Positions 1 through 64,000 of a stretch of DNA of 64,000 bases are shown in pieces; the first letter of the stretch is position 1, and every line of letters starts with the position of its first letter. The position numbers and the translations under genes are program-made. Source of the DNA: Perkinsus olseni (lineage: Eukaryota; Perkinsozoa; Perkinsida; Perkinsidae). Where the stretch lies: contig JABANP010000196.1 of assembly GCA_013115135.1 (NCBI GenBank), positions 26,464 to 90,463 on the forward strand. The letters run 5' to 3'. The notes under the pieces are model-generated. The model saw only the letters and a list, made by a program, of their open reading frames with translations. It made no database searches and was not told where the DNA came from.

Positions 1-298
1 AGGGGATGGTAACACGTCGCTTGGGCTTAGCTCGAGTCTTACAGTGGTGTTGTTGTCTATCGGAATATCTAGTCTGGGTGGGAAGTGGTCCTTAGGATCG
101 CTCAAGGATCCGCAGGTGCTCTGGCTGAGTGGGTTTGTCGATGGCTCGTCTATAGGTTGTTCGGAGGGAGGCTGGCGGGCTGCTGGAGTTCGACGCCCCG
201 TGCACTGTTAAAGGCGTGGAGTCCTTCAGTGAAGAGGAGAAAGGGAAGTAGTAGTGATGATGGGAAAATGCGGTAGAGAGAAGATTCTTTATTCCCAG

Positions 299-3200
299 GC
301 TGGGTCGAATAACTACATGGGAGGAAGCAGTCGAGCGTGGCATTCTGCTGCAGAGTGTCGTCAACGCCCTTGAGGCCTCCGGGGTGAGTTCCTCCGTCCC
401 GTTGTTGGACGAACGGGACAGCTATTCTGATTCCATCAGGCTGCTCGACCTACCCCGATCCAGCAGCATGCTATTCCTGTTATAGCCGGAGGCGTGGATG
501 TGGTGGCAAGCGCTCAGACTGGCACGGGTAATAGTCAGTAAAGGATACGTCTTGGAGACAGTTGTGGTACTCTCAGGGAAGAGCCTAGCGTTTATTGCTC
601 CTATAGTGTCGAAGATTGGTAAAATGTCTTCGACTGTTCCTCGACCCTTCTTTCCCGGGAGGTAAGACATCGTGTCAGAACGATTCCTGCGAACGACGCC
701 AAGGACTGGCCCGAAGCATGACTGCGGTCGAGTTCCTCGATGGTCGACGTTGCGCGCTGTAGCAGCTATAGATCTCTGAGGGAGTGGGCTCTTATGGGAT
801 TGTGGTTCAGGATGGCCCAGGCGTCACCGCTGTGCATGGTGCTGGCCCCGACAAGAGAGCTGGCGATGCAATTGGTGAAGGACTTCGAGGTGAAGGAGTC
901 CGCTGTTGGTGGAGACTTGTGGATTCTCCGTTCTTCAGTCATGCTCTGTGAGTCTGGAGAAGGGAGAGATGTGTCGCGCGAAGGCTGCTTATGGCGGGGA
1001 GACCGCATCGCGTCAGGTGAGACGGGATTTCCCGATCCGCGGGATACCTCCGTTACTGGTAGGCGGATCGCATCTGTGCGGAACAGCTCGATGTACTGGT
1101 TGCAACCCCTGGTAGACTGCTCGAGTTCAACGAGACGGGGAGGGTAATGGTGACAATTCCTTCATCTTCATGGGCCATGAATCATGACTCTCCAGGTGTC
1201 TCTGGGGTACGTCAAGTTCCTCGTGTTGGACGAGGCTGACCAGATGCTGTCGATGGGACTTGAGGTGAGAAGTGCTATCCGGCTGTACATTGATATGTTT
1301 CGCTTACGTGTTATTGGCGTGAGTATGTATAAGTTTGTACATACTTACCGATACATCATACTTTTTTATGAGGGTCGCTAACGAAATAGACGTTGCATCT
1401 GTACGGTCAGCATGTAGCGTACCATTACTTCGCGGTATCCTCGCCGGTGCCAAAAGCCTTATTCCTCAGGCGTATGTTAATAACATATTGATGGAGACCG
1501 ACCTGACGGAGCCTAATGGTCGTCAGACACTTCTGTTCTCCGCGACCATCGACAATCCCAATTTGAAGCCATGGCTCGAGGGAGAGGTACGGCCTTCACA
1601 ACTCTCTGCTGTTCCTGATATCCTCAGCCAGACCCTTCTCCGGAAGCAAAGGGTTACGATCGCTGTTGGACGTGGGCGAGGGGCTGGCGGTGCTGGAGGA
1701 GCTATGCGATGCAATGTTGCCCAGTCTGTTCGGGTGTTGAGGTCGGACCAGGCTAAGGACCAAGCGCTTTGGGAGGATCTAGCGCAGCTCGACATCGTTA
1801 ACGGAGAGCAAGTAAGTACATCCGAGTTTCCTCTCTAAGTCATGAAAGATTCTCGAAATCACTCCAATGACTGAGACATGTGTAGCCTTGGTGATCAATA
1901 CAGGTATGAATGAAATTATCAGGATATCGGCTAACTCTTGCCGTTGGGAAATGCTTATCAGCATTAACTATTGATTTATCGATGCGGTTTGGTCTCTGCG
2001 GCCCAGCATTTTTCCCCCAACGCATCGTAAGCGCTGGTTCAGGCCATCATTTTCGTGTCATCTCGTGATCGAGGCAAGGACCTTCATAAACGTATTTGCG
2101 GAAGCGGGAAGCTGTGCTGCGGTCTGTTACAGGGCAAACAACTGCAGACTGTCCGGGAGGAGGTTGTCAGGAGGTAGGATGTGATAATGGGAGGCGATCG
2201 TTACATGTTCCTCATCTTCTGAATTGTATGGCGTATCCACAGGGGATATCTTCTCGTGCTCTTGACCGATGATGGTCATCATCGGAGCCGTTCTCGGCTA
2301 TTGCCAGGAGATGGCTATGAATGATACCGCGTATCCCGAGTCGGGGTCTCCGACCTACTCGTTTTGTCAGTGTGACTGTAAAACGTCTGTGAGCTTTGCC
2401 ACGAACTCGATGCAGCAAGAGAATCGTTATCTGAGATTGAACTCGAACGGTGTAGATGTTGATCCTGTATCTCCGAGCAGATCACGCAGGTCAAGTACAA
2501 TCATTGGAATACACCCGGCGTTTATTGCGAGTCTCGCAATGCGAGACTTGCTATGCGAGTTACCCGGCGGAAACAATGCCCGCTGTCAATGAACCCAAAG
2601 CGGCGGACCGTTGAACTTGCAGTGGATGATCACTATCTGGATGATGTATCGGTACACTTCTGAGGACCATCGGCGACGAGGATGGGGAGATTCTGGAGTC
2701 CGATCTTGCTGTAGACGATTCAGAGCGGGATATGTCAATGATAGCTGTTGATATGACGCATCACATTGCCCCTCTTCGGGTACTCTTAAGAGGAGGAGGA
2801 AGGTCATGGAGCTGATCTGCATAGACATCGTAGACCGTTGCCGGTCGGCAATCTGGGTGGCAATACGTTCCGATACGTGTTGACATGGATATGTGCTGGC
2901 TCGATCTTGTTGATTCGATAACGCGTTACACGAATCAGGATCTGTATCAGGAGGAAGGTGATCAACTTTGTTAGCGCAGAGGAAATTCCACGACCCCATT
3001 TGCATTACCTGGACGCGAGCAGGTGTCTGGGGTACATAGTCTTCCACATTCTGCTTGGTGCGTGTCCATGGACCGTGTCGCGGACCGCGGGAGGGACTCA
3101 AGCGCGATCTAGCTATGCAACCCTTTCGCGACAGGGAGCTGACTGTTAGCGGAGCCCTTATCATGAAATCCATACCCTCCGACCACAGACGATTCAGTCT

Positions 3201-4130
3201 CCCGCGCCCCTGTGTTGCATCCTGGGTGCCAGTGATGGTATGTAAGCAGCCCGCGAGTCCGCAGTGGCGGAGACCTGTAGTGTTTGCGACGACATCTCGA
3301 ATGATCATTGCGCATTTTTTATTCACACTCTGGGTTCCATGGCGGCGCCACTTGAAGGCGGCGTTGCTCGGGAGTTAGCGCTTCCCTCATGGCTTGCGCT
3401 CATTCAGATTCCGTGCGAACGAGGATCAAGTCCTGGTTTCGACCAGCGTTGCAGCCAGAGGCCTGGACTTCCCAAATGTGACATTAGTAATTAATTACGA
3501 TATGCCAGAGAGTAAGGCCAACAACATTCGCTCTGTGCGTCTTCCGATCGTCTTCGTGCCAGTGGACACTTTGACCTGCACTCATCGTTTGTGGTGGTGT
3601 GCAGGTATTGAGACGTACACACATCGGATCGGTCGGACGGGCCGCATCGGTCACGAGGGTCGCGCTGTCGCCTACTACAATCCGGCAAGCAAGGACCGGC
3701 GAATTGGTGATGCCTTGATAAGCTTTCTGAGGAAGTATAATCAACCGGTTAGCGAGGAGCTCGAGGCTGCTGTTCGGCCGAGACGGGTAAAAAAAACTGC
3801 CTGGTTCCTTGAACCCTCTTGGTGAACTCGTCGAGTACCTCATGCTTTTCTTGTTTCAGCACAACTTTAGAAGACAGTATCAAGGATATAGTTCTGACCG
3901 TAGCGGACCAGGTGAGGAATGGTGGGATACGGAAGAGGGAATTTTTGCACATGTCGACCCGAGTTCAAAGAGCATACCAATTCCGCTGCCATTCGTCAGG
4001 GCCTTCACCCTCTAGCGATCGGTGGAGCTACGGCAGTTCGAGACAGCTAGATCGTTCGCAAGAGCGTAGTGGCCATCGCCGTCCCGAGAGGGATAGGTCG
4101 GATGGGTCGTCTCGGTACCGCTCATGGTGA
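299..4130 (+). CDS. DEAD-box ATP-dependent RNA helicase (Ded1/DDX3-like), multi-exon
   Basis: ATP-dependent RNA helicase that remodels RNA/RNP structures. Reading across GT-AG introns gives the motifs in order: WEEAVERGILLQ exon (about 314-383), Q motif PTPIQQHAIPVI (from about 448), motif I AQTGTGKS split by an intron at 528-576, Ia PTRELA (about 850), TPGRLLEF (about 1110), II DEAD (1229-1240), III SAT (1539-1547), LAVGR-like TIAVGR (about 1660), IV IIFVSS (about 2050), V ARGLDF (3454-3471), VI HRIGRTGR (3622-3645). An RS/G-rich tail ends at TGA 4128-4130. The TIAVGR segment and tail resemble Ded1/DDX3/Vasa. The interval between motifs IV and V (about 2210-3340) is unusually long and I could not join it cleanly. 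It may hold extra exons, a long intron or a lesion. The first exon is not identified. At least eight introns are visible. Confidence 0.85.
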
Positions 4131-4468
4131 TCGAGAAAGACTCCCGTGTAACGATAAGGTTTCTACTTACTCTGTTGGTTGTCGAGCTGCCCAGAGGCGA
4201 GATCTCCAATTTGTTTAAATTGTTCTGCAGTCGGAAGCGAGTGGCCTTCACTCGCCCTTGTTTCAACGATCTAGGGCTTGAGATGAAAGCAGGCCCTGAA
4301 AGGACCTCTTCTCGAACCTGAGGAGATGTTATTCGCTCTGTGTTGCCCGTAGGGTTGCTGATACCCAGACCCCCCTCATTCGAATAAGTCCGCTCTGGGT
4401 GACTCCTATTAGAAGGAGCTAGTTTTCTACTTTGACGATTAATATCCCTTTATCTCGAACTGCTTGCT

Positions 4469-6123
4469 ATGGCGGATTCTCCACGGTTTACGGAGTTTGT
4501 CTCACGAGTCGCTGCGGACCCCCAAGCACGACTGGTTGTCATCAGCAGCGGAGGGACTACGGTGGCCCTGGAACGTCGAACTGTGAGGTGAGCCCTTCTC
4601 GTTTCCGCTCACGAGCGATAATAGCATGGTTTTGAAAAAATCGGGACAGAAAAATTTCTGGTCGCGGAGCTGGGTGGCGTTGATGTTCATGTTTCACTTC
4701 GTGCAGGTTTTTGGACAATTTCTCGACGGGAAATCGGGGCGCGGGCATGGCCGAGAGTTTCATCATGATGAATGAGGAACCGTCGTCCAGTAAATATTAC
4801 GTGGTCTATTTCCATCGGAAAGGTGAGGGATGATTCTCGAGTTTTATCGGCGAGATCCGATTCAACCAGGTGGGGCAGCTGTGCTATGCCTTTCGTTCGT
4901 CACCTCCCCGACGCAACGGAACAGCTGGAGTTGATGAGCAGGGGAGATCAGGGCATGCAGTTCGACTCTTATATACAGGTAACACAAGGCACCACCAGTT
5001 TGCGATGGCTGATTGTGTAGAGAATAACGGTGTTTTCAGGCTCGCCCTTCGTCAGACGTTTTAAGTCGCTATCTGCTTTGTGTCGGAATTCTCCAGTGTC
5101 ACTGAGTAAGATCCGCACCACGTCGCGCTCATCGCGTTCTGCTGCTTCGACCACTTGGAATAACACTATCGCCAAAGGCGTGGTGAGGCGAAAGAGCCTC
5201 ACTATCTGTGCATAGCCCATGCCAAAGACAAATGCGCGCGCCACAGCAATACGAGAGATCTCATCGACTCTATACCGCTGCTTCGAGCCATATGAACCCT
5301 TCAGACGCTTCTTCCGCTCGGCCGCTTGGATCAGTGTATGGTTCGCTCGGTCTCCTGTGGACGGCTGTCCCTCGCGGAGCCGAGAGTGTCATTGGTTCAG
5401 TTGAAGGCGGCACCGATGGTCATGCAATCTGTTGTAGTTACTTGAGTTCCCTTGAGAAGATCGCGAAGATTGTTTACCCCCTGGGCCCTCGGGCAGCACT
5501 AATACTAGCTGCTGCGGTATCCGACTTCTACGTGCCTCTCGACCAAATGCCGGAGAACAAGATCCAGAGTGGCGCGCATCAGGCAGACGGCCTCACGCTG
5601 CATCTCACGGGTGTTCCGAAAGTTTTGGGCCGCGTGAAAGGGACGTGGTGTCCGCAAGCGCTGGTCAGTCAGAGGAGCCCTGACGTATGAGTTGGATCTC
5701 CCACGTTCAGGTCGTCTCGTTTAAGCTGGAGACCGATCCTGACATACTCTTCGAGAAGGCTAGCGGGGCGATCAAGAAATACGGCGTTGATGCCGTGGTC
5801 GCGAACGTTTTGGAGGTATTGAGTCCGAGGTCCCGGGTTCGATCCCGAGGCTCGGCATTATTCGTCCGAGACGCACTTGGCTCTGGCTGAATTTCTCTGG
5901 TGCTCAGTCGCGATACCGGAAGCTTTGGATAGTTCGTGGAGCAGAGAGCGTCGACACCGATCGCCATTACACGACGCGGCTCATTACCAAGCCAGAATCT
6001 GAAGGTGATTTATCGGCCATAGTCTGCTGTACAGCTACCTCCGTCGTGTCAGATATCGAAGGGGTGCTGGTGAAGGCTCTCCAGGAACTTCATACTCATC
6101 ATATACAGCGCGCTTCACAGTGA
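4469..6123 (+). CDS. PPCS: Phosphopantothenate--cysteine ligase, multi-exon
   Basis: Second step of coenzyme A synthesis from pantothenate: joins cysteine to 4'-phosphopantothenate. ATG 4469 opens MADSPRFTEFVSRV, followed by the nucleotide-binding VISSGGTTVALERRTVR. An intron (4588-4706) leads to FLDNFSTGNRGAGMAESF (exon 4707-4822). Later exons give SLEKIAKIVYPLGPRAALILAAAVSDFYVP (about 5445-5550; the AAAVSDFYVP block is diagnostic) and MPENKIQSG. After a short intron (about 5665-5708) comes VSFKLETDPDILFEKA...VVANVLE (about 5709-5816). A last exon starts after about 5920 and ends at TGA 6121-6123. Length and motif order match eukaryotic PPCS. The exon structure between 4823 and 5440 is unresolved. 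Confidence 0.88.
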
Positions 6124-6294
6124 CTTTCTTTTATTCAACCTTCGGCCTCATCACCTCGGTTCTGCGTTGTGACATTGGGGGTGGTTCATAGTACCACTAG
6201 ATGCCATGCTCGCCACGTTGGTGCTGAGCTGGCGAGGCCGGGCTTACCCGATCTTCATCACAGTCGAAGCCACTTGTTTTTTTTATCGTCGGCC

Positions 6295-7337
6295 ATGTCG
6301 GCGGAGCAGCGAGGTTCTCAGCAGCTAGGGAGTGAATGGGAGTATCACCAAACCCAATGGTACTCCTCGACGGCCCCGACGCCGGCTCATCACCGGTGCT
6401 AGGTACAAGCGCATGATGCGCGACGCCAAGTTACGGAACGCTTATCAAAGTGATTGCTTTGTTGACCTCATGCAAGAGTATGGGCGGAGGGCAGCTGACG
6501 CGGCAAGTCCTGGTCCGGTGAGCAACACATTACATTGCGATGCTGAGGATAGCACAGAGGGCCGACAGATTGGGCCAGGTGAGACCTTGTTGTCGGAGGG
6601 ACTCCCTCGATGGTTCGCTTGTGGATAGGCTCATCGAGTATTGAGTCCTCGCTTTCGTCGAGCGCGCATGTCGCTGAGGCGGTGAATCAGAAGAACGAGG
6701 CGATGACGATGTTATTGAGGGATCTCCAAGAGGAGATAAGATGCCGAGATTCTGAGTTGGCTCAGACACGCCAGGAGCTGGCGGAGAGAGTAGAGGAAAA
6801 TGCCAAACTCGTGGCGCAAGGTGGGGGTTTTTACTCTAGTCGTTGGCCAATTGGCGTTGCGGAAAAAGCTGTGAGAAGTGCGCCAGCTTCAACCATCAAG
6901 AAGCGCGGACGGCTGCATATCGAAATGGTACACTTGAGGCGCGTGATTCACTTCGCGCTCTCTACAACAATGAAACGGCTGATCGATATATCAGTGATTT
7001 CCTCTCTCCAATATACATAAGCAGTCCAACTTTTACAAGTAAAAATCACGTACCGAGGAAATGATCTCAATTTTCGCGATTTGTGTCTCAGAGTGGCGCG
7101 CACTGTAGTCGTTGCCCGACTTGCAAGGAATGCGCGGTCTCTTCAGGTGAATCATTGGAGGCGGCCGTTGAGTTCAAGTCGAGTGAGGTTGCACGTATGC
7201 GTCAGGAAATAGAAGTGCTGAGTGAGCAGTTGGACTTCTTTAAGAAGTGCGGTGTCGGGGAGGAGTGGACTCTTGTTGACTATGAAGAGACGTCCCCAAA
7301 AGACGATGGCGATGGCCATGAGAATCGGTCGCCCTAG
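6295..7337 (+). CDS. Hypothetical coiled-coil protein, multi-exon
   Basis: No family recognised. ATG 6295 starts a Gln/Ser-rich N-terminus (MSAEQRGSQQLGSEWEYH). The next frame gives a basic segment with YKRMMRDAKLRNAYQSDCFVDLMQEYGRR (about 6405-6490). A strongly heptad-like stretch follows, rich in E/L/R/Q (EAMTMLLRDLQEEIRCRD..., about 6690-6820). A Cys-containing segment CGKSCEKC lies near 6860. A final exon has VARMRQEIEVLSEQLDFFKK and an acidic tail GEEWTLVDYEET ending at 7337. The frame changes are bounded by plausible GT and AG dinucleotides. The pattern fits a cytoskeletal or scaffold coiled-coil protein, but the function is unknown. It lies 170 bp downstream of PPCS on the same strand. 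Confidence 0.5.
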
Positions 7338-8514
7338 CTGGGACCTGGCGTTTCAGGTTTCAGGACCACCTCGGCGTGGCTCGATCACCAAAAGCATGAG
7401 GTTGATATCATACTTAGAGTGCAATTCGGAAAACCATTGACCATTCTAGTAGTTGTCGCCGTGCTTTGCGTTAGTTCGAGTCTCTCAAATCGCAAATGCA
7501 TGGAAGACTGTACTAGAGGTCAGCAACCGTTACTGGGCTTCAGGAATGAACGATACAGAGTACGTCTCAAACGACAGACCTAGTAGGGTCACGGGGGCCA
7601 ATACGGAAGTGAATTGAAATTGTTACATCTTTTGTCAGAATGCATCAGTCAAACACGAATAGACTCTATACGCGATTTGTGGTTGATGCGGTAGTGCACT
7701 GCTTTTCGAACGGCCCCTGTTAGTGTATATAAAGACCTGAACAAGGCCCTTTCTCGATGGGAAGAACGTCTTCAGAGGTGCCAGCAAAGAGTATCGAAGG
7801 AAAATATCGAACCCTCGAAGCACTCCGCCATCGGGCCTTTGGTCGCAAATATACCCCGCAAAGGGCAGTGAAATCGCGGTGCCAGTCGCTTGAAGTCGTT
7901 GATTTGACTCGCAATCGGGCCACTGCGAGCGTACTTGTTCTCCCGTATTGTGAAAGGGGCGACCAGCGCTCACACGCGCCACTTGATGTCCCGCAAAATG
8001 AGGAAATCACCATCATCGCGACAGGCGCGTTTCATAGCCTCGGAAACGAGCAGACAAAATCCTGACGAGTACACTAAGATCGGCATAAATCCTAAGAGTG
8101 ATATAATGGATGAAGCAAGACGAGCTACACTAAGACGAGTTTCCTCGTTGTGAGCACACCGATTGCGTGTCTTGAACGGAGACAGCTCCTCTGAGTGGTT
8201 GCTTGAGTGCCAATTCCCGCATGATAGCGCCGAGCCGATATCGCCAAGTTTGCTCTTCGTGAATCACGGTATAAAGACGACCTCACCGGACCTCAGTACG
8301 CTGACCAAGTCAAGTCAAGTTGTGCCGGCTTTCTGCCGGTCCCTCACCTCCTCTTCCCGGGCCGGGAATCCCGGCACTACCACAGACCAGTACGAATCGA
8401 AATGGAAAACACACTCGCCTATAAGCTGAGCATAGAGACGTCGCTTCACTCTGGTCGCCTACAATGCAGTTGACTCCTATACCGCGCTACTCGTAATCCA
8501 TCATCTTGCTATGG
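7338..8514. other. Region without a recognised gene
   Basis: Overlapping open frames occur on both strands (plus 7757-8065, minus 7635-7982) with no recognisable motif; neither is convincingly coding. The stretch carries single-base-centre palindromes such as the 7+1+7 palindrome at 8354-8368. Confidence 0.4.
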
Positions 8515-9022
8515 AAGTCACGGCTGTCTCCGTCTTGGCATATCACTAAGTTTCAGCTGCCGATACGCTAGAACTATGCCACGTATCGGTTAATAACGGT
8601 CAGCACGTCCCTGTCGTTTGGATGAACGCCTTAAGACTATCTGCGGTCGGCAGTGTCATTTACCATTCTCTCTCGGAGAGATTCTCTCCTCCCGTGGGCC
8701 AATCGCTTCGGTGAAGATTCTGACAATCGCAGAGCGGGTACGTACACACAGCTGTCTGAGGCTAGCGCGTGCGTGTTTTCGCTATACAACTGCTTCAAGG
8801 AACTTCTAAGCTTGATCTGATTGCATTCTAACGCTTTAGTGACGGGGATTTTTCTGCTTCTACTCTGTTGCGTCCGAGAACAGCGATACCCGCAACACTG
8901 AGAGCCCTTGGCGTCAGCCTTGCCCCAACTCACCACATAAAATCGAGCTATGGTTCAATTCAGTATTCTCGCAGACACCCAGTTGTAGTTTCATCTGTAT
9001 AGCAACTCCACTGTCTATCTTA

Positions 9023-9790
9023 ATGATGAACATTCTTACGACCTGGCTGATGGTCATTCAACTTTTGGCGGTCGCGACAGGCCAACTTTCTGGTAGATTC
9101 CGCTACGATGCGGGAGACTACAGTTTGGTTCTCGATGTGGACAAGGACGGTGATGTCAGATTGACCGTCGATGTGCCTCGGAGGCGCTTCCGCAGCCGCT
9201 CATTCCCTCTCTCGGGTGGGACTCGAAGCGTGGCCCAAGTTGACGGTTCTTTCTCCATCTTCAATTATACCGTCGACGCCTCGCCCTCTGCAATCTCTGC
9301 CAACTGGTATCGGCCCATCCGTCGCCGAGTTCGAAACACTAATATCGAGCAAGGAGATTTGACTAATCTAGGCTTCACTGACCTCGGCACTATCTACGCT
9401 CGCTATCAAAGCCAAGAGATCGTCTTCGAGTGGGAGACTGCCCCTCTGTCCCCGGGCTTGTTCTCATTCCGTGAGCCCACCGGTGACCAGGTTGAGGTAG
9501 ACTACCGCGTATCCTCTGACGACCTTGTCGATGTCCGCGTTGGTTGTCGCGGACTGGATGGTGTTCGCGCAACCTTCAAGTTGGTTGGAATCACGAGCCC
9601 CCGCAACATTTACTTCTTGTTCCCTCACGAAGGCAGCTCCTACCCGACGTTCCGTAGACAGGTGATAGATCTGTGCGGAGAAGTGAGAGACTTTTTCGAT
9701 TTCATAAATTTTGCTGACCAGAACAGGCTCTATGTGCCCTTCTCGCTCGGAGGCCGACTTTCATCACAATTGCCTCTCGACAGGGTATGA
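9023..9790 (+). CDS. Secreted protein, lineage-specific family (copy A)
   Basis: Single-exon 255-residue protein. Residues 1-20 form a signal peptide (hydrophobic LTTWLMVIQLLAVATG, likely cleaved just after). The mature part starts SGRFRYDAGDYSLVLDVDKDGDVRLTVDVP, a D-rich beta-like repeat, followed by a basic RRRFRSRSF patch and two conserved Cys (VGCRGLDG and IDLCGEV). I do not recognise a Pfam-type domain. Paralogues lie at 14103-14870 (about 95% identical), at 19330-20053 on the minus strand (frameshifted) and at 17486-17690 (fragment). The clustering and secretion signal suggest an exported multigene family. A role in host interaction is conceivable but is inference. Confidence 0.8.
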   Translation: MMNILTTWLMVIQLLAVATGQLSGRFRYDAGDYSLVLDVDKDGDVRLTVDVPRRRFRSRSFPLSGGTRSVAQVDGSFSIFNYTVDASPSAISANWYRPIRRRVRNTNIEQGDLTNLGFTDLGTIYARYQSQEIVFEWETAPLSPGLFSFREPTGDQVEVDYRVSSDDLVDVRVGCRGLDGVRATFKLVGITSPRNIYFLFPHEGSSYPTFRRQVIDLCGEVRDFFDFINFADQNRLYVPFSLGGRLSSQLPLDRV

Positions 9791-10275
9791 GGCAATGAGT
9801 GACGATACTTCAGTGCTGCAGGATTTTGTAGTTGCGCTGACAGCGAGTTGGCTTTTATCATCATTAAATATTCTGGCCGCGGCTGATGCAAGTCTGCTCG
9901 TTCAGATGCCGGCCTGTACTATCCTTCGGTCACCAAACTTCTCTTTTTCTGCTCACTATCGATCAGAGACCCTTCTCGTTATTTCGTCCGTATTCAGAGG
10001 ACGTCTCGCCCTCAGTAGATTGTTGAGTGTCGCTTAGATCTATGCTCAGACCGCATATGTGTGTGCCGCAGCGCTGAGGATCTTCTCCGGAGAAGTCCCT
10101 TGCGGCCGCAAAGCTGAGGGAAGCTTGGATGGTCGTCATTTCCCACGATAGATCTCAGTAGCTCCAGTCCCACTCTGAGTGAGCTACTCATAGCCAGGTC
10201 TCTCTTGCCTCTATCCCCCTCTGTCTGTGCAAGGCATGGGCAAGTTTTGTAAGCATTCGGATAGAGGGCGCGTAT

Positions 10276-10292
10276 GGCTCAGTGACTGAGCC
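10276..10292. repeat. 17-nt palindrome, 8+1+8 bp
   Basis: GGCTCAGT-G-ACTGAGCC. The matching unit B site (15361) has only ggctcagtccg, so about 14 nt were gained here (or lost in B). Confidence 0.9.
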
Positions 10293-10437
10293 TCAGTCCG
10301 TCTATCCCCATTTCTGTATCGAAGCCTGCTCCTTGAGTGACCGGCATTGCTGCGCAGTACACGGCTTCCGTCAGGGGATGACCCTCTCGACCCTCTTGAC
10401 CCTGCGTTGTACGAGTGCATCAATCAAATCTCTCGTG

Positions 10438-10454
10438 CAGCACGAGTCGTGCTG
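10438..10454. repeat. 17-nt palindrome, 8+1+8 bp
   Basis: CAGCACGA-G-TCGTGCTG. The unit B counterpart near 15538 reads ctcgtactgtattgg without the inverted copy. Confidence 0.9.
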
Positions 10455-10637
10455 TATTGGCATCGGTTTTACCGTTTTAGCGTTCTTCACGGAGGGCGAA
10501 GCTCACTGGGAGCCTAGGAGACTAGCTGCTGGACTGAGCATCCGAAGGCGCAAGTCATTGCCAAGAATTTTCACTATAATCCCTTCAGGATTTGATGGTG
10601 ACAAGCCTCTATGACCAAGACCAAGCCGTGCAGTATC

Positions 10638-10674
10638 ACGGAGAAAGCTGAGTTCTGAACTCAGCTTTCTCCGT
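10638..10674. repeat. 37-nt palindrome, 18+1+18 bp
   Basis: Perfect arms of 18 bp around a single T. Unit B lacks the right arm at the matching site (15750-15770). It truncates the methyltransferase reading frame of copy A. Confidence 0.92.
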
Positions 10675-11141
10675 TCACTCAGAGTTCAATCAGTACTGGT
10701 ATCCTTGCAAGACCATCAGAACTCTCATGGATGAACTAATACACCTACTACAGCGCCTGAATGCAGATGGGCTCCCACGCGTTGCCTGTATGTCGACATC
10801 CAGTGTCTACTTCACCCTAACAATGGCACCGGAAGTCTCAGACAAGCTTGAATGCTGGCTTTTCGACTTCGACCCGCATCTCTTGCAGGGAGAGAGGTGT
10901 GTTAAGTTCGACTACCGCGAGCCCAAGAATGCCCCGTTCGATCTGTGCCACACTGTCGACTGCGTGTTGATTGATCCCCCCTTAATAACAAAAGAAGTTT
11001 GGGAGAGTTATGCGATAATGACGAAGCTGTTAGCTGCAAGTGGCGGCCACTTCATTGGCTCGAGCGTCCGCGAGAACGGCGAGCTTCTCCATGGACTACT
11101 TGAAATGGCGGCTCTGCCGTTTGAGCCATCCATCCGGGATG

Positions 11142-11184
11142 GATACACGAGATTAGGGATGGACCATCCCTAATCTCGTGTATC
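11142..11184. repeat. 43-nt palindrome, 21+1+21 bp
   Basis: Perfect 21-bp arms around a single A. The right arm (ccctaatctcgtgtat) is the ancestral methyltransferase sequence, present once in unit B near 16212. The left arm is an inverted extra copy. Confidence 0.92.
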
Positions 11185-11352
11185 AATATAACTTCTTCAC
11201 CAACTACCCTCCGTAGGGCGCATTTAGGCATGTCAACAGTGAGGTGTAGCACGGCGACGGTGTGAGAATCATTTTCAGTATGAATCACGGCATCCGTGCT
11301 CCCGAGTGATGATCATTCCACTCTGCACCTGCCAGGTGCCACCTGGTCTCTC

Positions 11353-11369
11353 GGCAGTAGACTACTGCC
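11353..11369. repeat. 17-nt palindrome, 8+1+8 bp
   Basis: GGCAGTAG-A-CTACTGCC. Unit B near 16381 has a single ggcagtagtg. Confidence 0.9.
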
Positions 11370-11538
11370 AGTAGTGTAATACGCTCAATTGTGGAGAATT
11401 GCCTACAACAATAGAATTCTGACTGTTCTTCCAACTTCGGCGAAGACATGAACGTTGGTTCCAGCGTATGCTGGTGTACCCATGTGCTCACGGTCTCTGG
11501 GACAACCTCTAGTTCTGGACGTTATTCACAGAGCGTTC

Positions 11539-11560
11539 GAAGCTCAGAGCTTCAAGCTCT
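11539..11560. repeat. Two overlapping 7+1+7 palindromes
   Basis: GAAGCTC-A-GAGCTTC (11539-11553) overlaps AGAGCTT-C-AAGCTCT (11546-11560), as if the second inverted duplication used the first as template. Unit B has a plain gaagttctg here. Confidence 0.85.
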
Positions 11561-11660
11561 AGGGTTATCACTATGAACCTAATCGGGCGTGTTCGATTTC
11601 CGACGGGAAATTCCCAGCCCAACAGCGTCTGGTTTGAGGCTCCCTGTACTAGCTTACCAG

Positions 11661-13564
11661 CGTCGTGAGGGGCACAGGAACTTGGTCGGGCCCCTGCCTG
11701 CCGCCAGTGGTCCCCAAGGCTCGGGTAACTGTGGACTTTTCAGGCTCGGGGCCCGAGCGCCGGGGCGGATTCTTTGGTAACGTCGTTAGTGACATCATCA
11801 GACCCCGCAGCCGCCCCACGGCGAAGCTCGCCACGTCTCCCCCACACACAACGGCTAATCCTTCCTCAACCATCTGGCAGCCAGAGTCTGGCTTTAACTA
11901 GATAGCGCAACAATCAAAGAAGAGAAAACTTACAGAAGCCGTTACATGAGAATGTAACTGACCCACGCCCGGAAATCTTCATTGAGATGAGTTGAGTCGA
12001 AGGGTCGACTCATCAGGAATTCTGACGGGCAGTTGATTACCCTGATCTGCGCGAGAATCGTGAGAAAGATACGATATACTGATGACATCAGTGACTGATG
12101 ACCAGTCTGATCTTCGGACTGATGTAATGAAGAATCTAGATTCGCTGTTGCATGATATTCTCGGATCCACTACGTTACCACGGGCGACGGTGTGACAGTG
12201 CGTGCTAATATATACCGTAGTATTATACGCTTAGCGTATTACGCTTTTAACACGAGTCGTGTTACACGACACTTATGCATATTAAAACAGAAACTGATCC
12301 ACATAGAGTATTGTCATCAGGAAAACATGGCTACGCTTCCCGACGATGGCTTTCAACACTGTGGCAAATCCCTTCCATAAAATTTTTGGCAGAAAAACCA
12401 GTATGAATAAGACGCAAACCAGGAGTGCATTCGCGGCAGAACTGGAAATACCCATGTGTGTATCTGAATCGAGAGAGAAAATATATCCTTGTACAGCAAC
12501 CCTACTGGTGATAATCCCAGCGGCCTTCAAGTCGCTGTGCACGAAGACAAAGACGACTTCTCACGATGACTACAGTAGAAGTTGAAGAACTTAGTGATCT
12601 CACAAAAGGAGGAAAAATGAGTGGCGTAGAAAGCCTGGGAGGAATTGAATTACTGAAATTCTCACCAGTTTAGAATCACCGAGTTTGGCCTTGACCTCTT
12701 AGGCGTAGGAACCAACTATATCTGTTGAAACGGCGAGAGGCTTATAGGCCCAAAACGTATGCTCACAGTCTTCACAAAACGGAGACGATTCAGGATATTC
12801 GTCTCTACATCGCAGGAAACGCAGTATGCCACAGTAAGCGGCATCCTCAGTATCCCTCTGGGGGCCAAACTGGCCAGGCCAGTGAGTTGAGACCCTTTCA
12901 CCTCTATGTGCGGGTTGAAGCGACCAAAAACCGTTTTTGAAAAACGCGCTCAAACCTCGTGACTCTTCCCGTGTGACGGTCTTCAATCTTGCAAAAAGAG
13001 AGTTGTCGTGGAGAATAGAATTGTTTGTGTACGATTCTGTATATACGCGTACGGGGCACGAACGGAACAGGACTTTAAATCGGCTGGGGCCTGGCAAGTC
13101 GATATAATCCATAGCTCATGAAACTAACCAATACACAGAATGTGAGCTCCCGAAACAGCGACTATGATTAATCTTAATAGAATAAACTGCACCGCAATAT
13201 ACTTGGCACTCCGAGTTTCAGCCAACTTCCGCTGCGGAAGTTCCGCATCCTGCTCCCCACCGGTTTATGTTCTTAAAGTAACCACTTGGAATATCAAAAC
13301 GACTAGCCACCTCCACCTACGTACTTTTGGACAAACGCGCTTTGGCAAACCACTGTGAGATCGTCCTTCAAAGTCGATTTCAATAGCGTGATCCTCCACG
13401 AGCGGATCAAAATCGTTCCAGTATATGCTCGGCTAAGTTCTTCGATGGCAACAAACGCCAATGGGGCTCATGTCCTTATAATGTGCACAGCTGACGTCAA
13501 AGAATCAGAGGACTGTGGTGTCCTGGGTCTTCGGGTTGGGTTCCATTACTCACCTCCTCAACTG
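11661..13564. other. Spacer between the two tandem units
   Basis: No gene supported; short open frames on both strands lack motifs. It holds palindromes including the 8+1+8 copy at 12248-12264 and TGAGTCGA...TCGACTCA near 11995-12014. Confidence 0.45.
12248..12264. repeat. 17-nt palindrome, 8+1+8 bp
   Basis: TAACACGA-G-TCGTGTTA. Confidence 0.9.
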
Positions 13565-13823
13565 ACGTCACGGCTGTCTCGGAGACAGTGTCTCAGTCTC
13601 GGTAAGCCACCTAGCTCGGCGTGACGCTACGCCAGGGCTATGCCACGTACTGGTTAATGACGGTTAGCCCGTCTCTGCCCGTTGGATGAGCGCCTTGAGA
13701 CTATTTACTGTCGGCGGCGTCCTGCACCACGCTCTTCTCTAAGGGTAATCCCCTCCCGCGTTCCGACTGCGGTTTCGGTCAAGGCTCTGACGTTTGCTGA
13801 GCGGGTGCGCACACATAGCGGTC

Positions 13824-13840
13824 TGACGCTACTAGCGTCA
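13824..13840. repeat. 17-nt palindrome, 8+1+8 bp
   Basis: TGACGCTA-C-TAGCGTCA. Unit A near 8755 reads gtctgaggctagcg without the inverted copy. Confidence 0.9.
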
Positions 13841-14102
13841 CGCTAGCGCACGCGTGTTTCCGCTATAGTGCTGCGTCAAGGGACTTTTCTGTTGAACAGA
13901 ATCTGTTTTGACTTCATCGCATTGTGAGGCTTAAGTGGCTGGGCTCTTTCTGCTTAGAGCCTTCGGCACCAACCTGCCCCAAAACACCACGTAATATTGA
14001 GCTATGATTAGACTCATCATTCTCACAGACGTCACCTTGTACTACAAGGCTTGTAGCTTTCTTTCAGAAAGAATCTTCCTGCAGCAACTCCACTCTCTCT
14101 CA

Positions 14103-14870
14103 ATGATGAACCTCTTCACGACCTGGCTTATGGTCATTCAACTCTTGGCCGTCGCGACAGGCCAACTATCAGGTAGATTCCGCTACGATGCGGGAGACTA
14201 CAGTTTGGTTCTCGATGTGGACAAGGACGGTGATGTCAGATTGACTGTCGATGTGCCTCGAAGACGCTTCCGCAGCCGCTCATTCCCTCTCTCGGGTGGG
14301 ACTCGAAGCGTGGCCCAAGTTGACGGTTTTTTCTCCATCTTCAATTATACCGTCGACGCCTCGCCCTCTGCAATCGCTGCCAACTGGTATCGGCCCATCC
14401 GTCGCCGAGTTCGAAACACTAATATCGAGCGAGGAGATTTGACTAATCTAGGCTTCACTGACCTCGGCACTATCTACGCTCGCTATCAAGGCCAAGAGAT
14501 CGTCTTCGAGTGGGAGACTGCCCCTCTGTCCCCGGGCTTGTTCTCATTCCGTGATTCCGCAGGCGACCAGGTTGAGGTGGACTACCGCGTATCCTCTGAC
14601 GACCTTGTTGATGTCCGCGTTGGTTGTCGCGGACTGGATGGTGTTCGCGCAACCTTCAAGTTGGATGGAATCACGAGTCCCCGCAACATTTACTTTCTAT
14701 TCCCTCACGAAGGCAGCTCTTACCCGACTTTCCTGAATCAGGTAATAGACCTGTGCGGAGAAGTGAGAGGTTTTTTCGATTCAATCAACTTCGCTGACCA
14801 GAACAGGCTCTATGCGCCCTTCTCGCTCGACGGCCGACTTTCATCACAATTGCCTCTGGACAGGGTCTGA
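14103..14870 (+). CDS. Secreted protein, lineage-specific family (copy B)
   Basis: 255 residues, collinear and without indels against copy A (9023-9790). I chose the internal ATG 14103 (MMNLFTTWLMVIQLLAVATG) rather than the upstream in-frame ATG 14004. It aligns with copy A's start and puts a clean signal peptide at the N-terminus. Differences from copy A are mostly single substitutions (for example FRDSAGDQ for FREPTGDQ), so the frame has been maintained since duplication. Both Cys and the D-rich N-terminal segment are conserved. Function unknown. Confidence 0.82.
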   Translation: MMNLFTTWLMVIQLLAVATGQLSGRFRYDAGDYSLVLDVDKDGDVRLTVDVPRRRFRSRSFPLSGGTRSVAQVDGFFSIFNYTVDASPSAIAANWYRPIRRRVRNTNIERGDLTNLGFTDLGTIYARYQGQEIVFEWETAPLSPGLFSFRDSAGDQVEVDYRVSSDDLVDVRVGCRGLDGVRATFKLDGITSPRNIYFLFPHEGSSYPTFLNQVIDLCGEVRGFFDSINFADQNRLYAPFSLDGRLSSQLPLDRV

Positions 14871-14963
14871 GGCAATGAGAGACGATACTTCAGTGATACC
14901 GAATTTTGTAGTTTTGCTCGCAGCGAGTCGGCTTCATCAAATATTCTGGCCGCGGCTGATGTA

Positions 14964-14980
14964 AGTCTGGCGGCCAGACT
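14964..14980. repeat. 17-nt palindrome, 8+1+8 bp
   Basis: AGTCTGGC-G-GCCAGACT. Unit A has agtctgctcgttcagatg. Confidence 0.9.
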
Positions 14981-15208
14981 CTGGCCGTTCAAGTGGCTCT
15001 CCGTACTCATTTTTCGGCCACTGCACTTTTCAGTTGTAAATCCTTTTCATTATTTCGTCCGTGTTCAGAGTACGTCACTCCCTCAGTAGAGTGTGGCGCG
15101 TCGCTCAAACCTATGCTCAGACTGCATATGTGTCTGCCGCGGTACTGCAGTTTTCTTTGGAAAAAATCACTCGCGGCCGCGATGCTGAGGATAGCTTCGA
15201 TATTTGTA

Positions 15209-15225
15209 AATGACGAATCGTCATT
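15209..15225. repeat. 17-nt palindrome, 8+1+8 bp
   Basis: AATGACGA-A-TCGTCATT. Unit A near 10130 reads ggtcgtcatttccc with one arm only. Confidence 0.9.
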
Positions 15226-15634
15226 CCTCAAGATAGATCTCAGCAGCACCAGGCCTACTCTGAGGATGCTACTCATAGCCAGGTCATTCTCGCCTCTATC
15301 TTGCCCTTTCTCTGCAAGGCATGAACAAGTTTTGTAAGCAGTCAGATAGAGGGCACGCATGGCTCAGTCCGTCTATCCCCATTTCTGTATGGAAGTTTCT
15401 TCAAGAAGGGCATATGATTGTAGAAGAGGTTCTTATGTCTTTGACACGCTCTTCGATCGGCTATCATTACTACGCAGTACACGGCTTTCTTCAGCGGTTG
15501 ACCCTCTCTTGCGTTCTTCGAATGCATCACTCAAATATCTCGTACTGTATTGGCATCGGTCTGGCCGTGCTACCATTCTTCACGAGGAGCGTAACTCACT
15601 TGGAGCCTGGAAGGGACTTGCTGCCAGACGAAGC

Positions 15635-15657
15635 ATCCGAAATTCGGATTCCGAATG
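15635..15657. repeat. Two overlapping 7+1+7 palindromes
   Basis: ATCCGAA-A-TTCGGAT overlaps ATTCGGA-T-TCCGAAT. Unit A has a single gcatccgaaggcgc. Confidence 0.85.
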
Positions 15658-15721
15658 CGCGAATCATTGCCGAAGATTTGTTGCTATACTTCCTTTAGGT
15701 ATTTGGCGTTGATAATCCTCT

Positions 15722-16294
15722 ATGACCAAAACCAAGCCGTTCAGTATCAGAGAGAAGGCTGAGTTCAATCAGTACTGGTATTCTCGCAAGACCATTGAAA
15801 CTCTTGTGGATGAACTACTATACCTACAGCAGCGTCTGAAGCCGGATGGGCCCCTACGTGTTGCCTGCCTCTCGACACCCAGTGTCTACTTCACCCTAAC
15901 AACGGCACCGGAAATCTCCGACAAGCTCGAATGCTGGCTTTTCGACTTCGACCCGCATCTCCTGCAAGGAGAGAGGTGTGTTAAGTTCGACTACCACGAG
16001 CCCAAGAATGTGCCGGTCGATCTGTGTCACACCTTCGACTGCGTCTTGATCGATCCCCCCTTCATAACAAAGGAAGTTTGGGAGAATTATGCGACAACCG
16101 CAAAGCTGTTAGCTGCAAGTGGCGGTCACTTCATTGGCTCGAGCGTCCGCGAAAACGGCGAGCTTCTCCATGAACTACTTGATATGAGACCTGTACCTTT
16201 TCAACCATCGATCCCTAATCTCGTGTATCAGTATGACTTCTTCACCAACTACCCTCCGGAGGGCCCATTTAGGCATGTCAACAGTGAGGTGTAG
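15722..16294 (+). CDS. EFM5: eEF1A lysine methyltransferase (EEF1AKMT1/Efm5 family)
   Basis: SAM-dependent methyltransferase of the family formerly annotated N6-adenine methyltransferase (N6AMT2), which trimethylates a lysine of translation factor eEF1A. The 190-residue single exon shows the family hallmarks. These are the N-terminal FNQYWYSRKTIETL (about residues 15-28), LSTPSVYFTL, WLFDFDPHLL (SAM-pocket acidic residues), the catalytic-type DPPF in VLIDPPFITKEVW (about 105-116), LLAASGGHF, and the C-terminal VYQYDFFTNYPP. Length is close to yeast and human orthologues (about 210-250). The start at ATG 15722 precedes YWYS by a normal distance. A broken paralogue lies at 10611-11249. Confidence 0.85.
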   Translation: MTKTKPFSIREKAEFNQYWYSRKTIETLVDELLYLQQRLKPDGPLRVACLSTPSVYFTLTTAPEISDKLECWLFDFDPHLLQGERCVKFDYHEPKNVPVDLCHTFDCVLIDPPFITKEVWENYATTAKLLAASGGHFIGSSVRENGELLHELLDMRPVPFQPSIPNLVYQYDFFTNYPPEGPFRHVNSEV

Positions 16295-16736
16295 CGTGGC
16301 GATGATGTGAGAATGATTTCAGTATGAATCACGGCATTTGTGTTCTCGGATGAGGTTATTTTGCTCTGCACTTGGGCTCAGGCAGTAGTGTAATACACCG
16401 AATTGCTGGAGAATTGCCTTCGAGGCGATTAGAGTGGCGAACGCCCTCCATGCAGTGATTCTCAGGCGGGGCATCACTTGTCGAACTGGTGCTGGAAGGC
16501 GTGGAACGCAGAATACGGATGCGACACCCGCACATGGCTCGAAATTGATCATTCTGAACAATATAATTCTGACCGCTCTTCCAACTTCGGCGGTGACATG
16601 CACGTTGGTTTCGTCGTCTGCTGGTGTACCCATGTGCTCAGCTCTCTGGGATAACCTCTAGTCCAGGATTCTATTCACAGAACGTTCGAAGTTCTGTTTT
16701 TTTACTATGAACCAAATCTGACATGTTCGATTTCCG

Positions 16737-17105
16737 ATGGAACGTTCCAAACCGGACACTGGCAAGCTAGTACAGGGAGCCTTCCAATACGATACAATAA
16801 CAGGGCGATGTAGAATTCTCTATCTAACAGTGAGTCCTCGCCACGACACTGTTTTTTATCGTACGAAACATATTGGTCTCTCGAGCCCTCAGCTCATTTC
16901 TCTGACCGTCTTCTCGGAGCCTTGTGTGCGAGGGGAGCAGGACTGTCTGTACCTCAACGTCACGCCAAAACTGTGTTCCTTTGAAATTCCACTTGAGGGT
17001 AGAGTGCGTCGCGGCCCCATTCTGGCGCATTGGTTGATGGGAGTCCGCCTGGCTCAGTCGGCTCACTTCAATTTAAAGTCTATAGAGTATCGTCCTACCA
17101 TTTGA
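16737..17105 (+). pseudogene. Possible carboxylesterase-like fragment
   Basis: A 122-residue open frame contains SEPCVRGEQDCLYLNVTP, which resembles the conserved EDCLYLNV motif of type-B carboxylesterases/cholinesterases. It also has an upstream GAFQYDTITG-like start. No nucleophile elbow or other esterase motif follows. The frame ends in the 24+1+24 bp palindrome at 17084-17132. If real, it is a decayed remnant; similarity could be chance. Confidence 0.22.
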
Positions 17106-17132
17106 AGTCTTCAAATGCTAGGACGATACTCT
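17084..17132. repeat. 49-nt palindrome, 24+1+24 bp, one mismatch
   Basis: Arms read AGAGTATCGTCCTA[C/G]CATTTGAAG around a single T at 17108. This is the longest single-base-centre palindrome in the window. Confidence 0.92.
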
Positions 17133-17485
17133 TATAACACCCCAGCACGAGTACCACGATGCTCGTACTAGAAGCTAGTATGAGTCATATCGGCAATCAA
17201 CGTGGACGACGTGTGATACCTCTCACGTGCCTCGCAACCCAGCCGGCCGGCTAAGTTTCTCCTTCACGAATGTCTCCCAGGCGCTAATCGAATTGCCCCT
17301 CTCGGTGAAGCTGCGGGGGACGACCTCAGCCTAGAGCCCTTGTTAAATATTAGACTGTACTTGAATGCGAGGACTATCTGAGCCCTTGTTAGACAGGGCT
17401 ACATGTTCTGAGTAATGGTGTGAATCATCATCACTTTTGCGTCGTTTATTGCAGCTTCTTTCTGGACAGCAACTCCGCTCTCTCG
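17133..17485. other. Region without a recognised gene
   Basis: Nothing coding recognised. The 3' part (about 17440-17485) resembles the 5' flank of the secreted-family genes (cttctttctggacagcaactccgctctctc). Confidence 0.4.
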
Positions 17486-17690
17486 ATGATAAACCCCATC
17501 TCGGTCTGCCTGATAGTCACGTAACTTCGACAACTACGACAAGTAACTACGAGTAACTACGGTAACTACGACAAGCCAGCTCAGTGGCAGATTCGCGAGG
17601 GATCTATCGAACAGGAAATCTGAAAGCGCCACTGTGATCTACGATGTGGTCAGAGACGGTGATGTGAGGCGAACCTCTCGCTCATCACAA
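17486..17690 (+). pseudogene. Degenerate fragment of secreted-protein family
   Basis: ATG 17486 and the following bases align with the signal-peptide codons of 14103-14870, and gccagctcagtggcagattcg aligns with the start of the mature part. The copy is interrupted by an in-frame stop and by a short tandem expansion (gtaactacgacaa-type units, about 17522-17572). It then fades after gatgtggtcagagacggtgatgtgagg, the counterpart of the DVDKDGDVR segment. Confidence 0.6.
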
Positions 17691-19329
17691 GTGGGCTGTT
17701 CCGCCGCTCGTCTGCCACTTCCTCGGCTATGCGTAGCTAAGTTCTGTAAGCAAACGGATGGTCGAAACGTCGGTCCAGCCCGGGTAGGCATGCTCTGCAT
17801 GCTCACGCGCCATAGCTCTCATAGAAGGACCTTGGCAAGATGAGTTTTCTTAGTATTCTCTTCTCGAAGTGCTGACAAAGCTATTTGCTTGGACCATCGC
17901 AGTGGTCGTTGCCCTCTCAAAGTATGCCGCTTGCGGCAATGAGCTCTATCTTGCGTTCAAGCAGTGCGTACATAGTAAATAAGAATCAGGATTGATTCGT
18001 CAACCGGGCATAGATAGCGCAGAAATGAGTCATAAGATGAGTCTGTTCTTCGATTGTTACTTCAACTAGGTTTTCCGACATAATATGGCTAGTAGAGTGT
18101 AAACGAAAATTTTGAACGCGCAACTCTTCTTAACGGTGTACACTTGTAAATGGCCCACTCCTCATAACTTCTCGGTGCGAACGAGTCACGCGGCAATGGA
18201 AAGCTCTTATCGTGGACTGAACGAACCGTGTATTCGACTGAAACCCCACTTTCTTCACCCCGATGAACAATCCGTTGAACCGCTGCAATATGTCGAAAAA
18301 TGAGTAGTTTCAAGTCCTCTAGACTGCACTATAGCGTCCACGTCCGTCATCGGTGTTCCCAACGCACTCCGCAGAGGTCCTCAGATTCTGGGGCCCCGAA
18401 GGCTCAGAATGAGGCGTGGCATAATCGTGCACTCATGCATGCATACCATATGCATGCTTATGCTAGAAACGACTTCACCAGATCATATGCAGCATATGAA
18501 GTGGTGAAAGGATCAGGAACATGAGTCTGATCGAAGAATCGGCAGGGACTCTCCGCCGATCAACATGCATGGAGCTTTGACTTGAGGCTCGGAAGGTATA
18601 TCCAGCGTTACATTTAGGCACGTTCACTAAGGCCTCCGTGCGCGAAAAGTCTTTGAGAAGGTGAAATGCTGAAAGACACTGTCAGTTCCTGATAATCAGT
18701 TCGTGGTGAACTTGATTGAGACTCTTGCTGAGCAAGACTTGCTCTTCTTTTGGTGTGTGACCGAGTTGTACAAATTGAGCCCGGGCCACCGATCTTGGTT
18801 GTCTAGTGGACATGCTCACAAGGAATGGCGGGCTTTGCCCATTATAGCCACCAAGTCACAATCCCCTGCGGCAGTCAGCCGAAATCTCAGATTTCCGGCT
18901 TGTTGCCCATCATACGGCGGAATTAATGATCCTTCGAGTTCAAGCGAGTCTCGTGAAGGGGCCGAACATTCGGGAGATCGGTGAAGGAAGGGAGAGTCCC
19001 TCTTCCCCGCTTCATTGTGTCCGGACGCCGACAACACTCAGCCTTACATATCGCAACACACCGGCGCAGAAGCCTCAAATGGTGGTCGCATAATACTCTC
19101 GGGTAAATGCGAATAAAGATGAGAGGACGACCGGCGGCCGCTGGTCGGCCGCGGATCGAAAACTGATGAAAACTATACACTGGCATGCATTCTGATGAAT
19201 GAGCACAGTGTAGTGCTTTTTGTGGTATAGAGCTTAGCATAGCTAAACGGTCTAGTGATGACAGTGAAAGAGGAAAAATGCAACTCTGCGGGTTCCCTAT
19301 GTACAGGAAAAGGCTATGAACTTGTTGGA
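17691..19329. other. Region without a recognised gene
   Basis: Open frames such as plus 18703-18984 show no motif. It holds several hairpins: GCATGCATA...TATGCATGC near 18438, nested TTCACCA...TCATATG-CAG-CATATGA...TGGTGAA near 18475-18510, and a GC-rich one near 19130. Confidence 0.4.
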
Positions 19330-20053
19330 TCAAGCCCTGCTGAGCGCCAGCGTGTTGTCCTCGGATAGGGACAGGTACAGCGTCCTTCTATCGGCGGAGA
19401 ACATCAAGGGCCGATCTCCTTTGAGTTGTAGATCACTCCACGAGCATGCACGCTTTGATCTCTGGAGGACCCGAGCAAAGCTGCCGGTGTCAGCGGGCCT
19501 GGTAGTGAAGACGTTGTTGGCTTCGGTCAAGCCTCCCTCAAAGTCGAGCAAAACGGCGTCCACATAGTTGACGCTACTGCCTACACATTCGACTATCACC
19601 TCGACCTTCAAAGATGGAAGAATCGCCAGAGCAAGCTTGCGATTAATCTCCGTCCGCTCGTTGTATTTATAGAAGCCCACAGTAAGAGGGGGGACCTCCC
19701 TCAAGAAGTGCAGCTTCCTACCAAGGAAGATCGTGCCGAAAGACAGCCTACTGTAGTTAGTCAGAGTCTTCAAGTCACTATCCTGAACAGCGTCTTCAGG
19801 TAAGAACCGACGGATAGCCCTACTCCAGGACCCAGGGTCCCTCAAGTCCACCCTGTAAGTGCCACGACCTCCCAAGAGAGGAAACTCCGGGCTGGCCAGG
19901 AACCTTGAATGTGAACTCAACTCCACCGTCCTCGTCGATATCGTAAGTTATGCGGTAGACACCTGCATCGTGAACGAACTTGCCGAAGTGCTGAGCCGTA
20001 GTGGCCGCGAGAAGCTGCGTGGTCATCAGCCAAGTCGAGAGAGACTTTACCAT
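19330..20053 (-). pseudogene. Secreted-protein family member, frameshifted
   Basis: Minus-strand paralogue of the 255-residue family. ATG 20053 opens MVKSLSTWLMTTQLLAATTA, a signal peptide matching the family, then HFGKFVHDAGVYRITYDIDEDGGVEFTFKVPG (compare RFRYDAGDYSLVLDVDKDGDVRLTVDVP in copy A). Near 19880 the frame shifts by one base. The remainder (FPLLGGRGTYRVDLRDPG... to RTLYLSLSEDNTLALSRA) continues open in another frame to about 19330. Total length, about 240 codons, is normal. The shift could be a sequencing error, a recent lesion, or a very short intron. Confidence 0.65.
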
Positions 20054-22822
20054 TGAGAGATTGAAGGTGATGCTCAGAGAGAAATCTTCCAAACATCGCA
20101 GATAGCGAAAAGATCAATAGTAAGAAAATTGCAGCAGCGTGGCAGACTGAAGTAGAGCTGGAAGCTTGCTAGGAGCTTGCTTCGAAGAATGATCTAGCCT
20201 GACGCTATAATAAAGCCAGCCGCCCCGGGAGGCACTTGCAGTACAAGCCCTGCACGCATGCACACCATTCCCTGAAGGACATGTAATCCGCGTAGCTTCA
20301 GCGTCACTCGGACGGTAACCTCTTTTGCGGCATAATCTCTGAAGGCCTGTTAGGATGTGACATCATACTCGGACTAAGCGTATCGGACTGCGGCCCGACG
20401 GAATTAGCAGTGATGGCAACACGACACCTTAGAGAAACCCGCAGCAGACCATAGAAGTCTTGCAATCGATCTCTTAACGCTTATTCACCGTAGCTATGCT
20501 TAGCCCAACGACACTTTCCTGCATGCGGTTATGAGTACAGGGGCAGGAGCCAGTGTAGACCATTTAACAGTAATGTTCCGAAAGTACTTGGTTAACACGT
20601 ATGTGGCCATAAGATAGGAGCTATTCGCTGTGGATACTACGGCTGACTCGACCACTGACTTGGTTGTACCAATAGTGGCGACGCACCCGGGGGGAACCGT
20701 GCCCCGAAAGCGAGGGGGTCACGAGGCGTGACGCGAAACCGACTACAATACAAAAGGTGCCGATTCATAATGTATCATCCATATCACAGGTCGTGACCTT
20801 GGTTTTCAAAGAAGAGTTGCATGGCCTAGGAGGTCGGATGGGCTGGAATAACCCAACCCATTTAAAACCATGGGTTCTGATAACCAACACTGGCTGTATC
20901 TCCCCTAAGTCTACTCATTGTGATGGACTTGCCCGCCGAGCTCAGCTTAGCGAGCTATGTCGCTGCTGCTGTACGTTACTGTCGTCCGTAGACACGCAAG
21001 ATCATCATGCCAAGATAGGAAGCGTGGATAGGTTTTTTCTGAGCCTACTCTGAGAGTAGTACTCTCCCGAGGGGATATCCCTGGGGACCTATGCGCTGAG
21101 GTCAATACCCCGGCGCCTCATTACCTTCTCACCCACTTCTCTTCTCCAATGGGAATCATGCGCCGCCGATTGCTTCTTGGCGAGAATTTCTCGCGCACGC
21201 GTGTACTTCCCTATTCCCTATGTGATGAAAGGATCTCCCTGATCGTGACCGGGCCAGAGTATTTGGACAGACTAATTCGCCAAGATAGTTCGTTTGTACG
21301 TGCAATGAACTCCGATTGGCCCATCCATTACATTCAGCTACCTTCTATTTCATCGTGTCTGGGCGAGTGGCCAGCAACTGATGAGGGCCGAAGCTCAGTT
21401 TCGAGCTTGAGCGCAGCTGACGTATGTAGAAGTAGAAGCCTTCTTTACAATGAGTCTGCCGAGGATTCTTTTGCGTGCCACTGATGGATTTCCGCCAACT
21501 GTGTCGACCTTTCGTCTGATCTTTTATCTGTATTTGCCTTCGCGTTGCCAAAATGATTATCATCGTCTACGTATACTATCAATCGGCGACTCGAAAACAT
21601 CGATATCGTTATAATGGCGAGCTCAAGTGTATCCGTCTAACCTCGAGAGGGCAGACCCAGGGAGCAACTCTATCCACTTTCCATTCTGCGTTGACTATCT
21701 AACCCATTGAAGAGGCAGCAAATGGTGCACCATTCACATGCACCAAGAGCGACATGCAGGGCAACAGTCAGGCAGCACGTCCGGTGCTGAAGATTCCGGT
21801 TCATCCTGTGCACTTCACAGGATGTTATCGCCTAGTAGGCTGAGCCTGCACAGTGTGTAGGGTAATTCAGTGGGGCGAACACTTATCACGGAACCTTCTG
21901 CGAAGATGAGTGTCAAGCTGAAGCTCCGCCATCTAATGGTTCTGATCCGTGGACTCTGGAGACTCTGCCCAGAAATGCTGAGCGACCACTCCATTTCTCC
22001 TCAGCGCGATGTCTTCTGTCTAGTACCCACCACAACCCACAGAAACTGACGACGCAACATCCGCATTTTTAGCACATCACTCAGACGCAGGCTTCGGCAA
22101 TTGGACCTCATCTCGGCCAGTAACAGTTGTATAGAAATTTTTGAAGCCCTCCATGGGGCCTGAGCTACCCACATCTCCCATCGGCGATGATGGCTGTAAT
22201 GACGCTTCCTCGGCCGTGAGAGTCATTGTGAACAGCACTGGATCGGAGTTCACTATTCTTAGCATCTGCATAAACGCGTGCGAGGTGCTCCGTGCGATCC
22301 CTACGAGTGCAGCCCACCTCAGTCCTCTCGTTTATTTGATTGCACGCGGATATTATGCCGCCAAATTCGAGTCTGTAATCTTCGCAGTTCCACCTTATGA
22401 AGAAATGCTCCTTTGCCAGATGCAATACCGATGTAGCCCCCGATAGGTAATCGTCCCTCACCTGAGTCCCTCCGTGGTGCAGGACCGTACGGGAGCTTCC
22501 ACTGGTAAAACACCAGCATAGTATCGACGCTCAGGTCGCACACAATCTGTTCGGCCTAGCTGTAGTTTGTGGTCTCCAGCTGGGAGGACCTGAGAGCTAT
22601 TCAGGTGGGAGCCCGCCGGAGTTCGAGTGGCGTGGACTGGGGAATAGTGAAGCAACGAAAGCTCTTCACCTCGACTAGTGAATGCCCTGTGTGCCCTCAA
22701 AACACATCTGGGTTGTTCACTAGTCGAGGCTAATGTCCCTCCCAGAGCTGCTCTTGGAAAGTGCTTTGAGACAGTTTATGCATAGACTCTACGCACAAAC
22801 TGTCACAACACTCGAGGCTCGA

Positions 22823-22849
22823 CTCAAGCTCTATGCCATAGAGCTTGAG
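22823..22849. repeat. 27-nt palindrome, 13+1+13 bp
   Basis: CTCAAGCTCTATG-C and the exact inverted copy. Confidence 0.9.
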
Positions 22850-22993
22850 GCGAGCTTCAAGTTAGATTAACGGGTCCTGCTTGGCTAACGTGGTTTACGA
22901 AACCGAGCTGCTCGACCATGGGCGAAGCGTAGGCTGCCGGAGTTGGAAAGAACCTCATCGCATCAGGTTCGCATGGCTTGAAATATTGATACT

Positions 22994-23014
22994 CAACTTG
23001 TGTGACACAAGTTG
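22994..23014. repeat. 21-nt palindrome, 10+1+10 bp
   Basis: CAACTTGTGT-G-ACACAAGTTG. Confidence 0.9.
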
Positions 23015-23232
23015 GGTCGAACGTCGCGCTCGGGACTCAGCGAAGTTCTCCGTGCTCTTCGTCGCTCTACAATCCCTCCAGCTCACAGCTGTTCCCTGGT
23101 TTGCTGAAATCTGGGCTCACTGGAAGGTCGGCTAGTCGATAAGGTAGCGCTCCTGCGAGCGCTCCCAAGACCGATCTATTGAACGCGCTACGCCTTCGAT
23201 CCTAAGGGCGCCCTAGAGGCTCAGAAGGGGCC

Positions 23233-24060
23233 TATAGAACACCCCGCATGCCCACGACTGAGGCGCGAGCTGAGTTCACTGAGGCGACATCCCTGCTTAC
23301 CATGGCGAGGCAGTCGGGATCCAGAAGGACCGGGCGGAACTGAGACGACAGGGCCAGTTCGAATTGACAAGGATGCCAACAGTCTACCTTATTAGGCAGG
23401 TGCATAGCGTACGCCCCCGCACTCTCTTTAGAGGTTCCTCTGGTTGCAGTCAATAACGAATTAATGATAGAGAATGTGTGATCCAATCGGCCACCATAGT
23501 TAATCGATCCAGCGACGGCGACCAAGGGGGCGGCTTCATCATGACCAGCTGAGAATCATAAGTTCGTTGAACGAGAGCGGACCATCCCCGCTCACCTGCA
23601 GAGTACTCATCTGGGTGGTGGTTGTAATGGTAGGCTGCATATAGCATGCACTTGTCCAGGTCAGTATTGCACTGAGGAAATACAAGAGTCTGCAAGATTG
23701 CAAGATGAGTCAGCATATCCTGTTTACTTCGTCGGAACATTTGATGACTCGTAATGGCTCTCCGAATTTGCTCGATTGGAAGCTCTGTATCACTTCCGGC
23801 CGTACCTGAGCCGAGCACACACAAACTCTAATCAGCCGTTGCGTCGCCATGAGAGAACATCTCCCAAACGTTGACATTGACCGGACCAACCAGTGAGTTG
23901 TGACAGGGAAGATGGAAGCCCGATACTGTAGGATGGAAGTTCGTACCGAGTCGAAGTCTCCGATGATGACATCTGGTACCAGTTGGCCTCTGAACTGATC
24001 GTAGAGTCTGTTGGAACCGCCGTCTGCGCATATCCTGACTCCTGAGAATCACCAAAAAAT
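23233..24060 (-). CDS. TPK1: Thiamine pyrophosphokinase, multi-exon
   Basis: Transfers pyrophosphate from ATP to thiamine to make the cofactor thiamine diphosphate. Read on the minus strand with GT-AG introns, the TPK signatures appear in order. ICADGGSNRLYDQF and VPDVIIGDFDS lie about 24030-23955. RPEVIQSFQ...VIKCSDE lies about 23804-23725. CNTDLDKCMLYAAYHYN lies about 23685-23620. VAVAGSINYGGRLDHTFSIINSLL lies about 23525-23450. The Asp-rich ADGG, GDFDS, NTDLDK and GGRLDHT motifs are the catalytic/Mg-binding set. The open frame then runs to 23232 and stops without an obvious C-terminal TPK_B1 strand set, so the 3' end is uncertain or damaged. An upstream hydrophobic frame (to about 24196) may be a 5' exon or unrelated. 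Confidence 0.8.
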
Positions 24061-24269
24061 AAATCTTAGCCGAAAACCGCCTCCCACCGGGTTGCGACGA
24101 GCTCGACGGCGCGAATGTGAGCGTAGTCAGGAGCACTAGGAGTGAGTATGCCAGGAAATAATACCACACCAACTCGAACTGAGCGTAGTTAATGTGATGA
24201 GATGATATCATGTCGAATACCCGCGAGTTGCCCCGCCAAAAATGAAAAGATATTCCACATTCTCTCAAG

Positions 24270-26388
24270 GGTTCAATTCGCCTTAAAAGTTACTCAGGGA
24301 TTTTCGATAAGGTTCATTCGGGTGTTCCTGTACAAAGTATCAGAAACAGCAGTAACACATAAATTATATCGAGTATGGTGAAAAAGCACCGCATCAAACT
24401 AGGGAAGGCTACAGGGATTTCCCGCGCATTCACAGGCGGCTGGTAGTGCCATAGAGAAACACACAGTCCGAGCGAATCGGGGAATCTAGCAGGGTGGCTC
24501 CGCACGCCCAGAGCGCAACATTGTAGGTGTGCAAGGGCACAACCATGGAACCCAAGCGTTACGCTAGTTCATGACTCTATCAGTTTTATCATTATAGATG
24601 AAATATGTATGTCAGTCCAGCCGTCGTGCTCATGCAAGACAGTGCGCGAGCTAAGATCCGCCACAAACGGCCGAATCGGCATGAGAACAACGGAGGGGCT
24701 CCGAGCGGCTAGTCAGAGGTGGAAAGGACAATTACCCGCAGTGTCCCACAGCTTCTTCATCGCAGTGCCTCCAGGTAAGGGAGAATTCAAAACGATGACA
24801 GCAAGAGGGCGGACCGATGACCGAAGCCCTGAGAAGTAGGTAGTCTCGTTGACACGATGGAACCTTATTTCTTTCAGATCGCCAAGAGCTCATTTCGTAT
24901 GAAGCCTCCCGAAGAGAGGGCGATTTCCTTGTTGCTAACGCTCCCACATAACTTTCGACCGCCAAATCACTATGACCTTCAAACTGATGATCCACAGGCG
25001 CCTCATACACGCACAAGCGATGCCCACGGCGCGACTGATCCAGAAGACCCCGAGAGAGCTAGCTCGGGCCCGCTTTCTATTACCCGACGCCGAGCTCCGC
25101 TGAAGGAACGGCCACAACTCCCAAACGGGCATGTGGCGGGTGGAAAACCAATCTCGAGAGTTAGTCGATCAGGCAGTCGTCGCCAGCCCGGACTAGAGAA
25201 CACAACGGTCGAGATCATCTCACGAAACATGGGCAAAAACTTGGTACGTCATTTGGGTTGCTGAAAATTAGGGGGAACCATGCCTTGGGTTTTCCACTCT
25301 TCCAAGCTCGTTCGGCGCAGTTCCGCTTGCAAACGCTTCTCCAGTTCTGACCGAACGAGAAAGGGTGAGCGCGGGTCGCAGACGACACCTTGTGGATGCC
25401 GTGCGGGCTGAGACGCGTTCATACCAAATATTGCCGAACGAGCAGAAAATCAACAGAGATAGCACCATGCTACAGACCCTTATCAATAGAGTTAACCCAA
25501 ACCCAGAATACTACCATCGCCAACCTCTCCCCTCCTATACCGCCATACTGCTGCTCCCAGAGCAACCGCCGCCGCCACTGTTGCGAGGGCTGTCGAACGA
25601 GCCCGAAACGACGGCATAAAATCCTATACTACCGACCGTATAGAAGAAGCAGCAGGTCTGAAGGTGGTCGATTCTCGTCAGGTTATCGCCTCGAGCACGC
25701 TGGCAGTACATTCTAACGAGTTCGCGATCATTTTTTACTGTGAACCAAACACGAAAATCGTACAAGTATTTTACAAATGCTATTTGTGTATGCCACATTA
25801 GACTTATGGTAGGGCCCTCGGTAACCAACACTGACTTCACAAAATGGGAGAAAACGGACTCGATGAAAATCGAACGGCGGCAATTACGATATAGCTTTTC
25901 CCAAGCTCAAAACGAACAACTCCGCTCAGCTACGATAGAAAGAGCAGCAGAGGCGTCGCCAGAGTCAACTAGTGACCACAGAATCGCAGCGGCGCTCGGT
26001 GAATCCAAGATGCCCGTTTAAAATGCCATAAAACAATGACGATGAGCATCTTGGGAGAGCGCCGATCGGGGCAAAATTGTAGATAAGGTTATCATAGCCA
26101 TAAGGATACTGCTCCTGCCACAGGAGCGCGTCCACTTGATACGTTAGTCAGAAAAGCAGTGCAGCGAAAAAGGAGAAATGCTCAGAAAGATGATACCGCG
26201 CGACGTCGGCTGTGGTCAAGATCGTCGACGATGTGCTCATCAGCCAATACTCTGCTACTTTCCGATGGTACCTGGAGGGAATACACGCACGGTGAGATAT
26301 TTGCGCCCGTTGCATTCCTTCGAATCCAAGAGAGAGCGAAGAAGCGAAGTCGCCCAAAATGATAATTACACGGAACTTGGCTCTGTTA
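24270..26388. other. Region with weak hypothetical ORFs only
   Basis: Short frames (plus 24857-25264, plus 25365-25619, minus 25535-25840) show no motif or consistent splice structure. I see no firm gene, RNA or mobile element. Confidence 0.35.
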
Positions 26389-26389
26389 T

Positions 26390-27321
26390 CAGCACGGATC
26401 CAGGGCCCAACGACGTCGAGAATTACTCAAAATCACCATTTCATGCGCAAATTTGGCGGAAAAATCGATGCGCCTTTCGACCGTAATCGGTCGAAAAACC
26501 TGTTCCCCACGAAGGAATCCAACTTCGTAATATATCGAACAGCCAACGCTGCGCGCTAGATGCCAATTTGATACCACTCCTTCCCGAACTCCTACCAGAA
26601 TCTTGCCCTCCACACCAGTCCGTCTCGTCAATCTATGTTTATGATACTTCAGCTTCGACCTCAAAATGATCTCCTCCTCGCGTCCGGCTCTATTGAGCGC
26701 CAGAAAACGCGGCGCAGCTTCGTCGTCATAATCGCAATATACCAAAACCCTCCGACGGTCACCATCGCTGTCCGCCTTTAGTATGGCGAGATCCTTCCGA
26801 CCTCGATGCCGGACGGGAGAGGCAACCGTAGTAGGCGTGAGGGCCCCTTGGCACGCCTGACGACGAATACCAGTAGAGCGAAAAGTAAATTGTCGCGAAG
26901 CTGCAATACTCTGAGACAGTGGGATCACCAATAGACGCCCACAACATTATTGATAATCACCCAGTCACAATGTTTTCTATCTATTACTCCATCATACCAA
27001 TTTTTCACCACTTCTCTTTCATTCCCATATGCCCATTCAATTATCATGTTCCACACGATCTCGTTCTCATGAGGTCGCGGGCCGACAAAACGAAAAATAA
27101 TCTATTTTTACAACGGCGAAGCGCCGGTACACCGTGCGTTTCCTACGAGCGTTCATCCCGCGCACTACATCATCCCGTTTGGCATCTTTAGTTCTACGCT
27201 GCTTTTGCTGTTGCTGCTCTTCCCTCATCTTCCTTCCCCTTGCTTCCTCATTCTCTCTACGATTACTCCGTGCCCAGCACCAAGCGGAGAGGGCCAACGA
27301 GAGGCCCAGTAGGAGGAACAT
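26390..27321 (-). CDS. Hypothetical membrane-anchored protein, probably two exons
   Basis: The upstream exon (27321 down to about 27135) encodes MFLLLGLSLALSAWCWA, a signal anchor, then a very basic Q/R/K-rich helix (REEQQQQKQRRTKDAKRDD). A GTGTAC donor follows RRKRT. A candidate acceptor CGTCAG near 26860 leads into a long open exon (to 26390) with HRGRKDLAILKADSDGDRRRVLVYCDYDDEAAPRFLALNRAGREEEIIL. No family recognised. Joining the two exons is inference. If not joined, each is a separate open frame of 84 and 180 codons. Confidence 0.4.
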
Positions 27322-27727
27322 AAATTGAATTAGTTGCAGCTTGCGTGGTAGTGACCGCCACGCCCTGAGAAAATACCATTGCTCCGGTCGCTGACTTTGT
27401 AGTAATGACGCGAGTTCAAGACATACGCGATCGATGTTGGATAGCGATGCTGAATGGGTGATGATGATGATGATAAGCGGGGATAACGTAATGGGAACCG
27501 CTGGGGGCGTTCAACAAGATGATTCTGGAACCGCATTTCACGAATGCAAATCAATGCCAGAATCTATTATGAGTTTCAGAATCAGTCTGTGAGCAGGGGG
27601 CTGAGTTCTAAATTCCGAGTTGGACATTAGAAATTGGAACGAGACTAGATCTTCCAAACACTCGGAAATGCTTCGCTAGTGCGAAATAAAATCAGCGAAA
27701 AAATCGATTTTTCATCAACCGTTGAAT

Positions 27728-28270
27728 TTAAGAGCAAATATGCAATCCCAAGGCGCCGTCATATACGATAACGCGATCATTGCCTTTCACACGCGTGAAG
27801 CACCACGCAGTCTGGTCGCAACAAGCATTACCGATGTCCGGAATACCGTTGCGAGCCGCGACCACTGAGACTGAGCTACCGCGAAGGGCCCTCCAAAGTC
27901 GATTCACTTTTATTTGGTTACTACCCAGCAACGTCCCTCTCCCATCCTTGAGGGGTCGAGATGGAATTTACAATAGCCTCATTGAGTGAGGCAAGATTCT
28001 CTCGGACACGGCCGACAGCGATCCCGAAGGTTGGCAAGGTCGACCAATAATTGGAGACCAGGTCTTCGCCACTGCGGAAGAGAACCACCATGCGAGGAAA
28101 ATAACGCTGAAAGATGAATACTCAGGTGGAAGAGACTCGAGAGTTGCGGCGGAAGGAGTCGAGCGCAGGAAAACGAGAGGGCGCGCGCGTGTGCTGCAGG
28201 GCGTAGCGAGTAATTTCGTGGCGCGTGACTCTGGGCGCACTCCTATTCGGTGTTCCTGAGTACCCAGCAT
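27728..28270 (-). CDS. Hypothetical protein, weak
   Basis: Two adjacent minus-strand open frames (28270-27968 and 27931-27728). The second contains SVSVVAARNGIPDIGNACCDQTAWCFTRVKGND, with a compact Cys/Gly pattern; the first has a short hydrophobic stretch FSVIFLAWWFSSA. The plus strand is also open here, so strand assignment is uncertain. No family recognised. Confidence 0.25.
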
Positions 28271-28815
28271 TCAATTCGACGTGTGAGAGCAGGAGAGTGA
28301 AGAGGGAGAATTTAGGAGATTAGGTTTACTGAAGGCCCGGTGCCACCAGGCTGATGATAATTGATTCCCACAGCCTTGGTCATCTAACTTCATGCTGTTG
28401 AGAAACTGAGCACTTTGGGTCCTCATCTTCGACTGCCGCGAGTGGGGTGGAGTTTAATCGCTTCGTGTGTATGCGTGCTACCTTTACCGTTGCCGTGTTT
28501 CTCTTACTGGTCCCGAATGTCATTAATTTGGATCTATTGCAAATATCCGCTACGAGAGACTGTTCTCTTCAACAGTGTGGAATCTACACTAGACACCCGT
28601 TTCTATGATAACATCATTATCATCACGACCAGCCACTACCCCGATCCTCACCGCACTGAGGAGAATCTCAATACTTCAGAATGCTGCAAAGAGGTCACTC
28701 TGCGTCCAAGGCCGCAGGTGAGTTACTGGGGAACAGCGCCCTGATATCTTACCGAGATCGAGCCGAATTTTACCGAAACGCGGGAGCGTTCATCTTAGCG
28801 GGTGAGCGTCGATTT

Positions 28816-29214
28816 TTACATCAGTGACGGCAGAGAAAATGCGACGGTTGAGGGCGTGATGGGAAGGCGAAGGCGGGGAGATATAGAGAACACAACTCCC
28901 GGGTTTTGCCGTCTAGGATGCAATCTTTCATCTGCTGTCTTCTTATCTTCCGCCACTGAGCTTACCTTCAGCTCAGCTTCGTATTGGATCAGCAAGATAG
29001 GATCAGCGTTATAAACATTACGAAGGCTCTCGTCTTCCCTCATCATACGCGTACAACGGCGAAGCATATTGTGAACCGTTGGTACTGAGTTGTTTAAGGC
29101 TCGTACGCGGCAGAGTTTCCTTCCATTGACTGTGAGAAGTGTCTTCGAGATGGTCGCCAAGTTTTCAATTTCTGAGGAGCGGTAGAATGATGTACTCGCA
29201 CTACAGTCGGACAA
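28816..29214 (-). CDS. Hypothetical protein
   Basis: Open frame of 132 codons from ATG 29214. It reads as a predominantly helical soluble protein (SEIENLATISKTLLTVNGRKLCRVRALNNSVPTVHNMLRRCTRMM...LLIQYEAELKVSSVAEDKK). No family recognised. It lies about 300 bp from the DIS3L2-like gene on the opposite strand. Confidence 0.4.
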   Translation of the reverse strand: MSDCSASTSFYRSSEIENLATISKTLLTVNGRKLCRVRALNNSVPTVHNMLRRCTRMMREDESLRNVYNADPILLIQYEAELKVSSVAEDKKTADERLHPRRQNPGVVFSISPRLRLPITPSTVAFSLPSLM

Positions 29215-29529
29215 AAACTTTCACATGAAATCTTGTCTTTACACCAAAATCGAATATTGGAGATGCACCCGCGAAGTGGAAACCGCTAGCGAAAACCACA
29301 TTACGCTTCGCGAAAATCGCCAGAAAAAAGGATAACCGCGTCAAGTTTTCGCGGAAAAATATCTTTTACATTGCTAAAACAGGATGTGATAAAGACGATT
29401 ACCTCTTTGCGGTCTTCGCGGTTCTACCATCTCGTGGTTAACGCCATTTCTCGATTAACAAGTGCATCTTCATTGATAGTCGTTTGTCGATACTTGTGGG
29501 CCTTCTACTCAGTACCTGTTTTTGTCCTC

Positions 29530-31015
29530 AGGTCGGGTATCCAGAAACCCGTCTTCGTCCGAGCCTTCTCCTCTCAGCCAGTGATAGCTGACGCACCGCC
29601 ACCCGGCAAAATAGCAACAACTTTCGAGCCTTGGTGGAGCGCCGAGGATATCGAAGCTGGGATTGAGACGGGAACGGTAGTAATGCATGGGGAGGTTTTC
29701 CTTTCGTCTATTCTCACGGTTCGGATTTTCTAGCCTGCTATGCTCATCATGCATTCCTTCTCTTCCCGCGCGGGCGAGATGTATCGCAAACTCTTTCTGT
29801 TTATTGCTTCCAATGATTGATGCCTCTTGGTGGCACAGCTGAAGCAATGTGTCGCTGCTGAGTTCGTGTGGTTAATTATTTTCGGAACTCCGTACCACAC
29901 GTTGCAGAAATCAGTTAGTGCTTTCAAGTCTGTTGTCGCTTCGGTGAACAGTTTATCCGTACGAACTACTCCCTTTCATCTGGCAAAATAATACGGAAAA
30001 ATCTCATTTTTGGAGGGTTTCATGCCGATCTTGATTCAGGTTCGCTACGGCAGACTGCATGTACCAGCATTCGAGACCGGTCAAGCTTCCGTCGAGCTAG
30101 ATGCTGATGATGATGGACGAAGAGTCCGAGTGAAAGTACCGGGGTTCATGGCACGAAACCGAGCTGTGCATGGCGACAGAGTGGCGGTAGTAGTCTTTCA
30201 GTATTCCCACCGATGGTGAGCTGTTTTGAACAGGTACGACTTATGTGGAGGGCGTATAAGCGTGATGATAGTGGGTCAGATGGCACCGGGGAGGATGAGG
30301 CCTCGGTGGGGCGAGTCGAAGATGCCAGGGCTCGAGTGGTGGCGGTAATAGTCGTGAGAGCGTTGGACGAGGCTGATGTGTTGCCTGGAGTGGATGGTAT
30401 CTTGCTGTGAAAATTGGGAAAAAATTGCATATATGGGAAAAAATGAATCTGAATAAAAATGGATAAAAATTTCACATCGTTGAAGTTTCAATCGTTCTGT
30501 GTTTTTTCGAGGAGCTTTTTGAGAGCCACTGTTCGGTAAGGAGTCGTGTTAGCGAGGTTGGCAAGATACGTGTCCCAAGGACACCGTCCTTCGTTCTGAG
30601 CTCGTTATAGAGGTATCAGTGATGAGTCAAAATTTTATATCGTTGAAAATTTGATCGTAAAGTGGTATTTTTTCTTCGAGAAGTCTGTTGGTGACAGCGT
30701 ATCCCTTCAGGTGGTGAGGAGAAGTGAAGTACCCGTGGTTGGTGTGGCGCGTCCAGGAGAGACGAAGATTCAGCCGAGGGATCAGCGCCTGCCTGCCATG
30801 GACTTGATTCAGCCGTGAGTGGAGGGCGATCAGGGGGACTTCTTCAGGACTCGATAGATTTTGATTCGATTTTTGATCCTCAGATTTTTTCAAGTAGACG
30901 AGGGAGTCCATTTAGTGGCCTGCGAGATCGTGGACTGGGAGGAGGCTAGTGTGAATCCGAAGTGCAAGTTGGTAGTAATTATTGGGCGGGAGTTGGAGCT
31001 CCCCGGAGCTTCGTA
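29530..31015 (+). CDS. DIS3L2-like exoribonuclease, 5' part only (cold-shock domains)
   Basis: DIS3L2/Dis3-type proteins are 3'-5' exoribonucleases with two cold-shock domains, an RNB nuclease domain and an S1 domain. Exons here give FEPWWSAEDIEAGIETGTVV (about 29621-29690), matching the DIS3L2 entry motif (F..y.s.eev..Gl..G.l). The CSD1 exon at 30023-30219 follows (RYGRLHVPAFETG...VPGFMARNRAVHGDRVAVVV; compare NRAxxGDxVxV in the family). Then come ARVVAVIVVRAL (about 30330), KIQPRDQRLPAMDLIQP (about 30768) and CEIVDWEEASVNPKCKLVVII (about 30917). The frame stops near 31015 just before the RNB domain (DxxDxDD signature) would start. Palindromes and a foldback element follow. Either the rest is destroyed or it lies beyond an unrecognised intron. 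Confidence 0.65.
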
Positions 31016-31037
31016 GGAATGCTAGCTGAGTGCAACC

Positions 31038-31080
31038 ATGGGGTTACGACTCGTAACCCCATCTCGTAACTTACGAGATG
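31038..31080. repeat. Two abutting single-base-centre palindromes
   Basis: ATGGGGTTACGA-C-TCGTAACCCCAT (31038-31062, 12+1+12) overlaps CATCTCGTAA-C-TTACGAGATG (31060-31080, 10+1+10) by three bases. They lie at the broken 3' end of the DIS3L2-like gene. Confidence 0.9.
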
Positions 31081-31212
31081 TCTTCTTCCGGACTTACTCG
31101 ATTACTATACCATTCAGAAGTCTATTTGGCGGATAAGGCCGTTGCCTATATGGGGGTCGAGGATTTCACGTTGGCGGTTTGAGACAGCAAATTAGCGGTA
31201 GGGTCGAGATGA

Positions 31213-31776
31213 GGGTATACAATTGGCGGATAAAGAAGTCATTTTAGCGGCAGGCCTCGAATAAGGAAATCAATTCCGCGAATAAGGCACGCAATTTCAT
31301 GATTAAGGAAATCAATTTCGCCGATAAGGACATCAATTTCGGGGCGGGGGATGGACAGTCCATCATGGATTTCAACCACACCGGAAATCTTCCACTGCGG
31401 TTCTCAGCCTGACACAACTGCGCGGCAGTGCACGACAGTATCTTGGCGAATCCTGTGCATGCAATTGAGAGCTTCTTGCGATGCAGTTTTAACAATCGTT
31501 GAGCAACGGTATCGTAATGATGACATCCATGGCATGTGAAAAGCTGAAGTTAGCAGCTAAACCGGTTTCCCATTGTCGAGTAGGATTGCGCTACGCTGAG
31601 GTCGTGTGGAGTTATATACCCGAAGATTCCAGGTCAGAGTTGATCCCCGAAATTGATGTCCTTATCGGCGAAATTGATTTCCTTAATCATGAAATTGCGT
31701 GCCTTATTCGCGGAATTGATTTCCTTATTCGAGGCCTGCCGCTAAAATGACTTCTTTATCCGCCAATTGTATACCC
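31213..31776. mobile_element. Foldback/MITE-like element with perfect 132-bp terminal inverted repeats
   Basis: The left arm 31213-31344 and right arm 31645-31776 are exact reverse complements over 132 bp (outer ends gggtatacaattggcgg and its complement). Each arm is built from about four degenerate ~27-bp repeats of the type aataaggaaatcaatttcgcc. The 300-bp interior (31345-31644) encodes nothing recognisable. No transposase and no clear target-site duplication are seen. Fragments of the same motif (ggcggataag) occur just upstream at 31130-31200, and a looser relative near 38250-38310. Perfect arms imply recent origin or arm homogenisation. Confidence 0.85.
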
Positions 31777-32014
31777 TGTCTAGCGCGAGAGCCTTGAAGC
31801 TTTTCGCAAGTCCCCTTCCCCCAGGTGCCCCATCTGCAGCGAGAGTCTTTGGATACTGAGAGATCGGGCATCCGGACCTCAGCACTTCTCTACGGCATCG
31901 CGGTGACTATAGAGGAGGCACTGTAAGGGACGATCGGTTGCTCGTGTCACCATTGGACGGCGAGTCAGGTACCATCAAATCACCGAAAGGGACGTCGAGA
32001 TTCTCCTCGCAGCG

Positions 32015-33060
32015 ATGGCTACACTCGGCGATGATGAGTTCTGTTCGGAACGGTAGGTGGTGATTAGGCCCAGCTCTGTCGAACTCCTGTCAAACTTTGT
32101 CGAACTATTTAGTTACTCTTGCTTAATATTGTACTCTGTACTTTTACTTGTTACTAAAAGTACTTAAGTTCTATTTATTAAATTTCACACAACATTCCAC
32201 TATTTACTTTTATTAGAAATTCTACTACTTAATATTTAACAACGTTGGTCGGTTCGAGCTTTATCATCATACTGTCGCGCCGGCCATCAGCATCATTGCG
32301 AATCTTCGCTAGGCGATGGTATATCTCTCAGGTGTCGAGTCCTCCTGTCGCTTCATCACGGGCTGGTCCCGACGGCCGCACCGAATGGTCTGGCGGTGTG
32401 CAGTCTCTACGGTGCGATGGTCCGACTGGGAATTCGTCTACTGGAGGAGGACTTGAGGTAAGCGCGATTCGTCATCGTCAAGAATATTGGCTTGTGAATG
32501 TAGAAGACCCACCTGCTTCCAGCTGTAGATTCAACACGATTCCGTTCAGCACGGGATTGCAGATTTGCTTTACCATCTCAGTGAGGATTCGAGTCTGTAC
32601 GGGTTCGCACTGCTATGGTCGGTGCTGTCGTCGGCCCCTCCGGAGTGGCTGGTCAGCACTCTCGGATTGGTTGGTGTTCGAGCCACGAGTGCCCTGAGGT
32701 CAGCTGGAAAGCGGAAGCGCAGCGAGGAAGAAGAGCTTAACTGGTAAGCGTGTCTTTCGAACGGTTCGAGCAGTTGAAGTTTTGGCGGTCTCTCAGGATC
32801 CCGTACTTGGCCCGGTATCTGGAGAAGCTCAAACGGGCTGTACCGACCCCGGCCCTTCGGAAATATTCCCCCATCATCGCCGCTGAGCTCATCTCTAGAT
32901 ATTGGTCAGGCAATAAGAAGCAACGGACTGCTGTCGGTGGAGGTAGGCGACATCGTATATCGCCCGAAACTGCGCTCCCATCTAACGCGACGTCTCCCTG
33001 GATTGAAAATAGGTTTGCTAGGAAATATCTTAGTTTTGCCCTACCCTCTCCCTGAGCGCT
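32015..33060 (+). CDS. Hypothetical protein, multi-exon
   Basis: No family recognised. A candidate first exon starts ATG 32015 (MATLGDDEFCSER, then GTAGGT). An AT-rich stretch at 32095-32240 would be intron. Downstream coding-like segments are LHHGLVPTAAPNGLAVCSLYGAMVRLGIRLLEEDLR (about 32350-32456), DLLYHLSEDSSLYGFALLWSVLSSAPPEWLVSTLGLVGVRA (about 32552-32680), a basic RKRSEEEEL linker, and FERFEQLKFWRSLRIPYLARYLEKLKR...SPIIAAELISRYWSG (about 32757-32940). The helical, moderately hydrophobic composition suggests a membrane-associated protein. The splice phase between the second and third segments could not be reconciled, so the model is provisional. Confidence 0.4.
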
Positions 33061-33180
33061 ACTTTCTGTGCTCAATGAATTCGCCTCAGCTCATCCCTCT
33101 TGAAATAAGATACATCGGTGTTAGTCCGACTAAGCTGGTTTTCGGTGTTGGACTTGAAACGCACACACCCGTCTTCCTAT
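33021..33180 (+). repeat. Dispersed coding-like repeat, copy 1
   Basis: About 155 bp roughly 80% identical to the reverse complement of 37240-37395. Both copies share the reading frame LPYPxPERxFLCSxNxPxLIPLExRxIGxSxTKxxxGVxLE. Many differences fall at third codon positions, as expected for a maintained protein segment. Confidence 0.7.
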
Positions 33181-33847
33181 TTGAATGGTCTGTTGTGATC
33201 TTTTCTGAATCTGAGAGCTTCCAGTAGTGACATGATTGGTGTTCAGAGAACCTCGCCGACGACAAAGTGGATGAAGTTATCGCTTCGTCGTTGTACCCTC
33301 TCCTTTGTGAGGGCTCGACCGGGACGAAACAGCATGCGGGAGAAGCTACCTCGTACAAGTCTGACGATGTGAGTGGGTGCACCATCGTCATGGCGCTGTC
33401 GTCCTTGTGATCGTCGCTGTGCTGTGGAGTCAGATTGGACGTCAAATTCGCTCGGCGGGATGGCGCTGTTCCTCAGGTCCTTCACCTTTTCGCGTCAGCT
33501 GGAAGCGACTCGTCTCGGGAGAAGGTCAAACGGATGCTCCAGATGTATAGTCTGCGCGTTTCATGATTTTAACTCTGGCGTTGATGAAATCTACTTTAGG
33601 TACAACCAGAGATTCCGGTACAAGGGCCGAGTATGAATCAAACTTCACCGACGAATCTTCCGTGTTTCTTACGTACCTTAATCACAACGTCATTTCGGTC
33701 TTTTTCCAGTCTTGCGTCTGCGAGTGGGATATTAAACATTTGTTGACCCTGTGGAGCTGCTCGAACGGTAACCGTCGAAAAGGATCCAGACAAATCACTT
33801 TCTAGAGTAGGAGATCCTCGCGACATGCGAGGATGTGAAATTCTTTC

Positions 33848-35110
33848 ATGCAACATCTGCGGAGCAGCAGTGTGAACTCAAGTTACCAAATGCCACGGCA
33901 AATCGAGCTGGCGCCTGGTTGCCAGATTTCTTACGAGCCCCAACTCGAGCGGAGCTTAGCGCAAGGAGACGCAAGCGATCCTGATGCGACTTATGAGACA
34001 GTCTGGGTCGGAGCAACCAGAGCTCTGTGTTGGATGATATGCGAATGCCCAGAGATAAGGTGGGCCATCGTTGCAGTGCGCTGATATTTTGCCCCGGAAA
34101 TAGTCTGGTCGTCGCTCGAGCAGTGAGCCTGCGATGGAAAAGCGTGGCGAAACGAGAGCAATCGAAAGGAAGCACGGTCACGCAGTTTCAGTTGTTTCCG
34201 CATGTAGGATACAATTGCAAATCGCTTGTAATGACTGCGCCGCCCGGGAATCGAACCCGGATCATCCGTTTGGCAGACAGATGTCGTAACCTTTAGACTA
34301 GCGGCGCGGTTGAAAAGTTGTTATGAATCTCAGCCACTCTATGATTCGCTCAGGAACTCGAACGTTCTGGAGTTAGGTTGTGGTCAAGGACTCGCGGGCA
34401 TGTTCTGCGTTGAACATGCGGGAGCGTCTCGAGCAGTGAGCATTGGGATCTGACGTGGCCGTTGCGTCCTCAAAAGATCCGCGTTGCAGGTGCTCACCGA
34501 CGTGTCGGAAACTGCTTTGGCGATGGTTGAAGTGAATGCCAAGCTGAATGATATCGGTGACCGTGTGACGACCGCGGTACTTGATGTGTCAGGAACACTG
34601 AATGGAAGCGAGAGGTAGACGTCATAAACGACTATTTTTCTATCATCTATCTGAGATGACCCTGCTGGTCCCGCAGAGCCCGTATCGCCTCCGAACTCAT
34701 CGTACTCCACGCAGATACGACTTCGTTATTGCGAGCGATATGCTTTTCTCCACCAAGATAGCTCGGGAGGTATTTGCTGCTTGTCGGCGCCTCATCAAAC
34801 CGGGAGGGACGATACTGTTAGGCCACGAGAAACGGTGAGCCACGATTCATAGGCTTGCGAGAACAACTGCGCGAGTCACCCTTCTGCGACTTGGGTGTTC
34901 CAGGATTCTTCTCTTCTAGTACCCCACGCGATTCTCTACAGGTATTCAGTTTACCGAGATGCGGAAACAGGGGAGATCAGGCAAGAAAGTGTGGACCAAC
35001 CGCTTCAGGTGTTCCTCGGCCTGTCGCGGGAAGAGAATTGGTCGGTCCAAGAGGTGTCACCCTTCCCAAATGAGCCTAATCTCATAGCTATAAGAATAGA
35101 TTGTATTTGA
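33848..35110 (+). CDS. Lysine-methyltransferase-like protein (Methyltransf_16/METTL family), multi-exon
   Basis: SAM-dependent protein methyltransferase fold. The upstream exon (33848-34065) ends in YETVWVGATRALCWMI, like the vW.ga..L segment preceding the SAM site. After an intron comes motif I NVLELGCGQGLAGMFCVEHAGA (about 34366-34430). Then come post-I VLTDVSETALAMVEVNAKLND (about 34493-34555), motif II/IV YDFVIASDMLFSTKIAREVF (about 34718-34775), and post-motif RLIKPGGTILLGHEKR (about 34789-34836, followed by a GTGAGC donor). The last exon runs from about 34940 (YSVYRDAETGEIRQ...NLIAIRIDCI) to TGA 35108-35110. The ND/SD arrangement fits family-16 methyltransferases such as METTL21/METTL18. 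The substrate is unknown. A tRNA-Gly lies antisense in the intron before motif I. Confidence 0.68.
34236..34307 (-). tRNA. tRNA-Gly (GCC)
   Basis: Complete cloverleaf on the minus strand: acceptor GCGCCGC/GCGGCGC, anticodon stem TCTGT/ACGGA around loop CTGCCAA (anticodon GCC), T-arm CCGGG-TTCGAAT-CCCGG. No intron. It sits inside a putative intron of the methyltransferase gene, in antisense. Confidence 0.93.
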
Positions 35111-35161
35111 TGCGCTTTTATTGTTTCCCACCGGGTCAGCGACATACAGGCTTGTGTTCGA

Positions 35162-35583
35162 TTAAAGTGAAGCGGCAATGGCAGTGTTGACTGAATGGAA
35201 GAGTATGTCGACTCGTCCCGGGTACGTATCGCTGCATGTGATGGCGCATCTCGGAGGCTCCCGGTTGATACTTGACAATAGTTGATGCATGAGCATAAAC
35301 AACTTGCCCTCCACTATAGAAACACAACAAGAACAAACATGAGAGCGCCTTGCTGTGGCCAAGGTAAAGAGGTGACCTCGTATTCGATACGATAGTAAGC
35401 ATCGGTTGATACCAAACGATCGACGCGGTGGACGAACCGATCCTCTCTGTGTGAATTGACGCCCGACTGCTCAACAGGAGTACTCATGTAGGAAAGTGTG
35501 GTACTGAGACCGTAACCGCTGTAATAGCTAATAGCAGCTAGCAAGACGCCATCAGCCGCAGCGATGGAGACGAGACGCGTCAC
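35162..35583 (-). CDS. Hypothetical small protein, weak
   Basis: ATG 35583 begins MTRLVSIAAADGVLLAAISYYSGYGL, a possible signal/anchor segment. The frame closes at 35314. Alternatively, a GTCACC...ATAG intron would join IEYE to VEGKLFMLMHQLLSSINREPPRCAITC...IAASL, ending at 35162, for about 120 residues. No family recognised. Confidence 0.3.
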
Positions 35584-35938
35584 GTCACGTGACGAGACGT
35601 ACGAGAGCTAGGCGTGCGCACATAGCCGTGGCGTGCGCGCATACACATCCCACAACACTCTGAGAGATGGTGTTAAAAAGTATCACGGAAAAATCTCCGA
35701 GCTTCGTCACCTCTGATGGCTATTATCGGTAAAAAGGGGCCCTTGAGCTGGCCAAAAATTATTCCCAACCGCTGAGTCCGAATGACTCTTCAAAAATCCT
35801 GTAAGGTCGCAGCTTGAGGACTGTCAGTGGTCCTAGCTGGAGAAGAAGGAAAACTCTCCGAGACTTGAAGGTCGCTTGAAGCGTTCAGCAAGGTAAGCTT
35901 CACTTCTGTGGGCAAATCGAAATCGAAGCTGTCTAATC

Positions 35939-36485
35939 ATGATTGTGCAGCTTTCTGGGATCCCAAAGCCGTCGGATCCTCGCTTCGACGGCCTCGAGAA
36001 GTTGCTTGGCAGCCTTCAGCTGTCCTGCGTAGTTACATGGTTTCCCTTCCTCGCGCACGAGTGCCATGTACCTGAAGGATGGCGACTGGACAGTCCTTCC
36101 TCAATGCCAAGGTACGCGTTATGGATCGGAACCATTGATGAGGGTATGCTGCTCATCTTCCTGACTTCGTGAAGCCTCTCCTTCTCGGTAGCCTACAACC
36201 GTGCTATCAGTCGGCACTATCTTCCCTATTCTCACCTCTACACCGGTACCCGACTTCGCTTGACGAGGGAAGAATTTACGGAGAACATCTTCCGCGGCGA
36301 GCTCGGACCTGATCTCAAGAGGTCGCAAGAAGCCACTGTACAAAGCAATACCCAAGCATACGATCACCGAGCAAGGCCAGCTTCCTCCCTTCCCTGTTGC
36401 CCATAAACTCATCGGTGAACTCGCGGGTCCAGGTCGTGTCTCCGTATTGTGTCACGTTGCTAGAAGAGCAAATAATCTATCGTGA
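35939..36485 (+). CDS. Hypothetical protein, multi-exon
   Basis: ATG 35939 opens MIVQLSGIPKPSDPRFDGLEKLLGSLQLSCVVTWFPFLAHEC. Later coding-like segments are VAYNRAISRHYLPYSHLYTGTRLRLTREEF (about 36190-36280) and KKPLYKAIPKHTITEQGQLPPFPVAHKLIGELAGPGRVSV (about 36325-36450), ending in TGA 36483-36485. Frame changes between segments need short introns I could not place exactly. No family recognised. Its 3' end overlaps the 3' end of the legumain-like gene on the other strand by about 30 bp (convergent pair). Confidence 0.42.
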
Positions 36486-38025
36486 CGGTTGTCGTGTGAC
36501 GTAGCGAACCTCAGCGTTTTGTTTCTAACTCCTTCATACTGCATCTGCAGAGTTTCCGAGCCGTCTCCTTGCGCGTCCTCGTCCTCCATCCAGTTCACAG
36601 AGAAGAGATCCCCAAGGCAAGTACCCATCCACCTGCTGCCAACCATATCACTCTGAAAACCGTGACTTGCAAAATGCAAAAATTCGCTCCCCACGTACCA
36701 TCGGGTTGTGACTTCCGCAATACGTCGCGTAGCTGTTCTCGTAAGGGCGTGAAGCAGTAACGTAGTACCTACTAACTCTGCTGGTAAAAGCGGCAAAACG
36801 CTGTAGAGACCCTCAGCAAAGAATTGCGTGTGAGTCTTCTCACTGATTCGGTATTGGTTCCAGCCCATCAAACATGCTGCCCGAATCACACGCTTCCACG
36901 TAGAATACAAGTTTCTTGTACCTGCCCGAAGCAGCTACAAAACAATTCGGTGACACTGAAAATTCACATTTTCTTGTCAGCCATAGTCTCCAGCCAGGAT
37001 CGCAGTTCCCTCTTGTATAGGAACTCACGAGGTAGTTCAAGGTGGTTCTCTGAGTACCATCGGAGTGCCGCGCACAGAGCGGCATCACCGAGCGACCTAC
37101 CCCCGCCATGATCCACGAAGTAGATGAAGACGTAGTCGTTGTCTGTACTGTTCAGTACTTTTCTCCCGAAGGGCCCAGCGTCCCCGGTCAGGACCTGAAG
37201 AGACGCAACCTACTCGGAGCCTCGAGATGGAAAGGTTTTGGAGGCGATGTGCGTGCGAGTTCCAAGTCCACGCCGAGAATCGGCTTAGTCAGACTAGCAC
37301 CGATGCATCTTGTTTCAAGGGGGATGAGTTCAGGCAAGTTCACCGAGCACAGAAAGCAGCGCTCAGGCCGAGGGTAGGGCAAACCCAAGATATTTTATCC
37401 TCTCTCGACAGGATGTGCTTCCACGTCTGAGGTGGCTGTTAACGATCACGAACACTAGCTCCTCCCACAGACTTGAGAGTGACGATGTTTCACCGTGCGT
37501 GTTCTCCGCTGGGGGGACTTACTCGCTTAACATTATCCTTCGACACTTGGCGGCCCGGATAGTCCACCTTGCAGCCTTGGTAGACGTCCACGCCCGGGGC
37601 ACTGCCTGGACCGACTACTAGTTGTAGCAGAGCTAGAAAGTCCCACCCGTGGGCTTATTGAACAGCTTGCCCCTATATGGATTCCTCCAACTGTTGACAA
37701 CGTCATTGTACCTGCGTTCGAGACCTCAGTCGTTGACGGCAATCTGGGAAGCCCTCTCTCACGATAGGGTTATGATTTGGTTTTCCGGTATACCGTTGCG
37801 CTTGAGGATTTGATAAGCATGGCATAAGCCCGCCTGATGGCGATAGTTATCATAACCTCTCGACCCGGCGATAAGGACCTGAGCGGGTTTTCGGTTCCGT
37901 GCCTCCTGCCCACGCCTGAAGGTCCGCACGGATCGACCTACAGCCCAATGACGCGGCTTTGAGTTCTCTCCTCCGTAAGCCAGAGCCGCGAGAATGAGTC
38001 CAACCAAGGCGGCGAGAGGGTTCAT
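36452..38025 (-). CDS. Legumain-like cysteine protease (C13 asparaginyl endopeptidase), multi-exon
   Basis: Secretory/lysosomal-type protease cleaving after Asn/Asp. Exon 1 (from ATG 38025) has the signal peptide [18 protein letters not shown], then HWAV and [39 protein letters not shown]. The next exons give [14 protein letters not shown] (about 37700-37660) and [24 protein letters not shown] (about 37610-37535). [31 protein letters not shown] with the catalytic His (DHG) lies about 37195-37095. [18 protein letters not shown] with the catalytic Cys (EACDSGS) lies about 36905-36850. The final exon has [17 protein letters not shown] [35 protein letters not shown], stopping at 36452. Family legumains usually have a further C-terminal prodomain, which is short or absent here. 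A dispersed repeat (37240-37395) occupies one intron. Confidence 0.85.
37240..37395 (-). repeat. Dispersed coding-like repeat, copy 2
   Basis: Inverted relative to copy 1 (33021-33180). It lies in the intron of the legumain-like gene between the VSKDNV exon and the VLTGDAGPF exon, on the same strand as the protease. Confidence 0.7.
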
Positions 38026-38559
38026 GAGCGTCAATCGACTGGGCTTGAACTGGGCGAGAAACAGCATCAATGTGGCGCTGAGTGTGGAAAAGGGACCACC
38101 TGTCTTGACCAAGTGGCCCCTGAACAAACCGCCCCTGAGTGTCCGGCTCATCTGCAAGGTCCTAAGCAATAAGTGCTACTTCAGAAAATCCGTCCCTAAG
38201 TGTCAGTGTTAGTGGCAGTTTCGTGGGGGTAATGTGAAAGGGGCCCCAGATGAGCGAATAAGGAAGGCAGTTTAGCAGCGTGTCCCGAACAAACAATCCT
38301 ATTCCGCGTATGAGTGCATCAATTGATGGTTAGGCAGAACAGCTTCGCCCATGAGAAAGTCATCTGGAAGGGGTCGTCTGCAGCAACGCGAATGAACCTT
38401 CAGGCTGTGTCTCGCTCCCTCAGTGAGAATCGTGCGACAATGTGTGACCGTATGACAGGACTCAACACAAGGCGTCATCATAGTGCAATTCTACGGCACT
38501 CTCCTCGCAGCACATGGAATGTGATGAAGAAGCGGCGGCAGTCTTCATCCGGGGATTTC

Positions 38560-39141
38560 CTCCGATTCGCCATGCGTCCACCGAGTTGGGACGGTCACAG
38601 CTACTTCAGCTGCCCGAGTCCTGGGAAGACCTTTTTGTCCTGTACGACTCTCCATTCTGAGTCCCGAGGAACGTCTAGCGGATATGGCCCCGTCCAGGGT
38701 ATTGGTTCTGTCGAATCGGAGGCAAGCTGAAATAGTCTCCAGCCATCTCTCTGGCGAGTTGAACATGACGCTCGTAATATTCTTCGCGACCCTCGTAAGG
38801 GCCCAAGTAGCCTCCAAGACGCTCCCTTAAGTGAGGTAGTTTTGGGAGATGAGGTGAAGCGTGAGCTTCTTCCACGGGATGTTGTGAAGACTGATACCTG
38901 CGGCCGGAGTCGATGGCTACATAGCACGAGCCCAGCGAGGGTTGCGTCACCAATCTAAACTTCACGAGCATTCACACATGATTAATATTCTAACCGTGCA
39001 TAGATGGAGAACAGTGGTCTCGGCCGGTGACAGTGGTCCGCTATTACCTGCGAAGCTCGGATCGGAGCTGTCTGATCTCATTGTGATGACTCCTAAGGAT
39101 TTCCTTGAGTACCTAAGCCAACAGTCCCACCGAGGAGGTCA
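38560..39141 (+). CDS. Hypothetical protein, multi-exon or frameshifted
   Basis: Coding-like plus-strand segments are STELGRSQLLQLPESWEDLFVLYDSPF (about 38577-38660), then one base out of frame LSPEERLADMAPSRVLVLSNRRQAEIVSSHLSGELNMTLVIFFATLV (about 38658-38800). Next come LSEVVLGDEVKRELLPRDVVKTDTC (about 38829-38903) and GDSGPLLPAKLGSELSDLIVMTPKDFLEYLSQQ (about 39029-39130), with TAG ending at 39144. The first junction looks like a frameshift because there is no room for an intron. No family recognised. Confidence 0.42.
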
Positions 39142-39320
39142 ATAGTCATGTCATGCCTGGCATGAAGTCGCGCCGCCACAGATAAGGAAATCAGCGATTG
39201 CTCTGACCTGGATGTCTGCGTCTTGTCTGTTGACCCTTGGGTGTTGGTTCCTATTCTGACTGCGTTGGGTGGTTGCAGCAACCGATATTGGGCGTCCGAA
39301 CCTTGCAGGTGAAAACGCTA

Positions 39321-39402
39321 TGAGTGCTGTGGGGTTCGAACCCACGCGGACCGTGTCCAGTGGATCTTAAGTCCACCCCCTTAACCACTCGGGCAAACAC
39401 TC
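39321..39402 (-). tRNA. tRNA-Leu (UAA)
   Basis: Minus-strand class II tRNA: acceptor GAGTGTT/AGCACTC, D-region GCCCGAGTGGTTAAGG, anticodon stem GTGGA/TCCAC around CTTAAGA (anticodon TAA), long variable arm (GGACACGGTCC), T-arm GTGGG-TTCGAAC-CCCAC. No intron. Confidence 0.95.
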
Positions 39403-39574
39403 ACATGCGAAGTCCACATAGAATCCCTCACGTGTCAATAACTATATCATCTTTGTTGATAGGGTACGCTTGGAGCTCCACCTCGCTCGGAGCCTTGTGG
39501 GTCACTTCTTTTTCTCTACTTCTACTTTCTATTATCCTATGGGACTTCCGCACCTGGAACCAGACACAGCTAGG

Positions 39575-40371
39575 GTATCCCAAGGGCTGAATGTTCCAAA
39601 AGCATTGAGCCATGTGCTGTGATCAAGACGTGCTGGTCTCGCTGTACTAGGGATACCTGTTCGGCCAATTTCTCAGCTTCTCCTCTAGCTTCCTCGAGCT
39701 GCTTTCTGAGAGAACTGGAGTGCCTGAGGGTCTCAAGCATCATCACTGAAAATTGTGCTGTCTTACGATCTCTCAGCTGCCAGTGCCCTTTCAAGTCGAG
39801 CTAGCTTGGCTTTGTATTCCAGCTCTCGGGCGTGATAATCCAAAGACTGCAGCGAACCGCAGCCCATTTCCCCCGGCCGCTCTACAACGACTGAGAGGTC
39901 CTCTCTTCTCGTCCCTGATAGTTCAGTAAAGACTAATCACCGGAGATCATCGGTCTCACCTTCCCCCTCGGCGCGCCTGGCGGACCTACTCCGCTTGAGT
40001 CGCCTCTCGAGGCCGGCTATCCGCTCTCGCAGTCTCTCCACTTCCCCGCGGTATCGATCATTACGTCGGACGAGGGCATATCGATCTTCAGTTAATCTCT
40101 GAAACTTTTGTATACCAATAAGGACTTGTTGACAGCTCAGTCGATAACTTCAAGACTGAACGACCCTCGTGCTCGGAAGAAAGGCGCGATATGTTCCTCG
40201 GATACCATTTAGAATTCGCTGAGTGAGACCCACTTTGACTTCCTCTCGTAGGCTCTCAGCTAATGTGAAGCGCGTCGGTGAAGATCTCTTCGTTTGAACT
40301 CCGCAAGAAACACGCTCGGGAATCCTCGTGACGCTGAATCCAGTCGAAGAAAACCTGAAATTTAACTCCAA
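39575..40371 (-). CDS. Hypothetical coiled-coil protein, multi-exon
   Basis: Read on the minus strand: FTLAESLREEVKVGLTQRILNGIRGTYRAFL (about 40275-40180), RLTEDRYALVRRNDRYRGEVERLRERIAGLERRLKRSRSARRAEGEG then a GTGAGA donor (about 40105-39960), and LDYHARELEYKAKLARLERALAAERS then GTAAGA (about 39840-39765). Last comes LRHSSSLRKQLEEARGEAEKLAEQVSLVQRDQHVL (about 39740-39640). Heptad periodicity and E/R/L content indicate a long coiled coil. No family recognised. The 5' end approaches the 3' LTR of retrotransposon A (40456), which may have cut the gene. Confidence 0.5.
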
Positions 40372-40455
40372 TCATCGCCGAAATCCGGCAAGAGTAGTAA
40401 TCCTTACAGAGTCTCCGTTGGGGACCCTGGGATCCCTCGCTATGTATTCATGGAG

Positions 40456-40612
40456 GTTTAAGTAACACTGATGCCCCTTAGCAGCGACGAACCACGATAC
40501 CCATAAAAGGAATCATGCGAACAACGGTGCACGGAGCACTGCAATCGATTACGCAATCGACAGAATTATAGCGCGAGCAACTCTGCAAACTGCACGAACC
40601 CTAATGAGGAAA
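40456..40612 (-). repeat. 3' LTR of element A
   Basis: In sense orientation it starts TGTTTCCTCATTAGGG and ends near AGTGTTACTTAA. It is nearly identical to 47500-47656. Confidence 0.85.
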
Positions 40613-40834
40613 CACTCCCGGGGCGGCCGATAACGGCGAATCGACCCAAATACGCAGCAGAAATAACGCGGCAAGAAGACGGCAGATTAATAAACTATAG
40701 AACATGAGCCACACAATCAGTGCGCTCGGACACGTGCCGGGACAGCACGCAACCAAAGTCAGCGAGAAGCCGACAGAAACACAGCATAGAACGTAATCAG
40801 ATAAAATACATAACCAATACGATGTAAGGGTCAT
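40601..40834 (-). CDS. Element A ORF3: small hydrophobic Cys-containing protein
   Basis: 77 codons from ATG 40834-40832, which shares its A with the TGA stop of the integrase frame (TGATG junction). The product is almost entirely hydrophobic (YVLCCVSVGFSLTLVACC, ALIVWLMFYSLLICRLLAALFLL), with two or three predicted membrane spans. Its last codons are encoded by the 3' LTR. An envelope-like or membrane role is possible but unproven. Confidence 0.5.
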   Translation of the reverse strand: MTLTSYWLCILSDYVLCCVSVGFSLTLVACCPGTCPSALIVWLMFYSLLICRLLAALFLLRIWVDSPLSAAPGVFPH

Positions 40835-41610
40835 CAATTAAAAGCATCCCTCGGAATCACTTTCAAATTTCCGAGAAATTCCGACTTGAGAACAGGACGA
40901 CCCTCCCAATCAGTGCCAACCTTCAGAGTAGCCACCGATCCAGAAATTGCGACGATTTCACAGACTTGATCCACCAGCCAACGGGTATCCAATTTGCCAC
41001 GACGATTAAAGTTGTAACGGACAACATAATCACCACCGGCGAACTTCTTGAAGTCACGCCTTGCCAACTGAGCACCCGCCAGAACTTGACGAGACGCTAA
41101 TACGCGATCAATACTTTCAGCGGTATTTAATTGGATACAATCAGCATGTCGATTATGGAACTGTAACATAAATGGTTCAACGTCCCGATGATTCGGAACC
41201 GGTAACTCAGTCATAGTAGAAACGAATTTAGCGGCCTCAGGAGTCATCACCCGATCATCATAATTAGGTGGTAACGCACGACCATAACAGAAATGCAACT
41301 CAGCGGGAAAGATATCAGAGTCAGCCGAGTGGCGATACACATGATTAATAGTCCAAGCAGCCCGATCAATAACATCAAACCACTTCAACGTACGGGACTG
41401 ATCACCAAGCAGTAAGGCACGAACTATCTGTAAGAACGTTTTATGTAAAGTTTCGTACCACCCATGAGCTCGCTCGCATCTCGGCGGCGTCTGATACCAG
41501 CGAATACCACAGGACTTGAGCCAGGAAACTGGGTGTACCGCGATTCGTCCATGATCGATTGGTCCACTGCAGCTTCGGTCCAAGATTGTTTCGTACAAAT
41601 TTCGGTTCAT
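40834..41610 (-). pseudogene. Element A integrase, C-terminal part
   Basis: 258-codon frame that continues the integrase core after the insertion: SCGIRWYQTPPRCERAHGWYETLH carries the catalytic Glu (CERAHG). A C-terminal domain with GDYVVRYNFNRRGKLDTRWL...VATLKVG follows. It is out of frame with the upstream pol ORF because of the insertion at about 41560-42500. Confidence 0.75.
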
Positions 41611-41979
41611 TCATGATCTTTTCGTACATCGAAAAAGTGTATGTTTCGGTCACGATTGTTTCATCCATAACCGGTTTCGGACACGATTACTTCGTGCATG
41701 GGCGGTTGATCCAAAGATATGCTCGTGGTGATCTATTCGGCCACGATCTTTTCGAAAAAAATTCATTCGTCCAATAGTGGTTCGTACATATGGAACTACG
41801 ACACGAAAATGTTTCCCGGAGGAAAGGAACCCACGACCTCGCGAATACGAGCATGAACTCCTAACCTACTCACCTGAAAGACTCCTGCTCAACTCCGACA
41901 AAGTACCGCCCATGCGATACCCAACCTATTCAACTTGGCTCCATTCGTGTTTGGAGCCTCTAGGCACTGGGATCACCAC

Positions 41980-42023
41980 AGAGACAACCTGAATCAGGTT
42001 GTCTCTGATCAGGTTACCTGATC
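41980..42023. repeat. Two adjacent single-base-centre palindromes
   Basis: AGAGACAACCTGA-A-TCAGGTTGTCTCT (41980-42006) and GATCAGGT-T-ACCTGATC (42007-42023), back to back. Confidence 0.92.
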
Positions 42024-42106
42024 TGGGGGGGTGCTAGATCGTCACCACTGGTGACTCACCAGTAGAGGCGGCGGTGACATTCTTAGATCGTGGTAGGTGA
42101 TGCTAA

Positions 42107-42172
42107 TAGCGGAATTGGTAGAGCTCCCGGCTAGCATGACGATGGTCCCAGGTTCAAATCTGGGTAGGGGTA
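42107..42172 (+). pseudogene. Degenerate tRNA-like sequence (Ala AGC-like)
   Basis: An A-box-like tagcggaattggtagagc, a loop CTAGCAT (would be anticodon AGC) and a good T-arm CCCAG-GTTCAAAT-CTGGG are present. However, the acceptor and anticodon stems do not pair, so it is not a functional tRNA as read. Confidence 0.45.
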
Positions 42173-42216
42173 GATGGCAGCGGCGGGATGGTGGAGCCGG
42201 CGGCGCAGCCACTGGG

Positions 42217-42248
42217 CGCTACTTTTAGACATATGTCTAAAAGTAGCG
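42217..42248. repeat. 32-bp perfect palindrome without loop
   Basis: CGCTACTTTTAGACAT followed directly by its reverse complement. Confidence 0.92.
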
Positions 42249-42499
42249 TGGACGAAACGCACATGTACGAAAGGCTTGTACGAAAAGCCCTGGAAGAAAG
42301 AAGCGGAGTTAGAGCATGATTGGACGAAACGGCGTGGATGAAAGAATCATGTACGTAAGACCCGTGGACGAAAGAGACGTGTATGAAAGAGGATGGACGG
42401 AAGTAACATGGACGAAACAAGCAGGATGAACCCTACCATGGATGAAACAATCGTGGACGAAACCTACAATGTATGAAACAGCGATGTATGAATGGAGGT

Positions 42500-45400
42500 T
42501 CCCCGAGGAAACTACCCTAGCATCCGAAAAACGTTGATCCTGATCACTCACTATTACTAGGGGAAACCCACTTCCATAGAAAGTAGGTTGCAACGCCTTC
42601 AGCGTGCTAATACCATTAGCAAAATCCGGGCATTTCTTAGCCACAAGAAACCCGCTGAAAGAGTCGATACATATCATCACCATAACAGCATCATCCGCAC
42701 TGGTATGATTACCGTACGGAGACTTGAAAGGTCCCACGAAATCACAGCTCAATAGTTCCCAACAGCGGCTAGACCTCAATACAGATCTGCCGACCTGGTG
42801 ATGGAACGTACGATGAGACCTATTAGCAATACATACTCTACAACTACGTTCATATCGGCGATACTCCTTCAACGAACCACAATAAAATATACGATAAGTA
42901 CGCAAGTATATCTTATAATATCCTATATGCACAAATAGTTCATGAAGTAATCCAATTATCTCTCGACATCTAGAACTCGGCACAATCAGAGCATTGGTGA
43001 CTGCATGACGCACCTCACCATCAACCACTATATATAGCCGACGTTCACGGTCGCATGCATAATCTCCATCCAATAATCTCTTCAAGAAGACATCGTCTTT
43101 TTGCGAATCTCGAATAGAGTCAACAAGTTGTGGATCGGGTTCATATATCAGCTCATCGTCTTCCTCGACAGCAGCTTCCTCTCCCGGAACAGCACATAAC
43201 ACTTCACCGGTAGGGTGTCCTTTCTTCACGTCGATTGCAATCTTCAAAGCTTCATCTTCCTCAAATGGACAACGGACAGGAAGACCTCGAGAATACGGGT
43301 CAGCAGCATTAATCTCACCACTAATATGACGAACCTCTCCACCGCCACGAAATAACGCGAGTGCAACCTTCCGCTCATATGCCGGCAACTGCAAGGTAGC
43401 CTTATGACTGGTCAGCTTCGAATTATCTACAACCGTAGACTCGAACTCCTCACAGGATTCCCTTAAGGCTCGTAACTCCCGACGAAGACGGAAGTAGTTA
43501 CACTCACTATCCGTGAACAAAATCGGAGTTGGAGTTATCAATGGTGGTAGCCACGTATCTCTCCATAACGTCAAAGTCTCGGTAAACAGCTCGAGCACAT
43601 CGTCACATGCTGTCAGCTCCTTCCGCACAACACTCCACGACGCTCTCACCGGGGGTATCAGACGAGCACGACCTCTGATGAAGACGAGTCCGACAGTTAG
43701 CAGTACGCTGCCGCACGCAAACATACTCGAATCAGCGAATAAATACACTTCCCTCAAATCTTCTAATGAGGGAGCGAGCAATCGAGGAATAGTAGGGGCA
43801 TCAATAAACGACTGCATCAACCGTTCAATCTCCCTATACGTCGAAACGGAAACAAAGTCGTCCCACTCCAAGCCCTTACTAATCTCAGAGCGGAGAGTAT
43901 ATCTCATCGCTAACAGTATATTACTATGCGATCCAAGAGGGTCAAAATGGGAGTTAATAACAGCCAGTATATCCCTACAGGTGACATTGCTAACGGTCTT
44001 ACCATCAACCTCCACAATTTCCAACGGAGGCAGAGGCAAGTCGGCCTTTTGAGCACGCAATCGATCATTCGAAAACCAGTCCAGCCCCAACACATGAGAC
44101 TCCTTCCCCGGTGGTGGCGGTCCCAACTGGCGCTTACGCTCCTGCGAAATGAACCCACGAACTACGCAGGCTCTCAGAAACGCCTCTAAACCGCTCTCAA
44201 GACCCACACGGGAATTAGAGCCCATAACAATATCATCCATGTAGGGTTTCATGAACACATACGACAACAGATCTCGCGCATCTATAGCGGACCCCTTACC
44301 TTCTCGAATACGGAGAAGCGCCGCTTTGATATGACCAGGCAGCTTATGCTCAGCGAGGGTCACCAATCGCTTGAGCGCATCATTCAAGCACGCTGGAGAG
44401 TGGGGGCTACCCATCGGAGGGCCCCTCAACCGATAAACTTCAGATTGCCATACCAGACAAAACCAGTAACGACATTGCGGATCATTCTCCAACATATAAA
44501 AGGCGCACTCCAAATCCAAAATCCCCACATACGGGAAAGCTCGAAACGTAAAGAGCGCTGGCAACACCCCTCGCTTACTGCGAGCTAAAGCCGACCTATC
44601 CAACTGTCCTTGCCCACTGCCAATAACTCCCTTATAGTGCAAGCCGTTAAGTACCGGACGCACCGGAGACGACTTCGAACTTGGGTTCAAGACAGGGAAG
44701 TGGTCGATAATACTTGCCACCAACGGATATTCACCTGGCTGCAACCGGACAATAGCCCCAATCGACTCATATCGCTCGAAGACCGCCGAATAATCAGGTA
44801 ACAACCCCGATCGTACTAGGCGTTGTACAAGTCGACGATCTTTATCGAAACTTTGACACAGAGAACACGAACTAGCCAGTGCATTCTTCAGACCACTTGA
44901 CGCCCACGGAACACCGTACGTATATCGAAAGGCAATGCCAGACACCCCATTCACGTCGAAGTGTTGCGACGGCGTCAAGCCACGGAACAGAGTACGATTA
45001 TCAAAGTCGAGAGTTCCCTCCGTCTCAACGAGCGGACTCACCGGGATTCCATTCTCAGTGTCATTCTCCGGTTCATTCCCGCTCAACTCACGCCGGGATG
45101 CTACTACAGCTTCGGACGAGTTATCTCCGGAAGGCTCGTCCCCCAGCTCAGCAGCATCAACATCGTACACGCGCTCTCGGATACTCCGAGATGGACAAGA
45201 AACCTCGTTTAACACATTACAGTCCAGTGGATCACAACTCGCTACGTTCGGCGAACACAACTCAAAGAAAGCGTCAGATTGAACAGATTCCGTGACCCCA
45301 GTCTCTACAGCCGCTACGGTCGAAACAACACCTTTAACAGTTTCAGGTGATAGAGCAGCTCGTAACAATATCTCATCATTACCGAGGTACAACAACAAAG

Positions 45401-45557
45401 CTAGCGATCGCAATGCTTGCATACCCAGAATAACTTCACACGATAAGTCAGCCGCCACCAACAACCATATCGAAACAGACTTATGCGGAGTACAGACTAA
45501 GACCTGTATAACCTCCTCGCACATCATTTTAGAACCAATAGCCACAGTAACAATAGT
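42500..45557 (-). CDS. Element A pol: protease C-part, reverse transcriptase, RNase H, integrase N-part
   Basis: The open frame continues to 42309 but reads repeat DNA beyond about 42500. In order: protease C-terminal segment EVILGMQAL; RT with VRPVLNGLHYKG, the ILDLECAFYM strand, and catalytic YMDDIVMGS; BEL-type FDPLGSHSN...LEWDD; and RNase H-like LFADSSMFACGSVLL. The integrase zinc finger follows (HELFVHIGYYKIYL...CRVC), then core Asp residues in LLSCDFVGPF and IVSDQDQRFS. It is in the same frame as the upstream gag-protease ORF, separated by one TGA (45558-45560). Confidence 0.85.
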
Positions 45558-46994
45558 TCAAACTTTCCTGGACTCGATGATACAGTCAGCCGGAATACGA
45601 TTACGCGTCGAAGAACGAACGAACGACCGAGCTGCACCCGTGTCCAGCAAGGCCTTGATACGAAACGGTTCAGATGCTGATCTCACCGATTTGAATTCTA
45701 CATCAACAGTTAATGGTCTTGAGGAGGAATCTTCTGGCAACCCTTGGATTGGGTCCACACTATTAACAGTCATGAGCCACTTCGGAACCTCATCGTCCAC
45801 ATCCAGATGTTCCTCGTCACCACCCCGTGCCTCAATAGCCGACGCGTCTGCAGGCTTCGGAGGTAGCGAAGAAGAATCAGCCACGGGCTCGGTCTTAGCT
45901 GCCATGGTATTCCGACATATAAACGATACATGGCCCCTCGAATTACAGCGTTTACACGTCAACAACCGGTTACCGCGAAGGCGACAGTTGGCGACCTTAT
46001 GACCCCCTCGACCACAAACCAAACATCGGGAGGCCAATGACGCCGGTGAGCTTGCCGTACAACTATCTGCCAGATGCCCTACTTGGAAGCAGCGACCACA
46101 AGTACCCTTAGGCAACTGTCGCACATCAGGAATATATGGAGCCGTCGGCTTTCCCACCTGGGCAAGAGACATATCTGCCCTTCCTTGGGGAGGGGATTCA
46201 CCACTAACAACAGCTGGAGAGTCACCAGTCTCATCACTGACGCCGTTCACAGCGGACACACTAGCCGAACGACCAGATAACACCACCGAATTAATATCAC
46301 TTAAATTAGCACGAGACTCGATATACGAACGAGCAACGGCCAAATCCATCTTTTCTAATCTATAGGTAAGCGCCGAATCATCAAACGGCGCACGACAGCA
46401 ATGAGTTAATTTGTCCCACACATCATTATCGGACAAAATATCTCCTTGAAGGGCAAGCTCTCCTCCAAGGTGATCCAACTTAACAACAAACTCACGAAAA
46501 GACATCTCTGGGGTCATACGGAGATCATGCCATTGCCTACGCAGACAAGACGCTTCCGACGGATCAAGATACAGGATCAGCAGAGCCGAACGCAACGCTT
46601 GGTATCGCCCACCAAAATGAGCGAAAATATCCCCTCGAATGTCATAGTCATTCTTAGGGCCAAGACGAGCATCTACACGATTACGGACACTCTCACTGAG
46701 ACTGTACAATAGCAGAAAATAACAAGTAGGGGATCCACTGGCTATAGCACAATAGTCCAGAGCTCGATCAAAAGCACTTAAATGAGCACGAATAGATGCA
46801 TGGCTGGTGCTGTCAGGGGATGTCGCCTTTCCATCATAGATACCCAACTTCACTGCAGCTAGCTCCTGACGGGCTTCCTTACGGGCTTCCTGAATCAGAC
46901 GCTGATTGGAACTCCCTCGGGAACGACTCGGGACAATCTCATGCTCCGCCTTCACCACAGTAGCATCACCCTGCCACAACCCGTCCTTCAACAC
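45558..46994 (-). CDS. Element A gag-protease
   Basis: 478 codons. It has a gag capsid-like region (REFVVKLDHLGGELALQGD), then three Cys/His zinc knuckles (CGRCFQVGHLADSC, CLVCGRGGHKVANC, CKRCNSRGHVSFIC), then the aspartic protease active site LLDTGAARSFV. It stops at TGA inside the protease. The next ORF resumes in the same frame four codons later (ATG 45545). Confidence 0.85.
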   Translation of the reverse strand: MLKDGLWQGDATVVKAEHEIVPSRSRGSSNQRLIQEARKEARQELAAVKLGIYDGKATSPDSTSHASIRAHLSAFDRALDYCAIASGSPTCYFLLLYSLSESVRNRVDARLGPKNDYDIRGDIFAHFGGRYQALRSALLILYLDPSEASCLRRQWHDLRMTPEMSFREFVVKLDHLGGELALQGDILSDNDVWDKLTHCCRAPFDDSALTYRLEKMDLAVARSYIESRANLSDINSVVLSGRSASVSAVNGVSDETGDSPAVVSGESPPQGRADMSLAQVGKPTAPYIPDVRQLPKGTCGRCFQVGHLADSCTASSPASLASRCLVCGRGGHKVANCRLRGNRLLTCKRCNSRGHVSFICRNTMAAKTEPVADSSSLPPKPADASAIEARGGDEEHLDVDDEVPKWLMTVNSVDPIQGLPEDSSSRPLTVDVEFKSVRSASEPFRIKALLDTGAARSFVRSSTRNRIPADCIIESRKV

Positions 46995-47009
46995 GCCTTC
47001 CTTGACCCT

Positions 47010-47408
47010 CTAATCTCCGGGCTCCTCCTGAACAACACCCCTCGTCCCCTCCTGCACTGGCCTAACTGCCATAGCATCCACTCTCTCAGCCAAGGCCGAG
47101 ACTTGTGATGTAAGGTAGCTTAACGTGTTCTCAATCGCAGACTGGAGTCCCCCTCTCGCTTCACCACATCCGATACTAGCCTGACGACCTTGAAGTTGAT
47201 CGCCCACACCATCAGTACCCGATCTCATTCTTGGAGGCAAGGACTGAGACCTAACACCTCCAACCTCCTGGAAAGCCAACGATGAACCCAACGAATAGAA
47301 ATCTCCAGAATCATCACTAATCTCGCCCTGCTTAGCCGCCTCTCGGGCCTCATCACGCCGAACACGTCGTTCTCCACGAGCAGTTGATATCGAACTTGAT
47401 TGCTTCAT
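47010..47408 (-). CDS. Element A gag N-terminal ORF
   Basis: 132 codons, charged and partly coiled (RGERRVRRDEAREAAKQGE; IENTLSYLTSQVSALAERVDAM). It ends in TAG (47012-47010) and is in the same frame as the 478-codon gag ORF, whose first ATG is five codons on. It is probably the gag N-terminus separated by a nonsense or readthrough codon. Confidence 0.6.
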   Translation of the reverse strand: MKQSSSISTARGERRVRRDEAREAAKQGEISDDSGDFYSLGSSLAFQEVGGVRSQSLPPRMRSGTDGVGDQLQGRQASIGCGEARGGLQSAIENTLSYLTSQVSALAERVDAMAVRPVQEGTRGVVQEEPGD

Positions 47409-47499
47409 CGATTCTCGGATGATTGTTTGTGCTTGTGGAAAGCCAACTTCAGTAACTCAATTACAGATTACTACTTTGGGAGAACGGTTTCCGATACAG

Positions 47500-47656
47500 G
47501 TTAAGTAACACTGATGCCCTTAGCAGCGACGAACCACGATACCCATAAAAGGAATCATGCGAACAACGGTGCACGGAGCACTGCAATCGATTACGCAATC
47601 GACAGAATTATAGCGCGAGCAACTCTGCAAACTGCACGAACCCTAATGAGGAAACA
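47500..47656 (-). repeat. 5' LTR of element A
   Basis: Identical to the 3' LTR apart from a one-base indel (gcccc/gccc). It adjoins array spacer ggtatgtgaacagc at 47657. Confidence 0.85.
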
Positions 47657-47728
47657 GGTATGTGAACAGCTATTTTCGTGAAGAACTGCTACAGAAAACG
47701 AATTGAACTTATTCTTTGAGGCTCATTC

Positions 47729-47799
47729 GGGTGTGTAGCTCAGTGGGAGAGCGGCTAACTGCAGATCAGCAGGTCCTCGGATCAAATCCGGGCGCGCAC
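47729..47799 (+). tRNA. tRNA-Cys (GCA), unit 1
   Basis: Anticodon loop CTGCAGA. D-loop GGGA and T-loop ATCAAAT deviate from the array consensus, and the 3' acceptor ends CAC. Possibly impaired. Confidence 0.7.
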
Positions 47800-47880
47800 T
47801 TCGTAGTCGGTATGTAAACAGCTACTCTTGTGAAGAACAGCTACAAAAAACGAGATGGACTTATTTTTTGGGGCTCGTTC

Positions 47881-47951
47881 GGGTGTAAAGCTCAGTGGGA
47901 GAGCGGCTAACTGCAGATCAGCAGGTCCTCGGTTCGTATCCGGGCGCGCCC
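47881..47951 (+). tRNA. tRNA-Cys (GCA), unit 2
   Basis: 5' GGGTGTAAAGCTC and D-loop GGGA variants; T-loop TTCGTAT. Confidence 0.75.
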
Positions 47952-48030
47952 TTTGTAGTCGGGGTGAACAGCTATTTTCTCGAAGAACAGCTACAGAAGA
48001 CGAACTGGACTTATTTTTCGCAGCTCATTT

Positions 48031-48101
48031 GGGTGTGTAGCTCAGTGGTAGAGCGGCTGACTGCAGATCAGCAGGTCCTCGGTTCAACTCCGGGCGCGCC
48101 C
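48031..48101 (+). tRNA. tRNA-Cys (GCA), unit 3
   Basis: Near-consensus: acceptor GGGTGTG/CGCGCCC, loop CTGCAGA, T-loop TTCAACT. Confidence 0.88.
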
Positions 48102-48182
48102 TTCGTAGTCGGTATGTGAACAGCTATTTTCGTGAAGAACAGCTACAGAAAACGAATTGAACTTATTCTTTGAGGCTCATTC

Positions 48183-48253
48183 GGGTGTGTAGCTCAGTGG
48201 TAGAGCGGCTGACTGGAGATTAGCAGGTCCTCGGATCAAATCCGGGCGCGCAC
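48183..48253 (+). tRNA. tRNA-Cys-derived, anticodon GGA, unit 4
   Basis: The loop reads CTGGAGA (anticodon 48215-48217 GGA, a Ser anticodon) in an otherwise Cys-type body. The T-loop also differs (ATCAAAT). Probably a pseudogene or an altered-specificity tRNA. Confidence 0.6.
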
Positions 48254-48334
48254 TTCGTAGTCGGTATGTGAACAGCTATTTTCGTGAAGAACAGCTACAA
48301 AAAACGAGATGGACTTATTTTTTGGGGCTCGTTC

Positions 48335-48405
48335 GGGTGTAAAGCTCAGTGGGAGAGCGGCTAACTGCAGAGCAGCAGGTCCTCGGTTCGTATCCGGGCG
48401 CGCCT
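48335..48405 (+). tRNA. tRNA-Cys (GCA), unit 5
   Basis: GGGTGTAAAGCTC subtype like unit 2. Anticodon-stem 3' side GCAGC. Confidence 0.72.
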
Positions 48406-48484
48406 TTTGTAGTCGGTGTGAACAGCTATTTTCTCGAAGAACAGCTACAGAAGACGAACTGGACTTATTTTTCGTAGCTCATTC

Positions 48485-48555
48485 GGGTGTGTAGCTCAGT
48501 GGTAGAGCGGCTAACTGCAGATCAGCAGGTCCTCGGTTCAAATCCGGGCGTGCCC
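48485..48555 (+). tRNA. tRNA-Cys (GCA), unit 6
   Basis: Near-consensus; 3' acceptor CGTGCCC. Confidence 0.88.
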
Positions 48556-48636
48556 TTCGTAGTCGGTATGTGAACAGCTATTTTCGTGAAGAACAGCTAC
48601 AGAAAACGAACTGGACTTATTCTTCGTGGCTTATTC

Positions 48637-48707
48637 GGGTGTGTAGCTCAGTGGTAGAGCGGCTGACTGCAGACCAGCAGATCCTCGATTCAAATCCGGG
48701 CGCGCCC
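48637..48707 (+). tRNA. tRNA-Cys (GCA), unit 7
   Basis: Anticodon-stem 3' side CCAGC; T-stem CTCGA. It is the closest relative of unit 14, which differs at the anticodon. Confidence 0.82.
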
Positions 48708-48788
48708 TTCGTAGTCGGTATGCGAACAGCTACTTTCGTGAAGAAAGGCTACAAAAAACGAGATGGACTTATTTTTTGGGGCTCGTTC

Positions 48789-48859
48789 GGGTGTGAAGCT
48801 CAGTGGTAGAGCGGCTCAGTGCAGATCAGCAGGTCCTCGGTTCAAATCCGGGCGCGCCC
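48789..48859 (+). tRNA. tRNA-Cys (GCA), unit 8
   Basis: GGGTGTGAAGCTC; loop GTGCAGA (position 32 changed). Confidence 0.78.
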
Positions 48860-48940
48860 TTCGTAGTCGGTATGTGAACAGCTATTTTCGTGAAGAACAG
48901 CTACAGAAAACGAACTGGACTTATTCTTCAAGGCTCATTC

Positions 48941-49011
48941 GGGTGTGTAGCTCAGTGGTAGAGCGGCTGACTGCAGATCAGCAGGTCCTCGGTTCAAATG
49001 CGGGAGTGCCC
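48941..49011 (+). tRNA. tRNA-Cys (GCA), unit 9
   Basis: T-arm 3' side altered (TTCAAATGCGGG) and acceptor AGTGCCC, so pairing is weakened. Confidence 0.72.
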
Positions 49012-49093
49012 TTCGTAGTCGGTATGTGAACAGCTACTTTCGTGAAGAACGGCTACAGAAGACGAATTGGACAATATTTTTCGTAGCTCGTTC

Positions 49094-49163
49094 TGGTGTG
49101 AGCTCAGTGGTAGAGCGGCTGACTGCAGATCAGAAGGTCCTCGGTTCAAATTCGGGCGCGCCC
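49094..49163 (+). tRNA. tRNA-Cys (GCA), unit 10
   Basis: 70-nt variant TGGTGTGAGCTC, lacking one base between the acceptor and D stems. Confidence 0.65.
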
Positions 49164-49245
49164 TTCGTAGTTGGTATGTGAACAGCTATTTTCGTGAAGA
49201 ACAGCTACAAAAAACGAATTGGACAATATTTTTCGTACCTCGTTC

Positions 49246-49315
49246 TGGTGTGAGCTCAGTGGTAGAGCGGCTGACTGCAGATCAGAAGGTCCTCGGTTCA
49301 AATCCGGGCGCGCAC
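49246..49315 (+). tRNA. tRNA-Cys (GCA), unit 11
   Basis: Same 70-nt subtype as unit 10; 3' end CGCGCAC. Confidence 0.62.
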
Positions 49316-49355
49316 TTCGTAGTCGGTATGTGAACAGCTATTTTCGTGAAGAACA

Positions 49356-49760
49356 GTGAAACTCGGCCAACACGGGAGTGTGGGATTGGCATCACTCTGT
49401 GTGATAGCTGTGGCCGAAGCGGCTACTAACTTCGCACAGAGAGATGTATGTGTGCGGGGATTGATTACGCTTAGCGGTTGTGCTAAGACGTCTCACCGCT
49501 TGCACACATCTCCCGGGCTGGGAGGGAAGAGTTCATCTTTCACACCAATAGATATACCGCAGCTCTAGTGAGAGCCACAGTGGCCACTATGCGTAGCCTG
49601 CTACTATTGTTCTAGTTGAAGCAGTGAATCCTATCCGTGCGTTCGGCATCTGCACGTAAGTATCTTATGTGCTGCGCGTAGAGCGTGTGCGTACATTGTG
49701 TAGCGAGCGCACTCCCTTTGTCCCCGTATTTCACTGACGTAACACTACGCGTACTTACAA
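49356..49760. mobile_element. ~400-bp insertion in a tRNA spacer, possible solo LTR
   Basis: It interrupts the spacer between gaagaacag and ctacaaaaaacg, which are adjacent in other units. It starts TGAAAC and ends near CTTACA, so TG...CA ends are possible, but no target-site duplication is seen. It matches none of the other LTRs in the window. No coding content recognised. Confidence 0.5.
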
Positions 49761-49800
49761 CTACAAAAAACGAGATGGACTTATTTTTTGGGGCTCATTC

Positions 49801-49871
49801 GGGTGTAAAGCTCAGTGGGAGAGCGGCTAACTGCAGAGCAGCAGGTCCTCGGTTCGTATCCGAGCGCGCCT
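49801..49871 (+). tRNA. tRNA-Cys (GCA), unit 12
   Basis: GGGTGTAAAGCTC subtype; 3' side GAGCGCGCCT, so the last acceptor pair is altered. Confidence 0.65.
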
Positions 49872-49950
49872 TTTGTAGTCGGTATGAACAGCTATTTTCT
49901 CGAAGAACAGCTACAGAAGACGAACTGGACTTATTTTTCGTAGCTCATTC

Positions 49951-50006
49951 GGGTGTGTAGCTCAGTGGTAGAGCGGCTAACTGCAGATCAGCAGGTCCTC
50001 GGTTCA
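49951..50006 (+). pseudogene. tRNA-Cys unit 13, 5' part, split by element B
   Basis: Normal body up to GGTTCA of the T-arm. The LTR of element B begins at 50007. The 3' remainder (gttcaaatccgggcgtgccc) is at 56250-56269. GTTCA (50002-50006 and 56250-56254) is the target-site duplication. Confidence 0.93.
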
Positions 50007-50189
50007 TGTTGAGATTATAGATAACGCAACATAACTTGAGCCAAGATGGCTACTTTAGTAACCGACCTCTCCTCTAGAACCTCTGATAATAAGTGCCTCT
50101 GTAAACCTCTAATGACAATAGCTGACGGCAAGACTGCACTATCTTGCACTCTTGCTATTCCTCTACAATCAATATATAAATACTCAACA
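50007..50189 (-). repeat. 3' LTR of element B
   Basis: Sense TATA-like TATTTATATATTG near its 5' end. Spliced-leader match at 50035-50053 (19 nt), preceded in sense by TACTAAA. Confidence 0.93.
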
Positions 50190-50211
50190 TCTCGGCCCCC
50201 CAAGGTGGCGG

Positions 50212-53200
50212 CTATAGAGCAGACACTTTCCTAGAAGATTCGACAGAAAGCTGAGTAGGGCTCTCCAGCTTGAGAACGGAGACTCCCTTAGGGTTGACAG
50301 CAACAGTAGCGGGAATCTCTGGGGGACCTCCAACTCTTAATATACCATCGGGAGTGAAGTACATCGGTACGACAGTTCGATGGTCCTCTAACAGCTTATA
50401 TTCATGGACAAGAAAGAAATTATCATTGGTCCATGATATCTTACTACCAACCCTCACCGTACCATCTTCATCTTTCCATGCTAAGAAAGGATGACCAGAA
50501 GACACAATTCGCACTTTCCTCTTTGGTGGAAGGTCTTCAGTGGTAGGTGGAGATGATAGATCTCTCCTCTTATGACCTCTTGAAGTGGGTGTCGGCACAC
50601 GATCTTCTTCTTCTGATATATAAAAAGGCTTAATGTGATCCTTATGAAAGACTTGTCGTGTACCATCCGAAAGCTGTACTTCATAACACTGCCCACCGAT
50701 AGGATTCATAATGGTACCTCTTATCCATTGTGAATCTAACTTATGTTGGGGCTTACGATATATGTAGACCGATTCTCCTCGAACATAATGTTCTCGGACC
50801 TCTGGGCCTTTACTCTTCTCTCTCGATCTCGTCCACGCGTCAGACCAAACACTCAACAACTGTCGACGATGACGATCTAATCGAGATACCTCTGAGAGTA
50901 CAGCTGACGTTCTAATCTTATTAGGATACGAAATAAATGACACAATATTCTCATGGGTAAGCGGCTCCCGCAGAACTTGACTACGTAATGACACATCAAA
51001 AGGGAGCCTCAACTTAAACCCGAAGAGAATCTCATGCGGAGAGATGCCGAGCTCCGGATCCGGCACGGAGTTCAGGCGGCCTTCCGCAATAGCTAATAAA
51101 TCGACCCAAGAAGCTCTCTGACGACTCTTGAGTAAACGGCGTAATGATTCCCCAATTGTTCTATGCTGGCGTTCATAGAACCCCCCCGATGGCGGATGGG
51201 CAACGGGTAATACTATATGACGAGCAGAGTATAAACAACAAAGGGCATCAAATCTGGGAGACAGAGTAAACTGCCGTCCCTGATCACTTATAAAGGTAGA
51301 TGGAGTTCCAAACCTCAGCAGAACTTGTGTTTCTATTACTCTGCATATCGTATTAGTACTTATATCTGCCAGCGGGAACAAAAGGGTGAAACGACTTAAT
51401 AAATCTGTACACGTCAACACCCACCTCTCTCCCTTAGAACTGGGGAGTAGCGGCCCTACTATATCGAGCCCCAAAACTTCGAAAGGCTCGCTAGGGGTCC
51501 ATAGATGGGCCTCATGCTGACGCTTAAGAAAAGAAGCTGACACTTGACAAGGATGACAGCTTCGAATGACCGACTTGACATCGGCTCGACTACGTGGCCA
51601 CCAGAATAAACGACGTAAATAGCGATGAGTAGAATTCACCGCCGGATGACCTCTAAGATCATGATAATATTTAATCAACTCAACTGGTAGCCGCGAATAT
51701 TTCGACTTCGGCAATACTATCCTAACATCATCTTCATCATCAACGGGATCCTTTTTACATAGGACATCATTATGAAGGAAGGCGTTCTCACCATAATAGA
51801 CGACTGCTGGAGCGACCGAACGTTTCTTCTTCGACGGATCGGCTCCTTCTTCTAGTAGATGACGCACTTCACTACATAGGGGATCCTTCTCCTGCTCTCT
51901 AATCAAGAACCTTCTTATCAGCTCATGCTTCGGAGTAGCTGAATCTCCTTTCCAAGCATGAAAAGTCTTATCAAGATCGTAATAGGTTTTCAGAGATGGT
52001 ACATTCTCGAGAGTAGGTAGTAGTAAAGAGTGAGGGTAGTAGAGATCAAAAACCTCAAAGGCCAACAACGGGGCCTCACTATCATCAATGGCGACTGTTA
52101 GGTCTATAGCAGTTAGAGGCACGTCACGACTAGCGTGAATACTCAGAAGCTCTCGAGAAAAGGGAATATCATCAATAATTCTTGATAAGATGTCAACTCG
52201 TTTAGTAAAGAATGAAGTGTTGGGATGATGAATGAATAATACTGAAATGCTCATCGTCTTCAACTCTGCTATGATATCGTCCGTGCAATCACGGATCCGA
52301 CGAGTGGCCAACCACTCAATCCCCTTCAACTTCCTCTCAGGTCCTCCCATTCTTCTGATCGCTGTGAATGAATCACTTCCCAGCACTATCGTTCGCAAAG
52401 ATCTCCACCAATTCCTCTCGAATTGTTGACATAAGGCCGTCAAACTCTGAAGAATTGCGAACATTTCCCGGCGATTCGCATGCCAGGCCTCGGCGCGATC
52501 AGGGAATAGGTGGGCTTCTCCATAGATAGATACCCATTCCTCTCTCTCCTCTTCTCCTCCCCCCTCTCTGGAGCGAAAAGCTCCATATAATTCCCTTGCT
52601 GGTGCCCAGAATTCTATCCCATATCCCCTTGATGAAGCATCAGTAAATAGTCGAACGGTTTTCACTCCCGATATCAACGGGACCCTCTGATCAATCTGTT
52701 GCCATAAATCTTCAGCTGCTTTCAGATGAAGATTGCATTTATCCCTCACATCTTTCGGTAAAATACCGTCCCAAGAATTCTCTGCTCGACCCGATAGCTG
52801 TCGAACAATATCACAGTGTCCTCTACACTGTGCCTCTGCTGAGCTTTTGGTCAGCTCCAGAAATTTGCCAGCGTTGGCAAAATAGCCTCTTTTAGATTCG
52901 ATGCTCTCATCAATCTTGATTTCTGGGCGATCGACAAATAAGTTCCCCTTGGCACTATCCCATCTCCACTTCACTCCTAACCACTTCTGCGGAGAATCCT
53001 TCTCCCACATACTGCGCTTCGAGTCGGGAACCTCGAAGCCGCATTTCGCTAACAGCTGGAACATATCCGCGTTCCATGCCTGCCTCTCTTCCTCATTCCG
53101 GGAGAGGATGAGGAAGTCATCCATAATTCTCACCGTTTGGATATGGGGGTGTTTATATCTAAGAACGGTGAACAGTATATCTACCACTCCTTCTAAGGAG

Positions 53201-54507
53201 GCTGGACCAGACGATAGTCCAAACGCTAATCGCCTCGTCATCTTCAAAGTCATATCTCCGCAATCGATCAGTAATCCGCGGCCGATAGCAAGGCGATAAT
53301 ACGCCTTACTCAAATCCATCTGCTCCACTCTCCACGCTGGTTGTAATAATCCCTGCAACTGCTGAATCGCACAGTGCGTTGAATTCCTCCGATTGTGAAC
53401 TGATGGGTACTGCCGATTTATTACTCGGCAATCGAGACATGGCCGCACTGGGGTGGTAACTTTCCTGAGAGATACCACAGGAAAGCAGGTGGCAAATTGG
53501 GTACAGCTCTCTTTATCCGGTACGGGAATCCCAGTGTCCACCCACCAATGACGATTGAAATACATACATAATTCCTCCTGCCATTTTATGCGTTCCGCAT
53601 TCGACAAACGTTGAATCAATCCCGTCGGACGCCAGCTACCTCTGATGTCATAGTCTCTTTCCAATTCCCTCTTCTTCTCAACCTTTTCCGGCCAATCGAT
53701 ATAAAATCTATACTGCTGCTGTGGGATATCCGGAACTGCTGCATCATGCCCTTCTTCGTGTTCCAATTCTTCCAATGTCTTGAGCTGCACAGTATACTCA
53801 AGAGCATTAGGAAGAGGAAAGGGGCCATGATCATGAATGCGAGAGAGCGTTGTAGCATAAAAATCTGCCTCGGGAGGAATATCCACCAATATTTTCTCAA
53901 CCTGCTCTTCCAATGCGGTTGTACTATTCCCTCTCAAAGGTAAATTCGCCGACTGAGGCTCCTCTTTTCTGATAATATCATCTTCTAAATTTTTGACGCA
54001 TTCCTCTTCCTCTGAGCAACTAACCTCTATCTGCGCGATATCAATAACTGGTACATCTAATGATGGCGCTCCCTTCTCTTTTACATACTGTGTAGGACTA
54101 GGTCGCTCCACTATCTCTTCTTTCAATGAAGATTGAATCTTACTCGCCTCATCATCATCTAATGAATATAATAATTTCGCACCAACTATACGTAATGCGA
54201 CTCGACCCAGTATGATAGGATAGCTCAAATCCTTAACCACCAGCGCTGGGATATAGAAGCTGGCACGACCCTCTGAACCCCGAGATAATGATACTTGAAG
54301 GATACATTCCTCATTAACGGTTCGCGATGTATGATTCGCACACGTAATAATCACTGGTTTAATCTTCCGACGTTCGATAATCCCCTCTTGATGTAGTCGG
54401 GATGCCAGTTCTTCGCGAATCATCGCGACCGCTGCGCCAGAGTCCACCAACGCACAAACATCCAGATTTCCGATACGTAAAGATACCGTATCCGGCCCCG
54501 TCATCAT
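50212..54507 (-). CDS. Element B pol: protease, RT, RNase H, integrase
   Basis: 1431 codons, one uninterrupted frame. Aspartic protease CALVDSGAAVAMI lies near residue 20. RT has RPCLDCRVINRQYPS, QMDLSKAYYRL, AFGLSSGPASLEG and catalytic RIMDDFLIL. RNase H begins VRLFTDASSRGYGIEF. The integrase zinc finger is HDLRGHPAVNSTHRYL...CHPCQ, and its core D-D-E is in LGLDIVGPL, FISDQGRQF and GGFYERQHRT. The C-terminus has the gypsy-type GESVYIYRK...SQWIRGTI...YEVQLSDGTRQVFHKDHIKPFY. It is expressed by a +1 shift from gag or by internal initiation (pol ATG 54507). Confidence 0.93.
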   Translation of the reverse strand: MMTGPDTVSLRIGNLDVCALVDSGAAVAMIREELASRLHQEGIIERRKIKPVIITCANHTSRTVNEECILQVSLSRGSEGRASFYIPALVVKDLSYPIILGRVALRIVGAKLLYSLDDDEASKIQSSLKEEIVERPSPTQYVKEKGAPSLDVPVIDIAQIEVSCSEEEECVKNLEDDIIRKEEPQSANLPLRGNSTTALEEQVEKILVDIPPEADFYATTLSRIHDHGPFPLPNALEYTVQLKTLEELEHEEGHDAAVPDIPQQQYRFYIDWPEKVEKKRELERDYDIRGSWRPTGLIQRLSNAERIKWQEELCMYFNRHWWVDTGIPVPDKESCTQFATCFPVVSLRKVTTPVRPCLDCRVINRQYPSVHNRRNSTHCAIQQLQGLLQPAWRVEQMDLSKAYYRLAIGRGLLIDCGDMTLKMTRRLAFGLSSGPASLEGVVDILFTVLRYKHPHIQTVRIMDDFLILSRNEEERQAWNADMFQLLAKCGFEVPDSKRSMWEKDSPQKWLGVKWRWDSAKGNLFVDRPEIKIDESIESKRGYFANAGKFLELTKSSAEAQCRGHCDIVRQLSGRAENSWDGILPKDVRDKCNLHLKAAEDLWQQIDQRVPLISGVKTVRLFTDASSRGYGIEFWAPARELYGAFRSREGGGEEEREEWVSIYGEAHLFPDRAEAWHANRREMFAILQSLTALCQQFERNWWRSLRTIVLGSDSFTAIRRMGGPERKLKGIEWLATRRIRDCTDDIIAELKTMSISVLFIHHPNTSFFTKRVDILSRIIDDIPFSRELLSIHASRDVPLTAIDLTVAIDDSEAPLLAFEVFDLYYPHSLLLPTLENVPSLKTYYDLDKTFHAWKGDSATPKHELIRRFLIREQEKDPLCSEVRHLLEEGADPSKKKRSVAPAVVYYGENAFLHNDVLCKKDPVDDEDDVRIVLPKSKYSRLPVELIKYYHDLRGHPAVNSTHRYLRRLFWWPRSRADVKSVIRSCHPCQVSASFLKRQHEAHLWTPSEPFEVLGLDIVGPLLPSSKGERWVLTCTDLLSRFTLLFPLADISTNTICRVIETQVLLRFGTPSTFISDQGRQFTLSPRFDALCCLYSARHIVLPVAHPPSGGFYERQHRTIGESLRRLLKSRQRASWVDLLAIAEGRLNSVPDPELGISPHEILFGFKLRLPFDVSLRSQVLREPLTHENIVSFISYPNKIRTSAVLSEVSRLDRHRRQLLSVWSDAWTRSREKSKGPEVREHYVRGESVYIYRKPQHKLDSQWIRGTIMNPIGGQCYEVQLSDGTRQVFHKDHIKPFYISEEEDRVPTPTSRGHKRRDLSSPPTTEDLPPKRKVRIVSSGHPFLAWKDEDGTVRVGSKISWTNDNFFLVHEYKLLEDHRTVVPMYFTPDGILRVGGPPEIPATVAVNPKGVSVLKLESPTQLSVESSRKVSAL

Positions 54508-56062
54508 TTTCAGTGACCACGACTCTTTTCAACACTTCATTCTCAGCCCCCGCGAAATTTTGCTCAACACAAGTCAGGTCAACCACACAAGATAACGGAT
54601 CCGACGAACTTCGCGCACCCTGAGTGGCCCCGGTGGTTGCATCACTAGTTGAGGTCTTCGACTGCGAAGTGCAGCCCACCTCAATAGTGTATGCGGAAGC
54701 CCTCTTAGGTAAACCACCTTTACCGGCGCTTGAAGCTCGATCCGTACCCTGTGGCCTCTGACCTGAAATGAGCGGGGAAGGACATACATACTGTAAGTGA
54801 CCTTGCTGAGAACATCTCCTACATCTCACCGTAGGAGAAATTGCACAATCTGCCAGTCGATGCCTGAGTCCGCAGCGAGGACATCTCTGGGCCATATCTC
54901 CCGGCTTTTCACTCCTGCAATAACGCCAAGAATGTCCGGGCTGTAGGCACCTACTGCAAGTGCCCGTGAAGGACGATACTGCTGATTTTCCCTTACCAGC
55001 AGCAGCCCTCTTCGGTGCCAAATCCGGCGAACTTTTGGCCTCCCATCGATTTTTCCCAGAGCTCAGCTGTGACTCGAAATGCATAGCTTCCCCTCGCAAT
55101 TCTTTATACGACATACGATCGACCGCCTTCCCCAGGCTCTCTATAGCTTTCGATAATTTCGGTAACAACCCCATTCTCGCTCTTACACACTTCTCCAATT
55201 CCAAATGCTGCTTACCGAATACCGAACATAATAAACTTGACTCCTTATCGATACGGACGAAGTAGTCTTCCACCCGTTCATCTTCTTTCTGTGCCAAGCG
55301 TTCCCAACGCAATAATGCTTCCCCTTTATTAAATGTGCCGGAAAATCTATCATCGAGATATTCCCAAACTCTCATCACGATATCCGAACTCGATAACCCT
55401 TCTGATAACTTCTCTCTTATCATGACATTAATGTCATCTCTAAGCGGCCCCGAGAAATTCCGAAGTAAATAATAAAGTTCCGGCTCCCCTTTCAGATGAT
55501 AAATAGCGATCGAGTCAACAACTTTCTGCTTAAATATCTCATACGGCAATTCCGCCGTGGGTCGAGACCACGGAGCCCCCAACACCAAGTCCAACTTATT
55601 CCAATCGATCATATTTTTATTTCCAGAGCCACCACCATCAGTACCACCACCATCATCTGCGCTATCCACTTTCTGTCCCAAAAATAACTCTAAAGCCTTT
55701 TTCAAATCCTCATGACGATCCCGATGCCACTCAACCCCTGATGACCGAGCAGAGGCTGTCGCCTGCTTGGCTAAATATTTCCCAAGGAAGCGAACCCATT
55801 CCTCTGTCAGACCCTCTACTTGGGCGGCATCAAGAATAGCCCCATATATTACCCGTGCCCTCTCTTCAACTCCAGATATCTCCCCTTTTGATATCCATCG
55901 TTGAACCTTGGCCCGGATAATTGATACCTCTCGATTGAAGGCTCCTCTTTTCTCAACTTCCAGGTAGAGATGCTGCATCTCCAAGCTGAGAGCCATACCT
56001 GGGATCGGCGCTATCACGGCATCTCCGAAGACGGCGTCGGCGAATCCTGCATCGGGTACCAT
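54359..56062 (-). CDS. Element B gag
   Basis: 567 codons, ATG 56062-56060, only one base after the 5' LTR boundary. Capsid-like helices (FSGTFNKGEALLRWERLAQKEDERVEDYFVRIDK) precede three zinc knuckles (CSRCLQPGHSWRYC, CPRCGLRHRLADC, CRRCSQQGHLQYVC) and a Ser/Thr-rich linker. It ends 149 nt inside the pol frame, so pol needs a +1 frameshift somewhere in 54361-54507. Confidence 0.9.
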   Translation of the reverse strand: MVPDAGFADAVFGDAVIAPIPGMALSLEMQHLYLEVEKRGAFNREVSIIRAKVQRWISKGEISGVEERARVIYGAILDAAQVEGLTEEWVRFLGKYLAKQATASARSSGVEWHRDRHEDLKKALELFLGQKVDSADDGGGTDGGGSGNKNMIDWNKLDLVLGAPWSRPTAELPYEIFKQKVVDSIAIYHLKGEPELYYLLRNFSGPLRDDINVMIREKLSEGLSSSDIVMRVWEYLDDRFSGTFNKGEALLRWERLAQKEDERVEDYFVRIDKESSLLCSVFGKQHLELEKCVRARMGLLPKLSKAIESLGKAVDRMSYKELRGEAMHFESQLSSGKNRWEAKSSPDLAPKRAAAGKGKSAVSSFTGTCSRCLQPGHSWRYCRSEKPGDMAQRCPRCGLRHRLADCAISPTVRCRRCSQQGHLQYVCPSPLISGQRPQGTDRASSAGKGGLPKRASAYTIEVGCTSQSKTSTSDATTGATQGARSSSDPLSCVVDLTCVEQNFAGAENEVLKRVVVTENDDGAGYGIFTYRKSGCLCVGGLWRSGRDDSRRTGIPTTSRGDYRTSED

Positions 56063-56063
56063 T

Positions 56064-56249
56064 TGTTGAGATTATAGATAACGCAACATGATAACTTGAG
56101 CCAAGATGGCTACGTTAGTAACCGACCTCTCCTCTAGAACCTCTGATAATAAGTGCCTCTGTAAACCTCTAATGACAATAGCTGACGGCAAGACTGCACT
56201 ATCTTGCACTCTTGCTATTCCTCTACGATCAATATATAAATACTCAACA
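56064..56249 (-). repeat. 5' LTR of element B
   Basis: Carries a 20-nt spliced-leader match at 56095-56114 (sense CGTAGCCATCTTGGCTCAAG), with a TACTAAC box at 56114-56120 just upstream in sense. Confidence 0.93.
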
Positions 56250-56269
56250 GTTCAAATCCGGGCGTGCCC
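56250..56269 (+). pseudogene. tRNA-Cys unit 13, 3' part
   Basis: gttcaaatccgggcgtgccc, the T-loop to acceptor end displaced 6.2 kb from its 5' half by element B. Confidence 0.92.
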
Positions 56270-56350
56270 TTCGTAGTCGGTATGTGAACAGCTATTTTCG
56301 TGAAGAACAGCTACAGAAAACGAACTGGACTTATTCTTCGTGGCTTATTC

Positions 56351-56421
56351 GGGTGTGTAGCTCAGTGGTAGAGCGGCTGACTTCAGACCAGCAGATCCTC
56401 GATTCAAATCCGGGCGCGCCC
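56351..56421 (+). tRNA. tRNA-Cys-derived with anticodon UCA (UGA-reading), unit 14
   Basis: The body is identical in type to unit 7, but the loop reads CTTCAGA (anticodon 56383-56385 TCA). All stems otherwise match unit 7, including the weak T-stem CTCGA. If charged by CysRS it would insert Cys at UGA. CysRS normally needs the GCA anticodon, so this is uncertain. Confidence 0.65.
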
Positions 56422-56467
56422 TTCGTAGTCGGTATGCGAACAGCTATTTTCGTGAAGAAAGGCTACA

Positions 56468-56738
56468 AGTGGAGTGCAAAGTCTAGGCTAGTAAAGTATG
56501 TTCCACTTAAGCCATTTGGCCGCGTGGTTAACTTGTATACTTGCGAACCGAAAGACCCCGGGTTCAATCCCCAGGTCTGACTGATGCGCTATACTGTCTC
56601 CGGCTACAGCTGATAAAGCCAATAATCGATCAAGCTAAATTAGCTGTAACACCATTGATTGTGCTACTGAAACGGTTAACTCAGTAATCTAAAGATTTCT
56701 TGTATTTCCTTATGTCCTCTCCCGCTTTGCGTTCAATT
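56468..56738 (+). repeat. 5' LTR of element C, with tRNA-like A and B boxes
   Basis: It contains TGGCCGCGTGGTTAAC (A-box-like, 56517-56532) and GGGTTCAATCC (B box, 56560-56570) about 34 bp apart, and a tRNA-like 3' end. The acceptor stem does not pair. The gag start codon lies inside this LTR. Confidence 0.9.
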
Positions 56739-59700
56739 GGTGCCCAGACTCCTGGCTCTTCGAGTGAGAGTTCTGGTAGCGCGAGTGCACCTCGCGCACA
56801 CCAACTTCGCCCTCTCTCTGATTTCTACAGTGAAGACGAAGATGACGTCAGAGACGTCAGCATTGACCTCGATCACGATGATGACGAGGCATTGCTTCCA
56901 CTGGACGATGAGTTCGCTCATCGCAGTGATAGTGAGTTGGATGATAGAGATCCTTCTCAACACAAGGTTGGTGATACCCCTCACCAAGAGGGTGGTACTC
57001 CTCCTCAGAAAGGTAAAGCGCCTGAAAAGCGTAAGGTGGTTTTGGATGATACCAAGCCATCGCCTCTAGCCGGGACTTCCAAAGCTCGGCGGATGATCGA
57101 ACTTCGTAAGAACGCCGTCAAGTTCAGCGGTGGTGCCGACGAAGATGTTGAAGAATGGTTGGACAAGCTGGATATGATTGCCGGTCCTGAAGGTTTTAAC
57201 CTTGACTACTATGACCAGGCTGTGCTCCTCAAGTTATCGGTGTCTGGTCCGGCGTATCAGGCTGCCAAGATGGTCCCGTGTGAGCAGAAGTCCATCGATC
57301 CTTCCAGGAAACGGTACTTGGCCCGGCTACGATCCGAACTACGAAAGCGGTTTGGTTCGAGCCCTGACAAGGCTGTTGCCAGCTTGAGAAGTGTCAGCTT
57401 CAACGACTACACATCGGTTGATGAGTATGCTACTGCTGTGAGTCGCCTAGTGCGACAGAGCTTCGGCAATATTCACAACAGATGCCAGGGTGAGATTATG
57501 AAGCTGTTCTTCTACAGTGGTCTACCACACGATCATCCAGCAAGCTCTGCCATCAAGCCGTTCTGCCTTGACCCTACCAAGTCTTATGAGCAAATCATTA
57601 CTCGCGCGAGGCTATCATTTGATAACCTCAGTCAACCGCGAGTAGCCGCACCTGGTGTGCGAAGATTTGACTTTAAGTCTGGCAAGGGTAAGGGTGGTAA
57701 AGGCGGTAAAGGCAAGGGAAAGAGAAGCCGTGAAGGAGGCCAATCGGTGAAGCGCTGTGAGTTTTGTAATAAGACCAATCACACGATTGAAACGTGTAGA
57801 TTCCTTGCTAAAGCAAGAATGGCCTTGAAGGTAAGCAACCTTGGGGAGCGGTTTCACGTATTAGATTCTCCGATGCCGCTGTTGCTTCAGACTGAGTATA
57901 ATCTCATTTGCCTTGTCGATTCAGGATCAAGTGACTCAATCATAACTCGATCGGCATTGAGCAAGGTTGGTAGAGGTTGTAGTTCAGTTGAAGATCACCA
58001 GGTTGCATTATCGACCATTAAAGGTCCTCAGTTGTGTACCATCGCAAAGATCCCTGCTACTGTGTTGAGTTGTAACAATGATATACGGAACACCATGCCT
58101 GTATTAGTCGTTGATGCAGATCACATAGAACACGTGGGTGACTATAGAGTTGATATAATTCTAGGATGCGATTGGATAGCGATGCACTCTCCTGTAGTAT
58201 TCGAGAGCACGCATTACACTGAGCCTATAATAGCCGCTTCACCGGCATTAGCCTCTGGCGCAGATTCTCAGATTAGAATCGATGAACAAACTGGGAACAG
58301 AATCACAGCTACTATTGATGAACCTGATTTCATTGCTCGTAGACTGACTGATGGTGATGGTAAATCTGTTTGGCAAGTGGAATGGAAGTGGATTGATAAT
58401 AAAGCTCCTCCAGGAGTATTCCGTCCTCCCACTTATGAAAAGCAGATGGAGTCACTGAGTCAATCACAGTTAGATACATGGCAAACGGAAATCAAAAATT
58501 GGGAATCTCAAGGCTTCATACAAGAGGTCAAAAGATCTGATTTGAAGGGAACATTGACTTTAATGGGAGTCGCGCAAGAACACAAAATCACAACTCCTTG
58601 CCGTCCTGTTATAGACTTTAAGCCTCTAAATAATCAGATCCATTCATATCCCAATTCGGATGACCATGTTACCGTCGACGATACATTACGCCGATGGAGA
58701 GCGAACTATACACGTGATGGTAAATCGATAGATAGCTGGGTATTGATAGATATAAAGAAAGCATACCTTTGCGTACGCATGAGCCCTAAATGCGCGGCAT
58801 ATCAAGGCCTCATCATAAGAGATGAGAAAGGATCAACAAGATACATGCGATTGGATCGCTTAGGATTTGGCATTAATATTGCTCCAAAAGTACTGAGAAG
58901 TATCATAAGATATATTCTCTGCGAGGAAGGTCTCGAAAGCCCGATAGATATGTTCGTAGATGATATGCGAGTACCAACTGAGCATGTAGATCAGTTGCGC
59001 GAAGCATTACATAGGAACGGGTTTCCAACAAAAGACCCAGAGAGCAGTAGCTCAGCACGGATTTTAGGATTACAAATGACTGGTGCGAATAGATGGAAAC
59101 GACGAAGTGATATCCAGCCCATTGCTGGCTTCACCTATCGTGATCTTCGTTCGTGGGTGGCCACGATAGCATCATCTCATTATCCTGTCCTAGGATGGCT
59201 CTCGCCAGCAGCCAGAGCGCTGGAGAGACTGAGTGTTATTGCCAATCCGAGCGCAACTTCGGCCGATCCTTTGCCTGATGACATTGTGACGAAAGCACAT
59301 AAATTGTACTCAGACATTGTACTACGAGGAGATCCAGCTACTGGATTCTTCCGAGTAGATCCCTCGCAGCCATGGTCTGTGTACACAGATGCTTCGGCGG
59401 ACGCAATCGGTGCATGCTTATATTTTGGGTCGCAATTAGTCGAAGATAAATCTTGGCTACGAGCCACGAAAGACATTCGGCCTATCGATACAGTAGAGTT
59501 AGAAGCAGGCTTGAGAGGTCTGAACGACCTAACGGTTCCTTGGATAAGAGCCTTAGGAATTAAAACTGGTCTTGCACTTACAGTGTATGTCGATAACAAG
59601 CCAGTCCTAGGCCAACTTTCAAGGAAGAAACTCAGCCATTGGGTTGCATCCAAGGGTCTTGCATCAGGTGCAGCGGAGGTTAGGCTACAAATGATAGACG

Positions 59701-60905
59701 ACCTCGTACAGCTGTATAAAATAGACATAACGTTCAGATACATAGCCAGTGGTGAGAACCCTGCGGATGAACGATCACGAATACCTGATTATCTAAAATG
59801 GCCCAAACCATCAAGGCGTGAGTTGAAAGCGAAGCCTGAGTCTCATACTTTAGCAGCAGCTACTCGTTCCCATGAATGGCAGGACGTGAGTACGTGTGAG
59901 AATGGCTATCTGATTATCCCACCTGGTCACGTGAAACAATTTGTAGAAGATAATCACGACCATGAAGGTGCAGAAGCTCTATATCAAAGACTTCGCAAAT
60001 GGGTGAAATCAGAACCAGGGTTCCGAGCAATATGCCGAGAGGTTGTTGCTCAGTGTGACGTTTGTAAACGTGCCAAGGCACATCCGAACCAGAACACGGA
60101 TGGACTAGATCCTGAGACAGGAAAGAAGAGGAAACGTGATGACGTCGAAAAACGTGCAACACGCAAGTCTTTCATTCCATTCAATAAAGTCCATATTGAT
60201 GTAGTCGGAAACTACAGAGTTGTTTCTGGTAAGAAGTCATTCTTCGTCGTCACACTAGTGGATAGTGCCACTGGATATGCTCTGGGCAAGGCCACGAAAT
60301 CGGCGCCCGTGGGTGAAGACATAGAGGTTCTATTGAGCCATATGTTAGAGACCTTTCACACAACCCCTTTGGTTGTCTGGTCTGACTCCGGTGCGAATCT
60401 GGTTTCGAAACGAGTTGAGGCATTTCTGTTGAAACATGATATTTTACATTACACGACTGCGAAGAATACTTCGCTGAGTAATGGAGAAGTAGAAAGGTTT
60501 CATAGAACACTCAACGAGTACCTCCGTACTCATGCCTCCCACGATGAAATTGGCTGGCCTGAATTCACCAGACTAGTCAAAAAGGGAGTGACGAAGTATA
60601 ATACAACCCCTTACCATGGCGTGTCTGCGCATGAGAAGGTATTTAGGTTTTCACCTAACTGTGAACCTTACCGTCCAGTGCAGTCACGCGACGAGTGGGG
60701 TGAACTTTGTCACGAAAACAAAGAAGAATGGGGACGAGGACTGGAACCCGGTACTTGTGTATTTTACCGGAATCCCAGACCGTCGAATAAACTCTCCGAT
60801 CGCTGGCTGGATGCAGTGATTGAAGAACGAGTTGGCCCCAAGGCGTACAAGCTAGAAGGCCTGCCCGGCAAGTTCGACTTGAAGGATATTAAGCTGCTTA
60901 AGTGA
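56712..60905 (+). CDS. Element C gag-pol polyprotein
   Basis: About 1400 codons without interruption. I prefer ATG 56712 (MSSPALRSIGAQ); an in-frame ATG also exists at 56700. Both are in the LTR. Acidic N-terminus; gag capsid region (VEEWLDKLDMIAG...SVDEYATAVSRLVRQSF); Gly/Lys-rich linker; one zinc knuckle CEFCNKTNHTIETC. Protease CLVDSGSSDSI; RT with RPVIDFKPLNNQ, VLIDIKKAYLCV and catalytic FVDDMR; RNase H VYTDASADAIGACLY. Integrase has CDVCKR, then core residues in HIDVVGNYR, VWSDSGANLVS and SNGEVERFHRTL. A C-terminal SDRWLDAVIEERVGPKAYKLEG module follows. TGA is at 60903-60905. Coding capacity looks complete. Confidence 0.93.
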   Translation: MSSPALRSIGAQTPGSSSESSGSASAPRAHQLRPLSDFYSEDEDDVRDVSIDLDHDDDEALLPLDDEFAHRSDSELDDRDPSQHKVGDTPHQEGGTPPQKGKAPEKRKVVLDDTKPSPLAGTSKARRMIELRKNAVKFSGGADEDVEEWLDKLDMIAGPEGFNLDYYDQAVLLKLSVSGPAYQAAKMVPCEQKSIDPSRKRYLARLRSELRKRFGSSPDKAVASLRSVSFNDYTSVDEYATAVSRLVRQSFGNIHNRCQGEIMKLFFYSGLPHDHPASSAIKPFCLDPTKSYEQIITRARLSFDNLSQPRVAAPGVRRFDFKSGKGKGGKGGKGKGKRSREGGQSVKRCEFCNKTNHTIETCRFLAKARMALKVSNLGERFHVLDSPMPLLLQTEYNLICLVDSGSSDSIITRSALSKVGRGCSSVEDHQVALSTIKGPQLCTIAKIPATVLSCNNDIRNTMPVLVVDADHIEHVGDYRVDIILGCDWIAMHSPVVFESTHYTEPIIAASPALASGADSQIRIDEQTGNRITATIDEPDFIARRLTDGDGKSVWQVEWKWIDNKAPPGVFRPPTYEKQMESLSQSQLDTWQTEIKNWESQGFIQEVKRSDLKGTLTLMGVAQEHKITTPCRPVIDFKPLNNQIHSYPNSDDHVTVDDTLRRWRANYTRDGKSIDSWVLIDIKKAYLCVRMSPKCAAYQGLIIRDEKGSTRYMRLDRLGFGINIAPKVLRSIIRYILCEEGLESPIDMFVDDMRVPTEHVDQLREALHRNGFPTKDPESSSSARILGLQMTGANRWKRRSDIQPIAGFTYRDLRSWVATIASSHYPVLGWLSPAARALERLSVIANPSATSADPLPDDIVTKAHKLYSDIVLRGDPATGFFRVDPSQPWSVYTDASADAIGACLYFGSQLVEDKSWLRATKDIRPIDTVELEAGLRGLNDLTVPWIRALGIKTGLALTVYVDNKPVLGQLSRKKLSHWVASKGLASGAAEVRLQMIDDLVQLYKIDITFRYIASGENPADERSRIPDYLKWPKPSRRELKAKPESHTLAAATRSHEWQDVSTCENGYLIIPPGHVKQFVEDNHDHEGAEALYQRLRKWVKSEPGFRAICREVVAQCDVCKRAKAHPNQNTDGLDPETGKKRKRDDVEKRATRKSFIPFNKVHIDVVGNYRVVSGKKSFFVVTLVDSATGYALGKATKSAPVGEDIEVLLSHMLETFHTTPLVVWSDSGANLVSKRVEAFLLKHDILHYTTAKNTSLSNGEVERFHRTLNEYLRTHASHDEIGWPEFTRLVKKGVTKYNTTPYHGVSAHEKVFRFSPNCEPYRPVQSRDEWGELCHENKEEWGRGLEPGTCVFYRNPRPSNKLSDRWLDAVIEERVGPKAYKLEGLPGKFDLKDIKLLK

Positions 60906-60922
60906 AGAGAGAGAAGGGGACG

Positions 60923-61193
60923 AGTGGAGTGCAAAGTCTAGGCTAGTAAACTATGTTCCACTTAAGCCATTTGGCCGCGTGGTTAACTTGTATACTTGCG
61001 AACCGAAAGACCCCGGGTTCAATCCCCAGGTCTGACTGATGCGCTATACTGTCTCCGGCTACAGCTGATAAAGCCAATAATCGATCAAGCTAAATTAGCT
61101 GTAACACCATTGATTGTACTACTGAAACGGTTAACTCAGTAATCTAAAGATTTCTTGTATTTCCTTATGTCCTCTCCCGCTTTGCGTTCAATT
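60923..61193 (+). repeat. 3' LTR of element C
   Basis: Two substitutions against the 5' LTR (aagtatg/aactatg and tgtgcta/tgtacta). Confidence 0.93.
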
Positions 61194-61233
61194 CTACAAA
61201 AAACGAGATGGACTTATTTTTTGGGGCTCGTTC

Positions 61234-61304
61234 GGGTGTGAAGCTCAGTGGTAGAGCGGCTAAGTGCAGATCAGCAGGTCCTCGGTTCAAATCCGGGCGC
61301 GCCC
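61234..61304 (+). tRNA. tRNA-Cys (GCA), unit 15
   Basis: Unit 8 subtype; anticodon-stem 5' side CTAAG. Confidence 0.78.
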
Positions 61305-61385
61305 TTCGTAGTCGGTATGTGAACAGCTATTTTCGTGAAGAACAGCTACAGAAAACGAACTGGACTTATTCTTCAAGGCTCATTC

Positions 61386-61456
61386 GGGTGTGTAGCTCAG
61401 TGGTAGAGCGGCTGACTGCAGATCAGCAGGTCCTCGGTTCAAATGCGGGAGTGCCC
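61386..61456 (+). tRNA. tRNA-Cys (GCA), unit 16
   Basis: Same as unit 9, including TTCAAATGCGGG. Confidence 0.72.
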
Positions 61457-61538
61457 TTCGTAGTCGGTATGTGAACAGCTACTTTCGTGAAGAACGGCTA
61501 CAGAAAACGAATTGGACAATATTTTTCGTAGCTCGTTC

Positions 61539-61608
61539 TGGTGTGAGCTCAGTGGTAGAGCGGCTGACTGCAGATCAGAAGGTCCTCGGTTCAAATTCGG
61601 GCGCGCCC
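61539..61608 (+). tRNA. tRNA-Cys (GCA), unit 17
   Basis: Same 70-nt subtype as unit 10. Confidence 0.65.
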
Positions 61609-61690
61609 TTCGTAGTTGGTATGTGAACAGCTATTTTCGTGAAGAACAGCTACAAAAAACGAATTGGACAATATTTTTCGTAGCTCGTTC

Positions 61691-61760
61691 TGGTGTGAGC
61701 TCAGTGGTAGAGCGGCTGACTGCAGATCAGAAGGTCCTCGGTTCAAATCCGGGCGCGCCC
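61691..61760 (+). tRNA. tRNA-Cys (GCA), unit 18
   Basis: 70-nt subtype, with acceptor end CGCGCCC intact. Confidence 0.68.
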
Positions 61761-61841
61761 TTCGTAGTTGGTATGTGAACAGCTATTTTCGTGAAGAACA
61801 GCTACAGAAAACGAATTGAACTCATTCTTTGAGGCTCATTC

Positions 61842-61912
61842 GGGTGTGTAGCTCAGTGGTAGAGCGGCTGACTGCAGTTCAGCAGGTCCTCGGTTCAAAT
61901 CCGGGCGTGCCC
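61842..61912 (+). tRNA. tRNA-Cys (GCA), unit 19
   Basis: Near-consensus; CTGCAGTTCAGC in the anticodon arm. Confidence 0.8.
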
Positions 61913-61994
61913 TTCGTAGTCGGTATGTGAACAGCTACTTTTGTGAAGAACAGCTACAGAAAACGAATTGGACAATATTTTTTGTAGCTCGTTC

Positions 61995-62064
61995 TGGTGT
62001 GAGCTCAGTGGTAGAGCGGCTGACTGCAGATCAGAAGGTCCTCGGTTCAAATCCGGGCGCGCCC
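61995..62064 (+). tRNA. tRNA-Cys (GCA), unit 20
   Basis: 70-nt subtype. Confidence 0.68.
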
Positions 62065-62145
62065 TTCGTAGTTGGTATGTGAACAGCTATTTTCATGAAG
62101 AACAGCTACAAAAAACGAGATGGATTTATATTTTGGGGCTCGTTC

Positions 62146-62216
62146 GGGTGTGAAGCTCAGTGGTAGAGCGGCTGACTGTAGATCAGCAAGTCCTCGGTTC
62201 AACTCCGGGTGCGCCC
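62146..62216 (+). tRNA. tRNA-Cys-derived with anticodon GTA, unit 21
   Basis: Loop CTGTAGA (anticodon 62178-62180 GTA, a Tyr anticodon) in a Cys-type body; 3' acceptor GTGCGCCC. Confidence 0.6.
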
Positions 62217-62297
62217 TTCATAGTCGGTATGTGAACAGCTATTTTCGTGAAGAACAGCTACAGAAAACGAGATGGACTTATTCTTCATGGCTCATTC

Positions 62298-62346
62298 GGG
62301 TGTGTAGCTCAGTGGTAGAGCGGCTGACTGCAGATCAGCAGGTCCT
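62298..62346 (+). pseudogene. tRNA-Cys, unit 22, 3'-truncated
   Basis: Consensus body up to AGGTCCT, then unrelated sequence; the T-arm and 3' acceptor are missing. It marks the right end of the array. Confidence 0.85.
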
Positions 62347-62817
62347 TAGCTTCCGATGGTAACCTCCGATCCGGCCGAACCCTCCATCTTTTGAAGTGTG
62401 CAATGCACACTGTGCATTTCCCGGGAAGCGTCAGAACATTGTACTCATTGAGCACCCGGCTTTGGAACTACCAGTAGATTAGCTGTGCGACCGCTCGAGG
62501 TTTCCTTGAATCGACTTTCTGGTCTACTCGCCTGAGGCGAGTCACCTCTTAGTCTCGTAGGTGGTCCATTACCAGATTTGGATCAGAAAGAGGGATAACG
62601 CCTGTCGTTATCCGATGAGCGAAGAGAACAAATATGATACTTCTGCAATTAAAAACATATCGACCTTGAAAGCGGCATCGTTTTGGGAGATTAATACGGG
62701 CTATAGTCATGTCGGCTTTCGCTCTCGCTCGCCACGCCTAAGCTGTGGAGAAGTTAAGATTGAGGATGAGCGTTGCATTGCCTGGTGATCGTGCTGCCAG
62801 GATTCCGGTGACTGAGA
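62347..62817. other. Region without a recognised gene
   Basis: Short frame plus 62561-62788 without motif; hairpins CACTGTGCA near 62408 and CGCCTGAGGCG near 62530. Confidence 0.4.
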
Positions 62818-63352
62818 ATGGCTCTGCCTCTGGGTCGTAGGCTCTTAAAGATGTACTCGATCGGTAGTATGCAGTCTAATCGACCAGACGAGGACGATTC
62901 ATATAAGCATGAAGGGCCTTCATTGAAGGCGGATACCCGAGTAACCAGGCGAGAGCCTGCACCTCCCCACTTCGAGGGAGTTCCTAGCAGTGGTGCGGAA
63001 GAGCTCGTAGGGGATGATCCTCAGGCTACACGTGGTAGCAACCAGACCAGCATCGCAATAGACATGCCAGGGACAATTCGTCAGGATCAAGGGTCTGGCA
63101 TACTCTTGGAAGCGTCCGCATCATGCTGGTGCCCCTGGCTCAGTGATCGAAACGAAACCCAAACCATCAAGCGCTTTGCGAGCGAGCATCCCCACGCTTT
63201 CGACTAGACTGGGATTGTCATGTACATCGCTTCTCGGATACACGGCAGCGTTCGACCATTCTCCTCGCACCGCATGCGATACTACAAACGCTATTCAACG
63301 TGATTACGAGTACGTTCGCTATGCTATGGCGAGGACTGTCGTGAAAGACTGA
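62818..63352 (+). CDS. Hypothetical protein, one or two exons
   Basis: ATG 62818 opens a 129-codon hydrophilic frame (SNRPDEDDSYKHEGPSLKADTRVTRREPAPPHFEGVPSSGAEELVGDD...) ending at 63207. A second frame (63143-63352) ends FDHSPRTACDTTNAIQRDYEYVRYAMARTVVKD and could be a following exon. No family recognised. Confidence 0.35.
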
Positions 63353-63607
63353 CTGAAAGAGCCTCAGCTGATGATCGCGGACGAATGAAATAATGTGTAA
63401 TGGTAGTGTCGATCATCGCAGAACTGTGCTGAACGAATAGCCGAATGGCAATGCTGAGACCAAATGGTGATTGAGTACACCGGAAGAGAAAGATAAACTG
63501 GGCGGCTACTGAGATACACCAACACGGGCACGCATGGTTTTAATGGCAGGGTCATTAATCTGGTCCGCAATTGCAGTCGACCCGCCGCCGCCATACTAGG
63601 CCCCGAG

Positions 63608-64000
63608 CTATCTGCAGCCGCCATCACCGCCATCACCGCCATCACCACCAGCGCCTCCATCTCCACCACCCCCTCCTCCACCACCGCCACCACCCCCGCC
63701 GCCACCACCACCGGGATTGCCAGAACCACCACTACCACCGCGACCACCGCCATTACCGCCGGCAGCGCCGCTTTCCCCAGAAGCACCCGCACAACCACCA
63801 CGACCACCACGACCTCCACGGCCGGTACGACCATCGCTCCCAGCTTGACCGTCGCCGCCACGACCTTGCAGGAAGCGCCCACGGCGGGAGGAATCTCGAG
63901 GGACATCGACCGACAGCATACGGGCGTCGGCGCCATGATCCTGCGCAATGCGGGGATTGAACTCTTTCACGTCGGTGGCCTTTGGCACCTTCGTCTTGGA
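63608..64000 (-). CDS. Glycine-rich protein, partial at window edge
   Basis: The frame is open to the right edge. It reads KVPKATDVKEFNPRIAQDHGADARMLSVDVP, a basic RRGRFLQGRGG segment, then a long Gly tract with Asp/Ser/Ala spacers (an unbroken run of about 17 Gly around 63664-63715) and a GDGG repeat tail ending at 63608. The DNA is a CCA/CCG/CCAT trinucleotide-type repeat. Low-complexity expansion is likely. If the start is ATG 63988 the protein has 126 residues; an upstream exon outside the window is possible. Confidence 0.55.
   Translation of the reverse strand, partial: SKTKVPKATDVKEFNPRIAQDHGADARMLSVDVPRDSSRRGRFLQGRGGDGQAGSDGRTGRGGRGGRGGCAGASGESGAAGGNGGGRGGSGGSGNPGGGGGGGGGGGGGGGGGDGGAGGDGGDGGDGGCR

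What the first reader, a model, noticed from the sequence alone, without database searches (positions are those of the whole stretch)
56064..56249. LTR of retrotransposon B encodes a spliced-leader sequence, possibly a self-regenerating trans-splice acceptor
Seen: the sense strand of both LTRs carries the spliced-leader core GTAGCCATCTTGGCTCAAG (19 nt in 50035-50053, 20 nt in 56095-56114). Just upstream in sense is TACTAAC (TACTAAA in the other LTR), about 20-27 nt before the leader's terminal AG. Known: dinoflagellates and perkinsids trans-splice a 22-nt leader with this core onto mRNAs, and retroposed cDNAs can carry leader relics. Inference: if trans-splicing uses the AG that ends the encoded leader, the product is collinear with the LTR. 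The capped, trans-spliced genomic RNA would then still have 5'/3' identity, and the leader would act as the R region for strand transfer. I know of no LTR element described with this arrangement.
Basis: partly seen in the sequence, partly recalled or inferred. Interest (0 to 1): 0.88.

Follow-up and report, generated by a model that had tools for sequence, protein, structure and literature searches.

The report
Retrotransposon repeats carrying host spliced leader
In a Perkinsus genome, several families of jumping genes carry the host's short spliced leader at the place in their end repeats where their RNA should begin, which suggests that each round of copying writes the leader back into the element; no RNA was available to prove it.

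Summary
Element B (window 50007-56249, minus strand) is an LTR retrotransposon with 5-bp TSD, PPT, gag, and RT before integrase; both LTRs carry GTAGCCATCTTGGCTCAAG in sense. Part of its pol is 96% identical to a Perkinsus olseni protein. The genome holds 120 exact 19-mers (0 reversed), about 36 of them SL RNA genes. Of 76 other exact sites read, 69 fall into 12 multi-copy groups; seven groups show paired LTRs with the leader ending 31-91 nt before the LTR end. RT-like pieces suggest at least two very distant lineages.

The base just before the leader is a mutation hotspot, as expected at the start of R. Three things suggest rewriting rather than inheritance: a P. marinus relative of one group carries P. 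marinus' 21-nt leader while P. olseni copies have the 22-nt one; one group lacks exactly the stretch from leader to next AG; a leader variant in LTRs recurs as an SL RNA gene variant.

SL trans-splicing onto the leader's own AG, then reverse transcription and strand transfer, explains this best, but no RNA was tested. Against it: TACTAAC is family-specific, most scored integrase matches have no leader nearby, and published RACE on such P. marinus loci gave no clear product.

The parts
56064..56249 (-). 5' LTR of element B (186 nt)
   Evidence: alignment with the 3' LTR, TG..CA ends, TSD
50007..50189 (-). 3' LTR of element B (183 nt)
56095..56113 (-). spliced-leader core GTAGCCATCTTGGCTCAAG in the 5' LTR; ends 31 nt before the LTR end; proposed start of R
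50035..50053 (-). spliced-leader core in the 3' LTR
56114..56114 (-). base directly before the core (C here, A at 50054 in the 3' LTR); hotspot position across copies
56114..56120 (-). TACTAAC, branch-point-like; among contexts read only in this family and its old relatives
56233..56242 (-). A+T-rich TATTTATATA near the LTR start; possible upstream promoter (inference)
   Evidence: sequence
56050..56061 (-). primer-binding-site-like TGGTACCCGATG, two bases after the LTR end, overlapping the gag ATG (56062-56060); primer tRNA not sought
   Evidence: same stretch next to LTRs of F2 copies
54359..56071 (-). gag reading frame; zinc knuckle match below cut-off
50212..54528 (-). pol reading frame: RT, H2C2 and integrase matches over cut-off; protease match below cut-off
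50196..50201 (-). GGGGGG of the polypurine tract before the 3' LTR
50002..50006 (.). target-site duplication GTTCA (left), in the T-arm-like part of a tRNA-Cys repeat
56250..56254 (.). target-site duplication GTTCA (right)

Best explanation
In several Perkinsus LTR retrotransposon lineages the host spliced leader is the first part of the R region. A transcript starts upstream in U3. The cell trans-splices its SL RNA onto the AG that ends the leader copy in the LTR, so the mature RNA is again leader + U5 + gag. Reverse transcription from the adjacent primer site copies U5 and the leader. The leader complement then pairs with the leader copy in the 3' LTR of the RNA for first-strand transfer, and both new LTRs receive the host's current leader. 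Shown by sequence: the leader is in the LTRs of several families at this site, its 5' edge is a mutation hotspot, and in one cross-species case its type follows the host. Inferred: trans-splicing of the element's RNA, the acceptor used, and the role in strand transfer.
For: 120 exact copies genome-wide against 0 for the reversed pattern. 69 of 76 exact sites read that are not SL RNA genes fall in 12 multi-copy groups (my grouping). LTR pairs with a G-rich tract before the 3' LTR in 7 groups. RT-like pieces of two groups resemble each other (33%, E 1e-13) but B only marginally. Position -1 takes 6 of 17 state changes in 30 columns over 43 copies of 5 chosen groups (binomial p about 1e-5). Of the 28 LTR matches, the 9 with at least 89% identity over nearly the whole LTR and one partial match (98%) keep 19/19 (10 of 10). 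The 21-nt leader type occurs once here, inside an F4 LTR whose other 7 sites read are 22-nt. The P. marinus S-like tract aligns outside the leader with the P. olseni C470/C597 group better than any of 500 shuffles, but with the other leader type (PMC3101222 sections 6 and 16 read). F6 reads leader-GTCTCAG-TGTAC, the related C438 pair leader-TGTAC. CTCGAG instead of CTCAAG: 5 places, one SL RNA gene and 4 LTR copies of 2 families.
Against: No RNA 5' end was seen. PMC3101222 tried 3' RACE and blots with primers for three types of such P. marinus sequences and got no clear product. 136 of 150 scored integrase matches have none of 108 listed leader sites nearby, and two of three LTR elements in the window lack it. 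All 38 SL RNA genes found begin ACC, but only 3 of 76 other exact sites do, 51 of 76 having T first, so the first 3 nt are not faithfully renewed. The leader holds an earlier AG (GTAG). Of the 15 remaining B-like matches, 13 have 7-18 of 19 leader bases, one is cut by a contig end and one keeps 19/19: dead copies drift. The second B-family pair (C289) has no matching flanks. The single 21-nt copy could be a chance 1-nt deletion, and no 21-nt SL RNA gene was found here. The AG-to-AG loss could be a microhomology deletion.
Confidence: 0.58

Rival explanations
1. Encoded leader: the LTR promoter starts transcription at the leader, which mimics the host leader for translation or stability; no trans-splicing, the sequence is kept by selection.
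For: Also predicts a leader at the U3/R border, the -1 hotspot and a short stretch between leader and gag ATG. LTR leaders mostly lack the ACC start of SL RNA genes.
Against: Needs a parallel leader change in a P. marinus family matching its 21-nt type (PMC3101222) and recurrent variants equal to an SL RNA gene variant. Does not predict the AG-to-AG loss.
Confidence: 0.22
2. Inherited relic: a leader was captured once when a trans-spliced RNA was copied and is carried along without function.
For: SL relics in retroposed cDNAs are well known in dinoflagellates (passages of PMC3229502, PMC12014239); old copies drift.
Against: Present in 12 groups, including RT-like pieces that are very distant; exact between F1 and F2 LTRs whose U3 differ strongly.
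Confidence: 0.1
3. The LTRs act as SL RNA donors or decoys, giving their leader to other RNAs.
For: In F6, F8 and F9 the leader is followed by GT, as in a splice donor.
Against: B's leader is followed by TT and no SL RNA intron; published RACE found no such donor RNA in P. marinus (PMC3101222 section 16).
Confidence: 0.03

Closest known systems
Ty3/Gypsy-type LTR retrotransposons
   Same: LTRs, PPT, TSD, RT before integrase in B
   Different: R region proposed to begin with a host trans-spliced leader; PBS-like stretch overlaps gag ATG
DinoSL relics in recycled cDNAs of dinoflagellates (Slamovits and Keeling 2008, not read; as described in passages of PMC3229502)
   Same: leader written into the genome by reverse transcription of trans-spliced RNA
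   Different: those relics are tandem and cut after nt 7, in host genes; here a single uncut core inside both LTRs of mobile elements
SL-like genomic sequences of Perkinsus marinus (PMC3101222, section 16 read)
   Same: same leader, no SL RNA intron, variable downstream; three of their primer tracts match groups found here
   Different: reported as not functional SL RNA genes, not described as LTRs in the sections read
SL-site-specific non-LTR elements of trypanosomes and nematodes (recalled)
   Same: retroelement linked to a spliced leader
   Different: those insert into SL RNA genes; here the leader belongs to the element

Membership tests
Ty3/Gypsy-type LTR retrotransposon | paired LTRs with TG..CA ends and short TSD | tested here: met
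   TGTTGA..TCAACA, GTTCA both sides
Ty3/Gypsy-type LTR retrotransposon | RT upstream of integrase in pol | tested here: met
   RVT_1 426-520, rve 1013-1107
Ty3/Gypsy-type LTR retrotransposon | PPT before the 3' LTR | tested here: met
   GGGGGG at 50196-50201
Ty3/Gypsy-type LTR retrotransposon | tRNA primer-binding site | tested here: inconclusive
   TGG-starting stretch two bases after the LTR end; no matching tRNA was sought
Ty3/Gypsy-type LTR retrotransposon | RT phylogeny with Ty3/Gypsy | not tested
   no tree built; only domain order and hit names and domains
SL trans-spliced transcript | leader at the mature RNA 5' end, fused at an AG | not testable with these tools
   no RNA data held
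SL trans-spliced transcript | acceptor AG with branch point upstream | tested here: inconclusive
   AG present; TACTAAC only in B's family and old relatives among contexts read
DinoSL relic retrogene | tandem relic cut after nt 7 | tested here: not met
   single full core in both LTRs of B
SL RNA gene | leader followed by GT donor and SL intron | tested here: not met
   B's core is followed by TTATC/TTATG; neither LTR of B is among the 38 matches

The most novel reading that the evidence does not exclude
A host trans-spliced exon serves as the R region of several LTR retrotransposon lineages: each replication cycle takes a fresh leader from the SL RNA pool, so the element's terminal homology is supplied by the host and tracks host leader evolution.
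Probability: 0.5. Interest if true: 0.9.

Novelty: new variant of a known kind. Interest (0 to 1): 0.78.

Why it matters
In an organism that replaces mRNA 5' ends by trans-splicing, an LTR element could lose the 5'/3' identity it needs for strand transfer. A leader encoded in the LTR would solve this, and would make LTRs a record of host leader variants. It would also explain SL-like sequences of Perkinsus genomes. It is directly testable with RNA 5'-end data.

Tried and rejected
C602 (L111/L112, group F9) first looked like a copy beginning exactly at the leader, which would have shown the RNA 5' end. A search with its two flanks joined found the first 73 bases of the 5' flank repeated at C741 (twice), C482, C432 and C580, ending about ten bases before the leader, so the boundary is unclear and I do not use it. 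Shared leader variants in old B-family pairs (L020/L023, L024/L028, L030/L031) looked like transposition with a mutated leader, but homology runs through both sides of the LTR, so they are probably segmental duplicates; so are L016/L017, two of the ten copies with an intact leader. A scan of viral contigs with the Perkinsus core found nothing. Pfam gave no RT match for two element pieces; RT is argued from motifs seen by eye and a match between the pieces. The RVT_1 search scored 150 of 421 candidates and showed no match between the leader pairs; B's own RT is also missing from that list, so it says nothing either way. In one search I used 5 groups and left out F3, F8, F9 and the small groups; it assumes uniform columns and independent copies, which related copies violate. 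The control used 108 listed leader sites (11 with one mismatch) and the 150 scored of 316 integrase candidates. U3 identities come from a gap-tolerant alignment and are inflated; I cite identities instead. Two notebook lines are wrong or too strong and are corrected here: LTR pairs in 'at least 9' families (7 in this report) and 'all 10 with U3 at least 86%' (see evidence).

Full report
What is there. Element B occupies window 50007-56249 on the minus strand. Its LTRs (186 and 183 nt) end in TGTTGA/TCAACA and are flanked by GTTCA on both sides, in a tRNA-Cys repeat array. gag (54359-56071) and pol (50212-54528) are open; pol has RT at residues 426-520, H2C2 at 950-997 and integrase at 1013-1107 over the cut-offs; the protease and gag zinc-knuckle matches are below theirs. 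A GGGGGG tract precedes the 3' LTR. The best protein relative of pol is FOZ61_000145 of Perkinsus olseni, 96% identical over 65% of the searched part, so the host is probably P. olseni or a near relative.

The leader. GTAGCCATCTTGGCTCAAG lies in sense in both LTRs and nowhere else in the window at up to 3 mismatches, with 0 expected in 100 shuffles. The genome has 120 exact copies and none of the reversed pattern. 38 places match leader plus SL intron with up to 3 mismatches; all 38 begin ACC. U2, U4 and U5 genes lie beside SL RNA genes on C270. B's leader is followed by TTATC/TTATG, not by the intron.

How widespread. I read 101 distinct sites (some with up to 4 mismatches), 87 exact, of which 11 are SL RNA genes. 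The other 76 exact sites include 69 in 12 multi-copy groups (my grouping) and 7 singles. About eight exact sites that are not SL RNA genes were not read. Seven groups (F1 = B, F2, F4, C438, C156, C249, C450) have two leader-bearing LTRs and a G-rich tract before the 3' LTR; the leader starts 92 to 268 nt into the LTR and ends 31 to 91 nt before its end. Five-base TSDs are seen for B, C621 (F2) and C450; C156 and C249 share only three bases, the C289 pair of F1 shares none, and for C438, C584 and C206 the 3' flank is not readable. F8 has integrase about 1.15 kb upstream of its leader. RT-like pieces of C249 and C584 (motifs YMDD and YVDD by eye; no RT match in Pfam) resemble each other (33%, E 1e-13) but B only marginally (E 0.04 and 0.02). 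The four database relatives of C249's piece are P. olseni and P. chesapeaki proteins. This suggests that the trait is not confined to one lineage.

It is not universal. Of 150 scored integrase matches (316 candidates), 14 have one of 108 listed leader sites on the same strand within 8 kb before or 5 kb after. The window's two other LTR elements lack it.

Evidence that the leader is the RNA 5' end. In closely related LTRs the base directly before GTAG varies: in F1 C 9, A 2, G 1, T 1 of 13; in F2 T 11, C 4 of 15. Counting distinct states, position -1 takes 3 of 6 changes in 30 columns in F1 (p 0.0008), 4 of 7 in F1+F2 (4e-5), 6 of 17 in five groups, 43 copies (1e-5). B's own LTRs differ there, and the C289 pair differs at -2 and -1 among its 6 substitutions and one indel. 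This is what a U3/R border at the leader's start predicts. LTRs rarely keep ACC: 3 of 76 sites (C63, C470, C597), while 31 of 76 have TCC. In Polarella about 70% of leader-type long reads start at one of the double cytosines at positions 2 and 8, which the authors link to possible methylation (PMC7245778, passages). I infer that reverse transcriptase may stall at cap-proximal bases, leaving the first three positions poorly renewed.

Evidence that it is renewed. (a) Of 28 matches to the whole B LTR, the 9 with at least 89% identity over nearly full length and a partial one (98%) keep the leader exactly; the 3 weakest matches are F2 copies, also exact; of the other 15, one keeps it, one is cut by a contig end, and 13 have 7-18 of 19. 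Young copies are exact, old ones drift; this fits renewal or selection alike. (b) P. marinus has 22-nt and 21-nt leaders (PMC3101222 section 6). It also has over 60 and over 40 genomic leader sequences of the two types without recognizable intron, most starting with T (section 16). Three of the paper's primer tracts match groups found here: L1-like matches C446 at 47 of 49, L2-like matches F6 at 28 of 28, and S-like matches C470/C597. The last carries the 21-nt leader in P. marinus and the 22-nt leader here; outside the leader the alignment scores 43 against at most 34 in 500 shuffles. (c) The 21-nt type occurs once in this genome, complete with ACC, in an F4 LTR whose other 7 read sites have the 22-nt type. 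(d) CTCGAG in place of CTCAAG occurs at 5 places: one SL RNA gene, three F3 copies and one B-like copy. (e) F6 reads leader-GTCTCAG-TGTAC; the related C438 pair reads leader-TGTAC, as if a leader had been joined to the next AG. Points c, d and e could each be chance; b is the strongest.

Against. There is no RNA. The 2011 paper tried 3' RACE and RNA blots on such sequences without clear products. TACTAAC before the leader is confined to B's family and its old relatives among the contexts read. The core contains an earlier AG; one site (C445: leader + CCATCT) looks as if that AG had once been used.

Mechanism and verdict. I favour trans-splicing at the AG of the encoded leader followed by reverse transcription and leader-mediated strand transfer (0.58). 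A promoter that starts at an encoded leader is the main rival (0.22). Both make the leader the start of R. RNA 5' ends would decide.

Prior work. My text searches listed no paper whose title or abstract, as far as shown, describes a spliced leader inside LTRs; the library lacks most subscription journals. I read the abstract and sections 6, 14, 15, 16 and 22 of PMC3101222, and only passages of PMC4558846, PMC2868825, PMC3229502, PMC6616646, PMC5029490, PMC12014239, PMC7245778 and PMC9399869.

Noticed in passing
window 56459-56738 and 60914-61193: LTR of the neighbouring plus-strand element holds a tRNA-like stretch with a B-box-like GGGTTCAATCCCC (by eye); its 1405-aa frame begins inside the 5' LTR.
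   Followed up: no
window 47537-49472, 56279-56578, 61194-62405: Array of 152-bp tRNA-Cys repeats beside or within which three LTR elements lie; B's TSD is in the T-arm-like part.
   Followed up: partly
window 40475-47656: LTR element with a Pao-type peptidase match (PF05380), minus strand, without leader.
   Followed up: partly
window 56050-56062: PBS-like stretch overlaps the gag start codon; the same in F2 copies.
   Followed up: no
L014 (G000:C289:5953-5971): A second leader lies 67 nt from the leader of a B-family LTR, in other sequence.
   Followed up: no
G000:C267:26018, C667:68436, C810:3877: Single leader copies about 3.0, 3.8 and 0.6 kb upstream of RT matches on the same strand; possibly non-LTR elements with a leader at the 5' end.
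   Followed up: no
L111/L112, L103/L104 (C602, C482): Group F9: short terminal repeat beginning at the leader with different upstream sequence at the two ends; structure unresolved.
   Followed up: partly
L131 2746-2913 (IMGVR_UViG_3300045993_001077): A viral contig holds two copies of the dinoflagellate leader just before an open frame, as if a trans-spliced cDNA had been captured.
   Followed up: no
L074/L075 (C156), L097 (C445): Leader followed by a repeat of its own part (GCTCAAG; CCATCT), like partial tandem relics.
   Followed up: partly
G000:C268:208046-235714: SL RNA gene array with exon variants (CTCGAG, GCCGTC twice, ATCGCGG).
   Followed up: partly
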